A stretch of DNA of 64,000 nt, taken from the NCBI RefSeq assembly GCF_014636865.1, contig NZ_BMER01000006.1, positions 248,001 through 312,000 on the forward strand, given 5' to 3'. The position numbers were made by a program, and so were the translations under genes. Below the pieces are notes generated by a model. The model was not told the DNA's origin. It ran no database searches and was given only the letters and a program-made list of their open reading frames with translations. The DNA comes from Parapedobacter pyrenivorans (GTDB taxonomy: Bacteria; Bacteroidota; Bacteroidia; Sphingobacteriales; Sphingobacteriaceae). Within the stretch, counting starts at the first letter, position 1. Each line of letters starts with the position of its first letter. Below, one piece after another: positions 1 to 64,000 of this stretch.

Positions 1-874
1 CCGCTATGCGAGCAGGCAAATGGTCCGTTTCATGAAAAAATCCGATGATCCGCGTATCCGGATATACTTCGATCAAAATGATTTGACAGGTTCGTTCCGA
101 GATACACTTGCCAAATATAATGTTCAACTGCCGTCATTTATCGATCCGGATGACCCATTCGTTATGTATCAGGGCGGGCCTGCAGATTGGACGACCGACC
201 AAAGTATCACCCAATGGATGAGTAATCCTTTTCAGGTAAGCCAATACAGCCGCTATTTCCTGATTTCACCGGTCAACAGACTTTTTTTATCCCCCAAACT
301 AAACGGGGCTACCGGTAATGCTTTACATGTACTGGTATCCTACGCGGAAACCTGCTTTTATATCGCAGAAGGTATCCAAAAAGGCTATGGCGCAGGTATC
401 GATACCAAAGGTTCCGTATCCGACTGGTACAACAAAGGCATTGCCTCCTCGATCCGTACAATGAACGAAGTTGCGCGGGAAGCCGGCTCAACGATGGCAT
501 TCACGGGCGACGGGACGGCAGAAATCCAAGCCTACCAACAACATCCACAAGTCGCATTGGGATCTTCCAATGACTTGGAGCGCATTTATATCCAGCAGTA
601 CCTTGCGTTTTTCCGCCTGCCCAATGAAGCCTACGTACTGTGCAGAAGAACAGGCTATCCCATTGCAGGATCGGCATATTATCCCATGGAATCCTTCACC
701 GAACCAATTCCCCGACGCTTCGGGATCAACGATCCCGGTGAGGTTAATCGTGCAAATTGGGAAAGTGCTTATCAGGAGCAAGGCTTTACATTGCGTGCAG
801 TTGATGCGCAGACACTGAGTGAGGAACGGGTATGGTATGATAAAAATGCCCCAACGTTTGGAGGTGGGAATTAA
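1..874 (+). CDS. SusD/RagB-like outer-membrane lipoprotein, 3' part (5' end outside window)
   Basis: The frame is open to the left edge of the window (first full codon at base 2), so only the C-terminal ~290 residues are present and the first ATG at 20 is internal. The segment YASRQMVRF followed by KKSDDPRIRIYF is typical of the SusD-like_2 branch of SusD/RagB proteins. These surface lipoproteins bind glycan or peptide and form the lid of a SusC TonB-dependent channel. The C-terminus (ESFTEPIPRRF, then NRANWESA) also fits this family, in which substrate-handling loops lie near the end. Its stop overlaps the start of the GH18 gene by one base (TAATG), so the two are probably co-transcribed and act on the same glycan. 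The partner SusC would lie to the left of the window. Confidence 0.88.
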   Translation, partial: RYASRQMVRFMKKSDDPRIRIYFDQNDLTGSFRDTLAKYNVQLPSFIDPDDPFVMYQGGPADWTTDQSITQWMSNPFQVSQYSRYFLISPVNRLFLSPKLNGATGNALHVLVSYAETCFYIAEGIQKGYGAGIDTKGSVSDWYNKGIASSIRTMNEVAREAGSTMAFTGDGTAEIQAYQQHPQVALGSSNDLERIYIQQYLAFFRLPNEAYVLCRRTGYPIAGSAYYPMESFTEPIPRRFGINDPGEVNRANWESAYQEQGFTLRAVDAQTLSEERVWYDKNAPTFGGGN

Positions 875-1959
875 TGCAAAAAAAACTCCTGTTACTTACG
901 ACTTTGCTTGTCCTAGTCTCCCTTATCGGATTAGCCCAGACCCGCTCCGACTTTTCAGTCATTGCCTACTATACGGGCGACAGCGAAACCATTGACCGCT
1001 ATGAGGTCAGCAAACTCACGCATATCATTTTCAGCTTTGGTCACTTAAAAGAAGGCCGCTTCCACATCGATAATGCACGGGATACGGCTACTATCAAACA
1101 CCTTGTTTCACTAAAAAAACAGCATCCCCGGCTCAAAATCATGCTCTCGCTGGGCGGATGGGGCGGTTGTGAGCTCTGCTCGGATGTTTTTTCAACGGTC
1201 GAAGGGCGTGCGCAGTTTGCCCAATCCTTCAAAGCCGCGAATGACTATTTCGGCACCGATGGTCTCGATTTAGACTGGGAGTACCCGGCTATTGAAGGTC
1301 ACCCCGGCCATCCCTATAAACCTGAAGATCGGCCGAATTTCACGGCACTGGTCGTAGAGCTACGCCGCGTGCTGGGCGATCAACAGGAGTTGAGTTTCGC
1401 CGCTGGCGGATTCCAGCATTTTCTGGACGAATCGGTAGACTGGCAGAAAATCATGCCACTGCTGGACCGGGTTAATATCATGAGTTATGACTTGGTTAAC
1501 GGCTATGCCACCGTGACGGGCCACCACACGCCGCTATACAGTGTGCGACCGGGTGAAGAATCGACAGACCGGGCTGTACAATACCTGCTAAACTTGGGGG
1601 TACCGGCAAAAAAGCTGGTCATCGGCGCGGCATTTTACACCCGTATCTGGAAAAATGTAGCGGCAAAAGACGACGGACGGTATCAGGCGGGTGAACATAC
1701 CCGGGGGTATCCATTCAAGCAGTTTGAGACCCAGCTAACGCCAGAAAAAGGCTGGCAATACCATTACGACGAAAAAGCGCAGGCGCCTTACTGGTATAAC
1801 GCCAGGGAAAAGTTATATGCTACTGGTGACGATAGCCGTTCGGTACAAGCCAAAACCCGGTATGCGCATGACAACGGGCTTGGCGGCATCATGTTCTGGG
1901 AGCTTACGCTGGACAAGGAACGGGACGGTTTGCTGGATACAATCAATCCCAACAATTAG
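874..1959 (+). CDS. Secreted glycoside hydrolase family 18 (chitinase-like)
   Basis: A 361-residue protein with an N-terminal signal peptide (hydrophobic run at residues 5-20, AQ cleavage near 21-22). The GH18 signature is complete: SLGGWGG near residue 92 and the catalytic DxxDxDxE motif as DGLDLDWEY at about 129-137, with Glu136 as the general acid. GH18 enzymes cleave beta-1,4 GlcNAc linkages in chitin or N-glycan cores by substrate-assisted catalysis. The segment GHPGHPYKPEDRPNF just after the motif resembles chitinases more than endo-beta-N-acetylglucosaminidases, but the exact substrate is inferred. The start is supported by a strong GGAGGTGG-like ribosome site at 860-868 and the TAATG overlap with the upstream SusD-like gene. 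It is probably exported to the periplasm or surface; no lipobox is evident. Confidence 0.92.
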   Translation: MQKKLLLLTTLLVLVSLIGLAQTRSDFSVIAYYTGDSETIDRYEVSKLTHIIFSFGHLKEGRFHIDNARDTATIKHLVSLKKQHPRLKIMLSLGGWGGCELCSDVFSTVEGRAQFAQSFKAANDYFGTDGLDLDWEYPAIEGHPGHPYKPEDRPNFTALVVELRRVLGDQQELSFAAGGFQHFLDESVDWQKIMPLLDRVNIMSYDLVNGYATVTGHHTPLYSVRPGEESTDRAVQYLLNLGVPAKKLVIGAAFYTRIWKNVAAKDDGRYQAGEHTRGYPFKQFETQLTPEKGWQYHYDEKAQAPYWYNAREKLYATGDDSRSVQAKTRYAHDNGLGGIMFWELTLDKERDGLLDTINPNN

Positions 1960-2050
1960 GCGATTGGCAAACCATCAGCACCGCTTCATCACCGGCAACA
2001 AAACTTGCCAGTACTATATCCGATTACGACATTAACTAATGTGTTACGAA

Positions 2051-3628
2051 ATGAAAAAGATCAGCTACCTCCCTATCCTCGCAGCCCTACTTGTTTTACA
2101 AGCATGCAATCAGACAACCACGAAACAGGGATCGAAACCTCGCATTGCTATTGCTGGCCTAGCCATCGAATCGAGCACATTTTCTCCAGCCACCACAGAT
2201 ACCGCTGCTTTCCATCCAAAAAGAGGTGAAGAAATCTTTACCAATTACCCCTTCTTTGCTCAGGGATCGGAGCTGCGAGAGGCCGCGGAGTGGGTACCTA
2301 CGTTGACCGGCAAATCCATCCCCGGCGGCGCAGTTACACGAGAAGCTTATGAAGCACTTGTGGGAGAGTTGCTGGATTCATTGGCAAACAACCTCCCATA
2401 TGATGGTCTATTTTTTGACATCCACGGAGCGATGAGCGTCGTAGGATTGGACGATGCCGAGGGCGACCTGATTACACGTGTCCGTGAGGTGGTTGGTAAC
2501 AAAACGGTCATTTCCACTAGCATGGACCTGCACGGCTGTGTTACCGAACCGCTTGCCGGCTACTCAGACCTCATCACCTGCTACCGGCTAGCTCCTCACG
2601 AAGATGCGATGGAATCCAAAGAACGTGCCGTACGCAATTTGGTGGATAGGCTGGTAGCTGGAACGGGCAAGCCCGCGTATAAGGCGTTGATCCCGGTACC
2701 CATCCTTTTGGCTGGTGAACAGACGAGCACACGGATAGAGCCGGGCAAAAGTCTCTACGCCGCTGTTGAGCCAACGGCCGCCCAGAAGGGGATTGTGGAT
2801 GCCGGCATCTGGATGGGATACCCATGGGCCGATGAACCTCGCAACCATGCGAATGTGATGGTGGTAGGCGACGACAAGGCAGCGGTAAAAGCGGCCGCCG
2901 AGGCGTTGGCCAGGAAATTTTGGGACGTCCGCCGTGAATTTGACTTCGTGGCGCCGACAACCACATTGGATAGCGCGTTGGCCAAGGCATTGATCAGTGC
3001 GAAAAAACCGTTTATCATTAGCGATATGGGCGACAATCCCACCGCTGGAGGTGCCGGCGACGTAACCAAGACGCTTACGGACGTGCTTGCCAAGCCAGCT
3101 TTCGCTTCCCCGAATGGCCCCATGTTCATCTACGCTTCTTTGCCAGGCCCCGATCTGGTGGAAAAAGCGTTGAAGGCAGGGATAGGAAACCCGGTGGAAG
3201 GCTTCGCCGGTGCATTGGTGGATAGCCGGTTCGCCCCTCCCCTTAAGCTTAGTGGCACCGTGCACGCCATCAGGGAAGGCGACCGGGACGCAGAAGTCGA
3301 AGTGGTTGTAAAAACCAACAACAACTACATCATCGTCACAAAAAAGCGTAAACCTTACCATAACGAAAAGGATTTTACTGACCTCAAACTCAGCCCGCGG
3401 GAAGCGGATATCCTGATGGTGAAAATCGGCTACCTCGTACCTGAACTGTACGACATCCGGGGAGATTGGGTGATGGCGTTGACGGTTGGCGGCGTAGACC
3501 CCAACCTATCAACACTACCTTATAAACGTATTCAACGGCCGATGTTCCCGCTCGACAAGGATATGGAAGACCCCGACCTATCGGCCAGGTTCATTCCGTT
3601 GTCGCATGAGTACTGGCCAAAAAGGTAG
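2051..3628 (+). CDS. M81 family (MlrC-like) metallopeptidase, predicted lipoprotein
   Basis: The product matches the M81/MlrC family (microcystin-degradation enzyme C relatives, zinc peptidases acting on small peptides or D-amino-acid-containing substrates). Visible signatures are FFDIHGAM near residue 123, STSMDLHG near 157-163 and RLAPHEDAMES shortly after, covering the expected Asp/His zinc ligands. A C-terminal MlrC domain follows (GDNPTAGGAGD, FIYASLPGPDLV). The preferred start is 2051, giving MKKISYLPILAALLVLQAC, a clean lipoprotein leader with a LQAC lipobox. The upstream in-frame ATG at 2039 adds only MCYE and is less likely. M81 members are commonly cytoplasmic, so the lipoprotein leader is noteworthy. 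It lies 91 bases after the chitinase and may belong to the same transcript. The physiological substrate is unknown. Confidence 0.85.
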   Translation: MKKISYLPILAALLVLQACNQTTTKQGSKPRIAIAGLAIESSTFSPATTDTAAFHPKRGEEIFTNYPFFAQGSELREAAEWVPTLTGKSIPGGAVTREAYEALVGELLDSLANNLPYDGLFFDIHGAMSVVGLDDAEGDLITRVREVVGNKTVISTSMDLHGCVTEPLAGYSDLITCYRLAPHEDAMESKERAVRNLVDRLVAGTGKPAYKALIPVPILLAGEQTSTRIEPGKSLYAAVEPTAAQKGIVDAGIWMGYPWADEPRNHANVMVVGDDKAAVKAAAEALARKFWDVRREFDFVAPTTTLDSALAKALISAKKPFIISDMGDNPTAGGAGDVTKTLTDVLAKPAFASPNGPMFIYASLPGPDLVEKALKAGIGNPVEGFAGALVDSRFAPPLKLSGTVHAIREGDRDAEVEVVVKTNNNYIIVTKKRKPYHNEKDFTDLKLSPREADILMVKIGYLVPELYDIRGDWVMALTVGGVDPNLSTLPYKRIQRPMFPLDKDMEDPDLSARFIPLSHEYWPKR

Positions 3629-3817
3629 GCTTAGGTAAATGCAACGAAGCAGCATGCAAAAACAGGTTCATTATCAAAATATTATGAATAATTCAGCGTA
3701 AGTGGGGTAAAAAAAGAGGTCGCTTTCATCAGTACTCTAACCGGCTAACAGGCTAAAGATATAAAATATAGCATAAATTTTAACACTTTTTAACTATGAA
3801 TAATTAGTTTTTAATTT

Positions 3818-3825
3818 TATGTTTG
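3818..3825 (+). promoter_or_regulatory. Bacteroidota-type -7 promoter element (TATGTTTG)
   Basis: TATGTTTG matches the TAnnTTTG -7 consensus of the primary Bacteroidota sigma factor. It sits in an AT-rich stretch with a T-run near 3787-3791, but no perfect -33 TTTG. It would start transcription near 3830-3833, exactly at the 5' strand of the closing helix of the predicted RNA gene that follows. Confidence 0.55.
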
Positions 3826-3830
3826 CAACA

Positions 3831-4050
3831 GTAATCAACCGCTGAGAGGCGATTTTCCCTCAGGATCTGATAAATCCTCATCAAAACCGGGAAGAACAGA
3901 CACCACCGACAGTATTGATTACGAACAACATACAATTGAAAATCAGCACATCATGTCGCTGTAGGGTCGCATAGACTGACAATGATTTTGGTTTGTTTTA
4001 ATAGGTAGGAAGACGCCGATTGCCGCCCGGTAATCGGCTCTTCCGTTTTC
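3831..4050 (+). ncRNA. Candidate structured non-coding RNA (~220 nt), family not recognised
   Basis: This stretch lies between the M81 gene (+) and pepP (-), has no supportable ORF, and is framed by a -7 promoter element (3818-3825) and a strong + strand terminator (4008-4050). Seen directly: GTAATCAA at 3831-3838 pairs perfectly with TTGATTAC at 3915-3922, closing a domain. Inside it are hairpins CTGAG/CTCAG (3842-3864) and GGAT/ATCC (3865-3879). A further hairpin TGTC-CTGT/ATAG-GACA lies around 3954-3981. Size and terminal pairing are compatible with a housekeeping RNA such as 6S RNA or with an unclassified regulatory RNA, but I cannot assign a family. No downstream gene on the same strand exists for a cis-acting role, which argues for a free-standing RNA. 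Confidence 0.5.
4008..4050 (+). terminator. Rho-independent terminator of the candidate ncRNA
   Basis: GGAAGA-c-GCCGATT (4008-4021) pairs with AATCGGC-TCTTCC (4032-4044), a 13-bp stem with a single bulged C and a 10-nt loop, followed by GTTTTC. The T-tract lies only on the + strand side, so it terminates rightward transcription (the ncRNA and possibly the M81 transcript). It ends 8 bases before the convergent pepP stop codon. Confidence 0.75.
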
Positions 4051-4058
4051 AATCAACA

Positions 4059-5831
4059 TTAAACTGCTGCTGTTTTTTTTGCCAACCAGTGTTTTTCTCC
4101 CTCATCCAAATAGGGTGCCAGCTTAACATAAACCGTTGCATGGTAAGCGTTCAGCCAATCAATGTGTTTGGAATCGAGCAACGATTTATCAATCAATAGC
4201 GTATCGATATAGCAGAGGGTCAATGTCTCAAACGCGATAAATTGACCAAACAAGGTGTCTGTGTGAAGCATGCTCAATACGAGATTTTCGATGCGGATGC
4301 CGTATTTGCCCTCCCGGTAAAGTCCCGGCTCGATGGAGGTGATCATTCCCGGTTCGATAGGTACGTCCACAGCGGCGGCATTGAACGTATGGGGGCCCTC
4401 ATGTACATTGAGGAAAAAGCCGACCCCGTGCCCCGTACCATGACCATAATTACGCAGTTCATCCCACAGCGGCTTGCGAGTGATGGCATCGATTTGGTAG
4501 CCACGCGTACCTTTTGGAAAAACTGCCGCGCAGCCCTCAATCATCCCCCGGAGTACCAGTGTATAGTCTATCCGTTCCGCATCCGTGGCATTCCCCAACG
4601 ACACCACGCGGGTAATGTCTGTGGTGCCCGTGCGGTATTGGCCACCCGAATCGACTAAGAGCAACCCGTTGGGTTGCAATGTATCATTACTGGCTGTCGT
4701 AGCCTTGTAATGCGGCAGGGCACCATGAGCCCTGTACCCTGCAATAGTATCAAAACTCTCGCCTACAAAGCCATCCTGCTCAGCCCGAAATTGGCGCAAT
4801 CGCTCTGCAAGCGATACTTCGCTAATGGTTTCTTTGCCGACTGTTTCCGTTAACCATTTAAAAAACTTGGTAAGTGCCACACCGTCCTTCAACATGGTAT
4901 TACGTGTATGAGCGATTTCCACCTCATTTTTCACCGCCTTGAAGTGTGTAGTGGGATTGGTTTTTTCAACGATTTCTTTGCCGGCCATCAACTTATATAA
5001 CCGGCTGCACGTGCGACGGGAATCCAACAGAAAACTGGTGGCGGGCAACTGATTTAGGGTGTCTTCGACCCGACCATAATCCGATACCTGAACACCCGAG
5101 GCCTCCAGTGAAGTACGATCTTGGCTGGACAGTTTTTCTCGATCAATGAACAATACCGCACGATCGGCTGTAACAAGGACGAATGCCAAAGCTACCGGAT
5201 TGCACAACACGTCGCTTCCTCGCATATTCAATAGCCAGGCCACGTCATCCAACGAAGAGATGAGATGAGCCATCGCCCGGCTTTTCACCATTTCCGCACG
5301 CAAGCGATTAAGCTTGGATTCCGTGGCTTCACCTGTCAATGTCTCTTCAAGAAAATAGACGGGCCTCTTCGGCAATGCAGGGCGGTCGAACCATATCGAT
5401 GTCAAAAAGTCGATACCTTCCCATACATCCATACCTGCGGACAGCAATGGGTTTCTTATTGCCTTTGCCAACGACTCGGACACCAATCGATCGTCGAAAG
5501 CCACTACGGCCTCACTCGGCAAGTTCTCCGCCAGCCAGTTGGCATATTCAGGAGCAGTTTGCACGGTCAGTTTCACCAGCTCATACCCAGTACCTGCCAA
5601 TTGTTCGCGTGCTTGCACGAAATAACGGGAGTCTGTCCACAGACCCGCAAACGATTGGGTAATGGCCAACGTGCCTGCAGAGCCCGTGAAACCCGATGCC
5701 CAAGCGATGCACTTGTAGTGATCGGGCAGGTATTCACTGATATGGGGATCGGACGAAGGAATAATATAAGCGTCGATATCTTGCTGTTTCATCAGGCCCC
5801 GGATAGCGGCCAGTTTTTCTGCATGGGTCAT
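4059..5831 (-). CDS. pepP: Xaa-Pro aminopeptidase (M24B)
   Basis: A cytosolic aminopeptidase P of the long, Bacteroidota/eukaryote-like type (~590 residues, three domains: two creatinase N-like domains, then the pita-bread M24 catalytic domain). The N-terminal block YIIPSSDPHISEYLP is diagnostic. All dinuclear-metal ligands are visible: the Asp of LLVDSGGQYR, the Asp of TTDITR, the His of GHGTGHGVG, the Glu of TSIEPGLY and the Glu of GIRIENLV. It removes N-terminal residues preceding proline from peptides. A longer frame opens at 5864, but the start is placed at 5831 (MTHAEKLAAIRGL) because this matches the family N-terminus and a promoter-like element overlaps the longer start. It appears monocistronic and convergent with the ncRNA gene. 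Confidence 0.93.
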   Translation of the reverse strand: MTHAEKLAAIRGLMKQQDIDAYIIPSSDPHISEYLPDHYKCIAWASGFTGSAGTLAITQSFAGLWTDSRYFVQAREQLAGTGYELVKLTVQTAPEYANWLAENLPSEAVVAFDDRLVSESLAKAIRNPLLSAGMDVWEGIDFLTSIWFDRPALPKRPVYFLEETLTGEATESKLNRLRAEMVKSRAMAHLISSLDDVAWLLNMRGSDVLCNPVALAFVLVTADRAVLFIDREKLSSQDRTSLEASGVQVSDYGRVEDTLNQLPATSFLLDSRRTCSRLYKLMAGKEIVEKTNPTTHFKAVKNEVEIAHTRNTMLKDGVALTKFFKWLTETVGKETISEVSLAERLRQFRAEQDGFVGESFDTIAGYRAHGALPHYKATTASNDTLQPNGLLLVDSGGQYRTGTTDITRVVSLGNATDAERIDYTLVLRGMIEGCAAVFPKGTRGYQIDAITRKPLWDELRNYGHGTGHGVGFFLNVHEGPHTFNAAAVDVPIEPGMITSIEPGLYREGKYGIRIENLVLSMLHTDTLFGQFIAFETLTLCYIDTLLIDKSLLDSKHIDWLNAYHATVYVKLAPYLDEGEKHWLAKKTAAV

Positions 5832-5860
5832 TGCGTGCTTTTGCTTGTTCTTAACGGTTC

Positions 5861-5889
5861 GCAAGTTACGAAATCTTTATAATCGCAAA
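5861..5889 (-). promoter_or_regulatory. Possible pepP promoter
   Basis: On the - strand, TTTG (5889-5886) is followed after 17 bases by TAACTTGC (5868-5861). This resembles the Bacteroidota TTTG-N17-21-TAnnTTTG promoter, with two mismatches in the -7 box. Transcription would begin near 5854, about 20 bases before the preferred pepP start at 5831. Confidence 0.3.
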
Positions 5890-6051
5890 TCGTCTTTAGG
5901 GCATAAGCTTGGCTACCACGACTGGGAAGAAACCCTTCGTTTCCAAAAGCGAGCTGATCATGTTCAGAAAAGTACTGGAGATAAAATTGATTTAAATTTT
6001 ATTCAAATTTTAGGTATTTATTATAAAATAAATATAATACATATACAATTC

Positions 6052-6090
6052 ATAGTCTTTTCATCGTCAAAAAGACGATGAAAAGACTAT
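6052..6090. repeat. Perfect 17-bp inverted repeat with A5 loop
   Basis: ATAGTCTTTTCATCGTC (6052-6068) is exactly complementary to 6074-6090, separated by AAAAA. Its right arm is the first two units of the 11-bp tandem array. It is not followed by a T-tract on either strand, so it is more likely an operator or cruciform-type element than a terminator. Confidence 0.8.
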
Positions 6091-6114
6091 TAAAAGACGA
6101 TAAATAGACGATGA
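6071..6114 (+). repeat. Four tandem 11-bp repeats (AAAGACGATRA)
   Basis: Units are AAAGACGATGA (6071), AAAGACTATTA (6082), AAAGACGATAA (6093) and ATAGACGATGA (6104), with a decayed fifth copy AAACTAAATAA (6115). The 11-bp period puts every GAC core on the same face of the helix. The array ends 22 bases before a possible -7 element (6137-6144), a position suited to an activator that binds direct repeats. Confidence 0.8.
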
Positions 6115-6279
6115 AAACTAAATAAAGTATAAGTTTTATATTGCTTTTAACCTGGCTTTTTTTTGGAAAGAGGTCAGCGCACTCTTGGGCGCTTTTTGGA
6201 AACCGCCTACGGTAGCAATGCAAGGAGTTGGACTTTCCCCAACTTTTGGTTAACTTGGCCCATCACCAACAGCTCAATC

Positions 6280-7005
6280 ATGTATCGACTACGATTAACT
6301 GGTTTAGGTTTAACACTATTGGCAACCATTTATGTGGCAATCGCCCAAGAAACGGTTACGAATAAGCGTAACAAGGAGATTCCTGCTATTATTGAAAATC
6401 AGGTATTGACAGCCTTGTCCCATTATCCAGACCTGAAAGAGACAAACATCCGCTTCCTATTCACCGATAAGCTAAAAAAATCCATTATGGTCGCGAGGCC
6501 GACCGCAGGCTCCTTATTTAAAAGACCACAAAACCGAACGTATAACGTGCTGATCAACCCGGCTTTCAAGCTGGATTACCAGATCGAGTCAATCCGGCAG
6601 ATTCCGGATAGTGTCATGATTGGCTGGATTGGGCATGAGCTGGGCCACATTATGGACTATGAACGTAAAAGCACCTGGAAAATCATGGGGATGGGCATTT
6701 CCTATTGGTTGTCCAAAAATTATGTACGAAAGGCCGAACGCATAGCGGATTCGTTCGCCGTAAACAATGGAATGGGTGCTTACCTGACGGCAAAGAAATC
6801 GTTTGTCCTGGACCATGCAGAACTGCCGCAGGCTTATAAAGATAAAATCCAGGCGCTATACCCCTCTCCCAGTTACATCGAAAAACTGATGGCCGATCTG
6901 GAACGTGAAGCTGAGTACGAAAGAGAAACAGCGTTTCCCGCTGAAGAAAAGGCTCACGGGGCAGAAGTCGAACTGCCTGAGGAAAGTCACCCGGGTATTA
7001 GCTAA
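6280..7005 (+). CDS. Secreted HExxH metallopeptidase-like protein (M48-like)
   Basis: A 241-residue protein starting at ATG 6280, with a signal peptide (MYRLRLTGLGLTLLATIYVAIAQ). The longer open frame from 6163 is discarded because it would bury this leader. The zinc-binding HExxH is present as IGHELGHIMDYE near residue 115, followed about 45 residues later by KAERIADSFAV, where the conserved Asp/Glu of gluzincins is expected. The fold is probably M48/peptidase-like, but the protein is short and lacks the membrane helices of HtpX or Ste24. The C-terminal tail is rich in Glu and Ala. It lies 26 bases upstream of dacB on the same strand, so a joint envelope or peptidoglycan-related role is plausible but inferred. 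Confidence 0.7.
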   Translation: MYRLRLTGLGLTLLATIYVAIAQETVTNKRNKEIPAIIENQVLTALSHYPDLKETNIRFLFTDKLKKSIMVARPTAGSLFKRPQNRTYNVLINPAFKLDYQIESIRQIPDSVMIGWIGHELGHIMDYERKSTWKIMGMGISYWLSKNYVRKAERIADSFAVNNGMGAYLTAKKSFVLDHAELPQAYKDKIQALYPSPSYIEKLMADLEREAEYERETAFPAEEKAHGAEVELPEESHPGIS

Positions 7006-7031
7006 CTTAGCCTTCGAAAAACAGTCTAACG

Positions 7032-8447
7032 ATGCAACGAATTATATGTACAGGATTAACATTTTTCCTGTTAACTCAGGCGCTTAGCCAAACCCTGTCT
7101 CAGAAAATTGAAACAGCTTTCCGAACATTTGAATTGCACGAAAGCCTGGCCAATGGAGTAGCCTCACTCACGGTTATCAATGCCAAAACAGGCAGCGTGG
7201 TATTTGCTAAGCATGAAAAATTGGGCATGGCCCCGGCGTCTACCCTCAAGACCGTTACCTCAGCTGCGGCATATCATGTGCTGGGTGCGGGGTATACCTT
7301 TGAGACGACCTTATCCTATACCGGGCAAGTCGATGCTTCGGGCACCTTGAAGGGGGATATTGTTATCTTGGGCTCCGGAGATCCATCATTGGGTAGTGAC
7401 CGTTTCCCACGGGCGACGGATACGCTATTGCTCTCCACTTGGATTCAAGCCATAAAAGCTGCCGGTATACGCAAAATCGAAGGCGGCATCGTTGCCGATG
7501 ACCGGCTATACCATGGACAAACCGCTCCGCGGGGTTGGACATGGCAGGATATGGGCAACTACTATGGGGCTGGTGTATCAGCGCTCAATTGGCGGGAGAA
7601 CGCCGTGGGCGTTAATTTTATTCCAGGTACCACACCTGGGGCGTCGACCCGAATCGCCAATACGACCAACGATATCAGCTACCTTCAGCTGGTTAATGAA
7701 ACCATGACGGGAAACCGCGGTACGGGTGACCGCGTATATGCTTTCTCCGCACCCTATTCTTCTCGCACATACCTGCGCGGCACCTACGGCATAGACCTCA
7801 AAAAAACAATTTACTTATCCCTTCCTGATGGGGCTTACGATGCCGCTTACCAATTACACCGTTCATTGGATAAAGCCGGCATTGAACAGTCGAATATGCC
7901 CACCACTTCCCATCTGCTATCGCTGGCGGGCAGTAGCTTACCCAATGGTGGTACGAAGCTTCATGCACACCGTTCTCCCGCCCTTGGTGAACTCGTTTAT
8001 TGGTTCAACCAAAAAAGCATCAACTTATATGGAGAGGCCCTATTGATTGCCATGGCCAACCGGCAGGAGAACAAAACCGATACGCGCGATGCTGCGGAAA
8101 TACTGCAAGAATTTTGGGCGAGTAAGCTAGACATCCCTGAAGGTGAGCTGAAAATCATGGATGGTAGCGGGCTTTCTCCGGAAAACCGGGTAACGACCAA
8201 TGCGCTTGCGCGTATCTTGATGTCGGTGAAGAAAGAGCCCTGGTTTGCCAGTTTCTTTGAAAGCCTACCCGTATATAATGGAATGAAAATGAAAAGCGGC
8301 ACAATCGGTGGCGTGTTGGGATACACGGGATACCAAACTGCCAAGGATGGTACGCCGCTGGTATTCGCTTTGTTGGTGAATAATTACCAGGGACCGGCCT
8401 CACCGATGCGGCAGCGGATGTTCCGGTTGTTGGATGTGCTTAAATGA
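7032..8447 (+). CDS. dacB: D-alanyl-D-alanine carboxypeptidase / endopeptidase, PBP4 type (S13)
   Basis: A 471-residue class C low-molecular-mass penicillin-binding protein with a signal peptide (cleavage near ALSQ, residue 20). The serine acyl-enzyme motifs are all visible: SxxK as ASTLK (Ser70, Lys73), SxN as SINLYGE (Ser329, Asn331) and KxG as MKSGTIGG (Lys421-Ser422-Gly423). The long insert between SxxK and SxN (GDIVILGSGDPSLG onward) is the usual domain II/III of the S13 family. It trims or cleaves peptidoglycan stem-peptide crosslinks in the periplasm. It is probably co-transcribed with the preceding metallopeptidase gene. Confidence 0.93.
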   Translation: MQRIICTGLTFFLLTQALSQTLSQKIETAFRTFELHESLANGVASLTVINAKTGSVVFAKHEKLGMAPASTLKTVTSAAAYHVLGAGYTFETTLSYTGQVDASGTLKGDIVILGSGDPSLGSDRFPRATDTLLLSTWIQAIKAAGIRKIEGGIVADDRLYHGQTAPRGWTWQDMGNYYGAGVSALNWRENAVGVNFIPGTTPGASTRIANTTNDISYLQLVNETMTGNRGTGDRVYAFSAPYSSRTYLRGTYGIDLKKTIYLSLPDGAYDAAYQLHRSLDKAGIEQSNMPTTSHLLSLAGSSLPNGGTKLHAHRSPALGELVYWFNQKSINLYGEALLIAMANRQENKTDTRDAAEILQEFWASKLDIPEGELKIMDGSGLSPENRVTTNALARILMSVKKEPWFASFFESLPVYNGMKMKSGTIGGVLGYTGYQTAKDGTPLVFALLVNNYQGPASPMRQRMFRLLDVLK

Positions 8448-8532
8448 TTTGGCGATTGACATTTTGGAGCGATGCTGAATAGGGGCGTACTTTCAAATTT
8501 TCAAATTGTCCTGTTTTCAAATCAAATAATCC

Positions 8533-8540
8533 TACATTTG
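8533..8540 (+). promoter_or_regulatory. -7 promoter element upstream of maeB (TACATTTG)
   Basis: TACATTTG is an exact match to the TAnnTTTG -7 box, 35 bases before the maeB ATG at 8575. The upstream stretch TTTTC at 8513-8517 is at the right distance for a degenerate -33 element. It marks the likely start of the maeB-ruvA transcript. Confidence 0.6.
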
Positions 8541-8574
8541 CATCGGATTGCTGCTGCAAAAACCAATAAAAAAC

Positions 8575-10863
8575 ATGAATAAGACTAATCGTAAGCAAGA
8601 TGCTTTGGACTACCATTCCAAAGGGAGGCCCGGCAAAATTGCTGTTGTACCAACGAAACCCACCCATTCACAACGAGATCTTTCATTAGCTTACTCTCCC
8701 GGCGTTGCGGAACCCTGCTTGCGGATTGCCGAGAACAACGAAGATGTTTATAAATATACAGCCAAGGGCAACCTGGTCGCTGTTATCAGCAACGGAACGG
8801 CTGTCCTCGGCCTTGGCGACATCGGCCCCGAAGCTGGCAAACCGGTTATGGAGGGCAAAGGGTTGTTGTTTAAAATATTTGCCGATATCGATGTATTCGA
8901 TATTGAATTAGATACCAAAGATGTCGATGAATTTGTCCGCATCGTCAAATGCCTGGAACCTACATTTGGCGGTGTAAACCTAGAGGATATCAAAGCACCC
9001 GAGTGTTTTGAAATCGAACGCAGGCTTAAAGCGGAGTTAAAAATTCCGGTCATGCACGATGATCAACACGGCACGGCCATCATCTCTGGAGCAGCATTAA
9101 TCAACGCTTGTACGTTACAGAAGAAAAAACTAGAAAAAGTAAAGATCGTGGTGAACGGTGCCGGTGCGGCTGCGATCTCATGCACACGCATGTATATCTC
9201 GCTGGGTGCCCGCAGGGAAAACATCGTGATGCTCGATAGCAAAGGATGTATCCGCCAGGACCGCCCCAACTTGGAGGCGACAAAAGCCGAATTTGCAACC
9301 ACCCAGACGATCGACTCGCTGGCCGAAGCACTAAAGGGCGCTGATGTGTTTATCGGACTTTCCAAAGGAGACGTTGTAACCGCCGACATGCTCAAATCCA
9401 TGGCCAAGAACCCAATCGTGTTTGCCATGGCCAATCCCGACCCGGAGATTGCGTACCCATTGGCGGTGAAAACCCGCAAGGACGTGATCATGGCCACCGG
9501 CCGTTCTGACTACCCTAATCAGGTAAACAATGTGCTTGGCTTTCCCTATATATTCCGTGGCGCTTTGGACGTACGAGCCACCGCCATCAACGAGGAAATG
9601 AAAATTGCGGCGGTAAAAGCGATTGCCGAATTGGCCAAGCAGTCTGTGCCCGAGGCTGTAAACCAAGCTTACAATACTCAAAATCTCAAGTTTGGACCTG
9701 AATATATCATTCCAAAGCCGACCGATCCCCGGCTCATTATCGAAGTCGCACCCGCCGTAGCCAAAGCCGCCATGGATTCCGGCGTATCGCGTAAAGCGAT
9801 AACCGATTGGGATAAATATGCAGAAGAGCTACGGCAGCGGTTGGGCCAGGATGATCGGATCATGCGCAACCTAAGCGAGGCAGCAAAACTTAACCCCAAA
9901 CGGGTAGTTTTTGCAGAAGCAGATAACTACAAAACACTCCGTGCGGCACAGATTGTAAAAGAAGAGGGTATTGCCCTGCCCATTTTATTAGGCAATAAAA
10001 AGAAAATCCACCAGCTTATCGATGAAAACCTGTTGGAACTTCGAGATGTACCGATTATCGACTCCTTGGAGGAAAAGGGCGAACCGCGCTTTCAGAAATA
10101 CGTCGATTTCCTCTATGCCAAGCGGCAGCGGCGGGGGATATCCTATTTAGATGCCCAGAAACTCATGCTCGACAGGAACTATTTCGGCGCGAGCATGGTA
10201 CAGTTCGGTGAAGCAGATACGCTCATTTCCGGGCTTACCAAAAATTATGCGACGGCCATTAGGCCGGCTTTGCGGGTCATAGGCACACAGCCCGGCAGTA
10301 AGTTAGCAGGCATGTACATGATGCTTACAGCTAAGGGGCCAGTGTTTTTCGGTGATACAACCGTCAATGCCAATCCCACCGCTGAAGAGTTGGTTGACAT
10401 CACCCTCCTGCTTCACGATGCGGTCAAAAAGATGAATATATCGCCTCGTATCGCCCTCTTATCCTTTTCAAACTTCGGCTCAAATGACGGCGATGTACCC
10501 AATAAAGTACGTAAGGCTGTGCAGCTGCTCCATGAAAAATACCCCGAGATACTGGTTGATGGTGAAATGCAGGCTAACTTCGCGATGAATAGCGACCTGC
10601 TCGCATCCAATTTCCCATTCAGTTCACTCAATGGAAGCCCGGCCAATACCTTGGTATTTCCGAATTTGGAATCGGGCAATATCGCCTACAAACTGCTTCA
10701 GGAAATTGGCGGCGCCGAAGCCGTGGGGCCAATCCTGCTCGGCATGAACAAACCCATGCATATTTTACAGCTCGATAGTTCGGTGCGCGAAATTGTCAAC
10801 ATGGTTACCATCGCGGTCGTCGACGTGCAATCAAGAGAGTCCATTACACCTAAAAAGAAGTAA
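8575..10863 (+). CDS. maeB: NADP-dependent malic enzyme with C-terminal phosphate acetyltransferase-like domain
   Basis: A 762-residue fusion of the MaeB type. Residues 1 to about 430 form the malic enzyme ([12 protein letters not shown], the DDQHGTA motif, the NAD(P)-binding [11 protein letters not shown], and FAMANPDPE). Residues from about 440 on form a PTA-like domain ([15 protein letters not shown] through [10 protein letters not shown]). The malic enzyme converts malate to pyruvate and CO2 with NADP reduction. The PTA-like part usually has a regulatory, acetyl-CoA-sensing role rather than catalysis. The start is put at ATG 8575 ([20 protein letters not shown]) rather than the in-frame ATG at 8548, which falls only 8 bases after the -7 box. 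ruvA follows after 10 bases. The order maeB-ruvA-sprA recurs in other Bacteroidota as I recall. Confidence 0.95.
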
Positions 10864-10873
10864 GGCAAACGTC

Positions 10874-11455
10874 ATGTATGAATACCTGAACGGCAAATTA
10901 GCCTATAAAGCACCGACACACGTGGTACTCGACGTAGGAGGAGTGGGTTACCATATTCATATTTCCCTGCATACCTTTTCGCAGATAAAAGACAATGAGC
11001 AATGCAAGCTGTACATCAGTTTTCAGGTGCGAGAAGATGCACATACGCTATTTGGATTCGCGGAAGAAGGCGAGCGCCGTCTGTTTGAGCACCTGATATC
11101 CGTATCGGGCATCGGCCCCAATACAGGCCGGATGATCCTATCGTCCATCACACCGGAGGAAATTCAATCGGCTATCATCAATGGAAACGTACCGCTCATC
11201 CAACGTATTAAAGGGATCGGCCCAAAAACCGCTCAGCGCATGGTGCTCGAATTGCAGGATAAACTCAAAAAGCAGGGGCCGGACGCTTTGATAGCTGTAC
11301 ATCGCCAGCAAAGCATACCGGAAGAGGCGCTTAGCGCATTGGTAATGCTCGGATTTGTACGTACGCAAGCCGAAAAAGTACTAACGAGTATCCGGTTAGG
11401 GAACCCTCAGCTGACCGTAGAGGCGCTTATCAAAGAAGCATTGAAAAAACTTTAA
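10874..11455 (+). CDS. ruvA: Holliday junction branch migration protein RuvA
   Basis: A 194-residue RuvA. The N-terminal OB-fold (MYEYLNGKLAYKAPTHVVLDVGGVGYHIHIS), the two helix-hairpin-helix DNA-binding motifs (LISVSGIGPNTG and RIKGIGPKTAQRM) and the C-terminal RuvB-contacting domain (EALSALVMLGFVRTQAEKVL) are all present. It tetramerises on four-way junctions and recruits the RuvB motor. The start is ATG 10874; a longer open frame from 10793 overlaps maeB and is not used. It is co-transcribed with maeB (10-base gap). Confidence 0.96.
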   Translation: MYEYLNGKLAYKAPTHVVLDVGGVGYHIHISLHTFSQIKDNEQCKLYISFQVREDAHTLFGFAEEGERRLFEHLISVSGIGPNTGRMILSSITPEEIQSAIINGNVPLIQRIKGIGPKTAQRMVLELQDKLKKQGPDALIAVHRQQSIPEEALSALVMLGFVRTQAEKVLTSIRLGNPQLTVEALIKEALKKL

Positions 11456-11518
11456 GGATTTTTATATAAATTCGCAACGAAAAAGACCGCTATATCAGCT
11501 ATTTAAAAAAACATCTAC

Positions 11519-14500
11519 TTGGAAAGAACGATACTATTTCGCTGTTTTTCGCTATTTCTACCGTTTCTACTCGCCATCACAGGCATTGCCGTGGCGCAGA
11601 CCTCCGTAGATTCAACTGGCAATGATAGCCTAAAGCTTAAGTATCCACTCAAGGACCTTCCCTTTCTCAACCTATACCAAAAAAAAAATGCACTTGATAT
11701 TGGTCTGCCATCCAACATCAGCCGTGAGGTTATATTTGACCCACTGACCCGGCAATACATTGTCCGCGAAAAATTAGGAAGCCGCCTATACAGACCACCC
11801 CAATACCTGACGATAGACGAGTATCAGGAATATGAGGGAAATTTGTTGAAGCGCAACTATTGGCGGGAGCTTTCGGACCAACAGCTGACCGACTATCGAC
11901 AGGATCGCCTGATCCCTACTATCTACGTGCAAAGCGAGGCGTTCGAGAAAATTTTTGGTGGGAATACCATTGATATCATTCCGCGTGGAAGTGCTGATAT
12001 CAGCATCATGGCACAGCACAATAAGAATGCGAATCCCATGTTCAACGAACGGCAGCGCCGGCAATGGGGATTTGACTTCGACCAGCGCATCCAGATGAAT
12101 CTAACCGGGCAAATCGGCGATCGCCTGAAGCTGACCACCAATTACAACACGGAAGCACAGTTTGATTTCGAAAATCAAATCCGGCTGGATTATACCGGAA
12201 AGGACGACGACATCATCAAGCGAATCGAGTTGGGCAATGTCAGCATGCCACTCAATACCACACTCATCAGCGGTACCCAAGCATTATTCGGTCTTAAAAC
12301 ACAGTTGCAATTTGGCAAGCTAAATGTGACCGGTATCTTTTCTCAGCAACGCTCGCAACAGCGAGAGATCACGATTAAGAACGGCGCGCAGGAAAGTGAA
12401 TTTGCATTGAAAGCCGATGAGTACGAAGACAACCAACACTACTTCCTAGCCCAGTATTTCAGAGAGAATTTCAATCGGGCCATGGCCCTGGCCCCTATTC
12501 TCACCACCGACGTAAACATTACCCAAATCGAAGTCTGGGTCAGCAACCGAAGCAATTCCGTGGATGATTCCAGGGATGTTCTGGCGCTGATGGATTTGGG
12601 GGAGTACAACCCCTATAACACGGCACGTATACCCGCTGGCGGGAATACCCGATACCCATCAACCGGCATCCCCGGTGAACCTGTACAACTGTATTCCAAC
12701 AGGCTACTGGAAATCCTGCCGGACGATGCTCGGCTTACCCAATCCAACGGTGCTCAGGCATTTTTTCAAGGTTTTGGTGCCAATGATAACTATGCTAAAC
12801 TTACCTATGCGCGGAAGCTCCGCGAAGGCACGGAATATACGGTAGACCGGCGATTGGGTTTTATCTCCCTCAATATGCCGCTCAACAACGACCAGATTTT
12901 GGCGGTGGCCTACCGCTATACAGCGGGAGGGCGCGAATACCAGGTGGGCGAGTTTTCAACGGATGTGCCGGTCACGCCCTCCCAACCACAGATGTTGGTG
13001 GCCAAGCTATTGAAAAATGAGATCCTCAAGACCAATCTGCCGATATGGGATTTGATGATGAAAAACATCTATTCCATCGGTGCCTACGGTGTTGGGCAAA
13101 ACAATTTCCGGTTCAACATCTTCCGTATCGAGGATGAAAGTGGTGTAGAGCGCCCAGCCATGTATGAAGGGCAGAATACGCAAAACAAACTCTGGATACA
13201 GCTGACCGGGCTAGATCGGCTCAATCCGCAAAATGCCCAACAACCGGATGGCTTTTTCGATTTCCTTCCGGATATCACCATCGATCCGGAAAGGGGTCGA
13301 ATCATGTTCCCACTGGTTGAACCCTTCGGTAGCGACCTTGCTGGCCAATTCTTGCCCGGTGCGGAACAAGCATTGATTGATAAGTACACCTATCAGGCGT
13401 TGTATGACTCCACCAAAGTCATCGCCCAGCAATATTTCCCCAATCAAAACCGATACCTCATTAAAGGATCGTACGAATCTGAAGTGGGTACCGAATTCCA
13501 GTTGGGCGCAATCAATGTACCGCGGGGATCGGTGCAGGTGTTTGCCGGTCCGGCCCCCCTCCAGGAAGGCGTGGATTTCATGGTCGATTATGATATCGGC
13601 CGTGTGCGTATCCTCAACCAAGCTTTGTTGCAATCTGGTCAACCCATCCGCATCAAGATGGAAAACAACCAATTATTCGGACTGCAACAGCGCACAATGC
13701 TCGGCGGACGGCTCGACTACATGGTAAACGAAAAGCTTCAATTGGGTGGTACGATCATGAACCTGACCGAACGTCCGCTGACCCAGAAGGTAAATATCGG
13801 GGAAGAACCCATCTCTAACACGATGTGGGGGCTGGACCTCTCCTACAACTCACCGTCGCGCTGGCTTACCCGGATGGTCGACAAAATACCCTTCCTGGAT
13901 ACGAAAGAGCCGTCGTCCATATCGTTTTACGGCGAATTTGCGCAATTGATACCCGGGCATCCACGGGCACTCAATTTCGCCGGTACCCGGAGCGGTATCA
14001 CGTACGTCGATGACTTTGAAAACAGCCGTTCATTCATCGATATCAAGGGTGCGTTCAACTGGCAACTTTCGGGAACCCCGCAACTCTTTCCGGAATCGCA
14101 ATTGATGGATGATCTCCAGTATGGATTCAACCGGGCACGGTTTGCCTTCTATAATATCGATCCGATATTCTACCGCAGTATCAACCTCACACCCAGCAAC
14201 ATCGGCAGTACTGAATTGTCCAAACATCGCGTACGCGAAGTACTTGAACAGGAAGTATTCCCCTACCGCGAATCAACCACCGGGCTACCGATGTTCCTAT
14301 CCACGTTGGATTTGGCCTTTTATCCCACGATACGCGGACCCTACAACTACACGGCTAATAGCGTCAATCCAGACGGTACACTGGCCAACCCCCGCAGCCG
14401 GTGGGGTGGTATGTTCCGCAAAATCGACGCACCCGATTTCGAAGCCCAGAACATTGAGTTCATTGAAGTGTGGATGATGGATCCGTTCTTGACCAATCCG

Positions 14501-17500
14501 TCGTCCCAAGGTGGTGATTTATATTTCAACCTCGGCAATATTTCGGAGGACATCCTGAAGGACGGACGAAAAGCTATGGAAAACGGGATGTCGCCGTCGG
14601 GCGATCTTTCCCAAATCGATGAGACGAATTGGGGCCGGGTACCCCGCAACCAGCCGGTTATCCAGGCGTTCGACAATGATCCCGTGGCGCGGGCCCGTCA
14701 GGATATCGGCTTGGATGGGCTCAGTGATGTCGACGAACGTGGCTTCCACGGCGATTTCCTTGGTCAGATGCAGGGATTGCTTATGTCGGAAGCGGCCCAG
14801 GAATTAACCAGCGACCCGTCGGGCGACAATTTCCAGTATTTCCGCGGGCCGGAGCTGGACAACCAAAATGCGGGCATTCTGAAGCGGTACGAACGATTCA
14901 ACGGTCCGGAAGGCAATTCCAAAACCCCGGAGCAATCGGTCGGTGTGGAAACATCGGCTTCCACCCTCCTCCCCGATGGCGAAGATATCAACCGCGACAA
15001 CAATATGAACGAGGCGGAGGAGTACTACCAATACCGAATCTCACTGAGGCCACAGGATATGCAGGTCGGACAGAATTACATTTCGGACATGCATACTGCC
15101 GAAGTGGAACTGCGCAACGGTCGGAAAGAGCAGGTGAAATGGTATCAATTCCGAATCCCCTTATCACAGTACCAGGAACGCGTGGGCGATATCCGCGATT
15201 TCAAATCCATCCGTTTTGTACGGATGTTTATGACCGACTTTGCCGATACCGCGGTGGTGAGGCTGGCACAAGTGCAGCTCGTACGGGGTGAATGGCGGAG
15301 GTATAACTCGGAAAACAACAACGCCAAAGTCATTGCCGACCCCAGCATGGGCAATGTACCGCTTGACAACTCGACCATCGAGGTGGCTGCCGTAAACATC
15401 GAGCAGAATGGCAACCGCCAACCCATCCCCTATGTGGTTCCTCCCGGCGTTGAACGCCAACTGGACTGGGGGAACCTCAACAATAATGTACAGCTCAACG
15501 AACAGTCGCTCTCCCTCGATGTGAAAGACCTAAGGGATGGATATGGCCGTGCGGCCTACCGCACCGCAACGAATGACTTCCGGGCGTACGGCCGCCTGGA
15601 GCTATTTATCCATGCGGAAGGGCAATACCTGCAAGATGGCGATTTCAGGGCCTTCGTGCGGGTAGGTACGGATGACCAATTTAACTATTACCAATACGAT
15701 ATCCCACTGAAAATCACGCAGGCCGGCACACGCGATGCAGAGCTGATCTGGCCACAGGAAAACCGGATGAACATCCGGATCGCCATTTTCCAGGAAGCCA
15801 AAGAAGCCCGCAACAAAGCCATGCTCAACGGGCAACCGTGGCCCATTAATATGCCGTTTACCTTTTTTGATGGCGAGAACCGGGTAACCATCTTAGGGCA
15901 ACCCGATATCAGCAAAGTACGTTTTTATATGCTTGGCGTAATGAACCCATTGCGCGGCAGCGAGGTCGCCCCGCCCGGTGATGACGGGTTGGACAGATCA
16001 GGGTTGTTTTGGTTCAACGAGCTTCGACTCACCGATTTTGACGATAAAGGTGGATGGGCAGTGACCGCCCGGATGAATGCCCAATTGGCGGACTTTGCCA
16101 ATGTCACCGTTTCAGGAAGTAAAAGCACCATCGGCTTTGGCTCCATCGAGCAGCGTATCGGCGAACGCAGCCGCAGCGATGACATGTACTTCGACCTGGT
16201 TACGAACGCGGAGTTGGGCAAGTTTTTCCCCGCCGATTACGGCTTGCGCATACCGCTATTCTTCAGCTATACCCGGCAGGTGGGCACCCCTGAATACAAC
16301 CCCCTGATGCCGGATATCGAGCTCAACAGCGCATTGGCAAATCTGTCACGCAACGAGCGGGACTCGCTCCTGCGCGCGACACAGGATTTTACCACCCGCA
16401 GAAGCCTCAACTTCACCAACGTACGCAAAATACGCACGAACATTGATAAGCCCGTACGGCCGTGGGACATTGAAAATTTGAGCGCCACTTATGCCTATTC
16501 CCAGCATTATCACCGCGATTACCTCACCGAGATCGCCTTACAGAAGAACTACCGAGCAGCATTGGACTATACCTTTGCCAGCAGCGATGACTTGACATTC
16601 GAACCGCTTAAGAAGTTCATCAAGAATAAGCACTTGGGCATCCTTAGCGACTTCAACTTCAACCTGATGCCCTCGCTGTTGAATTTCCGTATTGACGTTA
16701 ACCGGGTATATAACGAAAATACCCTGCGGATAAACAATTCGGCGGATAATTTCCTGCCCGCTATGGGTACCCTATATAACAAGAACTTTTCCATGAACCG
16801 TCTCTACGGTATCAGCTGGAATCTTTCCAAATCGCTGAAACTCGATTTCAATGCCACCAACTACGCCATCGTAGACGAACCGGACGGGCGTCTGAACGGG
16901 CTTAAGCGCGACACCCTTTGGGATAATTTTTGGCGATTAGGCCGTACCACGGACTATAACCACATGATGAACATTACCTATACCCTGCCCATCCATAAAT
17001 TACCCGGCCTCGATTGGGTAAACGTAGATGCACGCTACGGTACACAGTTCAGCTGGCAGACCGAGCCCCTGCTATCGATGCTCAGCCAGGAAATCAATAT
17101 GGGCAACAGCATCCAGAATTCACGCACCATCCAACTAAACCCGACGCTCAATATGGCGGGGCTTTACAACAAGTTCGGATTCATCCGTAACAACACGGGC
17201 TTGGATGCCAGTGGTGCAACCGCCTTTTTTACCGGCCTGCTGACCAGCATCAAAAATGTCAATGCCGCTTATACGCGCGTACAAAACACGTTCCTGCCCG
17301 GGTATACGCCTCAGACGAATGTGTTGGGTTATGACTTTGACCAAAATGCGCCGGGCTGGGGATTTCTTTTCGGCAGCCAGCGTGATATCCGCAAACGAGC
17401 TGCTGAAAATGGATGGATCACAACCGATACCCTGCAGACGCAACTGTATATGACTTCCCTAACGGAAGACCTTTCCATACGTGCCATCCTCGAGCCCATA

Positions 17501-18556
17501 CGTGATTTGAATATCGAGCTTACCGCCGTGAAATTGAACAACCGGAATTATACGACTTCGTTTCAGTATTCAGCGGCTGAAAGCGATTTCCAAAGCCTCA
17601 CTCCCGTTACGACGGGTAATTACAGCATTTCCTATCTGGCAATCGGGACGGCATTCGAGAATCATGAATCGCTCTTCCGGAAGTTTGAGCAAAACCGCCA
17701 AGCCATCTCCCAACGGCTCGGTCAATTGAACCCCAACTCATCCGGGCAAACCGACGGCTACTCGGACGGTTATGACCGCACCGCACAAGATGTGGTCGTA
17801 AATGCCTTCCTAGCAGCCTACCGGGGGAAAGACCCTGGGCGACTCAACCTCGGAAGTTTCCCCGAAATCCCGATTCCCAATTGGAATGTAACGTACAGTG
17901 GACTGAGCAAAATCCCGCTGTTCAGCGAATTCCTGACGTCACTTACGCTTCGCCATGGCTATAACACCCGCTATTCCATCAATGGGTACAATTCGCTTAT
18001 CCGATATAACGAAACTGGCGGTTTTCCTTCCGAACGGGATATCAACGAAAATTTCCTGCCCGAATTCCAGTTCCAGCAGGTTTCCATTTTTGAACAATTC
18101 ACCCCACTATTGGGGTTTGATGCGCGGTTTAAAAATAACCTCACCGCCAATGCGGAATACCGCCGTGCACGTACGCTGAACCTCAGTCTGCAAAACAGCC
18201 AGTTGGCCATGCTCAGTGATCAGTCGTTCGTATTCGGTGCGGGCTATCGCGCTACAGGTTTCCAAATGCCATTCGGCTGGTTCAGCAATTTCAGGATGAA
18301 TAATGACCTCAACTTCCGCTTGGATATCTCACTAAATGACCTGAAAACGCTTGTCTATCGTTCAGACATCAACGAGTCGGAAGTATCAGCAGGGAATAAG
18401 AGTATTTCCTATCGCCCTTCGGTAGATTACGTCATCAATCAACGGTTCAATATCCGCCTTTTCTTCGACAGCAATTCCGTACGGCCGTACACTTCGCAGA
18501 CATTCGCTACGGCTTATACGAATTTTGGGTTTAATTTGAGGTTGATGCTGCAATAA
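11519..18556 (+). CDS. sprA: SprA/Sov, outer-membrane translocon of the type IX secretion system
   Basis: A 2345-residue protein, close to the ~2400 residues of known SprA proteins. It has a signal peptide (MERTILFRCFSLFLPFLLAITGIAVAQ), SprA N-terminal motifs (IFGGNTIDIIPRGSADIS, QIGDRLKLTTNYNTEA) and a long beta-rich C-terminal half ending in an outer-membrane type strand (NFGFNLRLMLQ). SprA forms the giant 36-strand barrel through which T9SS cargo passes; in gliding species it also exports the motility adhesins. The initiation codon is TTG. An in-frame TAA at 11504-11506 leaves no ATG or GTG before the leader, and the next Met is far inside the mature protein. It sits 63 bases after ruvA and is probably in the same operon. 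No frameshift was seen. Confidence 0.95.
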   Translation: MERTILFRCFSLFLPFLLAITGIAVAQTSVDSTGNDSLKLKYPLKDLPFLNLYQKKNALDIGLPSNISREVIFDPLTRQYIVREKLGSRLYRPPQYLTIDEYQEYEGNLLKRNYWRELSDQQLTDYRQDRLIPTIYVQSEAFEKIFGGNTIDIIPRGSADISIMAQHNKNANPMFNERQRRQWGFDFDQRIQMNLTGQIGDRLKLTTNYNTEAQFDFENQIRLDYTGKDDDIIKRIELGNVSMPLNTTLISGTQALFGLKTQLQFGKLNVTGIFSQQRSQQREITIKNGAQESEFALKADEYEDNQHYFLAQYFRENFNRAMALAPILTTDVNITQIEVWVSNRSNSVDDSRDVLALMDLGEYNPYNTARIPAGGNTRYPSTGIPGEPVQLYSNRLLEILPDDARLTQSNGAQAFFQGFGANDNYAKLTYARKLREGTEYTVDRRLGFISLNMPLNNDQILAVAYRYTAGGREYQVGEFSTDVPVTPSQPQMLVAKLLKNEILKTNLPIWDLMMKNIYSIGAYGVGQNNFRFNIFRIEDESGVERPAMYEGQNTQNKLWIQLTGLDRLNPQNAQQPDGFFDFLPDITIDPERGRIMFPLVEPFGSDLAGQFLPGAEQALIDKYTYQALYDSTKVIAQQYFPNQNRYLIKGSYESEVGTEFQLGAINVPRGSVQVFAGPAPLQEGVDFMVDYDIGRVRILNQALLQSGQPIRIKMENNQLFGLQQRTMLGGRLDYMVNEKLQLGGTIMNLTERPLTQKVNIGEEPISNTMWGLDLSYNSPSRWLTRMVDKIPFLDTKEPSSISFYGEFAQLIPGHPRALNFAGTRSGITYVDDFENSRSFIDIKGAFNWQLSGTPQLFPESQLMDDLQYGFNRARFAFYNIDPIFYRSINLTPSNIGSTELSKHRVREVLEQEVFPYRESTTGLPMFLSTLDLAFYPTIRGPYNYTANSVNPDGTLANPRSRWGGMFRKIDAPDFEAQNIEFIEVWMMDPFLTNPSSQGGDLYFNLGNISEDILKDGRKAMENGMSPSGDLSQIDETNWGRVPRNQPVIQAFDNDPVARARQDIGLDGLSDVDERGFHGDFLGQMQGLLMSEAAQELTSDPSGDNFQYFRGPELDNQNAGILKRYERFNGPEGNSKTPEQSVGVETSASTLLPDGEDINRDNNMNEAEEYYQYRISLRPQDMQVGQNYISDMHTAEVELRNGRKEQVKWYQFRIPLSQYQERVGDIRDFKSIRFVRMFMTDFADTAVVRLAQVQLVRGEWRRYNSENNNAKVIADPSMGNVPLDNSTIEVAAVNIEQNGNRQPIPYVVPPGVERQLDWGNLNNNVQLNEQSLSLDVKDLRDGYGRAAYRTATNDFRAYGRLELFIHAEGQYLQDGDFRAFVRVGTDDQFNYYQYDIPLKITQAGTRDAELIWPQENRMNIRIAIFQEAKEARNKAMLNGQPWPINMPFTFFDGENRVTILGQPDISKVRFYMLGVMNPLRGSEVAPPGDDGLDRSGLFWFNELRLTDFDDKGGWAVTARMNAQLADFANVTVSGSKSTIGFGSIEQRIGERSRSDDMYFDLVTNAELGKFFPADYGLRIPLFFSYTRQVGTPEYNPLMPDIELNSALANLSRNERDSLLRATQDFTTRRSLNFTNVRKIRTNIDKPVRPWDIENLSATYAYSQHYHRDYLTEIALQKNYRAALDYTFASSDDLTFEPLKKFIKNKHLGILSDFNFNLMPSLLNFRIDVNRVYNENTLRINNSADNFLPAMGTLYNKNFSMNRLYGISWNLSKSLKLDFNATNYAIVDEPDGRLNGLKRDTLWDNFWRLGRTTDYNHMMNITYTLPIHKLPGLDWVNVDARYGTQFSWQTEPLLSMLSQEINMGNSIQNSRTIQLNPTLNMAGLYNKFGFIRNNTGLDASGATAFFTGLLTSIKNVNAAYTRVQNTFLPGYTPQTNVLGYDFDQNAPGWGFLFGSQRDIRKRAAENGWITTDTLQTQLYMTSLTEDLSIRAILEPIRDLNIELTAVKLNNRNYTTSFQYSAAESDFQSLTPVTTGNYSISYLAIGTAFENHESLFRKFEQNRQAISQRLGQLNPNSSGQTDGYSDGYDRTAQDVVVNAFLAAYRGKDPGRLNLGSFPEIPIPNWNVTYSGLSKIPLFSEFLTSLTLRHGYNTRYSINGYNSLIRYNETGGFPSERDINENFLPEFQFQQVSIFEQFTPLLGFDARFKNNLTANAEYRRARTLNLSLQNSQLAMLSDQSFVFGAGYRATGFQMPFGWFSNFRMNNDLNFRLDISLNDLKTLVYRSDINESEVSAGNKSISYRPSVDYVINQRFNIRLFFDSNSVRPYTSQTFATAYTNFGFNLRLMLQ

Positions 18557-18567
18557 TAGGTAGATTA

Positions 18568-18630
18568 GAAAGTCCAAAAGGAATTGTCACGCTCACTTCG
18601 TTCACGCCACGAGGTTCCTTTTGGACTTTC
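18568..18630. terminator. Bidirectional terminator between convergent sprA and lipoprotein gene
   Basis: GAAAGTCCAAAAGGAA (18568-18583) is exactly complementary to TTCCTTTTGGACTTTC (18615-18630). The 16-bp perfect stem carries A/T runs in its arms and encloses a 31-nt loop. It lies 12 bases after the sprA stop and 10 bases before the stop of the leftward gene, so it can serve both transcripts. Confidence 0.75.
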
Positions 18631-18639
18631 CACTCCGGT

Positions 18640-19869
18640 TTATTTTACTAATGTTCCCCAAAAACTGATTTCAGCAAGTAAAATACGCGGGGGCTGAGTA
18701 GGATTGAAATGTTCCAAGCTTCTGAACCTGATGTACCTTACCGTGGCATCGGGATCGACCGAAGCACCCGGTACAAATTCAAAATCTAACCCATTGTCGG
18801 AAAGTGCAATATCTTCACTTGTAGGAGCCTGCCAGGGATCGGCCATTCCATTGCCTGACGGTTGAACACATTCAAATCGACCCAAAAGCGTCCAGCTATC
18901 GTCCAGACTGCCATCCGGATTGGGGGCTAATGACCCATATACTTCAAATACCCGTGGGTGGCCCCTGTTCCAACGATCGTCGTCGCTGTTACGCGGCCAT
19001 AGCTTCATCCTATCCAGTTTCGCTTTGACCCCTAAATCCCACGTAAATGTACTGGGTATGGCGGCTGGATCTGCAGAGTGCATGAAATTGGTGGTGTTGC
19101 CGTCCCAAAAATTTCCTAAGGGATAACCGCCATTGATTTCTACATCGCCGGGCATAAGGTTTTCAATCCAGGTGGTCTTTGGAATCAGCACCACCGGATC
19201 GATCATCGTTTCGACCGTTGGCGCCTGGAATAAATCGATTGCCAGCGAGTCGGGCTTATGTGTCGTACTGTAGGATAAAGGCCTATCGATGTCAAAGCCG
19301 GGAAGCAGCGTTTCGGTTTCCGTGGTATCGACACCCGTGGTCTGGCTGTTTCCGTTTATGTCGGTCCAGTTTAACCGGATGCCTACTTCTGTTCCTTCGA
19401 CGGTGCCCCAATTCAGTGTAACGTCTCGCCCGTCGTAAAACGTGCTTTTCAACAAACGATTGGTCAGCAGGCCCTGGTAGCCGTCGCCATATACCGTACC
19501 CAGTATTTCAATAGGAATAGACTCATTCCCTTCATCGTCATAGGTATGGATCATAAAGGAATAGGTATTCTCGCTAATCGGGTCGATAATATAACTGACC
19601 GTATCCATATCTGCGGTTACGGGCAATTCCACCGAATCGGTGGAATTGTTCCAGAATATCCTTGCTTTCTGCACCCTCGGATCGGTACCACGCAGCCACG
19701 ATAGTTTGATGCGGTTATTTCCGGGATGGGCAGCGGGCTGTTGCGCCGGCCCCGGATAGATCAATCCGTTTGGAACCACGTACCCCTCGTAAATCTCCGT
19801 CTCGCTATCGCATGAAGCGCATCCCAATACGATCCCCATACAGATGACAACTATTGCATTCTTCATCAC
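18640..19869 (-). CDS. SusCD-associated surface lipoprotein (DUF4998-like N-terminus, discoidin-like C-terminus)
   Basis: A 409-residue predicted lipoprotein (hydrophobic leader ending in VLGCASCDS; the exact lipid-bearing Cys is ambiguous). The N-terminal half has a fibronectin-like pattern with NNRIKLSWLRGTDPRVQKA, as in DUF4998 proteins. The C-terminal half from about residue 235 (TFTWDLGVKAKLDRMKLWPR, then GHPRVFEVYGS) matches the DUF5000/F5-F8-type-C-like carbohydrate-binding fold. The same C-terminal pattern recurs in the neighbour at 19893-21104, so the pair looks like a divergent duplication. Last gene of the ECF/FecR-controlled cluster, 23 bases after its neighbour. Likely a surface glycan-binding protein assisting SusC/SusD; the ligand is unknown. 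Confidence 0.8.
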   Translation of the reverse strand: MMKNAIVVICMGIVLGCASCDSETEIYEGYVVPNGLIYPGPAQQPAAHPGNNRIKLSWLRGTDPRVQKARIFWNNSTDSVELPVTADMDTVSYIIDPISENTYSFMIHTYDDEGNESIPIEILGTVYGDGYQGLLTNRLLKSTFYDGRDVTLNWGTVEGTEVGIRLNWTDINGNSQTTGVDTTETETLLPGFDIDRPLSYSTTHKPDSLAIDLFQAPTVETMIDPVVLIPKTTWIENLMPGDVEINGGYPLGNFWDGNTTNFMHSADPAAIPSTFTWDLGVKAKLDRMKLWPRNSDDDRWNRGHPRVFEVYGSLAPNPDGSLDDSWTLLGRFECVQPSGNGMADPWQAPTSEDIALSDNGLDFEFVPGASVDPDATVRYIRFRSLEHFNPTQPPRILLAEISFWGTLVK

Positions 19870-19892
19870 AAATAATTGTTAATGGTTTAACT

Positions 19893-21104
19893 TTAATTGA
19901 TTAATTCGCCCCAAAAACTCAATTCCAAAACATGGACATTTGAAAACGATGCATTGGCATACGTGGATACGGTCCTGAACCGAACGTACCGGATTGGGGT
20001 GAACGGATCCGGGGCGAAATCACTCACGGCAAATTCAAAGTCGATGCCTTCATCGGCAAAAGCAATATCTTCCTGGGTAATTTGTGCTCCTGGACCGGAT
20101 GGCTTTAAACTCTCAAATCGTCCGAGCGGTATCCAACTGTCGTCGAGCTCCCCGGTAGGGTTGGGCGAGACCGAGCCCCATATTTCAAATACTTTTGCAT
20201 GCCCCCTAGCCCACCTGTCATCGGCATGCTTGCGGGGCCAGTATTTTAAGCGACTTAGCTTGACGGTCCTTCCCAAATCCCAGGTGAGGTTGTGGGGAAG
20301 CATTTGGGTTTCCAGGCCATGAAATCCATCCTGATCGTAATTCTCATCCCAGATTCTGGTTATTGGGTAGCTTGCGTTAACCGGCGGGATATCACCGGGC
20401 AACGTATAATCGTTCCACGTGGATTTGGGAATAAACTCTTCAAACCACGGTGTCACCGTAGCGGTCAGGGTATCGGAAAAATTGCCCCACCGATCGCGGA
20501 TATACATCGCAAATTCCTGCTCTTCTGGATCTAAACCGTCAACTCCGCGATACGTAAACGATCCTTTTGGCGTAGCGGTATAATACGTGATTACCTCGCT
20601 CATGTACCCTAAATTCGCCGTATCCGCCATTAATACGATGGCCAAATTTGCTTCCTCGGGGTTCTCGAAATCGATTGCCACCCCTCCAAACGTATCCCTG
20701 AACTTTTTGATTGCCAGTTGTACGGGGGCCGTTGTTGGATTGATTTGTACGATATAGGGTTCCGATTCCTTTTCATTCTTCCCTACGGAATACAGTTTAA
20801 CATCGTAGGTGGTTGGGGTACCGAACCCTTCAAGCACCAGGGAGTCTTTGAAATACGACGATTTGGTTTCGCGTATCACCCCGGGTTTGATTTCATATTC
20901 GGCACGGATGTAATTCAAGTTCCTATCCACTGGCAGTTTATACTTTAATACCGCTCCGCCCGGCTTGTTCTCTACCATTACATTTGTCACCTGGCTTGGG
21001 GCCGCAGCGGTATCGTCGATAAAATCAATACGTCCCTCCTCCTTGCAACTGATCCATAGCATCGACATGAGTAAGCTTGTGATCGCTATAATTCTATTTT
21101 TCAT
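19893..21104 (-). CDS. SusCD-associated surface lipoprotein (DUF4959-DUF5126-DUF5000 type)
   Basis: A 403-residue lipoprotein with leader MKNRIIAITSLLMSMLWISC (lipobox WISC). The N-terminal fibronectin-like domain (PSQVTNVMVENKPGGAVLKY) is of the DUF4959 type. A middle domain covers roughly 115-235. The C-terminal discoidin-like domain contains NLTWDLGRTVKLSRLKYWPR and GHAKVFEIWGS, closely parallel to the downstream lipoprotein. Proteins with this layout usually sit directly after susD in Bacteroidota and are thought to bind host or plant glycans at the cell surface. It follows susD after 104 bases. Confidence 0.85.
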   Translation of the reverse strand: MKNRIIAITSLLMSMLWISCKEEGRIDFIDDTAAAPSQVTNVMVENKPGGAVLKYKLPVDRNLNYIRAEYEIKPGVIRETKSSYFKDSLVLEGFGTPTTYDVKLYSVGKNEKESEPYIVQINPTTAPVQLAIKKFRDTFGGVAIDFENPEEANLAIVLMADTANLGYMSEVITYYTATPKGSFTYRGVDGLDPEEQEFAMYIRDRWGNFSDTLTATVTPWFEEFIPKSTWNDYTLPGDIPPVNASYPITRIWDENYDQDGFHGLETQMLPHNLTWDLGRTVKLSRLKYWPRKHADDRWARGHAKVFEIWGSVSPNPTGELDDSWIPLGRFESLKPSGPGAQITQEDIAFADEGIDFEFAVSDFAPDPFTPIRYVRFRTVSTYANASFSNVHVLELSFWGELIN

Positions 21105-21208
21105 CGTGTATAATTTGTTTTTTAACGGTGATGAAGCTTATCAGATTTATTCATTCCACTGTGTGGTCTGAAAAATCATGATGGTTTCATGATGTGATGT
21201 TTTAATCG

Positions 21209-23152
21209 TTACCAGCCAATATTTTGTACCAAGTTTGGGTTCACTTCAATATCACTGGTTCTGATCGGCCAGAAATAGTCGCGAATGCCAAATTTTTGTT
21301 CTAACAAAAGCTGTGGCTGATACATCAACCGGTTAACTTCTTCTTCCGTACCATCAATTGTAGACACCATCATGTTCCACCCTTGCAGTGGGGTATGGTA
21401 TTCAGTCGGTGCTGTTTTCCATCGCCGTATATCCCAAAAGCGTTGCCCTTCGAACGAAAGTTCGATCAAGCGCTCCTTCTGGATAATTGCACGCAAACCA
21501 GTTTGGGTGTTGTATTTCTGATTATTGGTATAGGTATCCCAGGATTCCTTCACGCCCTTCAGACCGGCACGGGCACGAACCTGATCGATGTACTGAAACA
21601 GTTCGGCGCTATTGGATCCGTTAGGTCCATCCGCCTCGTTTATCGCTTCTGCATACAACAGATAAAGATCGCTCAACCGCATAACGGGCCAGGCATAACT
21701 GGGTGAAGATATGCTGTTGATGGCATTAAGCTGGGCCTCATAAGGAATAAACTTTTTAGGGAGATAGCCGGTCCAGTTGCCCTGCCCTTGCGAGCCATCT
21801 GTTTCGCCGACTTTAAAGCCAAGGTACCTTAGCGACAATGCATCTTTATCATTATATTGCCCTGCTCCGAACCATACGCCGCCATCGAAGCCCACCCAGG
21901 CATAAAAACGGGGTTCACGGTCGAAATGCATATCAATCGTGGTTCTTCCCTGCCGGATATACAGTTTATCCGCTGCCTGCGCAGTTCGCAGGTTGTACAG
22001 ATCGCCGACGTTTCTTGTTTTGTCCTCACTAAGCGGCACACCGTTTTCGGTATAAAACATTTCGGCGATCTTGATCGGCATACCCAGCCATTGACTAATA
22101 TCGTTGCTGTTTACGTAATCTGGATTTAGCTTGGGCATAGACGCATGAATCATCCCGCCGCTTCCGGGAATTGAAATCATCTGCGTGTTTGCCCAGATAA
22201 TTTCACTGTTTGAACGTAAATTAAACGCATTCCGGAGGGTTATATTTAAACGGGTTGTATCGGTATACCGGTTAGCCGCATCGTCAAACGTATATAACAG
22301 CATACCCGCTTCATGGCAAATATCAATCGCTTCTTTACAGGCAGCCACCGCAGACTCCCATTTTTCGGGTCTGAAGGTTGCATCGAACAGGAGCGTACCG
22401 TCGTGGTTTTGTAGCGTTGCCTGATCGTTGTTGCCGTTGAATAGCGGACTTGCTGCCGTAACGAGCACCTTCGCCTTAAGCGCAAGTGCGATGGGCTTGG
22501 TAATGCGCCCATAATCGCTCGCCGGGTCCAATATAATCGTCGGCAGCATGTCGCCTTCGCTTGCTTCGTCCAGCAACTGCACGATGTAATTGAAACATTC
22601 GTCTACCGGAGCCCGTTCCACCTTTACGGCATACACATCCGCATCCACCGGCATATTTTCCCGGATCAGGGGTACCGGCCCGTACATCTGCACCAGACTG
22701 AAATGATAGTAAGCCTTTAACACTTTTGCCTCAGCGGCCCATTGTTCCCGCTCCCAAGCGGGTAAGTCAGGTACCAAATCGACATTTTCCAGAAAGGTGT
22801 TGCACACCCGTAACGCCTCATACATACCCTGCCATCTCGGAAGCACCGGACTGGTTGCATTTTGCAATCCTTCGCTGATATTCAAACCGGCGAGTGAAAA
22901 CCGGTTGGAAAAATGGGTGGTTCTCCTGGTCCAGATGTCGTCGCCTCCCAATGTAGTAGGATCACCCGACCCGCCATTTTTTGGCATATAGGAATAACAG
23001 GTCGCCAGATATTTACGGGCCTGTGTTCTCGAATTGAAGGCCATATCTAAGGTTGCGATACCATCGGGTACCACGTCCAGCCAATCGCCGCAGGCGGTTA
23101 AGCTCATTATCGCGGCAACCATTATAAATTTTAATTTTTTCATGTCGCTCAT
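21209..23152 (-). CDS. SusD/RagB-family nutrient-binding lipoprotein
   Basis: A 647-residue SusD-like protein with a lipoprotein leader (MKKLKFIMVAAIMSLTAC). Typical SusD features are the N-terminal TPR-like helices (WQGMYEALRVCNTFLENVDL, EAKVLKAYYHFSLVQMYGPVPLI) and the C-terminal block LSDLYLLYAEAINEA followed by ERLIELSFEGQRFWDIRRWK. It binds substrate at the cell surface and caps the SusC channel. Translation may start at 23152 (MSDMKK) or at 23143 (MKK); the gene begins 6 bases after the susC stop. It is part of the sigma/FecR-controlled operon. Confidence 0.94.
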   Translation of the reverse strand: MSDMKKLKFIMVAAIMSLTACGDWLDVVPDGIATLDMAFNSRTQARKYLATCYSYMPKNGGSGDPTTLGGDDIWTRRTTHFSNRFSLAGLNISEGLQNATSPVLPRWQGMYEALRVCNTFLENVDLVPDLPAWEREQWAAEAKVLKAYYHFSLVQMYGPVPLIRENMPVDADVYAVKVERAPVDECFNYIVQLLDEASEGDMLPTIILDPASDYGRITKPIALALKAKVLVTAASPLFNGNNDQATLQNHDGTLLFDATFRPEKWESAVAACKEAIDICHEAGMLLYTFDDAANRYTDTTRLNITLRNAFNLRSNSEIIWANTQMISIPGSGGMIHASMPKLNPDYVNSNDISQWLGMPIKIAEMFYTENGVPLSEDKTRNVGDLYNLRTAQAADKLYIRQGRTTIDMHFDREPRFYAWVGFDGGVWFGAGQYNDKDALSLRYLGFKVGETDGSQGQGNWTGYLPKKFIPYEAQLNAINSISSPSYAWPVMRLSDLYLLYAEAINEADGPNGSNSAELFQYIDQVRARAGLKGVKESWDTYTNNQKYNTQTGLRAIIQKERLIELSFEGQRFWDIRRWKTAPTEYHTPLQGWNMMVSTIDGTEEEVNRLMYQPQLLLEQKFGIRDYFWPIRTSDIEVNPNLVQNIGW

Positions 23153-23158
23153 ACTTAA

Positions 23159-26100
23159 CTAGTTGAAAGCAAAATTTATCCCCACATTAAATACCCGCTG
23201 ATTGGGATACCCTAAGCCATTACCGGCCATTTCCACATCCCACATTTTAAATTTACTGAAGACCAGCAGGTTGGTGCCACTGAGATAAATCCGCAGATTA
23301 TTCATTTTGATCCGTTCGGTTAATCGATTGGGTACGGTATAGCCCAACTCCGCCTGCTTAACGCGCAGGAAATTACCATTGCGCATAAACCAGGTGTTGC
23401 GTTGGTCTGAAGGCCACTGTAAGCCATTTCCATCAACATAGGCTCCCGGAACATTGTTGGTGTTGACCGCGATATCCAATCGGGGCCAGGTAGCATATAA
23501 ATTTTGATTTTCTTCAGACCAGTAACTGTCGGCATAGGCTTGAAGAATCTGGGCGTCACCAAGAAAGGGAGCCGTACTGTGTGCGTTGATCCAAAACGAC
23601 TGCCGGGCAGCACCCTGTAGAAACACCGAAAAATCAAATCCTTTGTATCCCATTGAAACCCCAAATCCATAAACGATTTCAGGAACTGTAGGATAACCTA
23701 AGGGAACCCTATCTGCTTCGGTAATCTGACCATCCCGGTTTACATCCAAGTACTTGATATCTCCGCCGCCATATTCCGAAGTACCTACATTTTGCGGAGG
23801 CGAACTGGCTGCTTCTGCATCGTCTACAAAAAGCCGCTCGGCAATATACCCGGTTGCCTGATTTAACGACATGCCCACTCTCGAGCGCCAGGGCTCGTTA
23901 TATTCCGGCTCTTCATACACGTCGAATTGGCTGGTTGCATACGTGAAATTTGCACGCGCCGAAGACCAAAAATCTGGATTCCAGCTTTTCTGGTATTCCA
24001 GCATCATATCCACACCTTTACCCGACGCTTCGCCGACATTGGCGCGCGGTGTTGCCGTCAATCCCATGGTATTGGGGATACTTGCCCGCGTCATCAGGAT
24101 ATTGTCTCTTTTTTCGGTAAAGTATTCCGTAACGATATTCAGCTCATTCCACAAACCTAATTCAAGCGCAAAATTCTGCTTATAGGCCTTTTCCCAGGAG
24201 ATGTAGGGGTTGGCGTACCTACTGATGGTGATTCCGTTATAAACGGTATTATATTCCGATCCGAAAATGGCTCGTCTTCCTTCATTATTCATATTCACTT
24301 CGGAAAGGTAAAAAAATCGGTCTTCGGCTCCACCAATCTGGTCATTCCCGATTAAACCATAGGTGTAACGCAGTTTCAGGTTGCTGACCACAGGTTTTAT
24401 ATCTTCCCAAAATGGTTCGTTGGAGATCAGCCATGCCGCGCCGGCCGATGGGAAAAATCCGAAGCGGTTGTTGATATCAAAACGTTCGCTTCCGTTGTAA
24501 CCAAAGTTAAACTCGGCAAAATACCGGGAGTCATACGAATACGTTGCCCGCCCCGACAAACCGACATTCCGGGAAGGGAGTGACAATTGCAACGACCCTG
24601 CATTTGCCGTCAGCGTTTCCCGTGCCTGAAACACCAACATACTGCTGAGGTTGTTTTTCCCGAAATCACGGACATAGTTTAAGGCGCCCTCAAAATAAAA
24701 CGAAGAATACTGTTCCCTTTCCCCGGGCAATTCGCCGTAGCCTAAATACTCGGTACCAATATCGGTTTCTATTAACTTGTAATCTCCTGTCAACCGATTA
24801 TACCTGCCTATTTCATGATAAAACGGATTATAAGACCTGTTGACCGCAAATTGTGATAAGCGGCTGATATTTAGCATCCCTCTGCCGGACAATCCTGCTG
24901 TAAGGAAATTCAGATCCTGCTTCAATTCGACCTGGGCCAATATCTGCGAGCGCGACTTTTCTTTGTAACCGCGAACCATCTCCGCGTAGGGATTGATTTT
25001 ACTGTTGTTGAAGTTGCCGAACAGAATATGCTGCGCATATTGGAAATCTTCATCGGCCGGGTAATAAGCCGGGAACAGCACCGGATTGGAATGTACCATC
25101 AAATTGTACATGTCGGCCCCTCCACGCAATGGCCCCCTGTATTCTTCGAAATTGGCACTCAGACGCACGATCAATTCGGTAGTATTGGTCAAATCAATAT
25201 TGACATTCGAACGCAAATCGTAGTTATTGATGGTAATGTTATTGTTGAAATTATTGCGCTTGTCTACGTTGAGGATGCCATTGTCGCGATTGAATGAACC
25301 GGCAACGTAGTAACGTGCAACACCGCCACCGCCGCTGACATTCACATTGCTGCGTTGATTCATCGTGAACTCCTTAAACAACATCTTCTCCCAGTCGTTT
25401 GCAGGATAGATAAGCGGATACCTCCCTTGCTCCGTCATTTCAATCTTTTCCTGCGAATACAGAATGGTGCCCAGGGGATCTCGGGTAAGGATTGCCTCGT
25501 TATGCATTTTCATGTACGTTACGGGGTCGGCAACGTCAACCGTCTGCGTTGGCGCCGATATCGAATTTTCGAAGCGGAACGAAAATTTTGCCGGACCTTC
25601 TTTACCTTGTTTCGTAGTGACCAGAATCACCCCGTTTGCTCCCCGGGAACCGTATAAAGCGGTTGCGGTCGCGTCCTTCAATATGGAGAAACTCTGAATA
25701 TCGTCCGGCCGAAGGCGGGCAAGATCGTTTGGCGTGAGTTGTATCCCGTCGATCAGTATCAGGGGATTGGTGTTTGTTCCAAAAGTCGTTATTCCCCGGA
25801 CAAAGAAGTCGGCGTTGTCTTGCCCGGGTTCGCCGCTTCGCTGATACGCGATAACACCCGCCGCCTGCCCCGCCAGTGCGGTGGTTAGGTTACTGGACGG
25901 TACCCTCAAGTCGCCAGGGCTGACGGACGTGACCGAGCCGACCACTTCCCTCTTCTTCTGTGTACCGAAGCCCACCACGACCACGTCATCAAGCATCGAG
26001 GCCGATATTTCAAGTACGATATCGATTTCCCGTTGGCTGCCTACCTCCACTTCTTGGGTATGATAGCCCACCATTGTATAGACCAGAACGGCCTTTTCTG

Positions 26101-26638
26101 GCACCTCCAACACATACCGCCCATTGAGGTCGGTACTTGTTACCCGGGTTGTCTGGTCTTTTACTGACACGGTTACCCCGGGGAGCGGGGTTCCGGACGT
26201 GTCAACCACAATTCCCTGAACGGTGGATTGTTTCCGCAAGTTTGCAAGAAGCCGCTCTCGGTTTATTTTTTTTGCGCTTCTTTTTAGAATAACCACCTTC
26301 TCCTCTTCCTTTACCAGAAAGTCGAGCGGGAGGTCCTTCAAGCTTTTGGCAAGCACCTCGCTGATATTGTCGGATTCGATGGAAATACTGATTGCATCGA
26401 GCGCTTTGATATCGTTGAGATTATACAGAAATGCATATCCGGTTTGCCGCTGTATATCTTTAATCAATGCCGTTACACTACCATTGGCCATATCCAGGCG
26501 AACAGTTTGCGCCACCCCCTTTGCATGGATTTGAAGGGAAGCGAATACGATAAAAAACGCGGTGATTTTCAAATACAATAAAAAGCTAGTGATAGGGGAT
26601 ACGTATATATTTCTCCCCATAAAAGAAAAAAATTGCAT
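23159..26638 (-). CDS. SusC/RagA TonB-linked outer-membrane transporter with N-terminal STN signalling domain
   Basis: A 1159-residue TonB-dependent transporter. After the leader it carries a secretin/TonB N-terminus (STN) domain at about 47-120 (VTALIKDIQRQTGYAFLYN). Next are a carboxypeptidase-like beta-sandwich (TVQGIVVDTSGTPLPGVTVSV, about 138-215), the SusC plug (DDVVVVGFGTQKKREVVGSV, GSRGANGVILVTTKQG) and a 22-strand barrel ending in VFNVGINFAFN. The STN domain contacts the FecR-type anti-sigma factor encoded upstream, so this transporter is both importer and signal sensor. It lies 139 bases after fecR, with a strong hairpin in the gap. Confidence 0.95.
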   Translation of the reverse strand: MQFFSFMGRNIYVSPITSFLLYLKITAFFIVFASLQIHAKGVAQTVRLDMANGSVTALIKDIQRQTGYAFLYNLNDIKALDAISISIESDNISEVLAKSLKDLPLDFLVKEEEKVVILKRSAKKINRERLLANLRKQSTVQGIVVDTSGTPLPGVTVSVKDQTTRVTSTDLNGRYVLEVPEKAVLVYTMVGYHTQEVEVGSQREIDIVLEISASMLDDVVVVGFGTQKKREVVGSVTSVSPGDLRVPSSNLTTALAGQAAGVIAYQRSGEPGQDNADFFVRGITTFGTNTNPLILIDGIQLTPNDLARLRPDDIQSFSILKDATATALYGSRGANGVILVTTKQGKEGPAKFSFRFENSISAPTQTVDVADPVTYMKMHNEAILTRDPLGTILYSQEKIEMTEQGRYPLIYPANDWEKMLFKEFTMNQRSNVNVSGGGGVARYYVAGSFNRDNGILNVDKRNNFNNNITINNYDLRSNVNIDLTNTTELIVRLSANFEEYRGPLRGGADMYNLMVHSNPVLFPAYYPADEDFQYAQHILFGNFNNSKINPYAEMVRGYKEKSRSQILAQVELKQDLNFLTAGLSGRGMLNISRLSQFAVNRSYNPFYHEIGRYNRLTGDYKLIETDIGTEYLGYGELPGEREQYSSFYFEGALNYVRDFGKNNLSSMLVFQARETLTANAGSLQLSLPSRNVGLSGRATYSYDSRYFAEFNFGYNGSERFDINNRFGFFPSAGAAWLISNEPFWEDIKPVVSNLKLRYTYGLIGNDQIGGAEDRFFYLSEVNMNNEGRRAIFGSEYNTVYNGITISRYANPYISWEKAYKQNFALELGLWNELNIVTEYFTEKRDNILMTRASIPNTMGLTATPRANVGEASGKGVDMMLEYQKSWNPDFWSSARANFTYATSQFDVYEEPEYNEPWRSRVGMSLNQATGYIAERLFVDDAEAASSPPQNVGTSEYGGGDIKYLDVNRDGQITEADRVPLGYPTVPEIVYGFGVSMGYKGFDFSVFLQGAARQSFWINAHSTAPFLGDAQILQAYADSYWSEENQNLYATWPRLDIAVNTNNVPGAYVDGNGLQWPSDQRNTWFMRNGNFLRVKQAELGYTVPNRLTERIKMNNLRIYLSGTNLLVFSKFKMWDVEMAGNGLGYPNQRVFNVGINFAFN

Positions 26639-26720
26639 AATTTTGATTTCGTTTAGCTATATAACACATAACCTAAAAGTGATCGCAAAGCTTTATAGGT
26701 GTTACTGAACTGGACGAATC

Positions 26721-26748
26721 AGCCACACCGGTTGCCTCCGGTGTGGCT
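26721..26748 (-). promoter_or_regulatory. 11-bp perfect hairpin between fecR and susC
   Basis: AGCCACACCGG (26721-26731) pairs exactly with CCGGTGTGGCT (26738-26748) around a 6-nt loop. It is GC-rich in an AT-rich gap but has no T-tract on the - strand side. It could be a weak terminator or a processing/stability element that separates sigma-fecR expression from the susCD message. Confidence 0.55.
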
Positions 26749-26777
26749 TCTCCAGGTATATAAATTGATAGTATGCC

Positions 26778-27941
26778 TTATGTCATAACGGTAATCCTCC
26801 TCCCATCGATTATAAATTTGACGTGACCAGTCAATTCCAGCAACTCCAGCAGCCTGGAAATAGAGAAGCTCCGGGGGAGCATCAGTATGCTGAATTGCTC
26901 TGTAATCTGTGTTTTGTATTCGACATCTACATCGTACCACCGGGCGACTTCTTTCATGATCGTCTTTAACTCCGCATTCTCAAAGTTGAAGTAACCGTCT
27001 TTCCAAGAGGTTTCCGCGTCTAAGGCTACTTTTTGTTTCAATAAAACGGGATTCGATGTCTGTGTAGTCAGTTGTATTTGTTCTCCTGTTTTCATTAGTA
27101 GCTTATCTTCACCCGCCTTAAACTTCACCCTGCCTTTCTCCAGTGTTGTTTTTATGACGGTGTCATCGGGATATGCCTTCACGTTAAAGGAGGTCCCCAG
27201 CACTTCGATTTGCGCGCGATTAGGTAAGTTCACGATAAAGGGCCGCGCTTTGTCTGAAACAATGTCAAAATAGACCTCACCCTGTATTTCTACTACTCGC
27301 TGAGTTTGACCAAAAAATGCAGGAAAGCGGATGCTCGATGCGGCATTGAGCTTCGCCGAACTACCGTCGGGTAAAATAACGCGATACTGCCCACCCTCCG
27401 GCGTCCTCACGGTGTTAAAGCCTCCGCTTTTTTCGCTTTTCACCGGTAAATAGGTGATTTGACCTTCCGAAAATTCAACCCCCGAGGTTCCGGTTGATTG
27501 GAGTCCCTCGGATGTGTCACCGAGAACCAATAAATTCCCGTCCGCAAAAGTGGCTATCGCCTTATTTGAGCCTGCATCGATGTCGTTTTTGTATCGCTCA
27601 TTTCGGGCCAGCGACTCTATTTTACCCGTCTGATTTCTGTAAAGCCAAACGGCAGCAAACACAGCAAAGAACAGCGCCAAACCTGCAACCAACCGTGTTG
27701 ACGAAAAAGAAAAATAAGGCTTTCGGACTGAAATTGCTGTAGGTTTTGTGTCTTTGAACCCAGCGAAATCAGTCCACTCGCGAAGTAAAAAAGAGTCGTC
27801 GTCGGCAAGCTCGGTATACAACGTATTCAACTCCGGATATTTCGTTAAATATCCTTGCAATTCGATGCGTTGTAACTCGGTTAAACTACCGTCGATAAAC
27901 AACCGGAATAATTCTTCTATTCGTTCTGATTCGGGGTTCAT
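26778..27941 (-). CDS. FecR-family anti-sigma factor
   Basis: A 387-residue FecR-like membrane protein. The N-terminal cytoplasmic part (LFRLFIDGSLTELQRIELQGYL) is the anti-sigma segment. A transmembrane helix lies at about 86-102 (TRLVAGLALFFAVFAAVWLY). The periplasmic FecR domain contains TPEGGQYRVILPDGSSAKLNAASSI in parts and EIQGEVYFDIV. The DUF4974-like C-terminus ends in VKFIIDGRRITV and should bind the STN domain of the SusC encoded next. It is 96 bases downstream of the sigma factor gene in the same orientation. Confidence 0.94.
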   Translation of the reverse strand: MNPESERIEELFRLFIDGSLTELQRIELQGYLTKYPELNTLYTELADDDSFLLREWTDFAGFKDTKPTAISVRKPYFSFSSTRLVAGLALFFAVFAAVWLYRNQTGKIESLARNERYKNDIDAGSNKAIATFADGNLLVLGDTSEGLQSTGTSGVEFSEGQITYLPVKSEKSGGFNTVRTPEGGQYRVILPDGSSAKLNAASSIRFPAFFGQTQRVVEIQGEVYFDIVSDKARPFIVNLPNRAQIEVLGTSFNVKAYPDDTVIKTTLEKGRVKFKAGEDKLLMKTGEQIQLTTQTSNPVLLKQKVALDAETSWKDGYFNFENAELKTIMKEVARWYDVDVEYKTQITEQFSILMLPRSFSISRLLELLELTGHVKFIIDGRRITVMT

Positions 27942-28037
27942 ATTTGGCCTGTATCATATTCTATAACAACTGACAGGAAATTTCAACTCACCGAATTGAA
28001 CTTTTTTTCAAAGAAATAAAAAAAACGTTTTAGCTGA

Positions 28038-28565
28038 CTACACCAAACTTCTGTGTGTCAAGGATTTCTTGATTAAATTGAGTGCCCGGGTTTTGACGTT
28101 ACGAACATTTTGTTCGGATGTATTTAGCTTCTCCGAAATTTCCTTCGTGGAAAGCCCCTCGTGATAAATCAAGTTGAAGATAACCTTCGTCTTTTGCGGC
28201 ATCTTCTCCACTTTGTCGTAGATATAATTAAGAAGTTGGGTCTTCATGATTTTGGCCAAGATAAAATCTTCGGTATGTTCGGATAAATATAGGATTTCAT
28301 CGTGTGCTGTTGACCGCACTTTTAGCGATTTCAAATAGTTAAGGGCTGCATTTTTGGCTGCTTTATACAGAAAAGCCTTCACAGCGGGTAGTTCATCAAA
28401 GTTTGTTCGGTTGGCCCACACTTTTTGGAAACATTCAGAGGCGATATCCTCAGCTTGCTCCTCATTTTTAGTCAGCTGAAACACAAAGTAACAAATGGAT
28501 CGATAGTACCGTTCAAATATTTCATTAAAGGCATATGGCGATAATCCCCGTTTGTTGGATAACAT
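28038..28565 (-). CDS. ECF RNA polymerase sigma factor (SusC/FecR-linked type)
   Basis: A 175-residue sigma-70-like ECF factor. Region 2 is seen in AFNEIFERYYRSICYFVFQL and EDIASECFQKVWANR. Region 4 is the helix-turn-helix HEGLSTKEISEKLNTSEQNVRNVKTRAL, given here in parts. The arrangement sigma-FecR-SusC(STN)-SusD is the standard trans-envelope switch that turns on nutrient-uptake genes when the SusC receptor is occupied. It probably directs transcription of the downstream operon, though no promoter for it could be pinned down. Confidence 0.93.
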   Translation of the reverse strand: MLSNKRGLSPYAFNEIFERYYRSICYFVFQLTKNEEQAEDIASECFQKVWANRTNFDELPAVKAFLYKAAKNAALNYLKSLKVRSTAHDEILYLSEHTEDFILAKIMKTQLLNYIYDKVEKMPQKTKVIFNLIYHEGLSTKEISEKLNTSEQNVRNVKTRALNLIKKSLTHRSLV

Positions 28566-28603
28566 TTTCTCAAAATTAAGTTTATATCAAAGCCCCATTT
28601 TAC

Positions 28604-28630
28604 AGCTGCATTACTGATATTCATGCAGCT
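28604..28630. repeat. 8-bp inverted repeat upstream of the sigma factor gene
   Basis: AGCTGCAT (28604-28611) and ATGCAGCT (28623-28630) are exact complements with an 11-nt spacer. They lie 39-65 bases before the sigma factor start on the - strand. This may be an operator or leader hairpin for the sigma gene; no T-tract follows on the - strand. The rest of the 228-base gap holds nothing else recognisable. Confidence 0.4.
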
Positions 28631-28793
28631 TTCTAACAAGCTGGATAAACCGCGATGCTGGTTTGCTTCCTACGGTTAGGCAGCGTACAGGAAATATTCC
28701 ATACATTCATCTGCCACACAATGCTATCTAAAATGACACAAAAAACTATCCTGCGGTGTCCTGTATCTAAACTAAAAATTGAGGGACTACTGA

Positions 28794-30305
28794 CTATTTA
28801 TTCAGCGAGATTTGATACAAGTCTCTTCGGCGATCGAGCAAGTTCTTTACCGTACCGTATTGGTTGAGTTCTTTTAATAGATTCAGATCTACATCCGCCA
28901 TCAGCACCATTTCTGTATTGGGGGTCGCTTCTGCCTTGATGGCATTGTTCGGAAAGGCAAAGTCGGATGGCGTGAATACGGCCGATTGGGCATATTGGAT
29001 ATCCATATTGTTAACCTTGGGTAAATTGCCTACTGAACCGGCAATCGCGACGTAACATTCGTTTTCGATTGCCCGCGCTTGGGCACAGTTCCGGACACGG
29101 ATATATCCATTTTGGGTATCGGTGAGAAACGGTACGAATAAAATCTGCATTCCCTGATCGGCGAGTATCCTTCCCAACTCCGGAAACTCCACGTCATAGC
29201 AAATCAGGATGCCAATCTTTCCACAATCGGTGTCAAACACCCGAACTTCGTCTCCGCCATACATGCCATAGTATTTCGTTTCGTTCGGCGTGATGTGTAC
29301 TTTTCGGTATTCATCGGTCTTCCCGTTGCGGTGGCATAGGTATGCGACATTGTACAACTTATTATCCCCGTCAACGACCGGCATCGAGCCTGCAATGATG
29401 TTTACATTATAAGACAATGCTAGCGATTGGATCTTAAGCTTGGTCTGCTCAGTAAGCGTAGCCAACTGCCGCATGGCTTCTGTGGTGGGCATATCGTTGT
29501 ATGGTCCCATCAACGGCGTATTAAAAAACTCCGGAAACAAGGCGAAGTCCGCTCCGTAACCGCTAACAACATCGACAAAAAATTCAACCTGTTCGTAAAA
29601 TGCTTCGATATCTCGAAATGAACGCATCTGCCACTGGACCAACCCCAACCGGATGGTCTGCTTTGTCGGTGACGCTGATCTAGTCTTCGGTTCATAGTAG
29701 ATATTATTCCACTCCAACAATGTCGCGTACTCCATAGATTCGGCATCACCGGGCAGATAATTCTTCAGTACTTTTTTGACATGGAAATCATTGGCTAATT
29801 GAAACGTCAGTGCCGGATCATAAATCTCTTTCTGCCGAACCTTATCGATATATTGCCTAGGTGACAATTCATCGGCATGCTCGTGGTACCTGGGAAGCCT
29901 CCCCCCAAGTAGTATACCCTTCAGGTTCCAGTGTTCACACAGTTCTTTACGCGAATCGTATAACCTCCTGCCCAATCGCAAATCCCGATATTCTGGGTGT
30001 ACGAAAATTTCAATCCCATACAAAACATTCCCCTCCGGATCATGGGTGGAAAAGGTGCCTTCTGCAATAATCTCTCGATAAGGATAGGAAATATCCGTCT
30101 TTTGTGTGTCGATAATAATTGCGAGCGCACAAGCGACCACCCGGCCGTCTACCGAGACACAAAGTTGTCCATCGGGAAATATACCGATCAAATCCTTGAT
30201 ATTGGTGCGCGTCCAAAGACCACCTACGCCTCCGTATGCCTGAGTCATGGAATCGATCAAATCATTATAATCTTTCAATGACAGCTTTCTGACGTCGATG
30301 TTCAT
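28794..30305 (-). CDS. GNAT acetyltransferase - nitrilase fusion protein
   Basis: A 503-residue two-domain protein. Residues 1 to about 205 form a GNAT-like N-acetyltransferase fold (GIEIFVHPEYRDLRLGRRLYD, the acetyl-CoA pyrophosphate loop). Residues from about 217 form a carbon-nitrogen hydrolase with its Glu-Lys-Cys triad in FALFPEFFN (Glu259), EYRKVHIT (Lys335) and ILICYDVEFPE (Cys369). The architecture resembles Bacillus YhcX-type proteins, whose substrate is not settled; the hydrolase should act on an amide or nitrile-like bond. It is cytosolic, with no leader. It stands apart from its neighbours and has its own promoter-like element, so it is probably transcribed alone. Confidence 0.88.
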   Translation of the reverse strand: MNIDVRKLSLKDYNDLIDSMTQAYGGVGGLWTRTNIKDLIGIFPDGQLCVSVDGRVVACALAIIIDTQKTDISYPYREIIAEGTFSTHDPEGNVLYGIEIFVHPEYRDLRLGRRLYDSRKELCEHWNLKGILLGGRLPRYHEHADELSPRQYIDKVRQKEIYDPALTFQLANDFHVKKVLKNYLPGDAESMEYATLLEWNNIYYEPKTRSASPTKQTIRLGLVQWQMRSFRDIEAFYEQVEFFVDVVSGYGADFALFPEFFNTPLMGPYNDMPTTEAMRQLATLTEQTKLKIQSLALSYNVNIIAGSMPVVDGDNKLYNVAYLCHRNGKTDEYRKVHITPNETKYYGMYGGDEVRVFDTDCGKIGILICYDVEFPELGRILADQGMQILFVPFLTDTQNGYIRVRNCAQARAIENECYVAIAGSVGNLPKVNNMDIQYAQSAVFTPSDFAFPNNAIKAEATPNTEMVLMADVDLNLLKELNQYGTVKNLLDRRRDLYQISLNK

Positions 30306-30347
30306 ACGTGTTGAATTAATGGATATCTAAATACAGCTTCCTCACGT

Positions 30348-30379
30348 TAAACATACGGAATCATACGGAGGGTTGCAAA
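30348..30379 (-). promoter_or_regulatory. Probable promoter of the GNAT-nitrilase gene
   Basis: On the - strand, TTTG (30379-30376) is followed after 20 bases by TATGTTTA (30355-30348), one mismatch from the TAnnTTTG box with ideal spacing. Transcription would start near 30341, about 36 bases before the ATG at 30305. Confidence 0.5.
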
Positions 30380-30384
30380 TCAAA

Positions 30385-30609
30385 TTAAGCAACCTCGTCG
30401 TATTCTCCCTGCAACGCATACCATCCAAATATGCACAGCCCTCCGGTAATGATGGGCATCAAAATGAACGTATAAATAATAGCCGGAACCAAATCTTCTG
30501 ACCTGCCGCTGGAAAACTGCGGAATGGCTTGGCTTACAATCAAATAATAACCGGCAGCCACGCCAAGGGCGATCCAAACAACACCTAAAATTCGCTTTAT
30601 CGTATTCAT
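30385..30609 (-). CDS. Small membrane protein of unknown function
   Basis: A 74-residue protein with two predicted membrane helices (about 5-25, GVVWIALGVAAGYYLIV, and about 42-64, IIYTFILMPIITGGLCIFGWYAL) joined by a short polar loop. It starts 2 bases after the stop of the MFS transporter gene, so translation is probably coupled. Such tiny proteins beside MFS genes recur in Bacteroidota as I recall. A role as an accessory subunit or stabiliser of the transporter is inferred, not shown. Confidence 0.75.
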   Translation of the reverse strand: MNTIKRILGVVWIALGVAAGYYLIVSQAIPQFSSGRSEDLVPAIIYTFILMPIITGGLCIFGWYALQGEYDEVA

Positions 30610-30611
30610 GA

Positions 30612-32159
30612 TTATTGTACGTTTTGATTCTTGTTTCTAAGATAGAGCAGTCCAATGACAAAACTAACACCCGCAATGATAATGGGGTACCAGAGCCCCT
30701 CAAGGTAAGGTTTTTCGAGGGAATTGGTAAATTGGGCTTTGGCAACCAAATAGGTGGCCACCGCCGGAAGTAGTCCCCCAAAAATACCATTGCCGATATG
30801 ATAGGGCAACGACATGGAAGTATATCGAATCCGCACAGGAAACATTTCCACCAGAAACGCGGCAATGGGCCCATATACCATGGTGACATAGAGTACCAAT
30901 ACAAATACGAGCAACACGAGTGATGCGAAAGCACCCGAGCCCACGTGGATATGTCCGGTAGCGATAGGTGCTGAGAATTGCGATTGGCCTACGGCCTTAG
31001 TTTCCGTTTCTACGGCGGTATGTACAGACCCATCTGCATAGAAACGTTCCATGGTCGTTACCCGCAATGAATCTCCCGTGTCTCCATCCATTTCCACATG
31101 TTGGCGACTGGTATACTGATCAACCAGTTCCGTTTTATTTCCGGTATCCGTTAATTGATAGATGCGGTCGAAAATTGGGCGGTAAGTCAGGATCGCCAAC
31201 AACATGCCAGCCAGCATAATCGGCTTACGGCCCACTTTATCAGACAACCAGCCGAAGAACACGAAGAAGCCCGTACCGGCTAACAGTGCTGCACCGATGA
31301 TGTAGTTCGTTTGATCGAAATCCACTTTGCATACATTCTGAAGGAACGACAGGGCATAAAACTGGCCGGTATACCAGATCACCCCCTGCCCCATTGTAGC
31401 ACCAAAAAGGGCAAGCAGGACGAACTTAAAATTATACTTTTTGCCGAATGACTCCCGCAGTGGATTGGCGGAAGTATTCCCCTCGCTCTTCGCCTTTTTG
31501 AACAATGGTGATTCGTCCATGTTGCGGCGGATGAAATAGGATACCACCACCATGACGGAAGAAATCAGAAACGGTAACCGCCATCCCCATTCGTCGAACG
31601 CTTCAGCAGACATGCTGTTTTTTGTCAGCATGATCACTGCCAGGGATATAAACAACCCGAATGTTGCAGTGGTTTGGATCCATGACGTGCGATAGCCCCG
31701 TTTTCCAGGTTCAGAATATTCAGCCACATACGTAGCTGCCCCCCCGTACTCACCTCCAAGCGCCAAACCCTGCAAAAGCCGCAGCACCAGCACGATAATC
31801 GGCGCTGCAAAACCGATGGTCTCGTAGCCCGGTACCAGCCCGATCGCACAGGTAGCCAGCCCCATCACCAGCAACGTGACCATAAAGGTATACTTGCGAC
31901 CAATGATATCTCCAAGACGGCCAAAAAACAATGCACCGAAAGGTCTCACCACAAATCCCGCAGCAAATGTGGCTAACGTGGACAGGAAAGCCGCCGTGGG
32001 GTTATCCGGTGGAAAAAACTTTGTTGAGATGATGATGGCTAAGCTGCCGAAGATGTAAAAATCGTACCATTCGATCAGGGTGCCCAGGGATGAAGCACCA
32101 ATGACTTTCCATAAGGTCTTTTTGCGGGTAGTTTCGTCAACAGGGATAGTTTCTTGCAT
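30612..32159 (-). CDS. MFS transporter, metabolite:H+ symporter (MHS) type
   Basis: A 515-residue twelve-helix major facilitator. The signature loop between helices 2 and 3 is present as GRLGDIIGRKYTF, and the MHS-type motif LLQGLALGGEYGGAATYVAEY follows. The N-terminal phrase ASSLGTLIEWYDFYIFG is typical of symporters for proline/betaine, alpha-ketoglutarate or other carboxylates. An unusual hydrophilic insert of ~75 residues (about 312-385, rich in Thr, Glu and Asp) interrupts the C-terminal half between helices. The precise substrate is not predictable. A terminator lies only 21-51 bases upstream, so it is separated from the nag-like operon. Confidence 0.88.
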   Translation of the reverse strand: MQETIPVDETTRKKTLWKVIGASSLGTLIEWYDFYIFGSLAIIISTKFFPPDNPTAAFLSTLATFAAGFVVRPFGALFFGRLGDIIGRKYTFMVTLLVMGLATCAIGLVPGYETIGFAAPIIVLVLRLLQGLALGGEYGGAATYVAEYSEPGKRGYRTSWIQTTATFGLFISLAVIMLTKNSMSAEAFDEWGWRLPFLISSVMVVVSYFIRRNMDESPLFKKAKSEGNTSANPLRESFGKKYNFKFVLLALFGATMGQGVIWYTGQFYALSFLQNVCKVDFDQTNYIIGAALLAGTGFFVFFGWLSDKVGRKPIMLAGMLLAILTYRPIFDRIYQLTDTGNKTELVDQYTSRQHVEMDGDTGDSLRVTTMERFYADGSVHTAVETETKAVGQSQFSAPIATGHIHVGSGAFASLVLLVFVLVLYVTMVYGPIAAFLVEMFPVRIRYTSMSLPYHIGNGIFGGLLPAVATYLVAKAQFTNSLEKPYLEGLWYPIIIAGVSFVIGLLYLRNKNQNVQ

Positions 32160-32180
32160 GTTAGATTTTGAAAATTGGTC

Positions 32181-32210
32181 AAAAAAAATCCCATTTTTTA
32201 AAAATGGGAT
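32181..32210 (-). terminator. Rho-independent terminator after the NagB-like gene
   Basis: Read on the - strand, an ATCCCATTTTT/AAAAATGGGAT hairpin (32210-32188) runs directly into eight T's (32188-32181). It is a textbook intrinsic terminator for the Gfo/Idh-transporter-nagA-NagB operon. It stands in the leader of the MFS gene, whose ATG is at 32159. Confidence 0.85.
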
Positions 32211-32259
32211 ATGATGGTTCTAAATTAATTACAATTATTGAAATCTTAACAGTGAAATC

Positions 32260-33030
32260 TTAAAAAAACGATTTTAATTTTGAGGCGCTGTCACTGTCAA
32301 TGAACAAGGTAGCGTTACGGTGCTTTCTCAGTACCGTGGATGGATATAACGGCGAAATATCGTCGCCTAATGTATGCGCCACGGCATTAGCCTTATTGAA
32401 TCCCGGCACTATGCAAAATACGTAGTCTGCTGCCATCAATGCAGGAATCGTTAAGGTCAACGCGTGCGTAGGCACTTCGGCTAATAAATCGAAACACCTG
32501 TCATTCACCTGCTGCTGGCGGCATGCCGCATCCAGATCCACGATTTTCACAAACGCCTCATCCGCAAAGTCCGCTACATGCGGATCATTAAAAGCGATAT
32601 GGCAATTCTCACCGATTCCCATACATACCATGTCTATCGGGTTTTGTAGTAGGAGATCTGTATAGCGCTGACATTCCTCGTGAAGGGAAGGCGCATTCCC
32701 ATTCAGGTAATTAACGGTCCGAAACGGCAGTTTGTCGAACAACCGTTGCTTGAGAAAATTACCAAATCGCTGGGGAGCGTCTGCCGGCAATCCGACATAT
32801 TCATCCATGTGGAAAGCATTGACATGCCCCCAATCCACCTCTTCGCTACGGACCAGCGCTGCTAAAAACTCATTTTGGGAAGGGGCTGCAGCGAAAACCA
32901 TATTTACGCTTTCTCGTTGTGCTAGAAGCCTTTTTATCATTTCAAGTACAGCCTGTGCTGCCGCTTCTCCCATGGAGGCCCGATCGGCAAACTGATTTAC
33001 CGACAGTGAATCTATATGTTTACTTATCAT
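32260..33030 (-). CDS. NagB-like glucosamine-6-phosphate deaminase/isomerase family protein
   Basis: A 256-residue member of the NagB/6-phosphogluconolactonase family. The FHMDEYVG motif carries the proton-relay Asp (Asp76, equivalent to E. coli Asp72). The second signature reads GIGENCHIAFNDP (139-150), so the E. coli Asp141-Gly-His143 triplet is Asn142-Cys143-His144 and Glu148 is Asp149. Related ENGH-type sequences exist in Bacteroidota and Planctomycetes as I recall, so a deaminase or isomerase role remains likely but perhaps on a different amino-sugar phosphate. It follows nagA after 19 bases. No amino-sugar kinase is present in the window. Confidence 0.8.
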   Translation of the reverse strand: MISKHIDSLSVNQFADRASMGEAAAQAVLEMIKRLLAQRESVNMVFAAAPSQNEFLAALVRSEEVDWGHVNAFHMDEYVGLPADAPQRFGNFLKQRLFDKLPFRTVNYLNGNAPSLHEECQRYTDLLLQNPIDMVCMGIGENCHIAFNDPHVADFADEAFVKIVDLDAACRQQQVNDRCFDLLAEVPTHALTLTIPALMAADYVFCIVPGFNKANAVAHTLGDDISPLYPSTVLRKHRNATLFIDSDSASKLKSFF

Positions 33031-33049
33031 TTTGTTAAATCGTGATCTG

Positions 33050-34267
33050 TTAGTTGCTCACATCCGATAAGGCGCTACCGCTGCTGTGATAGACGATTTC
33101 CCCTTTAACCATCGTCATCTCTATCGTAATATTATCATCAAAAATAACGACATCTGCATCGTTTCCCGCCACTAATGTGCCCATGGAAGCGTCGACACCG
33201 AGTATACGTGCCGGCGTTGCGGTCATCATTCTTACCGCATCGATAAGCGATATGCCCGCTTCTTTCACCATGGTGCGGACCAATCGATCCGCAGTAGCCG
33301 TGCTGCCAGCGAATGCCTTGCGGTCCGGCAGTTTGGCCACTCCATCCTCTACCAAGACTTCCATACCATCAGCGATATTGCCCAATATACTTGGCCCCTC
33401 TGGCATCGCTGCTGCACGCATCGCGTCCGTAATCAGCGCCGTGCGATCCGCTCCCTTTATTTTGTAGATCAATTGGAGCAACTCTGCCGGCAGATGCTTC
33501 CCGTCTGCGATAATCTCTACGTCTAACCCGTCGAGCAGGAAAGCAGCCTCTATTACTCCACCGTGACGGTAGGCGTTACGCCGGGTCACACCAGACATGG
33601 CCGAGTAGAGGTGGGTAACCAATGTGTAACCATTGTCGAATGCTTCCATCACATCGGCATGCAATGCGTCGGTATGCGCAATGGAAGGCAGGATACCGCG
33701 ATCGCTCAACAAGCGGCCAAAGGCTATTGCGCCAGCCCGCTCAGGTGCAATGCTCCAACGTTTGATGGACTGCGAGCTCGCTAGAATTTCCATGTATTCT
33801 GCCGGGTCTGGGTCGCGGATATAGCGCGGATCCTGCGCACCTCGCTGTCTCATCGAAAAATAAGGCCCCTCGATATGCACACCCAAAAACCGCGAGCCAC
33901 GGATCGAACTGGAGGCCGCTTGGTCGTACAATGCCAGCGATTGGATGATCTGTTCCTTGGTGCTGGTCAGTATGGTGGGTTGGAGTGCCGTCGTTCCATA
34001 GCGAGCGTGTGTTTCGGCTACGGTCAAAAACGCGTCAACCGTACCATCCATGAAATCTGCGCCACCACCACCATGTACGTGCATTTCAATAAAACCGGGT
34101 GCTATATATTGCCCTTTTGCATCGATAACCGTTGCGGCTTCTACATCAATCTTTCCTTCACATACAGCTTCTATTTTTCCATGCTGTATCAACAGCTCCC
34201 CATTTTTAATCATACGGTAGGGGGTGATGATGTTACCGTTTACAATCCTTATAGCACTTTTTGACAT
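33050..34267 (-). CDS. nagA: N-acetylglucosamine-6-phosphate deacetylase
   Basis: A 405-residue amidohydrolase of the NagA type. Visible motifs are FIEMHVHGGGGADFMDGT (metal-binding start of the barrel), VHIEGPYFS, SIAHTDALHADV, VTHLYSAMSGV and the catalytic-Asp block LITDAMRAAAMPEG. It removes acetate from N-acetylglucosamine-6-phosphate in the cytoplasm, feeding the NagB-like protein encoded 19 bases downstream. Relaxed specificity for other N-acetyl hexosamine phosphates is possible. It lies 37 bases downstream of the transporter gene in the same operon. Confidence 0.9.
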   Translation of the reverse strand: MSKSAIRIVNGNIITPYRMIKNGELLIQHGKIEAVCEGKIDVEAATVIDAKGQYIAPGFIEMHVHGGGGADFMDGTVDAFLTVAETHARYGTTALQPTILTSTKEQIIQSLALYDQAASSSIRGSRFLGVHIEGPYFSMRQRGAQDPRYIRDPDPAEYMEILASSQSIKRWSIAPERAGAIAFGRLLSDRGILPSIAHTDALHADVMEAFDNGYTLVTHLYSAMSGVTRRNAYRHGGVIEAAFLLDGLDVEIIADGKHLPAELLQLIYKIKGADRTALITDAMRAAAMPEGPSILGNIADGMEVLVEDGVAKLPDRKAFAGSTATADRLVRTMVKEAGISLIDAVRMMTATPARILGVDASMGTLVAGNDADVVIFDDNITIEMTMVKGEIVYHSSGSALSDVSN

Positions 34268-34304
34268 GGATAGTTCTTAAAATAGTTGGTTGACAGTCTC
34301 ATAT

Positions 34305-35621
34305 TTACCATGTTCGGAGTTTATGTCCCCACATGGCGTAGTAAATTAAATACAGGTAACATGGTAATAGCACCCAATAGGCCTCACGCAGCCCCACACT
34401 GTCCGCAAAATAACCATATACTACCGGCAATATCGCATTGCCGCATAATCCCATGATCAACAGCGAGGCTCCTACCTTTGTAAAGCGGCCGAGTCCGTCA
34501 ATTGCCAATGGCCAAATGCCGGCCCATGTAAGTGAGTTGGGTATACCCAATAATACGACAAACCAAATGGATATATCGGTTTGATGGCCAAACAAGTTAA
34601 CTTCCCCGCGTGCAAAAACAATCAGCAAGGAAAGTACGGCTCCCATAAGGGTTACAAGTCGCAGCATATTCTTCTGGCTTATCCAACGTGGGATAACTGA
34701 GATACCCAGGAAATATCCCACAATGGCCGTCCCCAGCGTATATGATGGGAATACCTTCGCCTCGATCAATGACACGCCCATTGAACCCGCATAATTGATG
34801 ATGGTATCGATCGAAATGACTTGTGCGCCTACGTGAATGAAAATCGCTACCGCGCCCAAAATCAGATGCGGAAACTGAAAAATAGTGGTTTTACCAAGGT
34901 TTGAGGCGGAGACTTCTGCTGACTCTTCTTCCGTATTGATTTCGGGTAATGGCGAGTAACGTACCCCGATGCCAATCAACAACAACGCTGCACCGACAAT
35001 CGAATAAGGTATAATGACCCGTGCAATCAATTCGTCTAGCGCAGCAGAACGTGCACTATCCGACATGGATGCCAGGCTATCGAACAGCGCCTGGTCCGTA
35101 GGTCGTAATACCGCCGCAGCGAAAAGCAGCGGGGCCAAAATTCCTGCAAACTTGTTGCATATCCCCATGATGCTGATGCGCTGTGCGGCGCGTTCCTTCG
35201 GTCCTAAGATCGTAATGTAAGGATTGGCGGCAGTTTGTAGGATTGCCAGTCCAACACCTATCGTAAACAGGCCAAGCAGAAATACGCCGTAGGTTCGGGT
35301 CATTGCTGCCGGCACGAAGATAAACGCTCCGAGGCTCAGCGCGAAAAAGCCCAACATCATTCCTTTTTTGAACCCAACCGCTTTCAACAAATAAGACGAG
35401 GGCACCGACATGACAAAATATGCAATGTAAAACGCGAAAGCCACCAGGTAAGATTGGAAGTGGGTGAGTTCGCACGCAATCTTAAAATAGGGAATCAGGA
35501 TTGCATTGATCCAAGAAAGGAAGCCGAAGATGAAAAACATTCCGGCGATGATGACGATGGAAACCGTAGTATCCCGGCGGGAAAGCGAGGAAACGCTTAC
35601 CGCTGTATTAGGAGTAGCCAT
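34305..35621 (-). CDS. MFS sugar:H+ symporter, FucP/NagP-like
   Basis: A 438-residue inner-membrane transporter with about 12 helices. The N-terminal block IIAGMFFIFGFLSWINAILIPYFK is typical of the L-fucose permease (FucP) branch, which in Bacteroidota includes N-acetylglucosamine, glucose/galactose and fucose symporters. Its place directly upstream of nagA and a NagB-like gene makes an N-acetylated amino sugar the most likely substrate (NagP-like), but this is inferred from context. It is 18 bases downstream of the Gfo/Idh gene. Confidence 0.88.
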   Translation of the reverse strand: MATPNTAVSVSSLSRRDTTVSIVIIAGMFFIFGFLSWINAILIPYFKIACELTHFQSYLVAFAFYIAYFVMSVPSSYLLKAVGFKKGMMLGFFALSLGAFIFVPAAMTRTYGVFLLGLFTIGVGLAILQTAANPYITILGPKERAAQRISIMGICNKFAGILAPLLFAAAVLRPTDQALFDSLASMSDSARSAALDELIARVIIPYSIVGAALLLIGIGVRYSPLPEINTEEESAEVSASNLGKTTIFQFPHLILGAVAIFIHVGAQVISIDTIINYAGSMGVSLIEAKVFPSYTLGTAIVGYFLGISVIPRWISQKNMLRLVTLMGAVLSLLIVFARGEVNLFGHQTDISIWFVVLLGIPNSLTWAGIWPLAIDGLGRFTKVGASLLIMGLCGNAILPVVYGYFADSVGLREAYWVLLPCYLYLIYYAMWGHKLRTW

Positions 35622-35639
35622 ATGATCTATCCTTTCCGG

Positions 35640-36992
35640 TTAAACTTTGGGCTCCCAACCCTTTTCGTATTCTCGGCTCCACAACTTCCGCGCTTCGCGG
35701 TTATTCAGGATATGCCCATTGGATGGATCGGTCTCCAGGAATCCACCAGTGCGCTGAGCGATATTACCCAATTGGACAAGCAGCGTGCTGATATGGCCGC
35801 TTTCGATATCGGAAGCGAGCTTTTGACCACTTTTAATCCCATCGAAAAAATTCTGAATGTGGATAGCGTCCAATGCTTGAGACGGATTGGTGAGGTTTCG
35901 GGCATCGATGGTCAGGTCATTCTTGACTTCTTTCACCAATTTACCTTTGAGGTCATACACATTGTACGCATTGCCGCCATCGATTTGCAATGCGCCTTCT
36001 TCTCCATAAAAGATAACCCCGACAGTAGATCCTTCTATTGGCGTGCCGTTACAGCTTCTACCCTCCCAGGTAATCATACTTTTATCCGCAAACTCCAAAT
36101 TTATTGTTTGGGTATCGGGTGTTTGCCAGTCGTCTTGGTAACGGTAGCGCCCACCTGCAGAAGTGACCTTAGTGGGATAATCCACCTGTAGACCCCAACG
36201 GGCTAGGTCGACCATATGGGTACCATTATTTAACGCTTCACCAGTACCCCAATGCCAAAACCAATGCCAGTTATAATGAATGAGATTATCTTTAAGGGCA
36301 CGGCGTGGGGCAGGTCCCTGCCACAGTTCATAATCCAGCCATTCAGGCACCGTCATTTCCTTGCCCACCCCGATTGATGCTCGATTATTGGTATACCAGG
36401 TCTTTGCGAAATAAGGCTTACCGATGACTCCCCCGTGAAGCTCACCGATAGCTTGCGCTACGTTTGGCCAGGACCGCCGCTGGTTACCCATCTGAATCAC
36501 GTTTCCGTGCTTCTTTTGGGCAGCAATCAGCAATTCCCCTTCGTGCGGATTATGGCTCGCTGGCTTCTCCAGATAAACGTGCTTTCCAGCTTGAGACGCC
36601 ATAATCGCTGCTGGTGCGTGCCAATGATCCGGGGTTGCGACTACCAATGCATCAAAGTCCTGCTTCTCGAGCAGCCTGCGGATATCAGGCTCGGCCTTAG
36701 GTCGACTATTTTGTTTGCCAGCCACTTGCCCCATACATTTCTCAGCAGCGCGACTATCCACATCACAGATATACACAATTTCGCAGTTCGGCTGCGATGC
36801 AAAGTTGTTGGCAAGTGCAAGGCCCCGTGCATTGACGCCCATCATCGCCACACGGATACGTTCATTAGCCCCTACAATATTAGCATAACCGCGAGCGCTG
36901 AGGCCGGGTAAAATCCCGCCAAATGATAACGCTGCCGCACCTATTGTGGTTTTCTTGATAAAATCCCTTCTCGAATTCATCTTACTTTCCAT
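35640..36992 (-). CDS. Gfo/Idh/MocA family oxidoreductase with Tat leader
   Basis: A 450-residue NAD(P)-binding oxidoreductase exported by the Tat route: the leader is NSRRDFIKKTTIGAAALSFGG. It has a Rossmann start (RIRVAMMGVNARG), the sugar-oxidoreductase motif YLEKPASHNP and downstream MGNQRRSWPNV. Members act on sugars or glycosides with tightly bound nicotinamide cofactor; several Bacteroidota relatives form or reduce 3-keto sugars. It may start at 36992 (MESK) or at 36980 (MNSRRDF). First gene of the nag-like operon, whose promoter-like element and palindrome lie just upstream, so it probably acts on the same amino-sugar source before uptake. Confidence 0.88.
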   Translation of the reverse strand: MESKMNSRRDFIKKTTIGAAALSFGGILPGLSARGYANIVGANERIRVAMMGVNARGLALANNFASQPNCEIVYICDVDSRAAEKCMGQVAGKQNSRPKAEPDIRRLLEKQDFDALVVATPDHWHAPAAIMASQAGKHVYLEKPASHNPHEGELLIAAQKKHGNVIQMGNQRRSWPNVAQAIGELHGGVIGKPYFAKTWYTNNRASIGVGKEMTVPEWLDYELWQGPAPRRALKDNLIHYNWHWFWHWGTGEALNNGTHMVDLARWGLQVDYPTKVTSAGGRYRYQDDWQTPDTQTINLEFADKSMITWEGRSCNGTPIEGSTVGVIFYGEEGALQIDGGNAYNVYDLKGKLVKEVKNDLTIDARNLTNPSQALDAIHIQNFFDGIKSGQKLASDIESGHISTLLVQLGNIAQRTGGFLETDPSNGHILNNREARKLWSREYEKGWEPKV

Positions 36993-37044
36993 AATTTAGT
37001 TAAATAAGTTGTAAACCTCGTTTAAGAAAATACACCTATTACAT

Positions 37045-37062
37045 TTCGTGTACGTACACGAA
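37045..37062. promoter_or_regulatory. 18-bp perfect palindromic operator (TTCGTGTACGTACACGAA)
   Basis: TTCGTGTACGTACACGAA is a perfect dyad with a central CG, the form recognised by LacI-type repressors. It overlaps the -7 box TATCTTCG (37066-37059 on the - strand), which is 19 bases from a TTTG -33 box (37089-37086). A repressor bound here would block transcription of the Gfo/Idh-transporter-nagA-NagB operon. No regulator gene lies in the window. Confidence 0.7.
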
Positions 37063-37105
37063 GATAGATAAAAGTATTTTAACCGCAAATTTTTTCAGCC
37101 CTTTT

Positions 37106-38590
37106 TTACAGCTCTGTTCGTTGCGCCTGTATTGCCGCGATTGTTACAGGGCTGGATTGGGGGCCAAACCGTTTGCGAATATAGGTCAATATCACGGCCA
37201 GATCCCGGTCTCCGATAAACGAAAATTGTGGCATTTCGTTTTTCCCGCTTAAAATAAGACGAATCAAGGAATCCGGATTGCCGCTTACCAAGGGCGACCT
37301 GTTCAATGCAGGAAATGTTCCCGCCACTCCCCTACCGTTGGTCTTATGGCAGGAAGCACAATAATTGACATACAATTCTTCGCCCCGGCTTACTACATCC
37401 CCAACAGCACGTTTCACGACAGCATTTTTAGCCTGCTTATCCACATATTTTCTATCCAGCGCATATATTCTCAAAATCCGATCGTCTTTTTCATCTGCAA
37501 AGCCGTTGGGATTCCAGTCGCGGTTACTGGTAGCGACATAGACATCGCCATCAGGCGACACACAAATCGAACGCAGGCGCCCGAATACCTGCTGAAAATA
37601 ATTTACGTCTTTAATAATGCTATCCCCCGAAGCATTCAATTCAAGCGCATGGATACTATTACCTTTCAATGTGGTTAATAACAATTTCCCTTTCAACTCA
37701 GGTAGTTTATCAGACGAATAATAAGTTAATCCAGCTGGTGCAATCGTGGGTGTCCACGAACGCAACGGCGAGACCACTGCCGAATCGTGCACAAACTGTT
37801 CTTCCATTTCCGTATTCACAAAACCCGCTACGTGTGGCCAGCCATAGTTTCCGCCTTTGTGGATGAGGTTGACTTCATCTTCCACCGCATCTCCGTGGTC
37901 TGAATTATAGAGCTTTCCATCCACATACACCAAACCTTGGGGGTTACGCAATCCCCATGCCCACACCGCACTACCTGGAAACGGGTTATCATCCGGGATG
38001 CTCCCATCGATGTTATATCGCAATACTTTCCCATTAAGCGAAATGACACTTTGCGCATTTTCGAACTGTGCACCATCGCCTGTTGCGACCATTAATTTTC
38101 CATCTGGCGCAATAATTACACGGGCCCCAAAATGCCCGTTCCAGCCGGGGTATTCCAAGATAACCAATGAATCGACCAACGTATCCGCCTGATAGGTATA
38201 GCGAACCACCCGTGAAAAACGCGACTTATCCGCCCTTTCGCCGCTGTAATTCAGAAAAACATAAGGTTGGTTTGACAGATCCGGATGCACAGCCATTCCC
38301 AACAAGCCGGATGTCCGGTCGCGCAGCACGCCCTCCAGGTTCAATAGGCATGTGATTTTTCCCGTTTCCGGATTGAGCCTGCTCACTGCTCCGCCCTGTT
38401 CGGTAAACCATATGTGGTTATCCGGCCCCCAAACCAACTGCCATGGTACGTCCAAATCGGTCGCTATCGTTTGCACACCAAGTGGTGTTCCACCCATCAG
38501 AAACTGGTCATCAGGAGCGTTCTTATCGTGTGTACTACACCCTAGAAAAAAAAGCAAAGCAACGGAGCTTATAAGCCGTACATTTATCAT
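37106..38590 (-). CDS. PQQ-type sugar/aldose dehydrogenase fused to cytochrome c, lipoprotein
   Basis: A 494-residue lipoprotein (lipobox FLGC at residue ~18). Residues 35 to about 390 form a six-bladed propeller of the soluble glucose/aldose dehydrogenase family. The catalytic His is in GWNGHFGARV, and cofactor/calcium-site motifs are VATGDGAQ and WGLRNPQGLVY. A C-terminal class I cytochrome c domain follows, with the haem motif CASCH (411-415) and a likely Met ligand in NEMPQFS. It should oxidise a sugar or aldehyde in the periplasm with PQQ and pass electrons to its own haem. Last gene of the eight-gene operon, 3 bases after its neighbour. PQQ use is inferred; no pqq synthesis genes are in the window. 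Confidence 0.88.
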   Translation of the reverse strand: MINVRLISSVALLFFLGCSTHDKNAPDDQFLMGGTPLGVQTIATDLDVPWQLVWGPDNHIWFTEQGGAVSRLNPETGKITCLLNLEGVLRDRTSGLLGMAVHPDLSNQPYVFLNYSGERADKSRFSRVVRYTYQADTLVDSLVILEYPGWNGHFGARVIIAPDGKLMVATGDGAQFENAQSVISLNGKVLRYNIDGSIPDDNPFPGSAVWAWGLRNPQGLVYVDGKLYNSDHGDAVEDEVNLIHKGGNYGWPHVAGFVNTEMEEQFVHDSAVVSPLRSWTPTIAPAGLTYYSSDKLPELKGKLLLTTLKGNSIHALELNASGDSIIKDVNYFQQVFGRLRSICVSPDGDVYVATSNRDWNPNGFADEKDDRILRIYALDRKYVDKQAKNAVVKRAVGDVVSRGEELYVNYCASCHKTNGRGVAGTFPALNRSPLVSGNPDSLIRLILSGKNEMPQFSFIGDRDLAVILTYIRKRFGPQSSPVTIAAIQAQRTEL

Positions 38591-38593
38591 GTC

Positions 38594-40075
38594 TTAATCC
38601 TTGATCAATTCATTTACCGTATAGCACACCAACCCGCTACGTATCGGCTGCCCCCATTTACTCCGCAGATCACCCAAGTTCAGCTCATAAATAAAACCTG
38701 GTTTTAAAGAAGCCAGTTGGAGGGTCACGGTTTTTCGATTGCGAGACAACTTCACATCCGTGACGCGGATCCTTTCCAATTCCTGTTGAGGGGATCCGTA
38801 TTTTTGATGATATAAATAATAATACCTAGCGAATTGATAGTTATCCGGATTTAGTGCCGCGGTGTCTTGTATGGGTTGTGTAAACGTCAGTTCGAACCCA
38901 TCGGATGTAAGCCGCATCGTATACACGTCGACGGGTTGCTTGCCTGTGAATACAATTCGCTGTATCCCAACATCCCCGAGCCAGCCATGTGCATTCTGCC
39001 CTACCCACAAACTACCATCTGGAGCAAATGCCAGTCGGCTATTCCCTTTTCGTAATCCCAAGCTATCCAAAAAGGGGGTGCATGCCCCCTGGAATTTGCC
39101 ATTCACTTTTTCCAACATCACCCGAACGATCCGTCCACGATTCATTTCGCCAACGAAGAGCTGCCCTTCGAAAGGCCCGAATTTTCCGTCCGTGTAATCG
39201 AATACCGGTTGTGAGGGAGAATTGGCCATGATACCGTGTGGAAAATAAACCACAGGAGGCGTACGCATGCTATCAAGTGTATCTAGCGGAAGCCGGAACG
39301 GATTACCACGGCTCCATCCCGACGTCCATACCAATCCGCCGGGGTGTCCGTAAAATTTTCCTGGTTCTACATGAAACAATGAGCTTGTTCCCACCCAATC
39401 CCCCTGATTGTCGGTTACAAATAAATTATCCGCTCCATCGACTACGATCCCATTCGGCGAGCGGAATCCAACTGCAAAGGGATGCAATGTGCCATCCTTG
39501 GTTAGCTTTGTTACCCATCCCCTATAGGGAACGGTGGAAAACATCTGTCGATTCCCCGTCGTCCCGTCGCGACCGTCCAGGTTGATCGTTCCCCTTACTT
39601 CATCGCGCATTTTCCCACCAGAGGAGGATGAATTCAATGCGATATAGAAATTGCCTCTGCTGTCCATCTCCGGGCCATAATTGAATTCATGGTAATTGCC
39701 CGTTATGCCAAAAGCATCCGTTACGTTCTCATACAGATCAGCTACGCCGTCGCCATCCGTATCTTTTAACCGCGTCAGTTCCGGAAGCTGCATCACCAAT
39801 ACCTCGTCGTTATCTACCACATGAATTCCCAACGGATCGTGCAAGCCCTCGGCAAACAGGTGCCATTCTTTTGTTATCGTATCGTAGGTCATGACTTCCC
39901 CTCGGGTAAACGCAGCAATCAGTTTGCCGTTAGGCAAGAACTCCAGTGCTCCGACCTGACTGGCCAGCCCTTTGGGCGTCTTGATATTTTCCACCATGTA
40001 GGCCTCCCCCGACTCCGGAGCAGGTGAACAAGCCATCAGCAGACTAATCGACAAGGCAAAAAAAACACCTTTCAT
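38594..40075 (-). CDS. Exported beta-propeller dehydrogenase-like lipoprotein
   Basis: A ~493-residue lipoprotein (MKGVFFALSISLLMAC). It has a six-bladed propeller related to PQQ-dependent/sorbosone dehydrogenase-like proteins (PNGKLIAAFTRGEVM, VGFRSPNGIVV, LFVTDNQGDWVGTS, LFVGEMNRGRIVRV). A calcium-binding type loop DTDGDGVADLYENV occurs near residue 105. A short C-terminal beta domain (about 380-493) carries no cytochrome motif, unlike its neighbour. ATG 40075 is preferred, overlapping the upstream stop by one base (TGATG); a GTG at 40078 would add one residue. Probably oxidises a substrate with electrons going to the cupredoxin or cytochrome encoded beside it; activity is inferred. Confidence 0.8.
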   Translation of the reverse strand: MKGVFFALSISLLMACSPAPESGEAYMVENIKTPKGLASQVGALEFLPNGKLIAAFTRGEVMTYDTITKEWHLFAEGLHDPLGIHVVDNDEVLVMQLPELTRLKDTDGDGVADLYENVTDAFGITGNYHEFNYGPEMDSRGNFYIALNSSSSGGKMRDEVRGTINLDGRDGTTGNRQMFSTVPYRGWVTKLTKDGTLHPFAVGFRSPNGIVVDGADNLFVTDNQGDWVGTSSLFHVEPGKFYGHPGGLVWTSGWSRGNPFRLPLDTLDSMRTPPVVYFPHGIMANSPSQPVFDYTDGKFGPFEGQLFVGEMNRGRIVRVMLEKVNGKFQGACTPFLDSLGLRKGNSRLAFAPDGSLWVGQNAHGWLGDVGIQRIVFTGKQPVDVYTMRLTSDGFELTFTQPIQDTAALNPDNYQFARYYYLYHQKYGSPQQELERIRVTDVKLSRNRKTVTLQLASLKPGFIYELNLGDLRSKWGQPIRSGLVCYTVNELIKD

Positions 40076-41220
40076 CACTGTTTTTCTGTTTTCGTCAGGG
40101 TTAGGGTAAACGCACGCGCTTCGTTAGCCGTCAACTGCAGCACATGATGTTTCCACACGCCTTTTGAAGCAATATACATCACTCCTTCGTAGGGGGATGA
40201 ACGGAATGTCACCCTCGTAGGCGCATCCGGGATCCGGAAATTCCGTTCTATCCCCTTCCCGTCAGTCGTCTCGCGGATCAATTCGTACACGTCCGTCCCA
40301 TCTACCTGATAGTGGAACTCCAGGTAGCGATCTTTCATCCGGTAGCCCTTGTATGCAATCCGCACAGGGGCTTTGTTGCCGATTTGAATCGGAAAGTCGA
40401 TTTTACTGCGAAAGAAAACCTCCCCGACTATCTTTGATTCGGCATCTCCTTTTCCTTTCCAGAGATCTGCGTTATCCAGAAACCCACCCATCCAAGCAAA
40501 CCGTAACGTAGAAGTACCCGCATCCCAACAATACGACACGTTGTGGGGCAGCGCGACGGCAATTGCCGCCGGACTGGCTCCCGCTATGAATACGCGATAA
40601 TGATAAGGGGGCACAGGCGTATACGGATGCAGCATGACCGGCTTTTCGTTTGCATGCCCGAGGTGCCCAGCACTCTCATCGGTTTTGCCGTCACGACGGC
40701 TTTCCGGAATATTCAAATCCTCCGCGAGTTGTGGCATTTCACCGGATACACTTACATACATCGCCCCAAACATCATTGTACCGTGGCCCGGGTAAGTACA
40801 CACGTAGGGATACACGCCCTCTTCATTGGGTGCCTTAAAAACCAGGGTCCTGGATTCTTCAGGTGCTGTAACGGGTATTGCCCAAAGTACATCACGGGTT
40901 TCGGGGATGTATCCGGCAGCAGGTCCGGCCTCACCAAGGTTGTTGGCCAGCGCCACTACCTTTTCCCGGGTACCGGGCTTAACAATTAAAAGATTGTGGC
41001 TCATATCGTCGGTATTATCCAGCAGTAGTTTAACCTGATCCCCTGGTTTCACCGTGAAGCGGACGACACTGAATTGCAATCCTGGCAACACCCCCATCTT
41101 GATGGTTGTTGTCGAATCGGTTTGACTAAATACCGAGGTACCGATAGCCAAGGTAAACCATGCGGCAACTCCCAATCGCTTTACGGATGTTCGCATCACC
41201 ACCTGTATCTGCCTCATCAC
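40075..41220 (-). CDS. Secreted azurin-like cupredoxin with C-terminal extension
   Basis: A 381-residue exported protein (leader ending FSQ near residue 33; translation may begin at Met1 or at Met9, base 41196). Residues about 35-160 form a type I copper domain. The ligands are His75 (DDMSHNLL) and Cys141, His146, Met150 in VCTYPGHGTMMFG, exactly the azurin spacing C-x4-H-x3-M. Residues 195-381 form a separate beta-rich domain (YRVFIAGASPAAIAVALP through GVWKHHVLQL) seen with dehydrogenase-associated proteins but of unknown role. It is a likely electron carrier for the two dehydrogenase-like proteins encoded immediately downstream, with which it overlaps by one base. Confidence 0.85.
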   Translation of the reverse strand: MMRQIQVVMRTSVKRLGVAAWFTLAIGTSVFSQTDSTTTIKMGVLPGLQFSVVRFTVKPGDQVKLLLDNTDDMSHNLLIVKPGTREKVVALANNLGEAGPAAGYIPETRDVLWAIPVTAPEESRTLVFKAPNEEGVYPYVCTYPGHGTMMFGAMYVSVSGEMPQLAEDLNIPESRRDGKTDESAGHLGHANEKPVMLHPYTPVPPYHYRVFIAGASPAAIAVALPHNVSYCWDAGTSTLRFAWMGGFLDNADLWKGKGDAESKIVGEVFFRSKIDFPIQIGNKAPVRIAYKGYRMKDRYLEFHYQVDGTDVYELIRETTDGKGIERNFRIPDAPTRVTFRSSPYEGVMYIASKGVWKHHVLQLTANEARAFTLTLTKTEKQ

Positions 41221-41229
41221 ATTCGGCGG

Positions 41230-42294
41230 CTATGGATTATTTCCCAGAAAGTCGCTTACGAAACCGTCGTCAATCAGTTCCGGATAGGCCTCACACACCC
41301 TCGTAATCTCTTCGGCTTGTCCCGGAGAAAGCTTTTCATCGGGATCCAGGCACCAAATGCCTTTTATGAGACCTTGTCTACGCAACACTTCATGTATACC
41401 CGGGATGCAACCGTGGAAACCGTGTGCGGGATCAAAGATCGCAGCATTCATATCGGTAACCGCAACGCCTTTCTTCAGCAGGTCCGCAGTTCCTTGGTAA
41501 TCATTTTCCCGGCACCGTTTCACTTCGTTGAATAAGTTGACGGCAGCATGTGTCCACACCGCCCAATGCCCCAATAGCCCGCCTTCGAAACGCTTTCTTA
41601 CCGTCTTGCCATTTATCTCAAACTCGTATGTTGTCAGTAGGTCGGCCACAATGTTATCGTCATTGCCCGTATAGAGGGTGATCTCGTCGTTCCGGCTGGA
41701 ATGGCATACCGCGCGGATAAGATCCAACGTTTGGTAACGATTAAACGGCGCAGCTTTGATGGCGTGAACATTTGGAATCTCCGCGAATGCCTTCCAAAAA
41801 TCGTAGGAAAAAATACGTCCGCCGACGCTTGGCTGGAGATAGAAACCAAAAACAGGGATTATTGCTGCAACCGCCCGTGTACGATCCAATAGCTCCGCCT
41901 CCGTTTTTCCCTGCAGGCCGCCCATACTTAACAAAGCGAGATCATAATCATATTTCAGGGCAACCATCGCTTCCTTCAGTGCCTGATCCGTATCTCCGCA
42001 GACACCAGCCACAGCAAGAAAACGCGCACTCTTACCGGATGCAGCTATCTCTTCGGCAGCGAGCGCCAATACTTTTTCATACAGATTCACATCCGGATCG
42101 CGTATAGCGAATTGTGTACTATGTACGCCAACCGCCACACCGCCGGCTCCAGATGCCAGGTAGTATCGGGTCAATAATCGCTGATGTTCTTCGTCCAGCT
42201 TCCTATTCGCATTAAGCGCCAGGGGATGTGCGGGTATTACCGTCCCCTGTTTTAATAACGTTGCTTTGATCGAAGATAATTGTTGTGTTGCCAT
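41230..42294 (-). CDS. DHDPS/N-acetylneuraminate lyase family aldolase
   Basis: A 354-residue class I aldolase-type TIM barrel, longer than canonical DapA (~290). The Schiff-base Lys is in VHAIKAAPFNR and the catalytic Tyr in PVFGFYLQP, followed by the barrel-end segments. The substrate-binding loop is GAGGVAVGVHST rather than the GTTGE of DapA, so it is not a lysine biosynthesis enzyme. It probably cleaves a 2-keto-3-deoxy acid or similar oxidised sugar derived from the operon's substrate. It has no leader, so it is cytoplasmic. It is 3 bases downstream of the SDR gene. Confidence 0.82.
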   Translation of the reverse strand: MATQQLSSIKATLLKQGTVIPAHPLALNANRKLDEEHQRLLTRYYLASGAGGVAVGVHSTQFAIRDPDVNLYEKVLALAAEEIAASGKSARFLAVAGVCGDTDQALKEAMVALKYDYDLALLSMGGLQGKTEAELLDRTRAVAAIIPVFGFYLQPSVGGRIFSYDFWKAFAEIPNVHAIKAAPFNRYQTLDLIRAVCHSSRNDEITLYTGNDDNIVADLLTTYEFEINGKTVRKRFEGGLLGHWAVWTHAAVNLFNEVKRCRENDYQGTADLLKKGVAVTDMNAAIFDPAHGFHGCIPGIHEVLRRQGLIKGIWCLDPDEKLSPGQAEEITRVCEAYPELIDDGFVSDFLGNNP

Positions 42295-42297
42295 GGG

Positions 42298-43314
42298 TTA
42301 AAATTTACCTGCTCGTTCTTGAAAATGCGTGGGTTTATCCAATAGTTCACCGCCATCAAGTAGCCATCGTGCCGTGAGCTCGATGATTTCGCGTATGGTT
42401 ACCCGAGGATATCCAAATAGCCGATGACACTCCGAGGCATTGTTCAGCAATGCCGTACTGGCGGGTTCGTTTATAAATTGGGGTTCTTTGTCGAATATCA
42501 GGCCGAATTGTCTGGCTAGCCAACGGGTAGACAACGTTTCCGGCCCCGTTACATTCAACATTTTTGCCGGCGACTCACAATGGAGCAGCGAACGGATAGC
42601 GATTTCATTGGCATCGCCTTGCCAGATGACATTTACGTTTTCGGTACGCAGGTCGATCGGCCTTCCGGCAAGTACTGATTTTGCAACCTCCAATACCACA
42701 CCATAGCGAAAATCGACGGCGTAATTTAGTCGATAAATCAACATAGGTGTATCATTCTTTTCTGAAAAATATTCAAAAACCCGCTCTCGACCGAGACATG
42801 ACTGTGCGTACTCGCCGAGTGGCTCCGGAGCCACGTCCTCGGACGCTCCCCCGGAAGTCACCGGCATGAAGGGAAGGACATTGCCGGAGGAAAACGCCAC
42901 GATATTTGAGTTCCGGTATCGTTCGGCGACCCGTCCGGGTAAATAGGTATTCATAGCCCATGTATAAGCCTCGTTGCCTGTAGTACCGAACTTATGACCC
43001 GCTAAATAAATAACGTTTGGCGCATCCGGGAGATTGGCTAGTTCTCGATCGTCTAACAGATTGGCAGCTATTGTTTCCACCCCCACGTTTTCCAGCTCAT
43101 TGCGCGAGGTCTGATTCGAAAATCTGGAAACACCGATGATCCGTTGCCCACTTCCTGCGGCATCCACCGCCTTACGGGCCACTTGCGCCATTGTGGGGCC
43201 CATCTTTCCCGCCACACCAAGTAGCAAGATGTCTCCCTTAATGCGGCTTACATCATCAATTAATGCCGGTGAAGGTTCGAGCATACGTTGCTCTAAACTG
43301 ATCAATTCATCCAT
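42298..43314 (-). CDS. NAD-dependent epimerase/dehydratase-like SDR with altered active site
   Basis: A 338-residue extended short-chain dehydrogenase. The Rossmann motif is LLGVAGKMGPT (32-41) and the active-site Ser lies in FSSGNVLP (142-143). The catalytic YxxxK reads YAQSC (Tyr169, Cys173), so the general-base Lys is replaced by Cys. The N-terminal ~28 residues before the nucleotide fold are longer than usual. It is a cytoplasmic enzyme next to the aldolase gene (3-base gap). It may act on a lactone or keto-sugar, or have lost dehydrogenase activity. Confidence 0.8.
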   Translation of the reverse strand: MDELISLEQRMLEPSPALIDDVSRIKGDILLLGVAGKMGPTMAQVARKAVDAAGSGQRIIGVSRFSNQTSRNELENVGVETIAANLLDDRELANLPDAPNVIYLAGHKFGTTGNEAYTWAMNTYLPGRVAERYRNSNIVAFSSGNVLPFMPVTSGGASEDVAPEPLGEYAQSCLGRERVFEYFSEKNDTPMLIYRLNYAVDFRYGVVLEVAKSVLAGRPIDLRTENVNVIWQGDANEIAIRSLLHCESPAKMLNVTGPETLSTRWLARQFGLIFDKEPQFINEPASTALLNNASECHRLFGYPRVTIREIIELTARWLLDGGELLDKPTHFQERAGKF

Positions 43315-43335
43315 ATTCGTTCAATGTTTATTCAT

Positions 43336-44538
43336 TTATTTCAAAAATAGTTCCTTAAAATTATATACCGCCAGCACAACCAGTACGATGAGTCCAATCA
43401 AACCCGCCATGCGGACGAAAGGCGAGTTGGTATATTGTCCCATTAATTTTCGATTGTTGGATAGCAGGTACATGACGATCGCAATAAAGGGAACCAGAAA
43501 AATAGTGACGCTTTGGGCGAGAACGATCATCTCCAACGGCGGCTTTTCGTACCCGATCGCAATGATACTGCCAGTCACCATGACTGCAGCAATTAAGCTT
43601 TTCACTACTTTTGAATCTAGGGAACTGCTATATCCCAGTCCGTCCGACAAAAGTGTGCCGCCAATAGTGGCGTTGCCAACCAGGGAAGAAAACGAAGCAC
43701 CAAACAATCCAATCAAAAACAAATAAGAAGCAGCACTGCCAAACAAAGGCTCTAGGGCCTTAGCCATATCCGAAGCTTTGTTTACAGCAATATTATTTTC
43801 ATGCAGCACTGCTGCAGCACAGGTGATCACTACCACGCACATCAGGCCTAAAATGATCATTCCCCCTGTTCCTCTACTTGTGCTGATATTTAATGTTGGG
43901 TTCGCCTTTTTTCGTGCTTGAATCAAATAAGTTTGATAGAAGGCCCCCACGACCGAGAAACAAGAAGCAAAAAAGGCAATTAATAGTCCCAATGATCCCT
44001 CGGGTACTTTCGGCGCTAAGCCCGATACCATGCCGGAAACGGAAGGTTTAGCCAAAAACGTAGTCGTAATAAACGCAAATAACATCAGTACCACGATTGC
44101 GATCATCAGCCGTTCCAAAACCTTATAAAAGTTGCGGAAAAACAAGAGCGTAATCCCAATTGTGTTGAACAAGATAATCCAAGGTGCCATGGGCGTGCCG
44201 GTTGCTTCCGCAATCGAAAGCCCGACACCGATCGAATTTCCAGCCTGGAAGGAAGTGGCTACCAAAAAAATACCAAACCCAATCAAGCCGGCAGCCCATC
44301 TCCCATAGTGTTTCCGTATGGTCACCAGCAAGGAATCGTCAGTCGCCAACCCAATTCTGGAAGCCATATTTGCATAAATAATCATGAAAAAAATAGCGAC
44401 GACTACCAACCATAGCAAACTATAGCTGTACATTGCCCCCATTTTTGACGTGATGGTAATCTTACTGGGACCAAATACGATGGCCGCTGTAACGATGCCT
44501 GGCGCTAGCGCCATGAAAAAATTTCTTATTTTGGGCAT
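43336..44538 (-). CDS. Nramp-fold transporter lacking the canonical metal-binding residues
   Basis: A 400-residue membrane protein with about 11 helices that aligns with Nramp transporters from helix 1 onward (LAPGIVTAAIVFGPSKITI then YSLLW). The helix 1 DPGN motif is GPSK (23-26), and the helix 6 MPHN motif is AFYQ (199-202, in VVGAFYQTYLIQ). The Asp, Asn and Met that coordinate Mn/Fe in Nramp are therefore all absent. In this operon with SusCD and sugar-type enzymes it probably carries an organic solute or an ion other than transition metals. It lies 39 bases after susD and 21 bases before the SDR gene. Confidence 0.85.
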   Translation of the reverse strand: MPKIRNFFMALAPGIVTAAIVFGPSKITITSKMGAMYSYSLLWLVVVAIFFMIIYANMASRIGLATDDSLLVTIRKHYGRWAAGLIGFGIFLVATSFQAGNSIGVGLSIAEATGTPMAPWIILFNTIGITLLFFRNFYKVLERLMIAIVVLMLFAFITTTFLAKPSVSGMVSGLAPKVPEGSLGLLIAFFASCFSVVGAFYQTYLIQARKKANPTLNISTSRGTGGMIILGLMCVVVITCAAAVLHENNIAVNKASDMAKALEPLFGSAASYLFLIGLFGASFSSLVGNATIGGTLLSDGLGYSSSLDSKVVKSLIAAVMVTGSIIAIGYEKPPLEMIVLAQSVTIFLVPFIAIVMYLLSNNRKLMGQYTNSPFVRMAGLIGLIVLVVLAVYNFKELFLK

Positions 44539-44577
44539 ATTGTTGTCATGATTTTATGTTTCATCAAATAAACGAGA

Positions 44578-46308
44578 TCACTGCCAGCCCGGATTTTGGG
44601 TCAAATTGTCATTGAGCACAATTTCGCTAATCGGAATCGAGTTGAGGTAATCCCGATCCAGTTTAAAACCATATCCGGACGGCAATGCATTTTTCAGCGG
44701 ATCAAGAAATCCATCGTCGTCTATCGGAAATGGATTTTTAGCAACCTGCGAAGCCATGAACCCTTTTGGACGCGTGCCGACAATCAGTTCATCTGCCGCT
44801 GCCCAGCGGGCGATATCATTCCACCTGAAGCCTTCAGCCGCCAATTCCACCCGCCGTTCACGCCGAATTTCATTAATCACTGGCGACAATGTCGGAAAAT
44901 TCCAGTTGGGATCCGTTGCAATATCATCCAATAGCAAGTCGGGCATGCCGACACGGTCACGCAATGGTTTAATGGACTTATCAATATCATCCTGAGTAAG
45001 TGTACCCAGTTCTGCTTTGGCTTCCGCAAAGTTGAGCAACGCCTCGGCATATCGATAGATCAAACCCGGTGATTCTTCGTATTGCTGCACATGGTAAACG
45101 AGATTCGGGTTATATCCTTTCTGGATAATGTAACCACTAGGCGCGTTTAAATCTGCCCTTGAGTTTAGCTGATCATACGCCTCACTCCAATAAGTGGTAT
45201 CACTATTTTCGTCAATTTTCCAGATTTGATCTGGCGTGGCGATGGTTTGATAAAACCGGGGATCCCGGTTTTCGGCTTCCGAAGCTAGTGTGTTGTATCC
45301 GCCGAACAATGCATTTCCACTGATGGGCCGACCATCCGCACACAAGTACGCATCAGCCAGCTGTTTGGTGATGCTTTTGTTGGACGGTGTTTCCATTCGG
45401 AAAAAACGATCGTTAGTAAAGTCTCCATCACCTTGGGTCAGGTTGTTGTCGTACTTGCGCCAAAACATCACTTCACTATTGGTCGAAAAGTCCAACTGGG
45501 CAAACAGCGCTCTGTAATCCGATTTCGGATTACCCGTACTGTATACGCTGTATACCCCGGCATCGATCAGTTCTTCAGCTGCTTCTGCGGCTTTTGCAAA
45601 ATACTTATCCGGATCGGGATTTGTCACGCCGAAGGGTGTTCCCGCATGGTATTTCTCCCAAGATCCCTCGTAAAGTGCCACGCGGCTTTGGATCAACAAC
45701 GCTATCCAACGATTTATCCGACCAGCACCCGAAGTTTTATCAGCCGTTAAGTACATCGCTGCCGAATCCAATTGGCCAATGATAAAATCAGCCACCGCAT
45801 TACGCGGATCCCGGGGACTGTACAATTCGGGTGAATCGGTTGTTAATTCCTTCGTTAGAATCTGCATATCCCCGTAGCTCTGCATCAAATCAAAATAAAT
45901 CAATCCCCGAAAGAAATATGCTTCCCCCAGGTATTGCTGGTACGCATCCAACGCATGATTCGCCTCCACTCTGCGATAGTTATCAAAGAAAAAATTAATG
46001 CGGCGTACATTGGTAAAGCCGATGGTTCCCGTAGTTGCAATCGTGCGCGTACCCTGTAACCGTTGGTTCGCGGTACCGGTAACTTGGTTATCGCTATCAA
46101 AGTCGCTTCCGTGGTTGGCATATTTGGGGAACATGCCACTATTGTAAAACGTATTGATATAAGTGCGCATCTGGTCAGGCGTTTCAAAGAAAACGTCCGA
46201 TGTAGTCGCGTCCTCGGGGCGACGATTGAGGAAATCTTTATCACAAGCGCTGTTAAACAGCGCGAAGAATAGTGCTATGCAAATGAAATACCTTTTCATG
46301 ACATCCAT
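44578..46308 (-). CDS. SusD/RagB-family nutrient-binding lipoprotein
   Basis: A 576-residue SusD-like lipoprotein (leader MKRYFICIALFFALFNSAC; translation from 46308 or from Met4 at 46299). SusD landmarks are YLGEAYFFRGLIYFDLMQSYGDMQ, LIYRYAEALLNFAEAKAEL and the terminal INEIRRERRVELAAEGFRWNDIARW. It should bind the operon's substrate at the surface and pair with the SusC encoded 9 bases upstream. Confidence 0.94.
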   Translation of the reverse strand: MDVMKRYFICIALFFALFNSACDKDFLNRRPEDATTSDVFFETPDQMRTYINTFYNSGMFPKYANHGSDFDSDNQVTGTANQRLQGTRTIATTGTIGFTNVRRINFFFDNYRRVEANHALDAYQQYLGEAYFFRGLIYFDLMQSYGDMQILTKELTTDSPELYSPRDPRNAVADFIIGQLDSAAMYLTADKTSGAGRINRWIALLIQSRVALYEGSWEKYHAGTPFGVTNPDPDKYFAKAAEAAEELIDAGVYSVYSTGNPKSDYRALFAQLDFSTNSEVMFWRKYDNNLTQGDGDFTNDRFFRMETPSNKSITKQLADAYLCADGRPISGNALFGGYNTLASEAENRDPRFYQTIATPDQIWKIDENSDTTYWSEAYDQLNSRADLNAPSGYIIQKGYNPNLVYHVQQYEESPGLIYRYAEALLNFAEAKAELGTLTQDDIDKSIKPLRDRVGMPDLLLDDIATDPNWNFPTLSPVINEIRRERRVELAAEGFRWNDIARWAAADELIVGTRPKGFMASQVAKNPFPIDDDGFLDPLKNALPSGYGFKLDRDYLNSIPISEIVLNDNLTQNPGWQ

Positions 46309-46317
46309 AATAAAAAG

Positions 46318-49300
46318 TTAGAAGGTTAGATTCAATCCGAACGAAAATGAGCTGGTCTGAGGGTAAATCATGCCCGCTGTCTGATAGCCTCCAAACCCCC
46401 TATCCGATGCAATCATCGTTTCCGGATCAAAGGCTTTGGGGACATTCGTAATCAACAACAAATTCTCGCCTGAAAAATATACCCGAACATTTGCAATCTT
46501 AAACCGACTCAGGAAATCAGCCGGCAAATTGTAACCTATCTGTATATTCCTAAGCCTTAGGTAAGCTGCGTTTATCAAATATCGACTTTGTACTTGCCTG
46601 TTCTTATTCGTTTCTGCCGTAAAATAAGGTTTGGCCAGGTAAGCATCGGTATTCGGACCTAGGATATTGGTTTCGCTTGCCGGGCGCCAATAATCCAAAT
46701 TGGGCGAATCTTTGAAAATCGCTGAGCCACCCCATGCCGTGGTCAACCCCCAGAATACCGGCGAATCGGTGCCCGGATAAAAATCTTGCTTTCCAACCCC
46801 CTGCCAAAACATTGAAAAATCAAACTGCTTCCAGTTTATACCTCCGGTAATGCCGATGTTATATCTTGGCTGATCGTTGCCAATCACCACCAAATCGCCG
46901 TGGTCATCCAACGTGCGTTCGCCATCGTTGGCAAAACCGTCGCCATTCAAATCCCGGTATTTCATGTCACCGGGGCCCCAAGAATCCCAGTACCTGGATT
47001 GGTCCGCCATTGCTTCACCTTCAGTCTGAATAAGTCCATCGCTCACCAAGCCCCAGATTTCCCCAACTTGCTTACCCGCATACCAGCCATCCACCGTTCC
47101 TTTGTCATTGCGGTATTTGAGAATTTCCGAACGGTTATCACCAAAACTCACACTGGCATTATATCCAAAACTGGGCGATGGACGGTCATCCCAAGACAAT
47201 ACCAACTCAAATCCCTTCGTTGACAGCTCTGCATTGTTGGTGCGTGGGACAGCGGCTCCGAGTTGGTACGGCAAGGTAATGGCCGGTCCTACCATATCGG
47301 AGGTTATCCGGTTGTACCAATCGAATGTCAGATTCAATCGATTATTCAAAAATGCTGCGTCGATCCCTGCATTGAATGAAGTGATGGTTTCCCACGTGAG
47401 GTTGTCACTGATCAATAGCGGTACGTCTGCATACGGCGGCCGCTCACCATCGATAATCCAGTTAAGCTGGCTGCCCGTAGGTATCGTGGCCAGGTACCGG
47501 TAATTCCGGGTGTTTTGACTTCCAGTTTGAAAAATATTCTGATTACCCAACGAACCGTACGAAGCCCTGAACTTTAGGTTATTCACATGATCGGTAATCG
47601 GTTCCCAAAAGCTTTCCTTAGAAATCGTGTACCCGACGGAGGCCGACGGAAAAAAGCCCCATCGCTTTCCTTCGGGAAACCGAGAAGAACCGTTGTACCG
47701 TGCACTGACTTCAACCAAGTACTTTTCATCGAAATTATAATTGAGCCGGCCGAATACGCCTTGTGTAGCCCAATGGTAAATTTGATCCGACAACACCCGT
47801 TCCCCCAGCGACGTGCTAATCGAAGGCACATTCAAATTGATCAAATTGGCTCCCGACCCGTTAATTCCTGTATAATAGCGATATTCCTGTTCGTATCCCA
47901 CCATCGCTTTAAAATAATGCCTGTCGAACGTGTTTTCGTACGACGTCATCCCATTAATCAGCGTATAGATGTTTTGGGAAAAAGCCGATCCGTAGCCTGC
48001 AACGGGTTTGCCGATATTGCCGAAATCTCCCGTACCCAGTTCAACCGGTACAGGCCGGGGGTTGGACGTACTCCGAAGGCCCTGATTATTGTAATTGTAG
48101 GAGAATGAGGTTTTCCATCCTTTGATCGGCTCCAATTCCCCGCCTAATGTCAGGAAAAAATCATTCGTAAAACCATTGTCCCTGCCAGTACCTTCCAGAT
48201 ACCTCACCAAGGGACTTTGCACTGTCCCGTTGATGTTGTAAAACGGCATCATCGGCGCGAAGGTGAGCACTCCGTTAAAGAAGTGCTCTCGTCCTACGGT
48301 CGTATAACCAATGGGGTAGTCCGTTTTTCCGGAGGTATACTTCACACTGGAGTTGAATTTAAGCCACGAAGTAATCGTGGTATTATAGTTGCCCATAAAA
48401 TTATAGCGCTTGTAACTGTCATTCCCCCATTCGTACAACCCGTTTTCTTCAACGTATCCCCCTGCAACATAGTATTGGCTATGCTCGTTGCCACCGGATA
48501 CGTTGATGTTGTGTTTTTGGCTGAACGAATTATCGCGCATCAGCAGCTGCGGCCAATCGTTGTTGGCATTTCCATCCCGGCGGCCACCCCACAGGTTGTC
48601 TATTGGGTCGTCCGGATTGTATTCGTATGGGAACGAGCCATCCAAATAGCCTTGGATTCGTTCCATCTGCTCTTCGCTGTACACTACGGTAGCTCCGGCA
48701 TTTAACGCTGCTTGATTATAAGCGGTGGCCCATGTATACGAATCTACAAAGCTGGGTAACCGGACAGGGCTGCTAAATGCTAGGTTGTCGGTATACTGGA
48801 TATTTACACCTCCTGTTTTACTCCCCTTTTTGGTGGTGATTAAAATCACCCCGAAAGGTGCCCGCGAACCATAGACCGCAGAAGCCGATGCATCTTTCAA
48901 TACCGAAACACTCGCTATGGATTCCGGATCGACGTTGCTGATATTCATCTCTACCCCATCTACCAAGATCAACGGTGAAGCATCGCCTTCGATAGAGCCC
49001 ATGCCGCGGATGTTCCAACTACTGGCAGAGCCCGGCTCACCGCCCCGCATATTCATCGAAATATTGAGGTTGGGCGAAGCTCCTTTTATCAGATCAGCAA
49101 CGTTATTTGCCGCGCGGTCTTTGAGCCGATCGCCCGAAATGACGTCAATCGAACCGGTTAGGTTACTTTTTTTCTGCGTACCGTAGCCTACTACCACCAC
49201 CTCTTCCAAATCAGCAGCCTGTGTTTCGAGCGAGATGGCCATCGTGCCCGTTTCTGCCGGAATTTCCAACAGCTTGTAGCCCAGAAATGAGAAGCTCAAC

Positions 49301-49506
49301 ATCATGCCCACACTCCCTTCAATCTCAAAGCGGCCCTGATCGTCAGTCTGAACCGTCCGGCTGCCAGCGGCGACTGTCACTCCGGAGAGCAATTCCTGTG
49401 TGCCCGCATCTTTTACCGTGCCGCGAATAAGCGATTGGGCATAAAGCGCCATCCCATAGCAATTGAATACTACGAGAAGGCTAAACGTTCCAATAAATTT
49501 TACCAT
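46318..49506 (-). CDS. SusC/RagA TonB-linked outer-membrane transporter
   Basis: A 1062-residue SusC-like protein without an STN domain. After the leader come the carboxypeptidase-like domain (IRGTVKDAGTQELLSGVTV), the TonB box/plug start (LEEVVVVGYGTQKKSNLTGSI), the plug motif YGSRAPFGVILITTKKG and the barrel ending TSSFSFGLNLTF. Lack of an STN domain means control is not by sigma/FecR; instead two LacI-type palindromes lie 48-86 bases upstream of its start. First gene of the eight-gene operon that runs to 37106. Confidence 0.95.
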   Translation of the reverse strand: MVKFIGTFSLLVVFNCYGMALYAQSLIRGTVKDAGTQELLSGVTVAAGSRTVQTDDQGRFEIEGSVGMMLSFSFLGYKLLEIPAETGTMAISLETQAADLEEVVVVGYGTQKKSNLTGSIDVISGDRLKDRAANNVADLIKGASPNLNISMNMRGGEPGSASSWNIRGMGSIEGDASPLILVDGVEMNISNVDPESIASVSVLKDASASAVYGSRAPFGVILITTKKGSKTGGVNIQYTDNLAFSSPVRLPSFVDSYTWATAYNQAALNAGATVVYSEEQMERIQGYLDGSFPYEYNPDDPIDNLWGGRRDGNANNDWPQLLMRDNSFSQKHNINVSGGNEHSQYYVAGGYVEENGLYEWGNDSYKRYNFMGNYNTTITSWLKFNSSVKYTSGKTDYPIGYTTVGREHFFNGVLTFAPMMPFYNINGTVQSPLVRYLEGTGRDNGFTNDFFLTLGGELEPIKGWKTSFSYNYNNQGLRSTSNPRPVPVELGTGDFGNIGKPVAGYGSAFSQNIYTLINGMTSYENTFDRHYFKAMVGYEQEYRYYTGINGSGANLINLNVPSISTSLGERVLSDQIYHWATQGVFGRLNYNFDEKYLVEVSARYNGSSRFPEGKRWGFFPSASVGYTISKESFWEPITDHVNNLKFRASYGSLGNQNIFQTGSQNTRNYRYLATIPTGSQLNWIIDGERPPYADVPLLISDNLTWETITSFNAGIDAAFLNNRLNLTFDWYNRITSDMVGPAITLPYQLGAAVPRTNNAELSTKGFELVLSWDDRPSPSFGYNASVSFGDNRSEILKYRNDKGTVDGWYAGKQVGEIWGLVSDGLIQTEGEAMADQSRYWDSWGPGDMKYRDLNGDGFANDGERTLDDHGDLVVIGNDQPRYNIGITGGINWKQFDFSMFWQGVGKQDFYPGTDSPVFWGLTTAWGGSAIFKDSPNLDYWRPASETNILGPNTDAYLAKPYFTAETNKNRQVQSRYLINAAYLRLRNIQIGYNLPADFLSRFKIANVRVYFSGENLLLITNVPKAFDPETMIASDRGFGGYQTAGMIYPQTSSFSFGLNLTF

Positions 49507-49554
49507 AATCTAAGCTTGTATAAATTTTATAATATCATTTCATTTAAACCCTTC

Positions 49555-49572
49555 TTCGGTAACGTTACCGAA
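49555..49572. promoter_or_regulatory. LacI-type palindromic operator 1 (TTCGGTAACGTTACCGAA)
   Basis: A perfect 18-bp dyad with central CG and the GGTAACGTTACC core, typical of LacI-family repressor sites. It lies 49 bases upstream of the susC start in the 5' leader of the operon. Confidence 0.8.
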
Positions 49573-49576
49573 TCAA

Positions 49577-49592
49577 ACGGTAACGTTACCGT
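49577..49592. promoter_or_regulatory. LacI-type palindromic operator 2 (ACGGTAACGTTACCGT)
   Basis: A perfect 16-bp dyad with the same CGGTAACGTTACCG core as operator 1. The centres of the two sites are 21 bp apart (two helical turns), so two repressor dimers would bind the same face of the DNA. The rest of the gap up to 49726 is AT-rich and contains a GCCCGCGGGC palindrome at 49621-49630 but no clear terminator for the upstream operon. Confidence 0.8.
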
Positions 49593-49726
49593 CGTGTTAT
49601 TAAAAAAAATACGTACATGTGCCCGCGGGCGATAAGGTTATAACTTTGTCTAAAATAATAACATATTTTCTAATATTCGTATTTTTTTCACTTTTAGCGA
49701 TTGACTGTTAGGATGGTGCCTTATTG

Positions 49727-50896
49727 CTATGGCTTCAGAAAATATTCAAAAAAATCACCTATTAGCTCATTCGACTGTGCGTTCGGATCGTGTCTTTCTC
49801 TATTCGACATCGCTACCCGGTTTTTGTACCCTAAAAGCTCGTTTACCCGAATCGTATGGTTGAGCGGTATCCATCTTTGTATCGGATCGGAAGAACCTCC
49901 GGATACCAAGAAGGGCCGCGGCGCCATCAACGCGTGCAACTCGTGGAGATCATAACCTTCGTGGATGAGCTTGGGATAAACACCCTTGGCATTTTCCAGA
50001 TCGCCGGTCTTTCGCCATACGTTTTCCCAGGGTGGTGGATAATAGCCCAGGTACCAGGGTTCCCAATAATTAACGGCACTTCCTTTGGTATCATCGAAGA
50101 CAATGCCAGGATCTGACCATGCGGCACAGGCAAACTTATCAAACAGACAGGACGCAAACATCGCCCACTTACCACCAAACGAATGCCCAGTGATACCGAT
50201 GCGCGTTGAATCTACTTCTGGCACTTTAGCTAATACATGCCAGGCGTTGGCCGCGGCATATGCCAACATCGACAATGGTTGGACCTCCGCGTGTTCAATT
50301 GTTGGGTAATACAGTGAGTATTCCTTACGTTGGGAAGCTTCACGGGTGCCTAGGGAAAGTACGACAAACCCGCGCTTCACCAGTTGTAACCCAAAATCCC
50401 GTTGCGGTTTGCCACTGATGCCCACCGCGGTCTCGGGCTCATAAAACACGGTAATTACTGCCGGATGCCTTTGTGCTCCCTTAGTATCTGGAATCAATAA
50501 ATAGCCGGCTGTCCATTCATCTGGCAGCCATTTAAATCGTACATGATGGCGTACGTATCCTTCTTGCTGGAGCGAGGAATCGATACGGAGTATTTGCTGG
50601 TCCAAAAACGGAGGCCACTCACCCATCAGCCCGTGCCATCTTTCCTGAATCTCTGATCGCCGACGCTGCCAATCTTCGTTATTCTTCACCCACATGCCGC
50701 CATCAAATTGCAGGGGCGATGAGAAATCGCCAAATTGTGCTTTCAGTGAATCGGGAGGTGAAAAAAATGGCGCGATCTCGATCCATAGCGCGGTGTCCTG
50801 CGCTGACGAATGACCTATCGAGTCTATGGCACGTCCGTGTACGTTAGCGGTCAACAATAACGCCGCAAGCAAACAATAGCTATAAAGACCTCTCAT
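49727..50896 (-). CDS. Exported alpha/beta hydrolase (acetyl-esterase/dienelactone hydrolase-like)
   Basis: A 389-residue exported hydrolase with leader MRGLYSYCLLAALLLTANVHG. The nucleophile elbow is GHSFGG, the acid is probably in GGSSDPIQRW and the His in RERHDPNAQ, giving a complete Ser-Asp-His triad. ATG 50896 is preferred because its first base overlaps the preceding stop (TAATG); a longer start at 50905 adds three residues. It is likely an esterase or lactonase acting in the periplasm on the substrate of this operon. Last gene of the second SusCD-containing operon. Confidence 0.83.
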   Translation of the reverse strand: MRGLYSYCLLAALLLTANVHGRAIDSIGHSSAQDTALWIEIAPFFSPPDSLKAQFGDFSSPLQFDGGMWVKNNEDWQRRRSEIQERWHGLMGEWPPFLDQQILRIDSSLQQEGYVRHHVRFKWLPDEWTAGYLLIPDTKGAQRHPAVITVFYEPETAVGISGKPQRDFGLQLVKRGFVVLSLGTREASQRKEYSLYYPTIEHAEVQPLSMLAYAAANAWHVLAKVPEVDSTRIGITGHSFGGKWAMFASCLFDKFACAAWSDPGIVFDDTKGSAVNYWEPWYLGYYPPPWENVWRKTGDLENAKGVYPKLIHEGYDLHELHALMAPRPFLVSGGSSDPIQRWIPLNHTIRVNELLGYKNRVAMSNRERHDPNAQSNELIGDFFEYFLKP

Positions 50897-52080
50897 TAAG
50901 CCCAATACTGCATCGTTTCACTTTCGGCAGCTCGGTTTGCCAATAAGACTGACTTGGCGACCTCTCTACCCGTTTCAACATTCGAAAACGGTCTTTTCCC
51001 TTCCTTCACACACGTTATAAAATCCATGAGTGCATAGGCCGTCGGATCGCGGTTCTGATCGTCCTGATTTTGGAACTCCAACTCCATTGGCTTTCCCTGT
51101 CCCCAGGACTCTGCGGTTGCACCCGTAACGCCGTCGACCGTTGTAAGCTCGGTACTGCGTACCTCGGGAAAAGCAAATGCTTTGGTTCGCTGTATTTCGA
51201 TGGTGCCTTTTGTGCCCAGAACACGAATGGAGTATCCATTATATGAATTACTTAAAATCGAAGTCACACTGGCTTTCACGCCATTCGGATAGGCATAGAC
51301 AGCCCGGATGTTATCAAAGGTTTCTCGACCGTCCTGCCAATAATCTATGCCCCCCATTGCGACAACCGAAAGCGGATGACTCCTATTGAACCAATTAAGG
51401 ATGTCGACTTGGTGGGCACATAGCTCGGTCATTAGTCCGCCCGAATATTCCTTATACATCCGCCAGTTAATCTGCCTTTCCAACGACGGATCGGATACAG
51501 GTCTTCTCCAATTGGAATTCCGGTTGTATTGGCATTCGTACTGTTTGACATCCCCGATAAAACCTCCACGAATCACTTCGAAGACTTTGTGATACAGTTG
51601 ATAGTATCGGTATTGATGACCTATCTGTAAGACGGATTTTGGATACCGGCCCGCCAAGTCAACCAACTGGTCGGCCTCTTCAGGCGTGTGGGTCATCGTT
51701 TTTTCCAGATACACATGTTTCCCTGCCTCCAACGCTTCTGTTGCAGCAACGAAATGCAGATGTTCGGGAAGTGCAATGTAAACTGCTTCAATCGAGGATG
51801 AATTCAATAATTTCCGATAATCCCTGTAACCGACGGCATTCGGAAACAACGTCTCCGCAGCGTGCATCTGCTGCTTTATGATATCACAGTAAGCAACCAA
51901 ACTCAGGTTTGGAATGTTCTTCATAATGCTTGCAACCCCACTGCCGCGGCTACCGAAACCGATCATTCCAATCCGTAGCGGATCGTTATCCCTAGCAAAC
52001 AATTTCTCCACAGAAACCCCGCTGAAGGCCATTCCTGCAAGTCCGTACATCCCGTTTTCCAAAAATCGTCGTCTATCCAT
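50896..52080 (-). CDS. Gfo/Idh/MocA family oxidoreductase with Tat-like leader
   Basis: A 394-residue oxidoreductase. The leader MDRRRFLENGMYGLAGMAFSG is Tat-like. The Rossmann motif is RIGMIGFGSRGSG, and the catalytic-region motif reads VYLEKTMTHTPEEA, with Thr in place of the usual Pro in EKP. The C-terminal sugar-binding domain contains GGLMTELCAHQVDILNWF. It should interconvert a sugar or cyclitol hydroxyl and ketone with NAD(P). It is distinct from the two tandem paralogues upstream, from which it is separated by 11 bases. Confidence 0.87.
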   Translation of the reverse strand: MDRRRFLENGMYGLAGMAFSGVSVEKLFARDNDPLRIGMIGFGSRGSGVASIMKNIPNLSLVAYCDIIKQQMHAAETLFPNAVGYRDYRKLLNSSSIEAVYIALPEHLHFVAATEALEAGKHVYLEKTMTHTPEEADQLVDLAGRYPKSVLQIGHQYRYYQLYHKVFEVIRGGFIGDVKQYECQYNRNSNWRRPVSDPSLERQINWRMYKEYSGGLMTELCAHQVDILNWFNRSHPLSVVAMGGIDYWQDGRETFDNIRAVYAYPNGVKASVTSILSNSYNGYSIRVLGTKGTIEIQRTKAFAFPEVRSTELTTVDGVTGATAESWGQGKPMELEFQNQDDQNRDPTAYALMDFITCVKEGKRPFSNVETGREVAKSVLLANRAAESETMQYWA

Positions 52081-52091
52081 TGCTACCCGAA

Positions 52092-53099
52092 TTAAACTTT
52101 TAATAGTTCTTTTATACTTACTGCCGCCCCACCCCGCCGTTTACTTTCATCAGCCGCTTCCATAAACGCCACCAATTCGGTGGTTTCTTCCGGACTGACT
52201 GGAACCGAGCCCGTGTCAAAGAATTCAACGACACGGTAAAGCAACGGAAGGTATCCGCCATATGTACCGAGCGCCTGCTGCCCATCCGTTCCATACGCCA
52301 TACCACCAAACCCGCCTTTTCCCTGCCGTATACCACGGAAAATGCCTACACGGCCATCGGACCAGGTACCGACTACGATGTCCGTACCTTCGCCGTATAC
52401 ACGCCGAACCTCATTACAGCCGGTTCCCAATAGTGCATATAATAGCTCAACACCGTGTATGCCATACCAGAACAGGTCGGGGTGTGTAGATTCCAATGTT
52501 GCAGGTGCAAACGCATCTACGCCAGTAATGGCCCCGATTGCCTTTCCTGAAGCGAGGTTGGGAATATTTTCGATATATCTCAAGGAAGACGATGAGAAAG
52601 TAGGTACGTTATATTGCCTTGCCGCTGCAAAAATCGCTTTCGTATCAGCCAGACTCGCTGCAATCGGTTTGTCTATAAATACACGTTTTCCAGCTTTAAA
52701 TACGGGCAGGACCTGCTCCAAGTGAAGTCGGCCATCGTTGGTTTCCAGCAGTACGACATCTACCTGCTCAAGCAGTGCCGTGATAGAGTCCGTAATCATT
52801 ACCCCAAAATTCTTTACCTCCTCCACATATCCCGGAATACGCTTCGCACTGCTTTCAATCGTTTTACTTCCATAGGGATATGCAGCCACTACTTTATATC
52901 CCTTTAGCTTGGTATCTGCTCCGGGAGCGTTCATTGCTTTTGTAAACGCTACACTATGTGACGTATCCAAGCCGATGATCCCTACACGTTTGCCTTGGAA
53001 TGCCTCGCGTGAAACGCCCAATTTAGCGATGGATACGGCGGACAATCCAATTCCCATTGCCGTCAGGCCCTTTAAAAATCTTCTTCGGTTTACTTCCAT
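52092..53099 (-). CDS. Gfo/Idh/MocA family oxidoreductase, tandem paralogue B
   Basis: About 335 residues from ATG 53099 (MEVNRRRFLKGLTAMG, Tat-type leader); an in-frame ATG at 53111 would add MLNI. The nucleotide fold begins RVGIIGLDTSHS, and the motif VFIDKPIAASLAD replaces the common EKP with DKP. The block HPDLFWYGIHGVE is shared with the next gene, to which it is homologous over its full length. The unusual GLDTSHS start marks a separate Gfo/Idh subfamily. Substrate unknown. Short gaps on both sides (11 and 22 bases). Confidence 0.86.
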   Translation of the reverse strand: MEVNRRRFLKGLTAMGIGLSAVSIAKLGVSREAFQGKRVGIIGLDTSHSVAFTKAMNAPGADTKLKGYKVVAAYPYGSKTIESSAKRIPGYVEEVKNFGVMITDSITALLEQVDVVLLETNDGRLHLEQVLPVFKAGKRVFIDKPIAASLADTKAIFAAARQYNVPTFSSSSLRYIENIPNLASGKAIGAITGVDAFAPATLESTHPDLFWYGIHGVELLYALLGTGCNEVRRVYGEGTDIVVGTWSDGRVGIFRGIRQGKGGFGGMAYGTDGQQALGTYGGYLPLLYRVVEFFDTGSVPVSPEETTELVAFMEAADESKRRGGAAVSIKELLKV

Positions 53100-53121
53100 G
53101 ATATTCAACAATTAAGCGTTT

Positions 53122-54114
53122 CTAGCCCACCTCTGACAATGCCACGTTAGCTCCGCCACGAGCTTTGCTCAAATCGGCTGCCGCCATAAACCGGTAAATC
53201 TCCAGTGTTTCATTGGCATCCACCGGAGACTTCCCCGTATCGAAAAAAGTGATAATCTTACTTAATAATGTATCATAACCGTTGTAGGGACCCAATGTCA
53301 GATCACCCTTTTCTCCATAGGCGGTGCCACCATACGTGTGCTTGCCTGTACGCGTGCCCCGGAATATACCGATACGGCCGTCTGCCCAATTACCTACTAC
53401 GACATCCGTACCTTCCGTGTGCATACGCCTGATCTCTTTGCAACCCACTCCCATCAAAGCAATCAGCGACTCCACACCATGAATTCCATACCAAAATAAA
53501 TCCGGATGATGGGGTTCCAAGGTGGCAGGGCTGTAGGTATCGGCACCTAGGATCTTTCCTATCTTGCCGTTGATAGCATCCTGAATAGTGCTCATGTATC
53601 GCAACGATGACGTGGAGAAAATAGGAACTTGCCGCCTTTCCGCCAAACTATAGATCTTCTGAACATCTTCCAATGAGGCCGCAACAGGCTTATCAATAAA
53701 CATAGGTTTGCCGGCCTCGATGACTTCGGTAGCCTGCGCCAACCTCGGGTTGCCGTCGTTGGTCTCCAATAATACATAGTCGACCTCAGCCAACAGGGCA
53801 GTAATGGATTCGACAATCTTCACTCCATACGGTTGGATCTCCTTGATGTAGCCGGGGATGCGGCTCGTACTGATTTCAATCGTGCTACCATAAGGATAAG
53901 CGGCGGTAACCCGGTAACCCGAATTGCTTAATGCGCTTGAAGGGTCATTCAATCCCTTTGTAAATGCCATGCTATGCGACGTATCCAGTCCAATGATGCC
54001 AACACGCTTGCCTGGTGCCGTCGACTGCCTGTTAACTGCTTTTGCCGCATTGACCCCTATTCCAATTCCGGCGGCAGCCAGCGATGCATTCCTTATGAAT
54101 TTTCTTCTATCCAT
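53122..54114 (-). CDS. Gfo/Idh/MocA family oxidoreductase, tandem paralogue A
   Basis: About 330 residues from ATG 54114 (MDRRKFIRNASLAAAGIGIG, Tat-type leader); the longer frame from 54138 adds an unlikely MDNHKYII. It shares RVGIIGLDTSHS, PMFIDKPVAASLED, HPDLFWYGIHGVE and a GTDVVVGNWADGRIGIFRG segment with the downstream paralogue. The two probably arose by tandem duplication and then diverged, perhaps to oxidise and reduce two positions of one sugar. Exported with bound cofactor by the Tat pathway, as inferred from the leader. Confidence 0.86.
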   Translation of the reverse strand: MDRRKFIRNASLAAAGIGIGVNAAKAVNRQSTAPGKRVGIIGLDTSHSMAFTKGLNDPSSALSNSGYRVTAAYPYGSTIEISTSRIPGYIKEIQPYGVKIVESITALLAEVDYVLLETNDGNPRLAQATEVIEAGKPMFIDKPVAASLEDVQKIYSLAERRQVPIFSTSSLRYMSTIQDAINGKIGKILGADTYSPATLEPHHPDLFWYGIHGVESLIALMGVGCKEIRRMHTEGTDVVVGNWADGRIGIFRGTRTGKHTYGGTAYGEKGDLTLGPYNGYDTLLSKIITFFDTGKSPVDANETLEIYRFMAAADLSKARGGANVALSEVG

Positions 54115-54175
54115 GATTATATATTTATGGTTGTCCATGCTGATATTTCGTTAAAAATCGATTAAACTCTGATTA

Positions 54176-55483
54176 TCAGCGATTAACTAATGGATCTGGA
54201 ATCTTTATCAAATCTGATATTTCCTTTCCTTCATGATTAAACCTGGCCAATGTATACACGAATCCATCGCTTCCCACTGCAATCGCATTCACGTAAGAAG
54301 GCCTAGTTCCATCCGTATAAAAAACCGGGCCATGATCAATGTATAATCCATTGCGGATATTATACGTGATAAGATGCAGGTTCTCGATTCCCTTGGCCGC
54401 GCCTTTTGCGATATGGTCCTGCCCTTTAATTCGTTTGCCCTGTTCATAAACGGGTCCTCCTGTCAAGTAATAAATCGTTTCCGCATCAGGCCCAAGCTGG
54501 AATCCCAAATATCCATAGCTGAATTGGTCAAACATCCCGCTTTGCTGGGACGATTGAGACGTCAATCGCTGAACAAGTTCGATCGTCTGCTTATCGGGAT
54601 CGAAACGGAATAAGTAGCCTGAATTCCCATGTATGCCATAGGCGACCTGCTCCGGCGCATACCAGAAAATCTTGCGCCAGTTATAGCCCATACTTCCCGG
54701 CATCTTCGGGTCATAACGGCCAAAATAGTCGAGCTTTAAGTCCACTTCGAGCTTCTGAAGTGACTGGCTAGTCGGGCTATAACAAAAGATGTGGCCTTCG
54801 GCTACTGTATAATAGACGTTTCCGTCGATGGGGTTAATCAGCAATGAACGGCAAAGCGTCCTGAAATCAACACCGGGTTCGCCCGCTTCTCCGCGTTCTG
54901 AAGTTGGCCGTAATGTGTGTAGTTTCTTGTTCTTCACATCATAATGAACAAACTGCCCCGTTGGCCAGGTGATCCCGAAGAGTTGACCGCGATTGACATC
55001 CATGTTCATCGCCACCAATCCTTCCCCGCCGGGCACGGTGATCAGATCCTCAAATATTCCCGTATTGGGGTCGAAGGCTAAAAAGTGTCCCCCCGGATAG
55101 GGTAGTATGCCCTCCGGCAGATTTTCAGCCATCCTATCCATGCCACCGATCAGCTGGTAGTAGCCAACATGGGTGCTGAAGTAAAGCTTGCCTTCGTATT
55201 CATAAAAACGGGCATGCGATTTTCCCTGTGCCACCGCGTGCTGTCCGGCTTCACCACATATAGCTGTAAGATCCGCTAAAAATGTGGTTTCATCCGTTTT
55301 GGGGTCATAAACATACATTTTACCTCCCTCATCCATCCGCTCTGACGAAAGAATGTAATAAATTTTACCGTCACTCGCCCGTGATATCGCATTATAGGTA
55401 TCGTGTGCGTATGGGAATCCCGAATAATATTTTCGCGCAATTAGTCCTCCCTGCTTCTCGGTACGGTCCGTCGTTATCATCAT
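54176..55483 (-). CDS. Beta-propeller protein of unknown function, no signal peptide
   Basis: About 435 residues from ATG 55483 (MMITTDRTEKQGG). A longer frame from 55531 would overlap the preceding gene by 29 bases and gives no leader either. It shows repeated propeller strands (DGKIYYILSSE, GKLYFSTHVGYY, IDGNVYYTVAEGHIFCYSP, GFVYTLARFNHEGK). No catalytic signature was recognised. Unlike nearly all its neighbours it lacks a Sec, Tat or lipoprotein leader, so it may be cytoplasmic. It might be a lyase- or lactonase-like propeller enzyme; no specific assignment is justified. Confidence 0.7.
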   Translation of the reverse strand: MMITTDRTEKQGGLIARKYYSGFPYAHDTYNAISRASDGKIYYILSSERMDEGGKMYVYDPKTDETTFLADLTAICGEAGQHAVAQGKSHARFYEYEGKLYFSTHVGYYQLIGGMDRMAENLPEGILPYPGGHFLAFDPNTGIFEDLITVPGGEGLVAMNMDVNRGQLFGITWPTGQFVHYDVKNKKLHTLRPTSERGEAGEPGVDFRTLCRSLLINPIDGNVYYTVAEGHIFCYSPTSQSLQKLEVDLKLDYFGRYDPKMPGSMGYNWRKIFWYAPEQVAYGIHGNSGYLFRFDPDKQTIELVQRLTSQSSQQSGMFDQFSYGYLGFQLGPDAETIYYLTGGPVYEQGKRIKGQDHIAKGAAKGIENLHLITYNIRNGLYIDHGPVFYTDGTRPSYVNAIAVGSDGFVYTLARFNHEGKEISDLIKIPDPLVNR

Positions 55484-55502
55484 TACGTATCGTTCTTCGT
55501 TT

Positions 55503-56861
55503 CTACTTAATATCCGCCACTTGCGCGGCATGCTGATGTATCCGCGTTATGGCAGTCGCAATCAATTCCATGTCTGCTTTCGGGCCCAATAAGAGGTTTT
55601 GGGTAAACCAAACGGCTTGTTCTTTACACAATGTCTCGTTATTCGGACAACGGTTTGCAACCACATACGCATCAAAATCCAACTGCTCTTTGGGGTATAC
55701 ATGTTGGTATAGCGGAGAATCAAATGCGTCTTTTAGGTAGGGTTGGTCGGTTAGCACCGCGTAACCGCTGCTGCAGGGAACCCCTTCCGCGCGCAGCGCT
55801 TTCATGAACTGTTCCCTTGATAACCCACCAAATTCGGCTTCAACGTAGCGGAATGGATATAAGTGGTATGCACCCTTGTTCGCCTTTTCGTACAATTCCA
55901 TCGGATAGATCCCCGGCACGTCACTCAACATACTGCTTAAGTACTGGGCATTCTCATCACGTATTATGGTCTCCTCGTCCAAGCGTTCCAGCAAGGCCAA
56001 ACCAATGGCTGCCTGGTATTCGGTGAGCCTGATTTTTGTGCCCGCCAAGACACTGCTCGCGGATACAATACCAACCATTGATCCGTATGGCAAACCCAGA
56101 TTGTGATAGGAATAGCATCGATCCATAAAATCACCGTTGTTGCTCACAACCGCCCCCCCTTCCCCGATGGGTAGGTTCTTCGAGTTCTGAAAACTGAAAC
56201 ATCCTGCATGGCCGATCGAACCCAACCGTTTACCGCCGTATTCCGCCAAGTGCGCCTGACAGGCATCCTCGATCACAATCAGGTTTCGCTCTTTGGCTAA
56301 TGCCATAATCCGATCCATATCGACCGATACACCAGCGATGTGGACCGCAAGGATCGCCTTTGTTCGCTGTGTGATTTTTTGTGCTACCTGATCGGGATCC
56401 AGTTGAAATGTTTTCAGTTCTACGTCTGCAAATATGGGCATTGCCCCAACGGCAAGCACAGCCAAGGGCACTGCTATAAACGTGTATGGTGGAAGGATAA
56501 CCTCATCACCTGGCCCCACGCCGAAATTAGTCAGCGCCGTAATCAAGGCGTTCGTACCGTTGACTACCGTCAAACATCGGTTCGTGCCAATGGTTTTCGC
56601 CCACTTCTCTTCGAAACGCTGGGTCACCTTTGCACGCGACCATACGCCGCTTCGCAGCACCTCAACGACGTGCTTTTCATCCGTGGCTGGATTCCATCTC
56701 GGCCATTTCGGCCACACCTTTTGGGCGAGCATTGGTTCGCCGCCCAAAATGGCAGGCTTGCCGGCTACCGAAACCCGCTTACCGAAAACCATCGGTGAGG
56801 CGACCATTCCGGCGCCTAATACAGAACTGCTGACAATAAACTTCCTTCTAGAAATATCCAT
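55503..56861 (-). CDS. DegT/DnrJ/EryC1-type PLP aminotransferase with Tat-type leader
   Basis: A 452-residue fold-type I aminotransferase. A Tat-like leader SRRKFIVSSSVLGAGMVAS precedes the enzyme, which begins near KPAILGGEP, an N-terminus seen in inosose/AHBA-type members. PLP-site motifs are VNGTNALITAL, IEDACQAHLAEYGG (Asp199) and the Schiff-base Lys228 in FSFQNSKNLPIGEGG. It should transfer an amino group to or from a keto-sugar or keto-cyclitol. Grouping with three Gfo/Idh oxidoreductases matches the dehydrogenase-aminotransferase logic of aminocyclitol and kanosamine-type pathways, but an exported location and a catabolic role are unusual. Confidence 0.87.
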   Translation of the reverse strand: MDISRRKFIVSSSVLGAGMVASPMVFGKRVSVAGKPAILGGEPMLAQKVWPKWPRWNPATDEKHVVEVLRSGVWSRAKVTQRFEEKWAKTIGTNRCLTVVNGTNALITALTNFGVGPGDEVILPPYTFIAVPLAVLAVGAMPIFADVELKTFQLDPDQVAQKITQRTKAILAVHIAGVSVDMDRIMALAKERNLIVIEDACQAHLAEYGGKRLGSIGHAGCFSFQNSKNLPIGEGGAVVSNNGDFMDRCYSYHNLGLPYGSMVGIVSASSVLAGTKIRLTEYQAAIGLALLERLDEETIIRDENAQYLSSMLSDVPGIYPMELYEKANKGAYHLYPFRYVEAEFGGLSREQFMKALRAEGVPCSSGYAVLTDQPYLKDAFDSPLYQHVYPKEQLDFDAYVVANRCPNNETLCKEQAVWFTQNLLLGPKADMELIATAITRIHQHAAQVADIK

Positions 56862-56898
56862 AATACACCATCCTCCTTCTCATATAGTTAGTGACTCG

Positions 56899-58383
56899 TT
56901 AATTGTATCCTTCATTTTGCTGCAGCACATCCGGTCCCACCAGATCAATCTGGCTCCGCGGAATCGGCATGTACCGATGGTGTTCCTGCGGATTTAATTG
57001 CACGGTCTGAACGGAGCCGTCTGATGGATTATAATACCGTTCTACCGACTTCAATTCGGTCATGTAACGTCCGGTCCGAACCAAATCAAACCACCGCTCA
57101 TTCTCAAAGGCAAACTCCAATCGGCGTTCTAGCAAGAGCTTGTCCAAGAACGCAGCTTCGCTTGCGATATCAGCCGAGGTATAATGGTGTCCCTCATTTC
57201 CAAAAGCGCGCTCCCTGACTCGATTGAGTTCGACCAGCGCTAAATCCGGTTGACTAAGGTAATATAATACTTCAGCTTTCAGCAGGACCATATCTGCATA
57301 CCGTAACACAGGCAAATCCAATCCGCTGGAATTAGGCGTATGCTGGACCGCAAATTTGCTCACAAACGGATACCATACCGCTGGGTCGGCAGGGGGACTA
57401 TTCGGCGATTTCCAATAGGGTGTAATGGTCTCATCTTTCCGGCTGTCTCCGTCATCATACAACTTGTATAAACTCCATGTAGGGAAAATATTTTCATTAC
57501 CACGCGACGATATACCCGTTACTCCAAAATAAGGCAGAAAGTCCGTCGAAAGCGGCTGTCCATTTTCGCCGTCGAGGTATTTCATTGCAAAAATGACCTC
57601 TTCATTATTTTCCGAACTGATCGACCAAAGCGACTTGAATTCGGGTTCCAGTTGAAAGTTAAATCCCTCGACCATATCCAAATAGGTCTTCGCTTCATCC
57701 CATTCCTTCAGATAAACATACACTTTGGCCAGTAACGAGACCGCGGCCTCCTTGCTAGCCCGGCCTCCGGCTATAGCTGCCTTCATTGGCAGCAGGTCGA
57801 TCGCCTGCTTCAGATCTTCAGTAATCTGTTGATACACTTGCGGCTCGGACGACCGTGGCACGCCATAAGTTTCTTCCACCGTAAGTTTGGATGTGACCAA
57901 TGGAACACCTCCAAATACCCTCACCAAATTAAAATAAAGCAACGAGCGCATAAAGAGCGCTTCGCCAGTGAGCTGTGCTTGCTGGTTTTCTGCATAGTCC
58001 GTTGGATTATCTATATAGAAAATAACTGAGTTGGCTCGAAAGATACCTTGGTAAGCACTTTGCCAGAAGCTGGCAAATAGTGGATTCTCCGACGTAATCG
58101 ATAAATTATTCAATTCGTCGATACCACCAATGTTAAAATATCCCGTACGATAGGTATTGTCCGATAACATTTCGGAAATGGTCCAATCGCGTGGAAACCT
58201 TGATTGATAGTTGCTGTAAATACCCAATACGGCGCCGTCCATGTCGGCCGCGGTCTTAAAAAAGTTAGCCTCGGTCAATTCCGAATCCGGCGTCAGTTCC
58301 AAAATGTTATTACAGGCTCCAAAGGCCAATAAGATCGCCAACAATACGCCTTTGGTCAATTGCTTCACTATAGTTCGTGTCAT
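56899..58383 (-). CDS. SusD/RagB-family nutrient-binding lipoprotein
   Basis: A 494-residue SusD-like lipoprotein (leader ending LLAFGAC). It has SusD helices QAQLTGEALFMRSLLYFNLVRVFGGVPLV and the C-terminal signature LLERRLEFAFENERWFDLVRTGRY. It starts 18 bases after the susC stop and ends 37 bases before the aminotransferase gene. With that SusC it forms the inner of two SusCD pairs in this operon. Confidence 0.94.
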   Translation of the reverse strand: MTRTIVKQLTKGVLLAILLAFGACNNILELTPDSELTEANFFKTAADMDGAVLGIYSNYQSRFPRDWTISEMLSDNTYRTGYFNIGGIDELNNLSITSENPLFASFWQSAYQGIFRANSVIFYIDNPTDYAENQQAQLTGEALFMRSLLYFNLVRVFGGVPLVTSKLTVEETYGVPRSSEPQVYQQITEDLKQAIDLLPMKAAIAGGRASKEAAVSLLAKVYVYLKEWDEAKTYLDMVEGFNFQLEPEFKSLWSISSENNEEVIFAMKYLDGENGQPLSTDFLPYFGVTGISSRGNENIFPTWSLYKLYDDGDSRKDETITPYWKSPNSPPADPAVWYPFVSKFAVQHTPNSSGLDLPVLRYADMVLLKAEVLYYLSQPDLALVELNRVRERAFGNEGHHYTSADIASEAAFLDKLLLERRLEFAFENERWFDLVRTGRYMTELKSVERYYNPSDGSVQTVQLNPQEHHRYMPIPRSQIDLVGPDVLQQNEGYN

Positions 58384-58401
58384 GATGCGTTTGTTCTGGG
58401 T

Positions 58402-61400
58402 TTAAAAAATTACATTCACTCCAAACGTGTATACCCGATTGATCGGTTCCGAGCCGTTATTAAACCCGGGCATACTCTTAATGCCATCAATTTCGCCGCT
58501 TGTAAAGCCTTCCGGATTATATCCATGGAATCCTTTTTTGGTGATCATCAGCAAGTTGCTGATGGACGCAAAAAGGCGAAAACTGTTAATCTTATATCGT
58601 TCTGAAAAAGATTGGGGCACGGTATAGCCGAGGTTCAAATTGCGGATGGCAAGAAAAGAGGCATCCTCTAGGTAGTAATCGCTGTTGGATACCCAAGCTA
58701 ACTGGCTAAGCGCCGTGGCCGGTTCTTTGCCGTTGCCTGGTTCAGCTGTTGACCACCATTGATTTTCTACCAACGAGCGCCTGATTGCACTGACCGTTGC
58801 GCCCTGATAATACAAGTTTTCTAAGTTATAAACCTTGGCGCCGACTGAGGATTGCATGGCGATACTTAGGTCGAAGTTCTTCCAGGAGAAGTCGTTGACC
58901 ATACCAAATGTCATGGTAGGCAGGTAGCTACCTAAGATCACCCGATCATCCGGCGTGATTTTCCCATCAGGTACACCATCGGGTCCGCTCACATCGGCAT
59001 ATTTTGTATTTCCTGGTTTTGACCCATCCATGATGGGTGAGTTGGCCACATCATTTTCATCAACCAACACGCCTGCTAATTTGTATCCATAGAAAGAAAA
59101 CATCGGCTCCCCCTTCCGCAGAATCCAAGCCATTCCCCGCGTATGGGTATTGATGACCTCATCCACCCCACCCAGGTCGACCACTTCATTTTTATTTCGC
59201 GAAAAATTAAACGCTGTCGACCATTTGAAGACGCCTGTTAGGTTTTGTGAGTTCAACTCAACTTCAAAACCGGTGTTACGGACATCTCCCACGTTCACCA
59301 GCGCGGCCGGGAAACCAGAAATAGCAGGCACCGAAACATCATACAATAGATTAGTCGTCTTCTTCTGGTAATAGTCGGCCGCCATCGTCAGTCGGTTATT
59401 AAACAGCCCCAAATCCAGTCCGATATTGTAGCTTTCCGTCCGTTCCCATTGCAGTCCGCCGTTACCGATGGCATTTTGTGCCCATCCCTTAGTCAGTGCA
59501 TCGTCAGGTGAGTAGTATACATCATCGATCGTGCCGAGGTAGCTGAAATCGCCGATATTGAAATTACCGACTACGCCATAACTAACCCGGGGCTTCAGTT
59601 CACTGATCACCGTGTTCCCCTGCATAAAGTCCTCCTGCGAAACCCGCCAAGCGATGGATGCCGACGGGAAATTCCCCCATCGATTATCCGGCCCGAATCG
59701 AGAGCTGCCATCCGTTCGGAACGAGGCGGATACCAGATATTTCCCTTTGTACGCGTAATTTACACGACCGAAATACGAAATAAGCCCCCATCTGGATTTG
59801 GTGGTATACGATCGAGAAGGATCAATAATCGCATTGTTGAGTGTACGGATGGTCTCGTTATTGAAGCTTCCAGCTACCGCAGTCTGCAATGCCGTGCGGG
59901 AAGTTGCTTTTTGGAAAGAGGCACCCAGAATGGCATTAAAATCGTGGTCACCCCCAAAGTCATTGGTATACCGCAATACGTTTTCGTTAAGTAGATTAAG
60001 GGACCTGGTATCACGTGCAGACCCCGAGTTAAGCCCATTGGAAGTCGCGGAAGCCGATTGGAAATTTTCGGCAATACCGTAGGTGATATTTGCACCGAAT
60101 GATGACCGGATGGATAAACCCTTTCCTAACTGAGCTTCGGCGTACATCTCGCCGACATTGTTCATGGACGACGAGGTATTGAACGTTCCATATAATGTAG
60201 CCAGTGGACTTGTTTGCCCCGATACCGAGTTACCCCAATAGTCTAGCGGCCGGGGATACGTTCCATCCGGATAAGGCTCGGGAGATACAAACGGTGATGT
60301 TTTTACGATCGCCTCCATCGTCACGGGTGAAGTTCGTCGATCCGCCCAATTGGGGCTTACCATGATGCCTACATTAATACCGGGTGCTAATTTCGCATCC
60401 ACATTGGCCCGAAAAGCATAGGTCTTATAGCCCGTTGTCAATAAGGTTCCTTGCTCATCACGGTAGGTCCCGGAAACATAATACGTCACGTTATCTGTTC
60501 CTCCACGCACAGACAAACTGTAGTTTTGCATGGGCGCCGGGCGCAACAGAATATCTTCCCAAATATAATTTCCTTCACGTATGACAGGGTTGACCCGAAA
60601 ATTGGGCGGCCTGCGATCGTCACCCCAAAGCGGAATCGATACATCGCCACCCTGCCATGCATATTCCCGATTCATATAACGGGCCACGTAATCGTGAAAT
60701 TCGTCGCCGGAAATCCAATCGTCGTGCCCCAAGGCCTCGGCGACCCCAGCGTAGGCATTCAACTGGAGTTGCGGCTTTCCGACAGTTCCCTTTTTTGTGG
60801 TGATAATAATAACGCCACCCGAACCGCGCGAACCATAAATGGCCGCAGAAGATGCGTCTTTCAAGACTTCGATAGACGCAACGTCATTCATATTTACGCT
60901 ACTCATACTTCCTCCCGGAAACCCATCGATCACCACTAGCGGATCATTGCTGGCAGAAATTGATCCGGAGCCTCGTACCCGGATAGTCGGCGCCGAACCG
61001 GGGTTGCTCCGGGTATTCGAAATGTTGACACCGGCCAATCGTCCAACCAACGCAAGCTCAGGGCGCCCAACCGGAATCTGATCCAGATTTTTGTTTTCCA
61101 CCTTGGAAATCGCGGCCGTCACCGAGCTCTTGCGCTGTGTTCCATACCCCACCACCACTACCTCGTCCAAGCCGGCTACATCCGCTTCCATAACCGCATC
61201 GACAGTGGTCTTTCCGGCAACCTCAACCTCCAAATCCTGGTATCCGATACTTCGAAAAACCAAGGCATCAGTAGGCTCAACTCCTTCCAGGGCAAACTTT
61301 CCCGCGGCATCCGTAGCTACTCCCGATCCGGTTCGTTTTACCGTTACGCTCACCCCCTCTAGGGCAGTACCTGTATCATCACGGACGGTGCCCGAGACCG

Positions 61401-61530
61401 TTTGCTGCGATCCATTTTCGATTTTGACTACCTGATTATCCGCACGGCTTGTCCGAATCGGATCGTCCAAAGCGAGGGCACTGTATGCAGTTAGATTCGC
61501 CAATAAAAGGAAATAATGTGCTTTTCTCAT
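58402..61530 (-). CDS. SusC/RagA TonB-linked outer-membrane transporter
   Basis: A 1042-residue SusC-like transporter without STN domain. It has a leader (MRKAHYFLLLANLTAYSALA), a carboxypeptidase-like domain (VSGTVRDDTGTALEGVSVTV), TonB box/plug (LDEVVVVGYGTQRKSSVTAAI), YGSRGSGGVIIITTKKG and a barrel ending VYTFGVNVIF. It imports the ligand captured by its SusD partner, energised by TonB. It follows the previous susD gene after 18 bases. Confidence 0.95.
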   Translation of the reverse strand: MRKAHYFLLLANLTAYSALALDDPIRTSRADNQVVKIENGSQQTVSGTVRDDTGTALEGVSVTVKRTGSGVATDAAGKFALEGVEPTDALVFRSIGYQDLEVEVAGKTTVDAVMEADVAGLDEVVVVGYGTQRKSSVTAAISKVENKNLDQIPVGRPELALVGRLAGVNISNTRSNPGSAPTIRVRGSGSISASNDPLVVIDGFPGGSMSSVNMNDVASIEVLKDASSAAIYGSRGSGGVIIITTKKGTVGKPQLQLNAYAGVAEALGHDDWISGDEFHDYVARYMNREYAWQGGDVSIPLWGDDRRPPNFRVNPVIREGNYIWEDILLRPAPMQNYSLSVRGGTDNVTYYVSGTYRDEQGTLLTTGYKTYAFRANVDAKLAPGINVGIMVSPNWADRRTSPVTMEAIVKTSPFVSPEPYPDGTYPRPLDYWGNSVSGQTSPLATLYGTFNTSSSMNNVGEMYAEAQLGKGLSIRSSFGANITYGIAENFQSASATSNGLNSGSARDTRSLNLLNENVLRYTNDFGGDHDFNAILGASFQKATSRTALQTAVAGSFNNETIRTLNNAIIDPSRSYTTKSRWGLISYFGRVNYAYKGKYLVSASFRTDGSSRFGPDNRWGNFPSASIAWRVSQEDFMQGNTVISELKPRVSYGVVGNFNIGDFSYLGTIDDVYYSPDDALTKGWAQNAIGNGGLQWERTESYNIGLDLGLFNNRLTMAADYYQKKTTNLLYDVSVPAISGFPAALVNVGDVRNTGFEVELNSQNLTGVFKWSTAFNFSRNKNEVVDLGGVDEVINTHTRGMAWILRKGEPMFSFYGYKLAGVLVDENDVANSPIMDGSKPGNTKYADVSGPDGVPDGKITPDDRVILGSYLPTMTFGMVNDFSWKNFDLSIAMQSSVGAKVYNLENLYYQGATVSAIRRSLVENQWWSTAEPGNGKEPATALSQLAWVSNSDYYLEDASFLAIRNLNLGYTVPQSFSERYKINSFRLFASISNLLMITKKGFHGYNPEGFTSGEIDGIKSMPGFNNGSEPINRVYTFGVNVIF

Positions 61531-61548
61531 GACTATTGGATTTGCTTT

Positions 61549-63267
61549 TTAATACCCAGGATTTTGTGGAAAATCAGCATCGATATTCAGATCGATCTGA
61601 CTCTGGGGGATGGGCCACAATACATTGTGTTCTTCAATGTCTGCTCCCGGGCACATGGGATTATCGTTGTATTTTTGTACCCGTTCGATCAATTTTCCCG
61701 TTCGGCGCAGCGCGATAAGCCGCCATTCCTCACCGTACAATTCCCGCGCGCGTTCATCCAAGACGTAATCGATATCAACCTCTGCTGCGGATACAGGCGT
61801 TGCATGCGCACGATTTCTCACTTTATTGATATCTTCCGCAGCCAAATCAGGTCTACCGATACCAAGATAAGCCTCGGCCCGAAGCAGTAACGTTTCCGCG
61901 AAACGAAGCGCATACCAATCTTTATGGGTAACCCCGCCGCCAGAACGTCCGGGATCAACGAAATAATTACCCGGATCATGGAATTTCATGAAGGTAGGAA
62001 ACAAGATTTTACAGGTATCCAACATGAGGTTTGACCTTTTTGGATTCGTATACAAGCTGAAATCTATTTTATGGCCATCGTACGTGGATTCCGGATTATC
62101 GAAATAGAAATCTCGCTTAATGTTATGCTTCGCATTTCGGATATCAGTGTTCCATTCGCCCTCCCACATGTAATAGTGGACAAAATTGGTACCCCTTGCG
62201 TTACCTGTTGGTCTACTCAGTGTATCGTTATATCCGGTATAGTTTCCGTTATAAAAGTTCCCCAGAATGGCTTTCTTCCCATCAGGTGTAAGTCCGATGT
62301 CAAAATAGCGGGGTCCGTAAATATAAGCTGATGAAATTTGTTTCCCTCCGGTTACGTTAGGCTCGATCTGGATGACCCACATGGCCTCTGTATTATTGGC
62401 AAGGTTGTGGTTGGAATATCCGAATAGATCGTAGTATACATCTCCGGATCCCAGGTAATCGTTACCCAACCGATTCCCAAAGCGCTCGGTCATTAATTTG
62501 TAATGGTAGCCATCGACCACCTGCGAAGCCGCTTCAACTGCCGATTCCGGATTTTCTTGTTCCAAATACGTTTCTGCCAAGTAATGCCAAGCCACACCCT
62601 GCGTAATCCTCCCCGGTGCCGCTTCTTGCCCTTGCTTGGGTAAATAGGTCGCTGCAAACTTGAAATCTTCTTCCATCAATTTAAGAACGGACGACACCGG
62701 ATCCCGGACGAAGTCTGCCTTAGCCGTCTCCACAGGACGGTCCAGTAGCGGAATATCGCCAAAGGTTGAAACCAGGTTTCGGTACGCAAATGCCCGGAAA
62801 AAGCGCGCTTCACCGATATAACCATTTTTCCCTTCTTCGCCCGCAGCAAACACCGAAGGATCCAACTTTTCCAGCTGATCAATCAACACATTGGCCCATT
62901 GGATAATTTTAAAGCCGGCCGTCCAATGGTCGACAACCGGTTTCCAAATCGGCGTCATATCGCGGTAAGAATTCAGGTACGGGCTTCCCCTTTCCGGTAT
63001 TTCGCCATTAAACCCAAGGTCCGAGCCGTGCGTTGCCCAATTCATCGTTCCAAATTCGGTATAACTGTAATATGCGGTACGTACCCGGTCGTGTAGCGCC
63101 GTGATCCCTTGCAAGGCCCCGGCCTCCGTGGTAAATGAGTTGTCAGGCGAAAAGAAATCCAAGGGGACTTCCTCCAATACGCTGTCGTTGCACGAAGACA
63201 ATGCCAGCGACAGCACCAACGCGGGGCTTAAAAATTTCGATAAAAAGTCAGTTAAATACGTTTTCAT
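61549..63267 (-). CDS. SusD/RagB-family nutrient-binding lipoprotein
   Basis: A 572-residue SusD-like lipoprotein (leader ending LALSSC). Landmarks are IGEARFFRAFAYRNLVSTFGDIPLL, LRFAETLLLRAEAYLGIGRPD and YVLDERARELYGEEWRLIALRR. Partner of the truncated SusC upstream (25-base gap). It is only weakly similar by eye to the other SusD of the operon, so the two pairs probably bind different parts or forms of the substrate. Confidence 0.94.
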   Translation of the reverse strand: MKTYLTDFLSKFLSPALVLSLALSSCNDSVLEEVPLDFFSPDNSFTTEAGALQGITALHDRVRTAYYSYTEFGTMNWATHGSDLGFNGEIPERGSPYLNSYRDMTPIWKPVVDHWTAGFKIIQWANVLIDQLEKLDPSVFAAGEEGKNGYIGEARFFRAFAYRNLVSTFGDIPLLDRPVETAKADFVRDPVSSVLKLMEEDFKFAATYLPKQGQEAAPGRITQGVAWHYLAETYLEQENPESAVEAASQVVDGYHYKLMTERFGNRLGNDYLGSGDVYYDLFGYSNHNLANNTEAMWVIQIEPNVTGGKQISSAYIYGPRYFDIGLTPDGKKAILGNFYNGNYTGYNDTLSRPTGNARGTNFVHYYMWEGEWNTDIRNAKHNIKRDFYFDNPESTYDGHKIDFSLYTNPKRSNLMLDTCKILFPTFMKFHDPGNYFVDPGRSGGGVTHKDWYALRFAETLLLRAEAYLGIGRPDLAAEDINKVRNRAHATPVSAAEVDIDYVLDERARELYGEEWRLIALRRTGKLIERVQKYNDNPMCPGADIEEHNVLWPIPQSQIDLNIDADFPQNPGY

Positions 63268-63292
63268 GATTACTATCGTAATGTATAAATAG

Positions 63293-64000
63293 CTATAAAC
63301 TCAGTCTGACACCGAATACCAGGTTTCGCATTAGCGGCGTGTCACTCACTCCGATTTCCGGATCCCATCCCTGCCAATTGGTCCAGACGTACGGATTCTT
63401 GCTGGATACATACACCTGGCAATCGTTCAGCTTCAGCTTATCCAATAACGGTTGGCCGAATCGATAGGCCAGCGACACATCCTGTAACCGTATAAAGCTG
63501 CGGCTTTGATAGATTCCGCTTTGGCGTTGGGGGTTGTTGTAAATCCCTGTCGTGTTGGTCGTCGGAGCCTCGGGCGACCAATAGGTATTGATCGCCGAAT
63601 TATTCCTGCGATGCGTCATGGTATAAAGCGGATTGACTATTTCCGCATTGTTAGCTAAATAATAGCCGTTTCCGCCTTGGATAGAGTTAATGAACACAGA
63701 CAAGGTAAAGTTCTTATAGGACAGTGAATTGTTAAGACTAAATCGGTAATTGGGTGATTCATAGCCAACGACCGTGCGGTCGTTGTCCGGATCGAGCTTT
63801 CCATCCTGATTTTGATCTACATACCGGAATTGCCCCGGATACCAACCAGCCAGTACGTTCCCGTTGAAAAATTCCTCCTCTGTCCACACGCCACCAGCCA
63901 TCTGGTAGTCATAAAGTGCCTCGATCGGCTTGCCGACAAACCAAGCATTGCCAATGTCCGCATCGTCGCCTGAACCATACAGCCGGCTGATTTTATCCCG
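63293..64000 (-). CDS. SusC/RagA TonB-linked outer-membrane transporter, C-terminal part (5' end outside window)
   Basis: The - strand frame stays open through base 64000, upstream of the first internal ATG at 63901, so about 235 C-terminal residues are present. They show typical SusC barrel-end features: a periplasmic-type segment RYVDQNQDGKLDPDNDRTVVGY, SLSYKNFTLSVFI and FIRLQDVSLAYRF, ending NLVFGVRLSL. It is the first visible gene of the operon that runs to 49727. The promoter and any regulator lie beyond the window. Confidence 0.92.
   Translation of the reverse strand, partial: RDKISRLYGSGDDADIGNAWFVGKPIEALYDYQMAGGVWTEEEFFNGNVLAGWYPGQFRYVDQNQDGKLDPDNDRTVVGYESPNYRFSLNNSLSYKNFTLSVFINSIQGGNGYYLANNAEIVNPLYTMTHRRNNSAINTYWSPEAPTTNTTGIYNNPQRQSGIYQSRSFIRLQDVSLAYRFGQPLLDKLKLNDCQVYVSSKNPYVWTNWQGWDPEIGVSDTPLMRNLVFGVRLSL

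Follow-up and report, generated by a model that had tools for sequence, protein, structure and literature searches.

An eight-gene SusCD operon of Parapedobacter pyrenivorans and its conserved Nramp-related, SDR-like and lyase trio: a possible route for oxidised sugars

The stretch of DNA that we analysed (the window, 64,000 nucleotides or 64 kb in all) carries, by its list of open reading frames, a run of eight same-strand genes that begins with SusC and ends with a propeller fused to cytochrome c. These genes, the palindromes beside them and the genes that flank them are as follows.

46318..49506, minus strand: SusC/RagA TonB-linked outer-membrane transporter, 1062 aa (TIGR04056, 810.5 bits, cut-off 368.25)
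44578..46308, minus strand: SusD/RagB-type outer-membrane binding protein, 576 aa (PF07980, 165.1 bits)
43336..44538, minus strand: Nramp-related transporter, 400 aa (PF01566, 246.8 bits)
42298..43314, minus strand: atypical extended-SDR-like protein, 338 aa (profile and fold)
41230..42294, minus strand: DHDPS/N-acetylneuraminate-lyase (NAL) superfamily class I lyase, 354 aa (profile search and model)
40075..41220, minus strand: auracyanin/azurin-like cupredoxin, 381 aa (PF00127, 32.4 bits)
38594..40078, minus strand: beta-propeller (DUF7133/GSDH-like), 494 aa (DUF7133 and GSDH matches)
37106..38590, minus strand: predicted PQQ-type aldose dehydrogenase propeller fused to cytochrome c, 494 aa (GSDH 246.3 bits, Cytochrome_CBB3 44.9 bits)
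49557..49591, no strand: tandem perfect palindrome CGGTAACGTTACCG (two copies, 21 bases apart) that may act as an operator, upstream of susC
37046..37061, no strand: perfect palindrome TCGTGTACGTACACGA, lying after the last gene and before a Gfo/Idh gene; it may be the operator for the following operon
32260..36992, minus strand: Gfo/Idh (weakly BT_2158-like), NagP-like MFS, NagA and NagB-like genes, adjacent downstream; they recur near the trio (below) in other genera
49727..61530, minus strand: second SusCD, DegT aminotransferase, 451-aa protein without family, three Gfo/Idh and an esterase-like gene, upstream

Counted from SusC on, the gaps are 9, 39, 21, 3 and 9 bases, then an overlap (4 bases when counted from the GTG start as listed, 1 base if the next ATG is used) and finally 3 bases. 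The tight spacing described in the initial annotation, from an overlap to 39-base gaps, was thus confirmed: the eight genes are a genuine, tightly packed cluster. Its tandem SusC/SusD pair is that of a PUL, and it was rightly said to hold no glycoside hydrolase, lyase or sulfatase, none being found among the eight genes by Pfam or NCBIfam; the esterase-like gene lies upstream and the NagA- and NagB-like genes downstream. The downstream genes possibly belong to the same pathway as the operon and the upstream genes possibly to the same island. Families were assigned from Pfam and NCBIfam matches to E 0.01, and those for SusC, SusD, Nramp, the copper protein, GSDH and cytochrome c exceed curated cut-offs.

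The palindromes upstream of SusC and after the last gene suggest, as sequence features, that the operon is a separate unit. The 5.9-Mb genome contains three copies of the 12-base core of CGGTAACGTTACCG, of which two are those upstream of susC, and a reversed control of that core occurs twice, so the unusual point is the tandem pair and not the core; the third copy sits in a repetitive coding gene, and we take it as chance. The 14-base core of TCGTGTACGTACACGA occurs once (control, 0), and with up to three mismatches allowed a match also turns up in 14 of 100 shuffles. We dismissed a sigma-70 promoter pattern as evidence, its 18 matches not exceeding chance (mean 20.4 in shuffles), and likewise a Bacteroides-type promoter pattern, which gave 0 matches. 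A regular expression for a LacI-like helix-turn-helix found none over the window and 19.9 kb of locus L157; other regulators are possible. Palindromes with no regulator found nearby count against the explanation that we favour below.

Which part of the cluster, then, is conserved? The co-occurrence search of the eight families that had been proposed gave a divided answer: the complete set was found in only 2 of 88 distinct loci, both of the same genus, and we rejected the eight genes as a single conserved unit, whereas the conserved unit is a trio, made up of the Nramp-related, SDR-like and DHDPS/NAL-like genes, with the redox genes as variable accessories. Of 81 Bacteroidota loci, 74 have the Nramp-related gene directly 5' of the SDR and 78 have a DHDPS-like gene after it. 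A set of 60 genomes, that of the window among them, contains SDR, DHDPS and high-scoring Nramp genes, 13 of each, and all of these are neighbours, which puts their adjacency beyond chance. The genome of the window carries a second copy of the trio, and at least 572 stretches in GTDB species genomes match. Distance correlations within the trio (0.77-0.82) do not exceed those with GSDH-cytochrome c (0.80-0.85), and species history gives them too, a point against the explanation that we favour below.

These neighbour counts come from our own ORF picker and clustering, applied to the window together with L014-L025 and L026-L105, 93 loci in all; without the duplicates L027, L044 and L059 and the two loci that lack an SDR call, 88 distinct loci remain, 81 from Bacteroidota (the window included) and 7 from Firmicutes. 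The sample is biased, being the closest 80 of at least 572 matches, the Bacteroidota counts take in loci cut by contig ends, and each cluster was named from one or a few of its members. At L061 and L101 the SDR call is missing and an overlapping ORF was picked in its place, and at L020 the DHDPS gene is present but hidden in the count by an antisense ORF. A further point against that explanation is the 7 of 81 Bacteroidota loci with no Nramp call directly 5' of the SDR, although some of these end with their contig or may be miscalled; two of them (L028, L052) have the Nramp clade somewhere in the genome, and no substitute carrier was identified among the annotated neighbours of the seven.

The Nramp-related protein belongs to the Nramp family (PF01566), and the best solved match of its profile is 7qia, a divalent metal cation transporter (131.8 bits), yet the canonical MntH motifs DPGN and MPH are absent. 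In the motif columns of 77 homologues, the DPGN of TM1 is replaced by G-P-S-K in the window protein; S25 and K26 are found in 72 of the 77 and Gly25 and Ser26 in the other 5, and an alignment to solved Nramps shows Asp or Asn at the metal-binding DPGN positions in none. In TM6, positions 196-197, aligned with the P-H of MPH, are I/L/V and V/A/G in 77 of 77, and the Met position is Ser in 13 of 13. With Nramp homology and no canonical metal motifs, the protein fits the Nramp-related group as the accessible text of PMC12873925 defines it. That text places Nramps within the amino acid-polyamine-organocation superfamily and describes Nramp-related groups as uncharacterised except for the NRMT-like group and one with a hypothesised Mn importer. 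EleNRMT and NrmT, so far as the accessible parts of PMC12873925 and PMC4072509 describe them, likewise belong to the family without DPGN and MPH; they are Mg carriers, whereas the clade here is bound to an SDR-lyase gene pair and, unlike them, mostly has Lys at the Asn position of TM1. Because the canonical metal motifs are absent, metal import is not to be assumed.

The initial family names hold for the eight genes, but the SDR lacks the lysine of the YxxxK motif. No Pfam or NCBIfam match to it was found to E 0.01. The glycines of GxxGxxG (G33, G36, G39) are kept in 91 of 91 homologues, as is Tyr169, and position 173 is Cys in 86 and Thr in 5 (that is, YxxxC in place of the catalytic motif). 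The predicted model has the Rossmann fold (pLDDT 91.4), and its best match is TerB (Z 31.2, rmsd 2.6, 291 residues). By profile and predicted fold, the protein is an atypical relative of the extended SDRs without the catalytic lysine.

The lyase falls below the Pfam DHDPS cut-off (15.6 vs 22.1 bits), and a profile search with NAL and DHDPS matches supports the family call. Its predicted model (pLDDT 93.9), a TIM barrel, has NAL as the top Foldseek match and reaches Z 30.9-32.1 to DHDPS and NAL with VIA; all 88 homologues keep the Schiff-base Lys180 and Tyr152, and an alignment to NAL agrees. Fold, Schiff-base Lys, Tyr and the S/T-T motif are common to the superfamily, but identity to solved members is only ~13-22% and the motifs H-S/T-T-Q and FYLQPSVGGR diverge from it.

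Among the accessory redox proteins, the cupredoxin matches auracyanin A (6.3e-12) with its His and Cys-His-Met region aligned, the ligands of a type-1 copper site; its C-terminal part has a weak likeness to DUF6797 (below cut-off), and its N-terminus, read by eye, carries a putative secretion signal. Gene 37106-38590 is, as judged from its motifs, a predicted PQQ-type aldose dehydrogenase-cytochrome c: it has His153, Arg215-Asn216, DEVN, GNYGWP and a CxxCH at 411, residues to which we presume roles in binding PQQ and Ca, behind an N-terminus that by eye looks lipoprotein-like. The soluble PQQ glucose dehydrogenase and the PQQ aldose-dehydrogenase-like protein of structures 1c9u and 3a9g have the same propeller with His, RN, DE(V/I)N and GNYGWP; unlike them, the protein here is fused to a cytochrome c domain, has the lipoprotein-like N-terminus and lies within a SusCD operon. 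The other propeller matches DUF7133 (42.3 vs a cut-off of 27) and, narrowly, GSDH (28.5 vs 25), its N-terminus also looks lipoprotein-like by eye, and by-eye placement puts FRSPNG at 205 where GSDH relatives have RNPQG; with RS for RN and no CxxCH haem motif, we rejected it as an established dehydrogenase. Electron transfer to the cupredoxin is a plausible guess. Redox gene content near the trio varies widely between loci: of the 81 Bacteroidota loci, 50 have a GSDH-cytochrome c gene no more than eight genes from the SDR and 7 have Azu/PropDH near the trio. Other genera (L016, L052, L054, L067, L073) likewise have Azu and PropDH close to the pair, and the three full-length Azu matches in 60 genomes all lie just downstream of the trio.

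Recurring neighbours say something about the substrate. Enolase-superfamily clusters lie near the trio at Bacteroidota loci (F10 at 16 of 81, F28 at 5 of 81); one F28 member scores 344 bits against a galactonate dehydratase cut-off of 311, another sits in the genome's second copy of the trio, and the commoner F10 has no NCBIfam match. No dehydratase or enolase-superfamily gene lies beside the trio in the window, which counts against our best explanation. Amino-sugar hints within eight genes are NagB-like (11 of 81), NagA-like (7 of 81), M20 deacylase (10 of 81) and GH20-like (4 of 81) genes, and the substrate class best supported by such neighbours is N-acetyl or amino sugar acids. Because GH88-like, 3-keto-disaccharide hydrolase and sulfatase neighbours appear at some loci, a single substrate cannot suit them all. 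Cluster F11 has no solved relative; cluster F6 has just three, the best at E 0.00054 (78 residues) and the other two at 0.07.

The trio probably serves the import and breakdown of an oxidised sugar. Our best explanation of the operon, tentative and a little short of an even chance, is an oxidative, non-phosphorylative sugar-acid pathway with an Nramp-related importer and a Schiff-base lyase. SusCD would carry a small carbohydrate through the outer membrane; the PQQ-type dehydrogenase, acting outside the inner membrane, would convert it by oxidation into an aldonolactone or aldonate and pass the electrons on through the haem and perhaps the cupredoxin; and the Nramp-related protein would take the resulting acid into the cytosol. 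There the acid would become a 2-keto-3-deoxy-type acid, in some relatives perhaps through the enolase-superfamily enzyme of the same operon, and the lyase would form a Schiff base on Lys180 and release pyruvate and an aldehyde, with the SDR-like protein preparing the lyase substrate or handling its product without the classical lysine. If the trio does handle an oxidised sugar, the altered transporter may therefore carry a sugar acid and not a metal. We go a step further only with hesitation, to a possible but doubtful idea: that this Nramp clade abandoned metals to become a dedicated sugar-acid importer, forming with the SDR-lyase pair an undescribed module common to Bacteroidota and Firmicutes. 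The capture, oxidation, import and cleavage that the initial annotation imagined keep their footing in families and motifs (SusCD, PQQ oxidase-cytochrome c, type-1 copper, lyase) and lose it where the redox genes were to be core and the second propeller an enzyme of the chain; "oxidise, import, cleave" also fits the enolase-superfamily genes of relatives, one above the galactonate dehydratase cut-off.

Could the Nramp-related protein instead import a divalent metal for the operon's enzymes, as EleNRMT does Mg, with the organic acid entering elsewhere? Family membership, the match to 7qia and the Mg (and, in one tested case, probably Mn) carried by Nramp-related proteins in the accessible text of PMC12873925 and PMC4072509 speak for this, but we think it unlikely: the canonical metal motifs are absent in all 77 homologues (though they are absent in Mg carriers too), an extracytoplasmic PQQ enzyme would presumably gain nothing from metal import at the inner membrane, and the clade is tied to one catabolic pair, a strong match to it being absent from 8 of 8 Firmicutes genomes that bear the pair. 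Those genomes bring in a different reading, in which the pair acts on or yields a serine-like or N-acyl amino acid, sugars being one source. The Firmicutes loci number 28 (20 fetched from the 99 of 245 sampled Paenibacillaceae genomes that have the SDR, plus 8 earlier loci; 4 of the 28, L101, L137, L138 and L146, have no SDR call and an overlapping ORF was chosen). In Paenibacillaceae the order regulator-SDR-DHDPS-SdaAB-SdaAA-M20 recurs, and in roughly half of the Firmicutes loci the genes after the pair encode an Fe-S L-serine dehydratase and M20 (families with 14, 13 and 11 members in 28 loci). The Sda proteins exceed equivalog cut-offs for L-serine dehydratase; such a match, to L-serine itself, could mean other chemistry and goes against our best explanation. 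The placement of Nramps in the amino acid-polyamine-organocation superfamily, in the accessible text of PMC12873925, also suits an amino acid. We nevertheless regard this reading as improbable, since the PQQ aldose dehydrogenase, galactonate-dehydratase-type, Gfo/Idh and SusCD neighbours fit it badly and no Sda gene was called within eight genes of the SDR in Bacteroidota (F80 at 0 of 81 loci, the mixed cluster F35 at 1 of 81). Were the substrate a sugar amino acid such as N-acetylglucosaminate, this reading would fit them and would merge with the sugar-acid pathway. ABC permease genes lie within eight genes at 5 of 7 named Firmicutes loci, but because they were called at only 7 of 28 (2 of 20 in Paenibacillaceae), the case for an ABC importer replacing Nramp is thin.

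Or the operon might be a patchwork, the trio and the redox genes being independent modules of a larger amino-sugar island (DegT, Gfo/Idh, NagP/NagA/NagB) that form no coupled redox chain. The rarity of the complete set (2 of 88) and the wide variation in redox content would follow; the short gaps, the palindromes at both ends, the GSDH association at 50 of 81 loci, and Azu and PropDH near the pair in other genera, with all three full-length Azu matches just downstream of the trio, make it quite unlikely.

The proposed sugar-acid pathway has known counterparts. The DauA-DauD route for carrageenan-derived 3,6-anhydro-D-galactose in Zobellia, as the accessible text of PMC5698469 gives it, likewise runs from sugar to aldonate to 2-keto-3-deoxy acid to pyruvate, in a regulon of a marine Bacteroidota with a cycloisomerase and then an aldolase; its steps are run by a soluble NAD(P) dehydrogenase, a kinase and an aldolase that works at the phosphate level, whereas here there are a PQQ-type cytochrome c fusion and an NAL/DHDPS-type lyase, and no kinase was found among the annotated genes neighbouring the operon. 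The ong pathway of Pseudoalteromonas (accessible text of PMC9537276 and PMC12017989) shares an oxidised amino sugar, TonB-dependent receptors, GH20, a deacetylase, a deaminase and entry through 2-keto-3-deoxygluconate, and differs in its LPMO-derived substrate, D-aminoacylase-type deacetylase, SSS importer and kinase; the trio is not mentioned in that text. Compared by neighbour family names, this oxidative chitin pathway would be an analogy and not a case of membership. In open-licence papers we found no account of the locus or the trio, in keeping with the earlier claim that no SusCD locus of such content has been characterised, and the trio is apparently widespread but unstudied. An Nramp clade travelling with an SDR-lyase pair offers a concrete, testable substrate hypothesis for one uncharacterised Nramp-related group, and the reaction of the pair would annotate hundreds of genes at least. 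As for the GSDH family, the window's own genome holds eight matches in seven genes, two of them within the operon.

How much of this operon is inherited as a unit, and which part of it carries the chemistry? The initial annotation read the locus as uptake coupled to a redox chain, and the observation was right; we argue, however, that the emphasis belongs on three of its genes (Nramp-related, SDR-like and DHDPS-like, the last a lyase), which we call the trio. ORF calling bore out both the eight minus-strand reading frames at 37106-49506 and the short gaps claimed between them. The family assignments held in Pfam and NCBIfam for SusC, SusD, the Nramp family, the cupredoxin and the GSDH propeller fused to cytochrome c (37106-38590), but the DHDPS-like gene falls short of the Pfam cut-off, and neither collection has a match to the SDR-like gene at E 0.01 or better. 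The second propeller (38594-40078) lies above the DUF7133 cut-off, passes that of GSDH narrowly and lacks CxxCH in its sequence.

In a 60-genome set that includes the organism's own, each trio gene is present in 13 strong copies spread over 11 genomes, and each copy adjoins the other two members. Beyond those 13, the Nramp profile finds a partial match (385.8 bits) and a 62-residue match (101.8 bits) in one genome, G007; its other matches fall below 98 bits and look unrelated. The SDR gene is present in 6 of 395 sampled genomes of the phylum, own included, one of the six weakly (241.8 bits). A GTDB scan matched at least 588 stretches, at least 572 relatives among them, and 80 loci from Bacteroidota and Firmicutes were retained. 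With duplicates removed, 74 of 81 Bacteroidota loci have Nramp directly before SDR, and 78 have DHDPS next after it; the corresponding Firmicutes counts are 0/7 and 6/7. Co-occurrence of the families holds for the trio; of the 88 distinct loci compared, the complete set of eight was seen in the window and in one other Parapedobacter genome, where an extra enolase-superfamily gene separates DHDPS from the cupredoxin. Distance correlations are 0.77-0.82 within the trio (permuted maximum 0.12) and 0.80-0.85 with GSDH-cytochrome c (permuted maximum 0.14), values that fit joint inheritance and, equally, shared species history. Locus L021 of the own genome is another copy of the trio. It is accompanied by genes for an enolase-superfamily protein and an MFS carrier and by two related genes; the one of these two that was tested encodes a sulfatase whose C-terminus is of the N-sulphoglucosamine sulphohydrolase type.

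Within eight genes of the SDR, GSDH-cytochrome c occurs in 50 of the 81 Bacteroidota loci, and the cupredoxin and second propeller near the SDR-DHDPS pair in 7. Three of the 60 genomes have a full-length cupredoxin, its gene in each case right after the trio; one more match is limited to the copper domain. Two further neighbour families within the same eight-gene span are F10 (enolase superfamily, 16/81, without an NCBIfam match) and F28 (5/81, one member over the galactonate dehydratase cut-off).

The pair also occurs in Firmicutes. Eight genomes checked there yielded a single match to the Nramp clade, a weak one of 78.7 bits against 551-703 for full-length members; the SDR is carried by 99 of 245 sampled Paenibacillaceae genomes. 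Across 28 Firmicutes loci the common order is regulator (GGDEF-like)-SDR-DHDPS-SdaAB-SdaAA-M20 deacylase (family members: regulator 20, SdaAB 13, SdaAA 14, M20 deacylase 11). ABC permeases were annotated in 7 of these loci, and in 2 of the 20 drawn from Paenibacillaceae genomes. The regulator-like family beside SDR (L098 8541-9923, L103 8501-9856 and other Firmicutes loci) has a GGDEF-GdpP-like domain and a C-terminus that reads like a helix-turn-helix.

Lys180 and Tyr152 of the lyase, aligned with N-acetylneuraminate lyase (NAL) across both residues, are kept in 88/88 homologues. Its model (pLDDT 93.9) has NAL and DHDPS structures as nearest matches (Foldseek query TM about 0.7; VIA Z 30.9-32.1, rmsd 2.2-2.7 over 284-300 residues), a predicted likeness that points to no single reaction. 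In the SDR-like protein GxxGxxG and Tyr169 are intact, with Cys (86/91) or Thr (5/91) in place of the expected Lys. TerB is the top match of its model (pLDDT 91.4; Z 31.2, rmsd 2.6 over 291 residues), and sugar-nucleotide epimerases and dehydratases match at Z 27-29. At the canonical DPGN place the Nramp-related protein reads G-P-S-K in 72 of 77 sequences, the other five having Gly-Ser for Ser-Lys, and its TM6 is without Pro-His. The GSDH domain, aligned with soluble glucose dehydrogenase, keeps His153, Arg215-Asn216, DEVN and GNYGWP, and the fusion protein has CxxCH at 411; the cupredoxin (40075-41220) aligns with auracyanin A, copper-ligand region included.

Of the mechanism, the data show which genes are present, their order and conservation, the catalytic residues and the predicted folds. 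We propose that an aldose would be oxidised to an aldonate outside the cytoplasm and imported by the Nramp-related protein, that a 2-keto-3-deoxy-type acid would then form, and that the lyase would cleave it through a Schiff base to pyruvate and an aldehyde; the weakest step is the role of the SDR-like protein. As substrate we favour an amino-sugar-derived acid, because genes for NagB-like (within eight genes in 11/81 Bacteroidota loci), M20 deacylase (10/81), NagA-like (7/81), GH20-like (F36, 4/81, assigned by reading of the sequence) and L-serine dehydratase proteins recur. GH88-like, 3-keto-disaccharide hydrolase and sulfatase genes neighbour the trio in other loci, which suggests that it serves more than one upstream pathway.

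Same-strand genes flank the operon on both sides:

Boundary and flanking features of the operon
49557-49591, upstream of susC: palindrome CGGTAACGTTACCG, two perfect copies, 21 bases apart
37046-37061, beyond the last operon gene: second perfect palindrome
downstream, same strand: Gfo/Idh, NagP-like carrier (under cut-off), NagA (over cut-off), NagB-like (under cut-off), another carrier
upstream, same strand: esterase-like, three Gfo/Idh, protein without family, DegT aminotransferase, more SusCD genes

The two flanks may form one amino-sugar island. Both palindromes are putative operators. Allowing up to 3 mismatches, CGGTAACGTTACCG has 8 matches in the window against a shuffle mean of 2.4 (0/100 shuffles reach 8), the remaining six carrying 2 or 3 mismatches; its 12-base core occurs at three places in the 5.9-Mb genome (reversed control at 2), two at 49557-49591 and the third within a repetitive coding gene. 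The 14-base core of the palindrome at 37046-37061 occurs once in the genome, but with up to 3 mismatches allowed, 14 of 100 window shuffles also match. A LacI-like regulator was sought near the operon and none was found. No Pfam or NCBIfam family matches the 451-residue protein at 54176-55531; in another genus the gene immediately preceding Nramp encodes a homologue (L022 5868-7157).

A search of open-licence literature for the locus or trio found nothing relevant. The carrageenan (PMC5698469) and ong (PMC9537276, PMC12017989) pathways have comparable chemistry but different enzymes and carriers, and PMC12873925 describes Nramp-related groups as uncharacterised except the NRMT-like group and one with a hypothesised Mn importer.

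Elsewhere in the window, a GNAT acetyltransferase domain is fused to a carbon-nitrogen hydrolase of the nitrilase family (28794-30305), and a FecR-like gene (26778) lies just upstream of a separate SusCD operon (18640-26638) whose products include DUF4959/DUF5126/DUF5000 and DUF4998/DUF5000 proteins. An M81/MlrC-family metallopeptidase-like gene (2039-3628), of a family of microcystinase relatives, follows the GH18 gene at 874.
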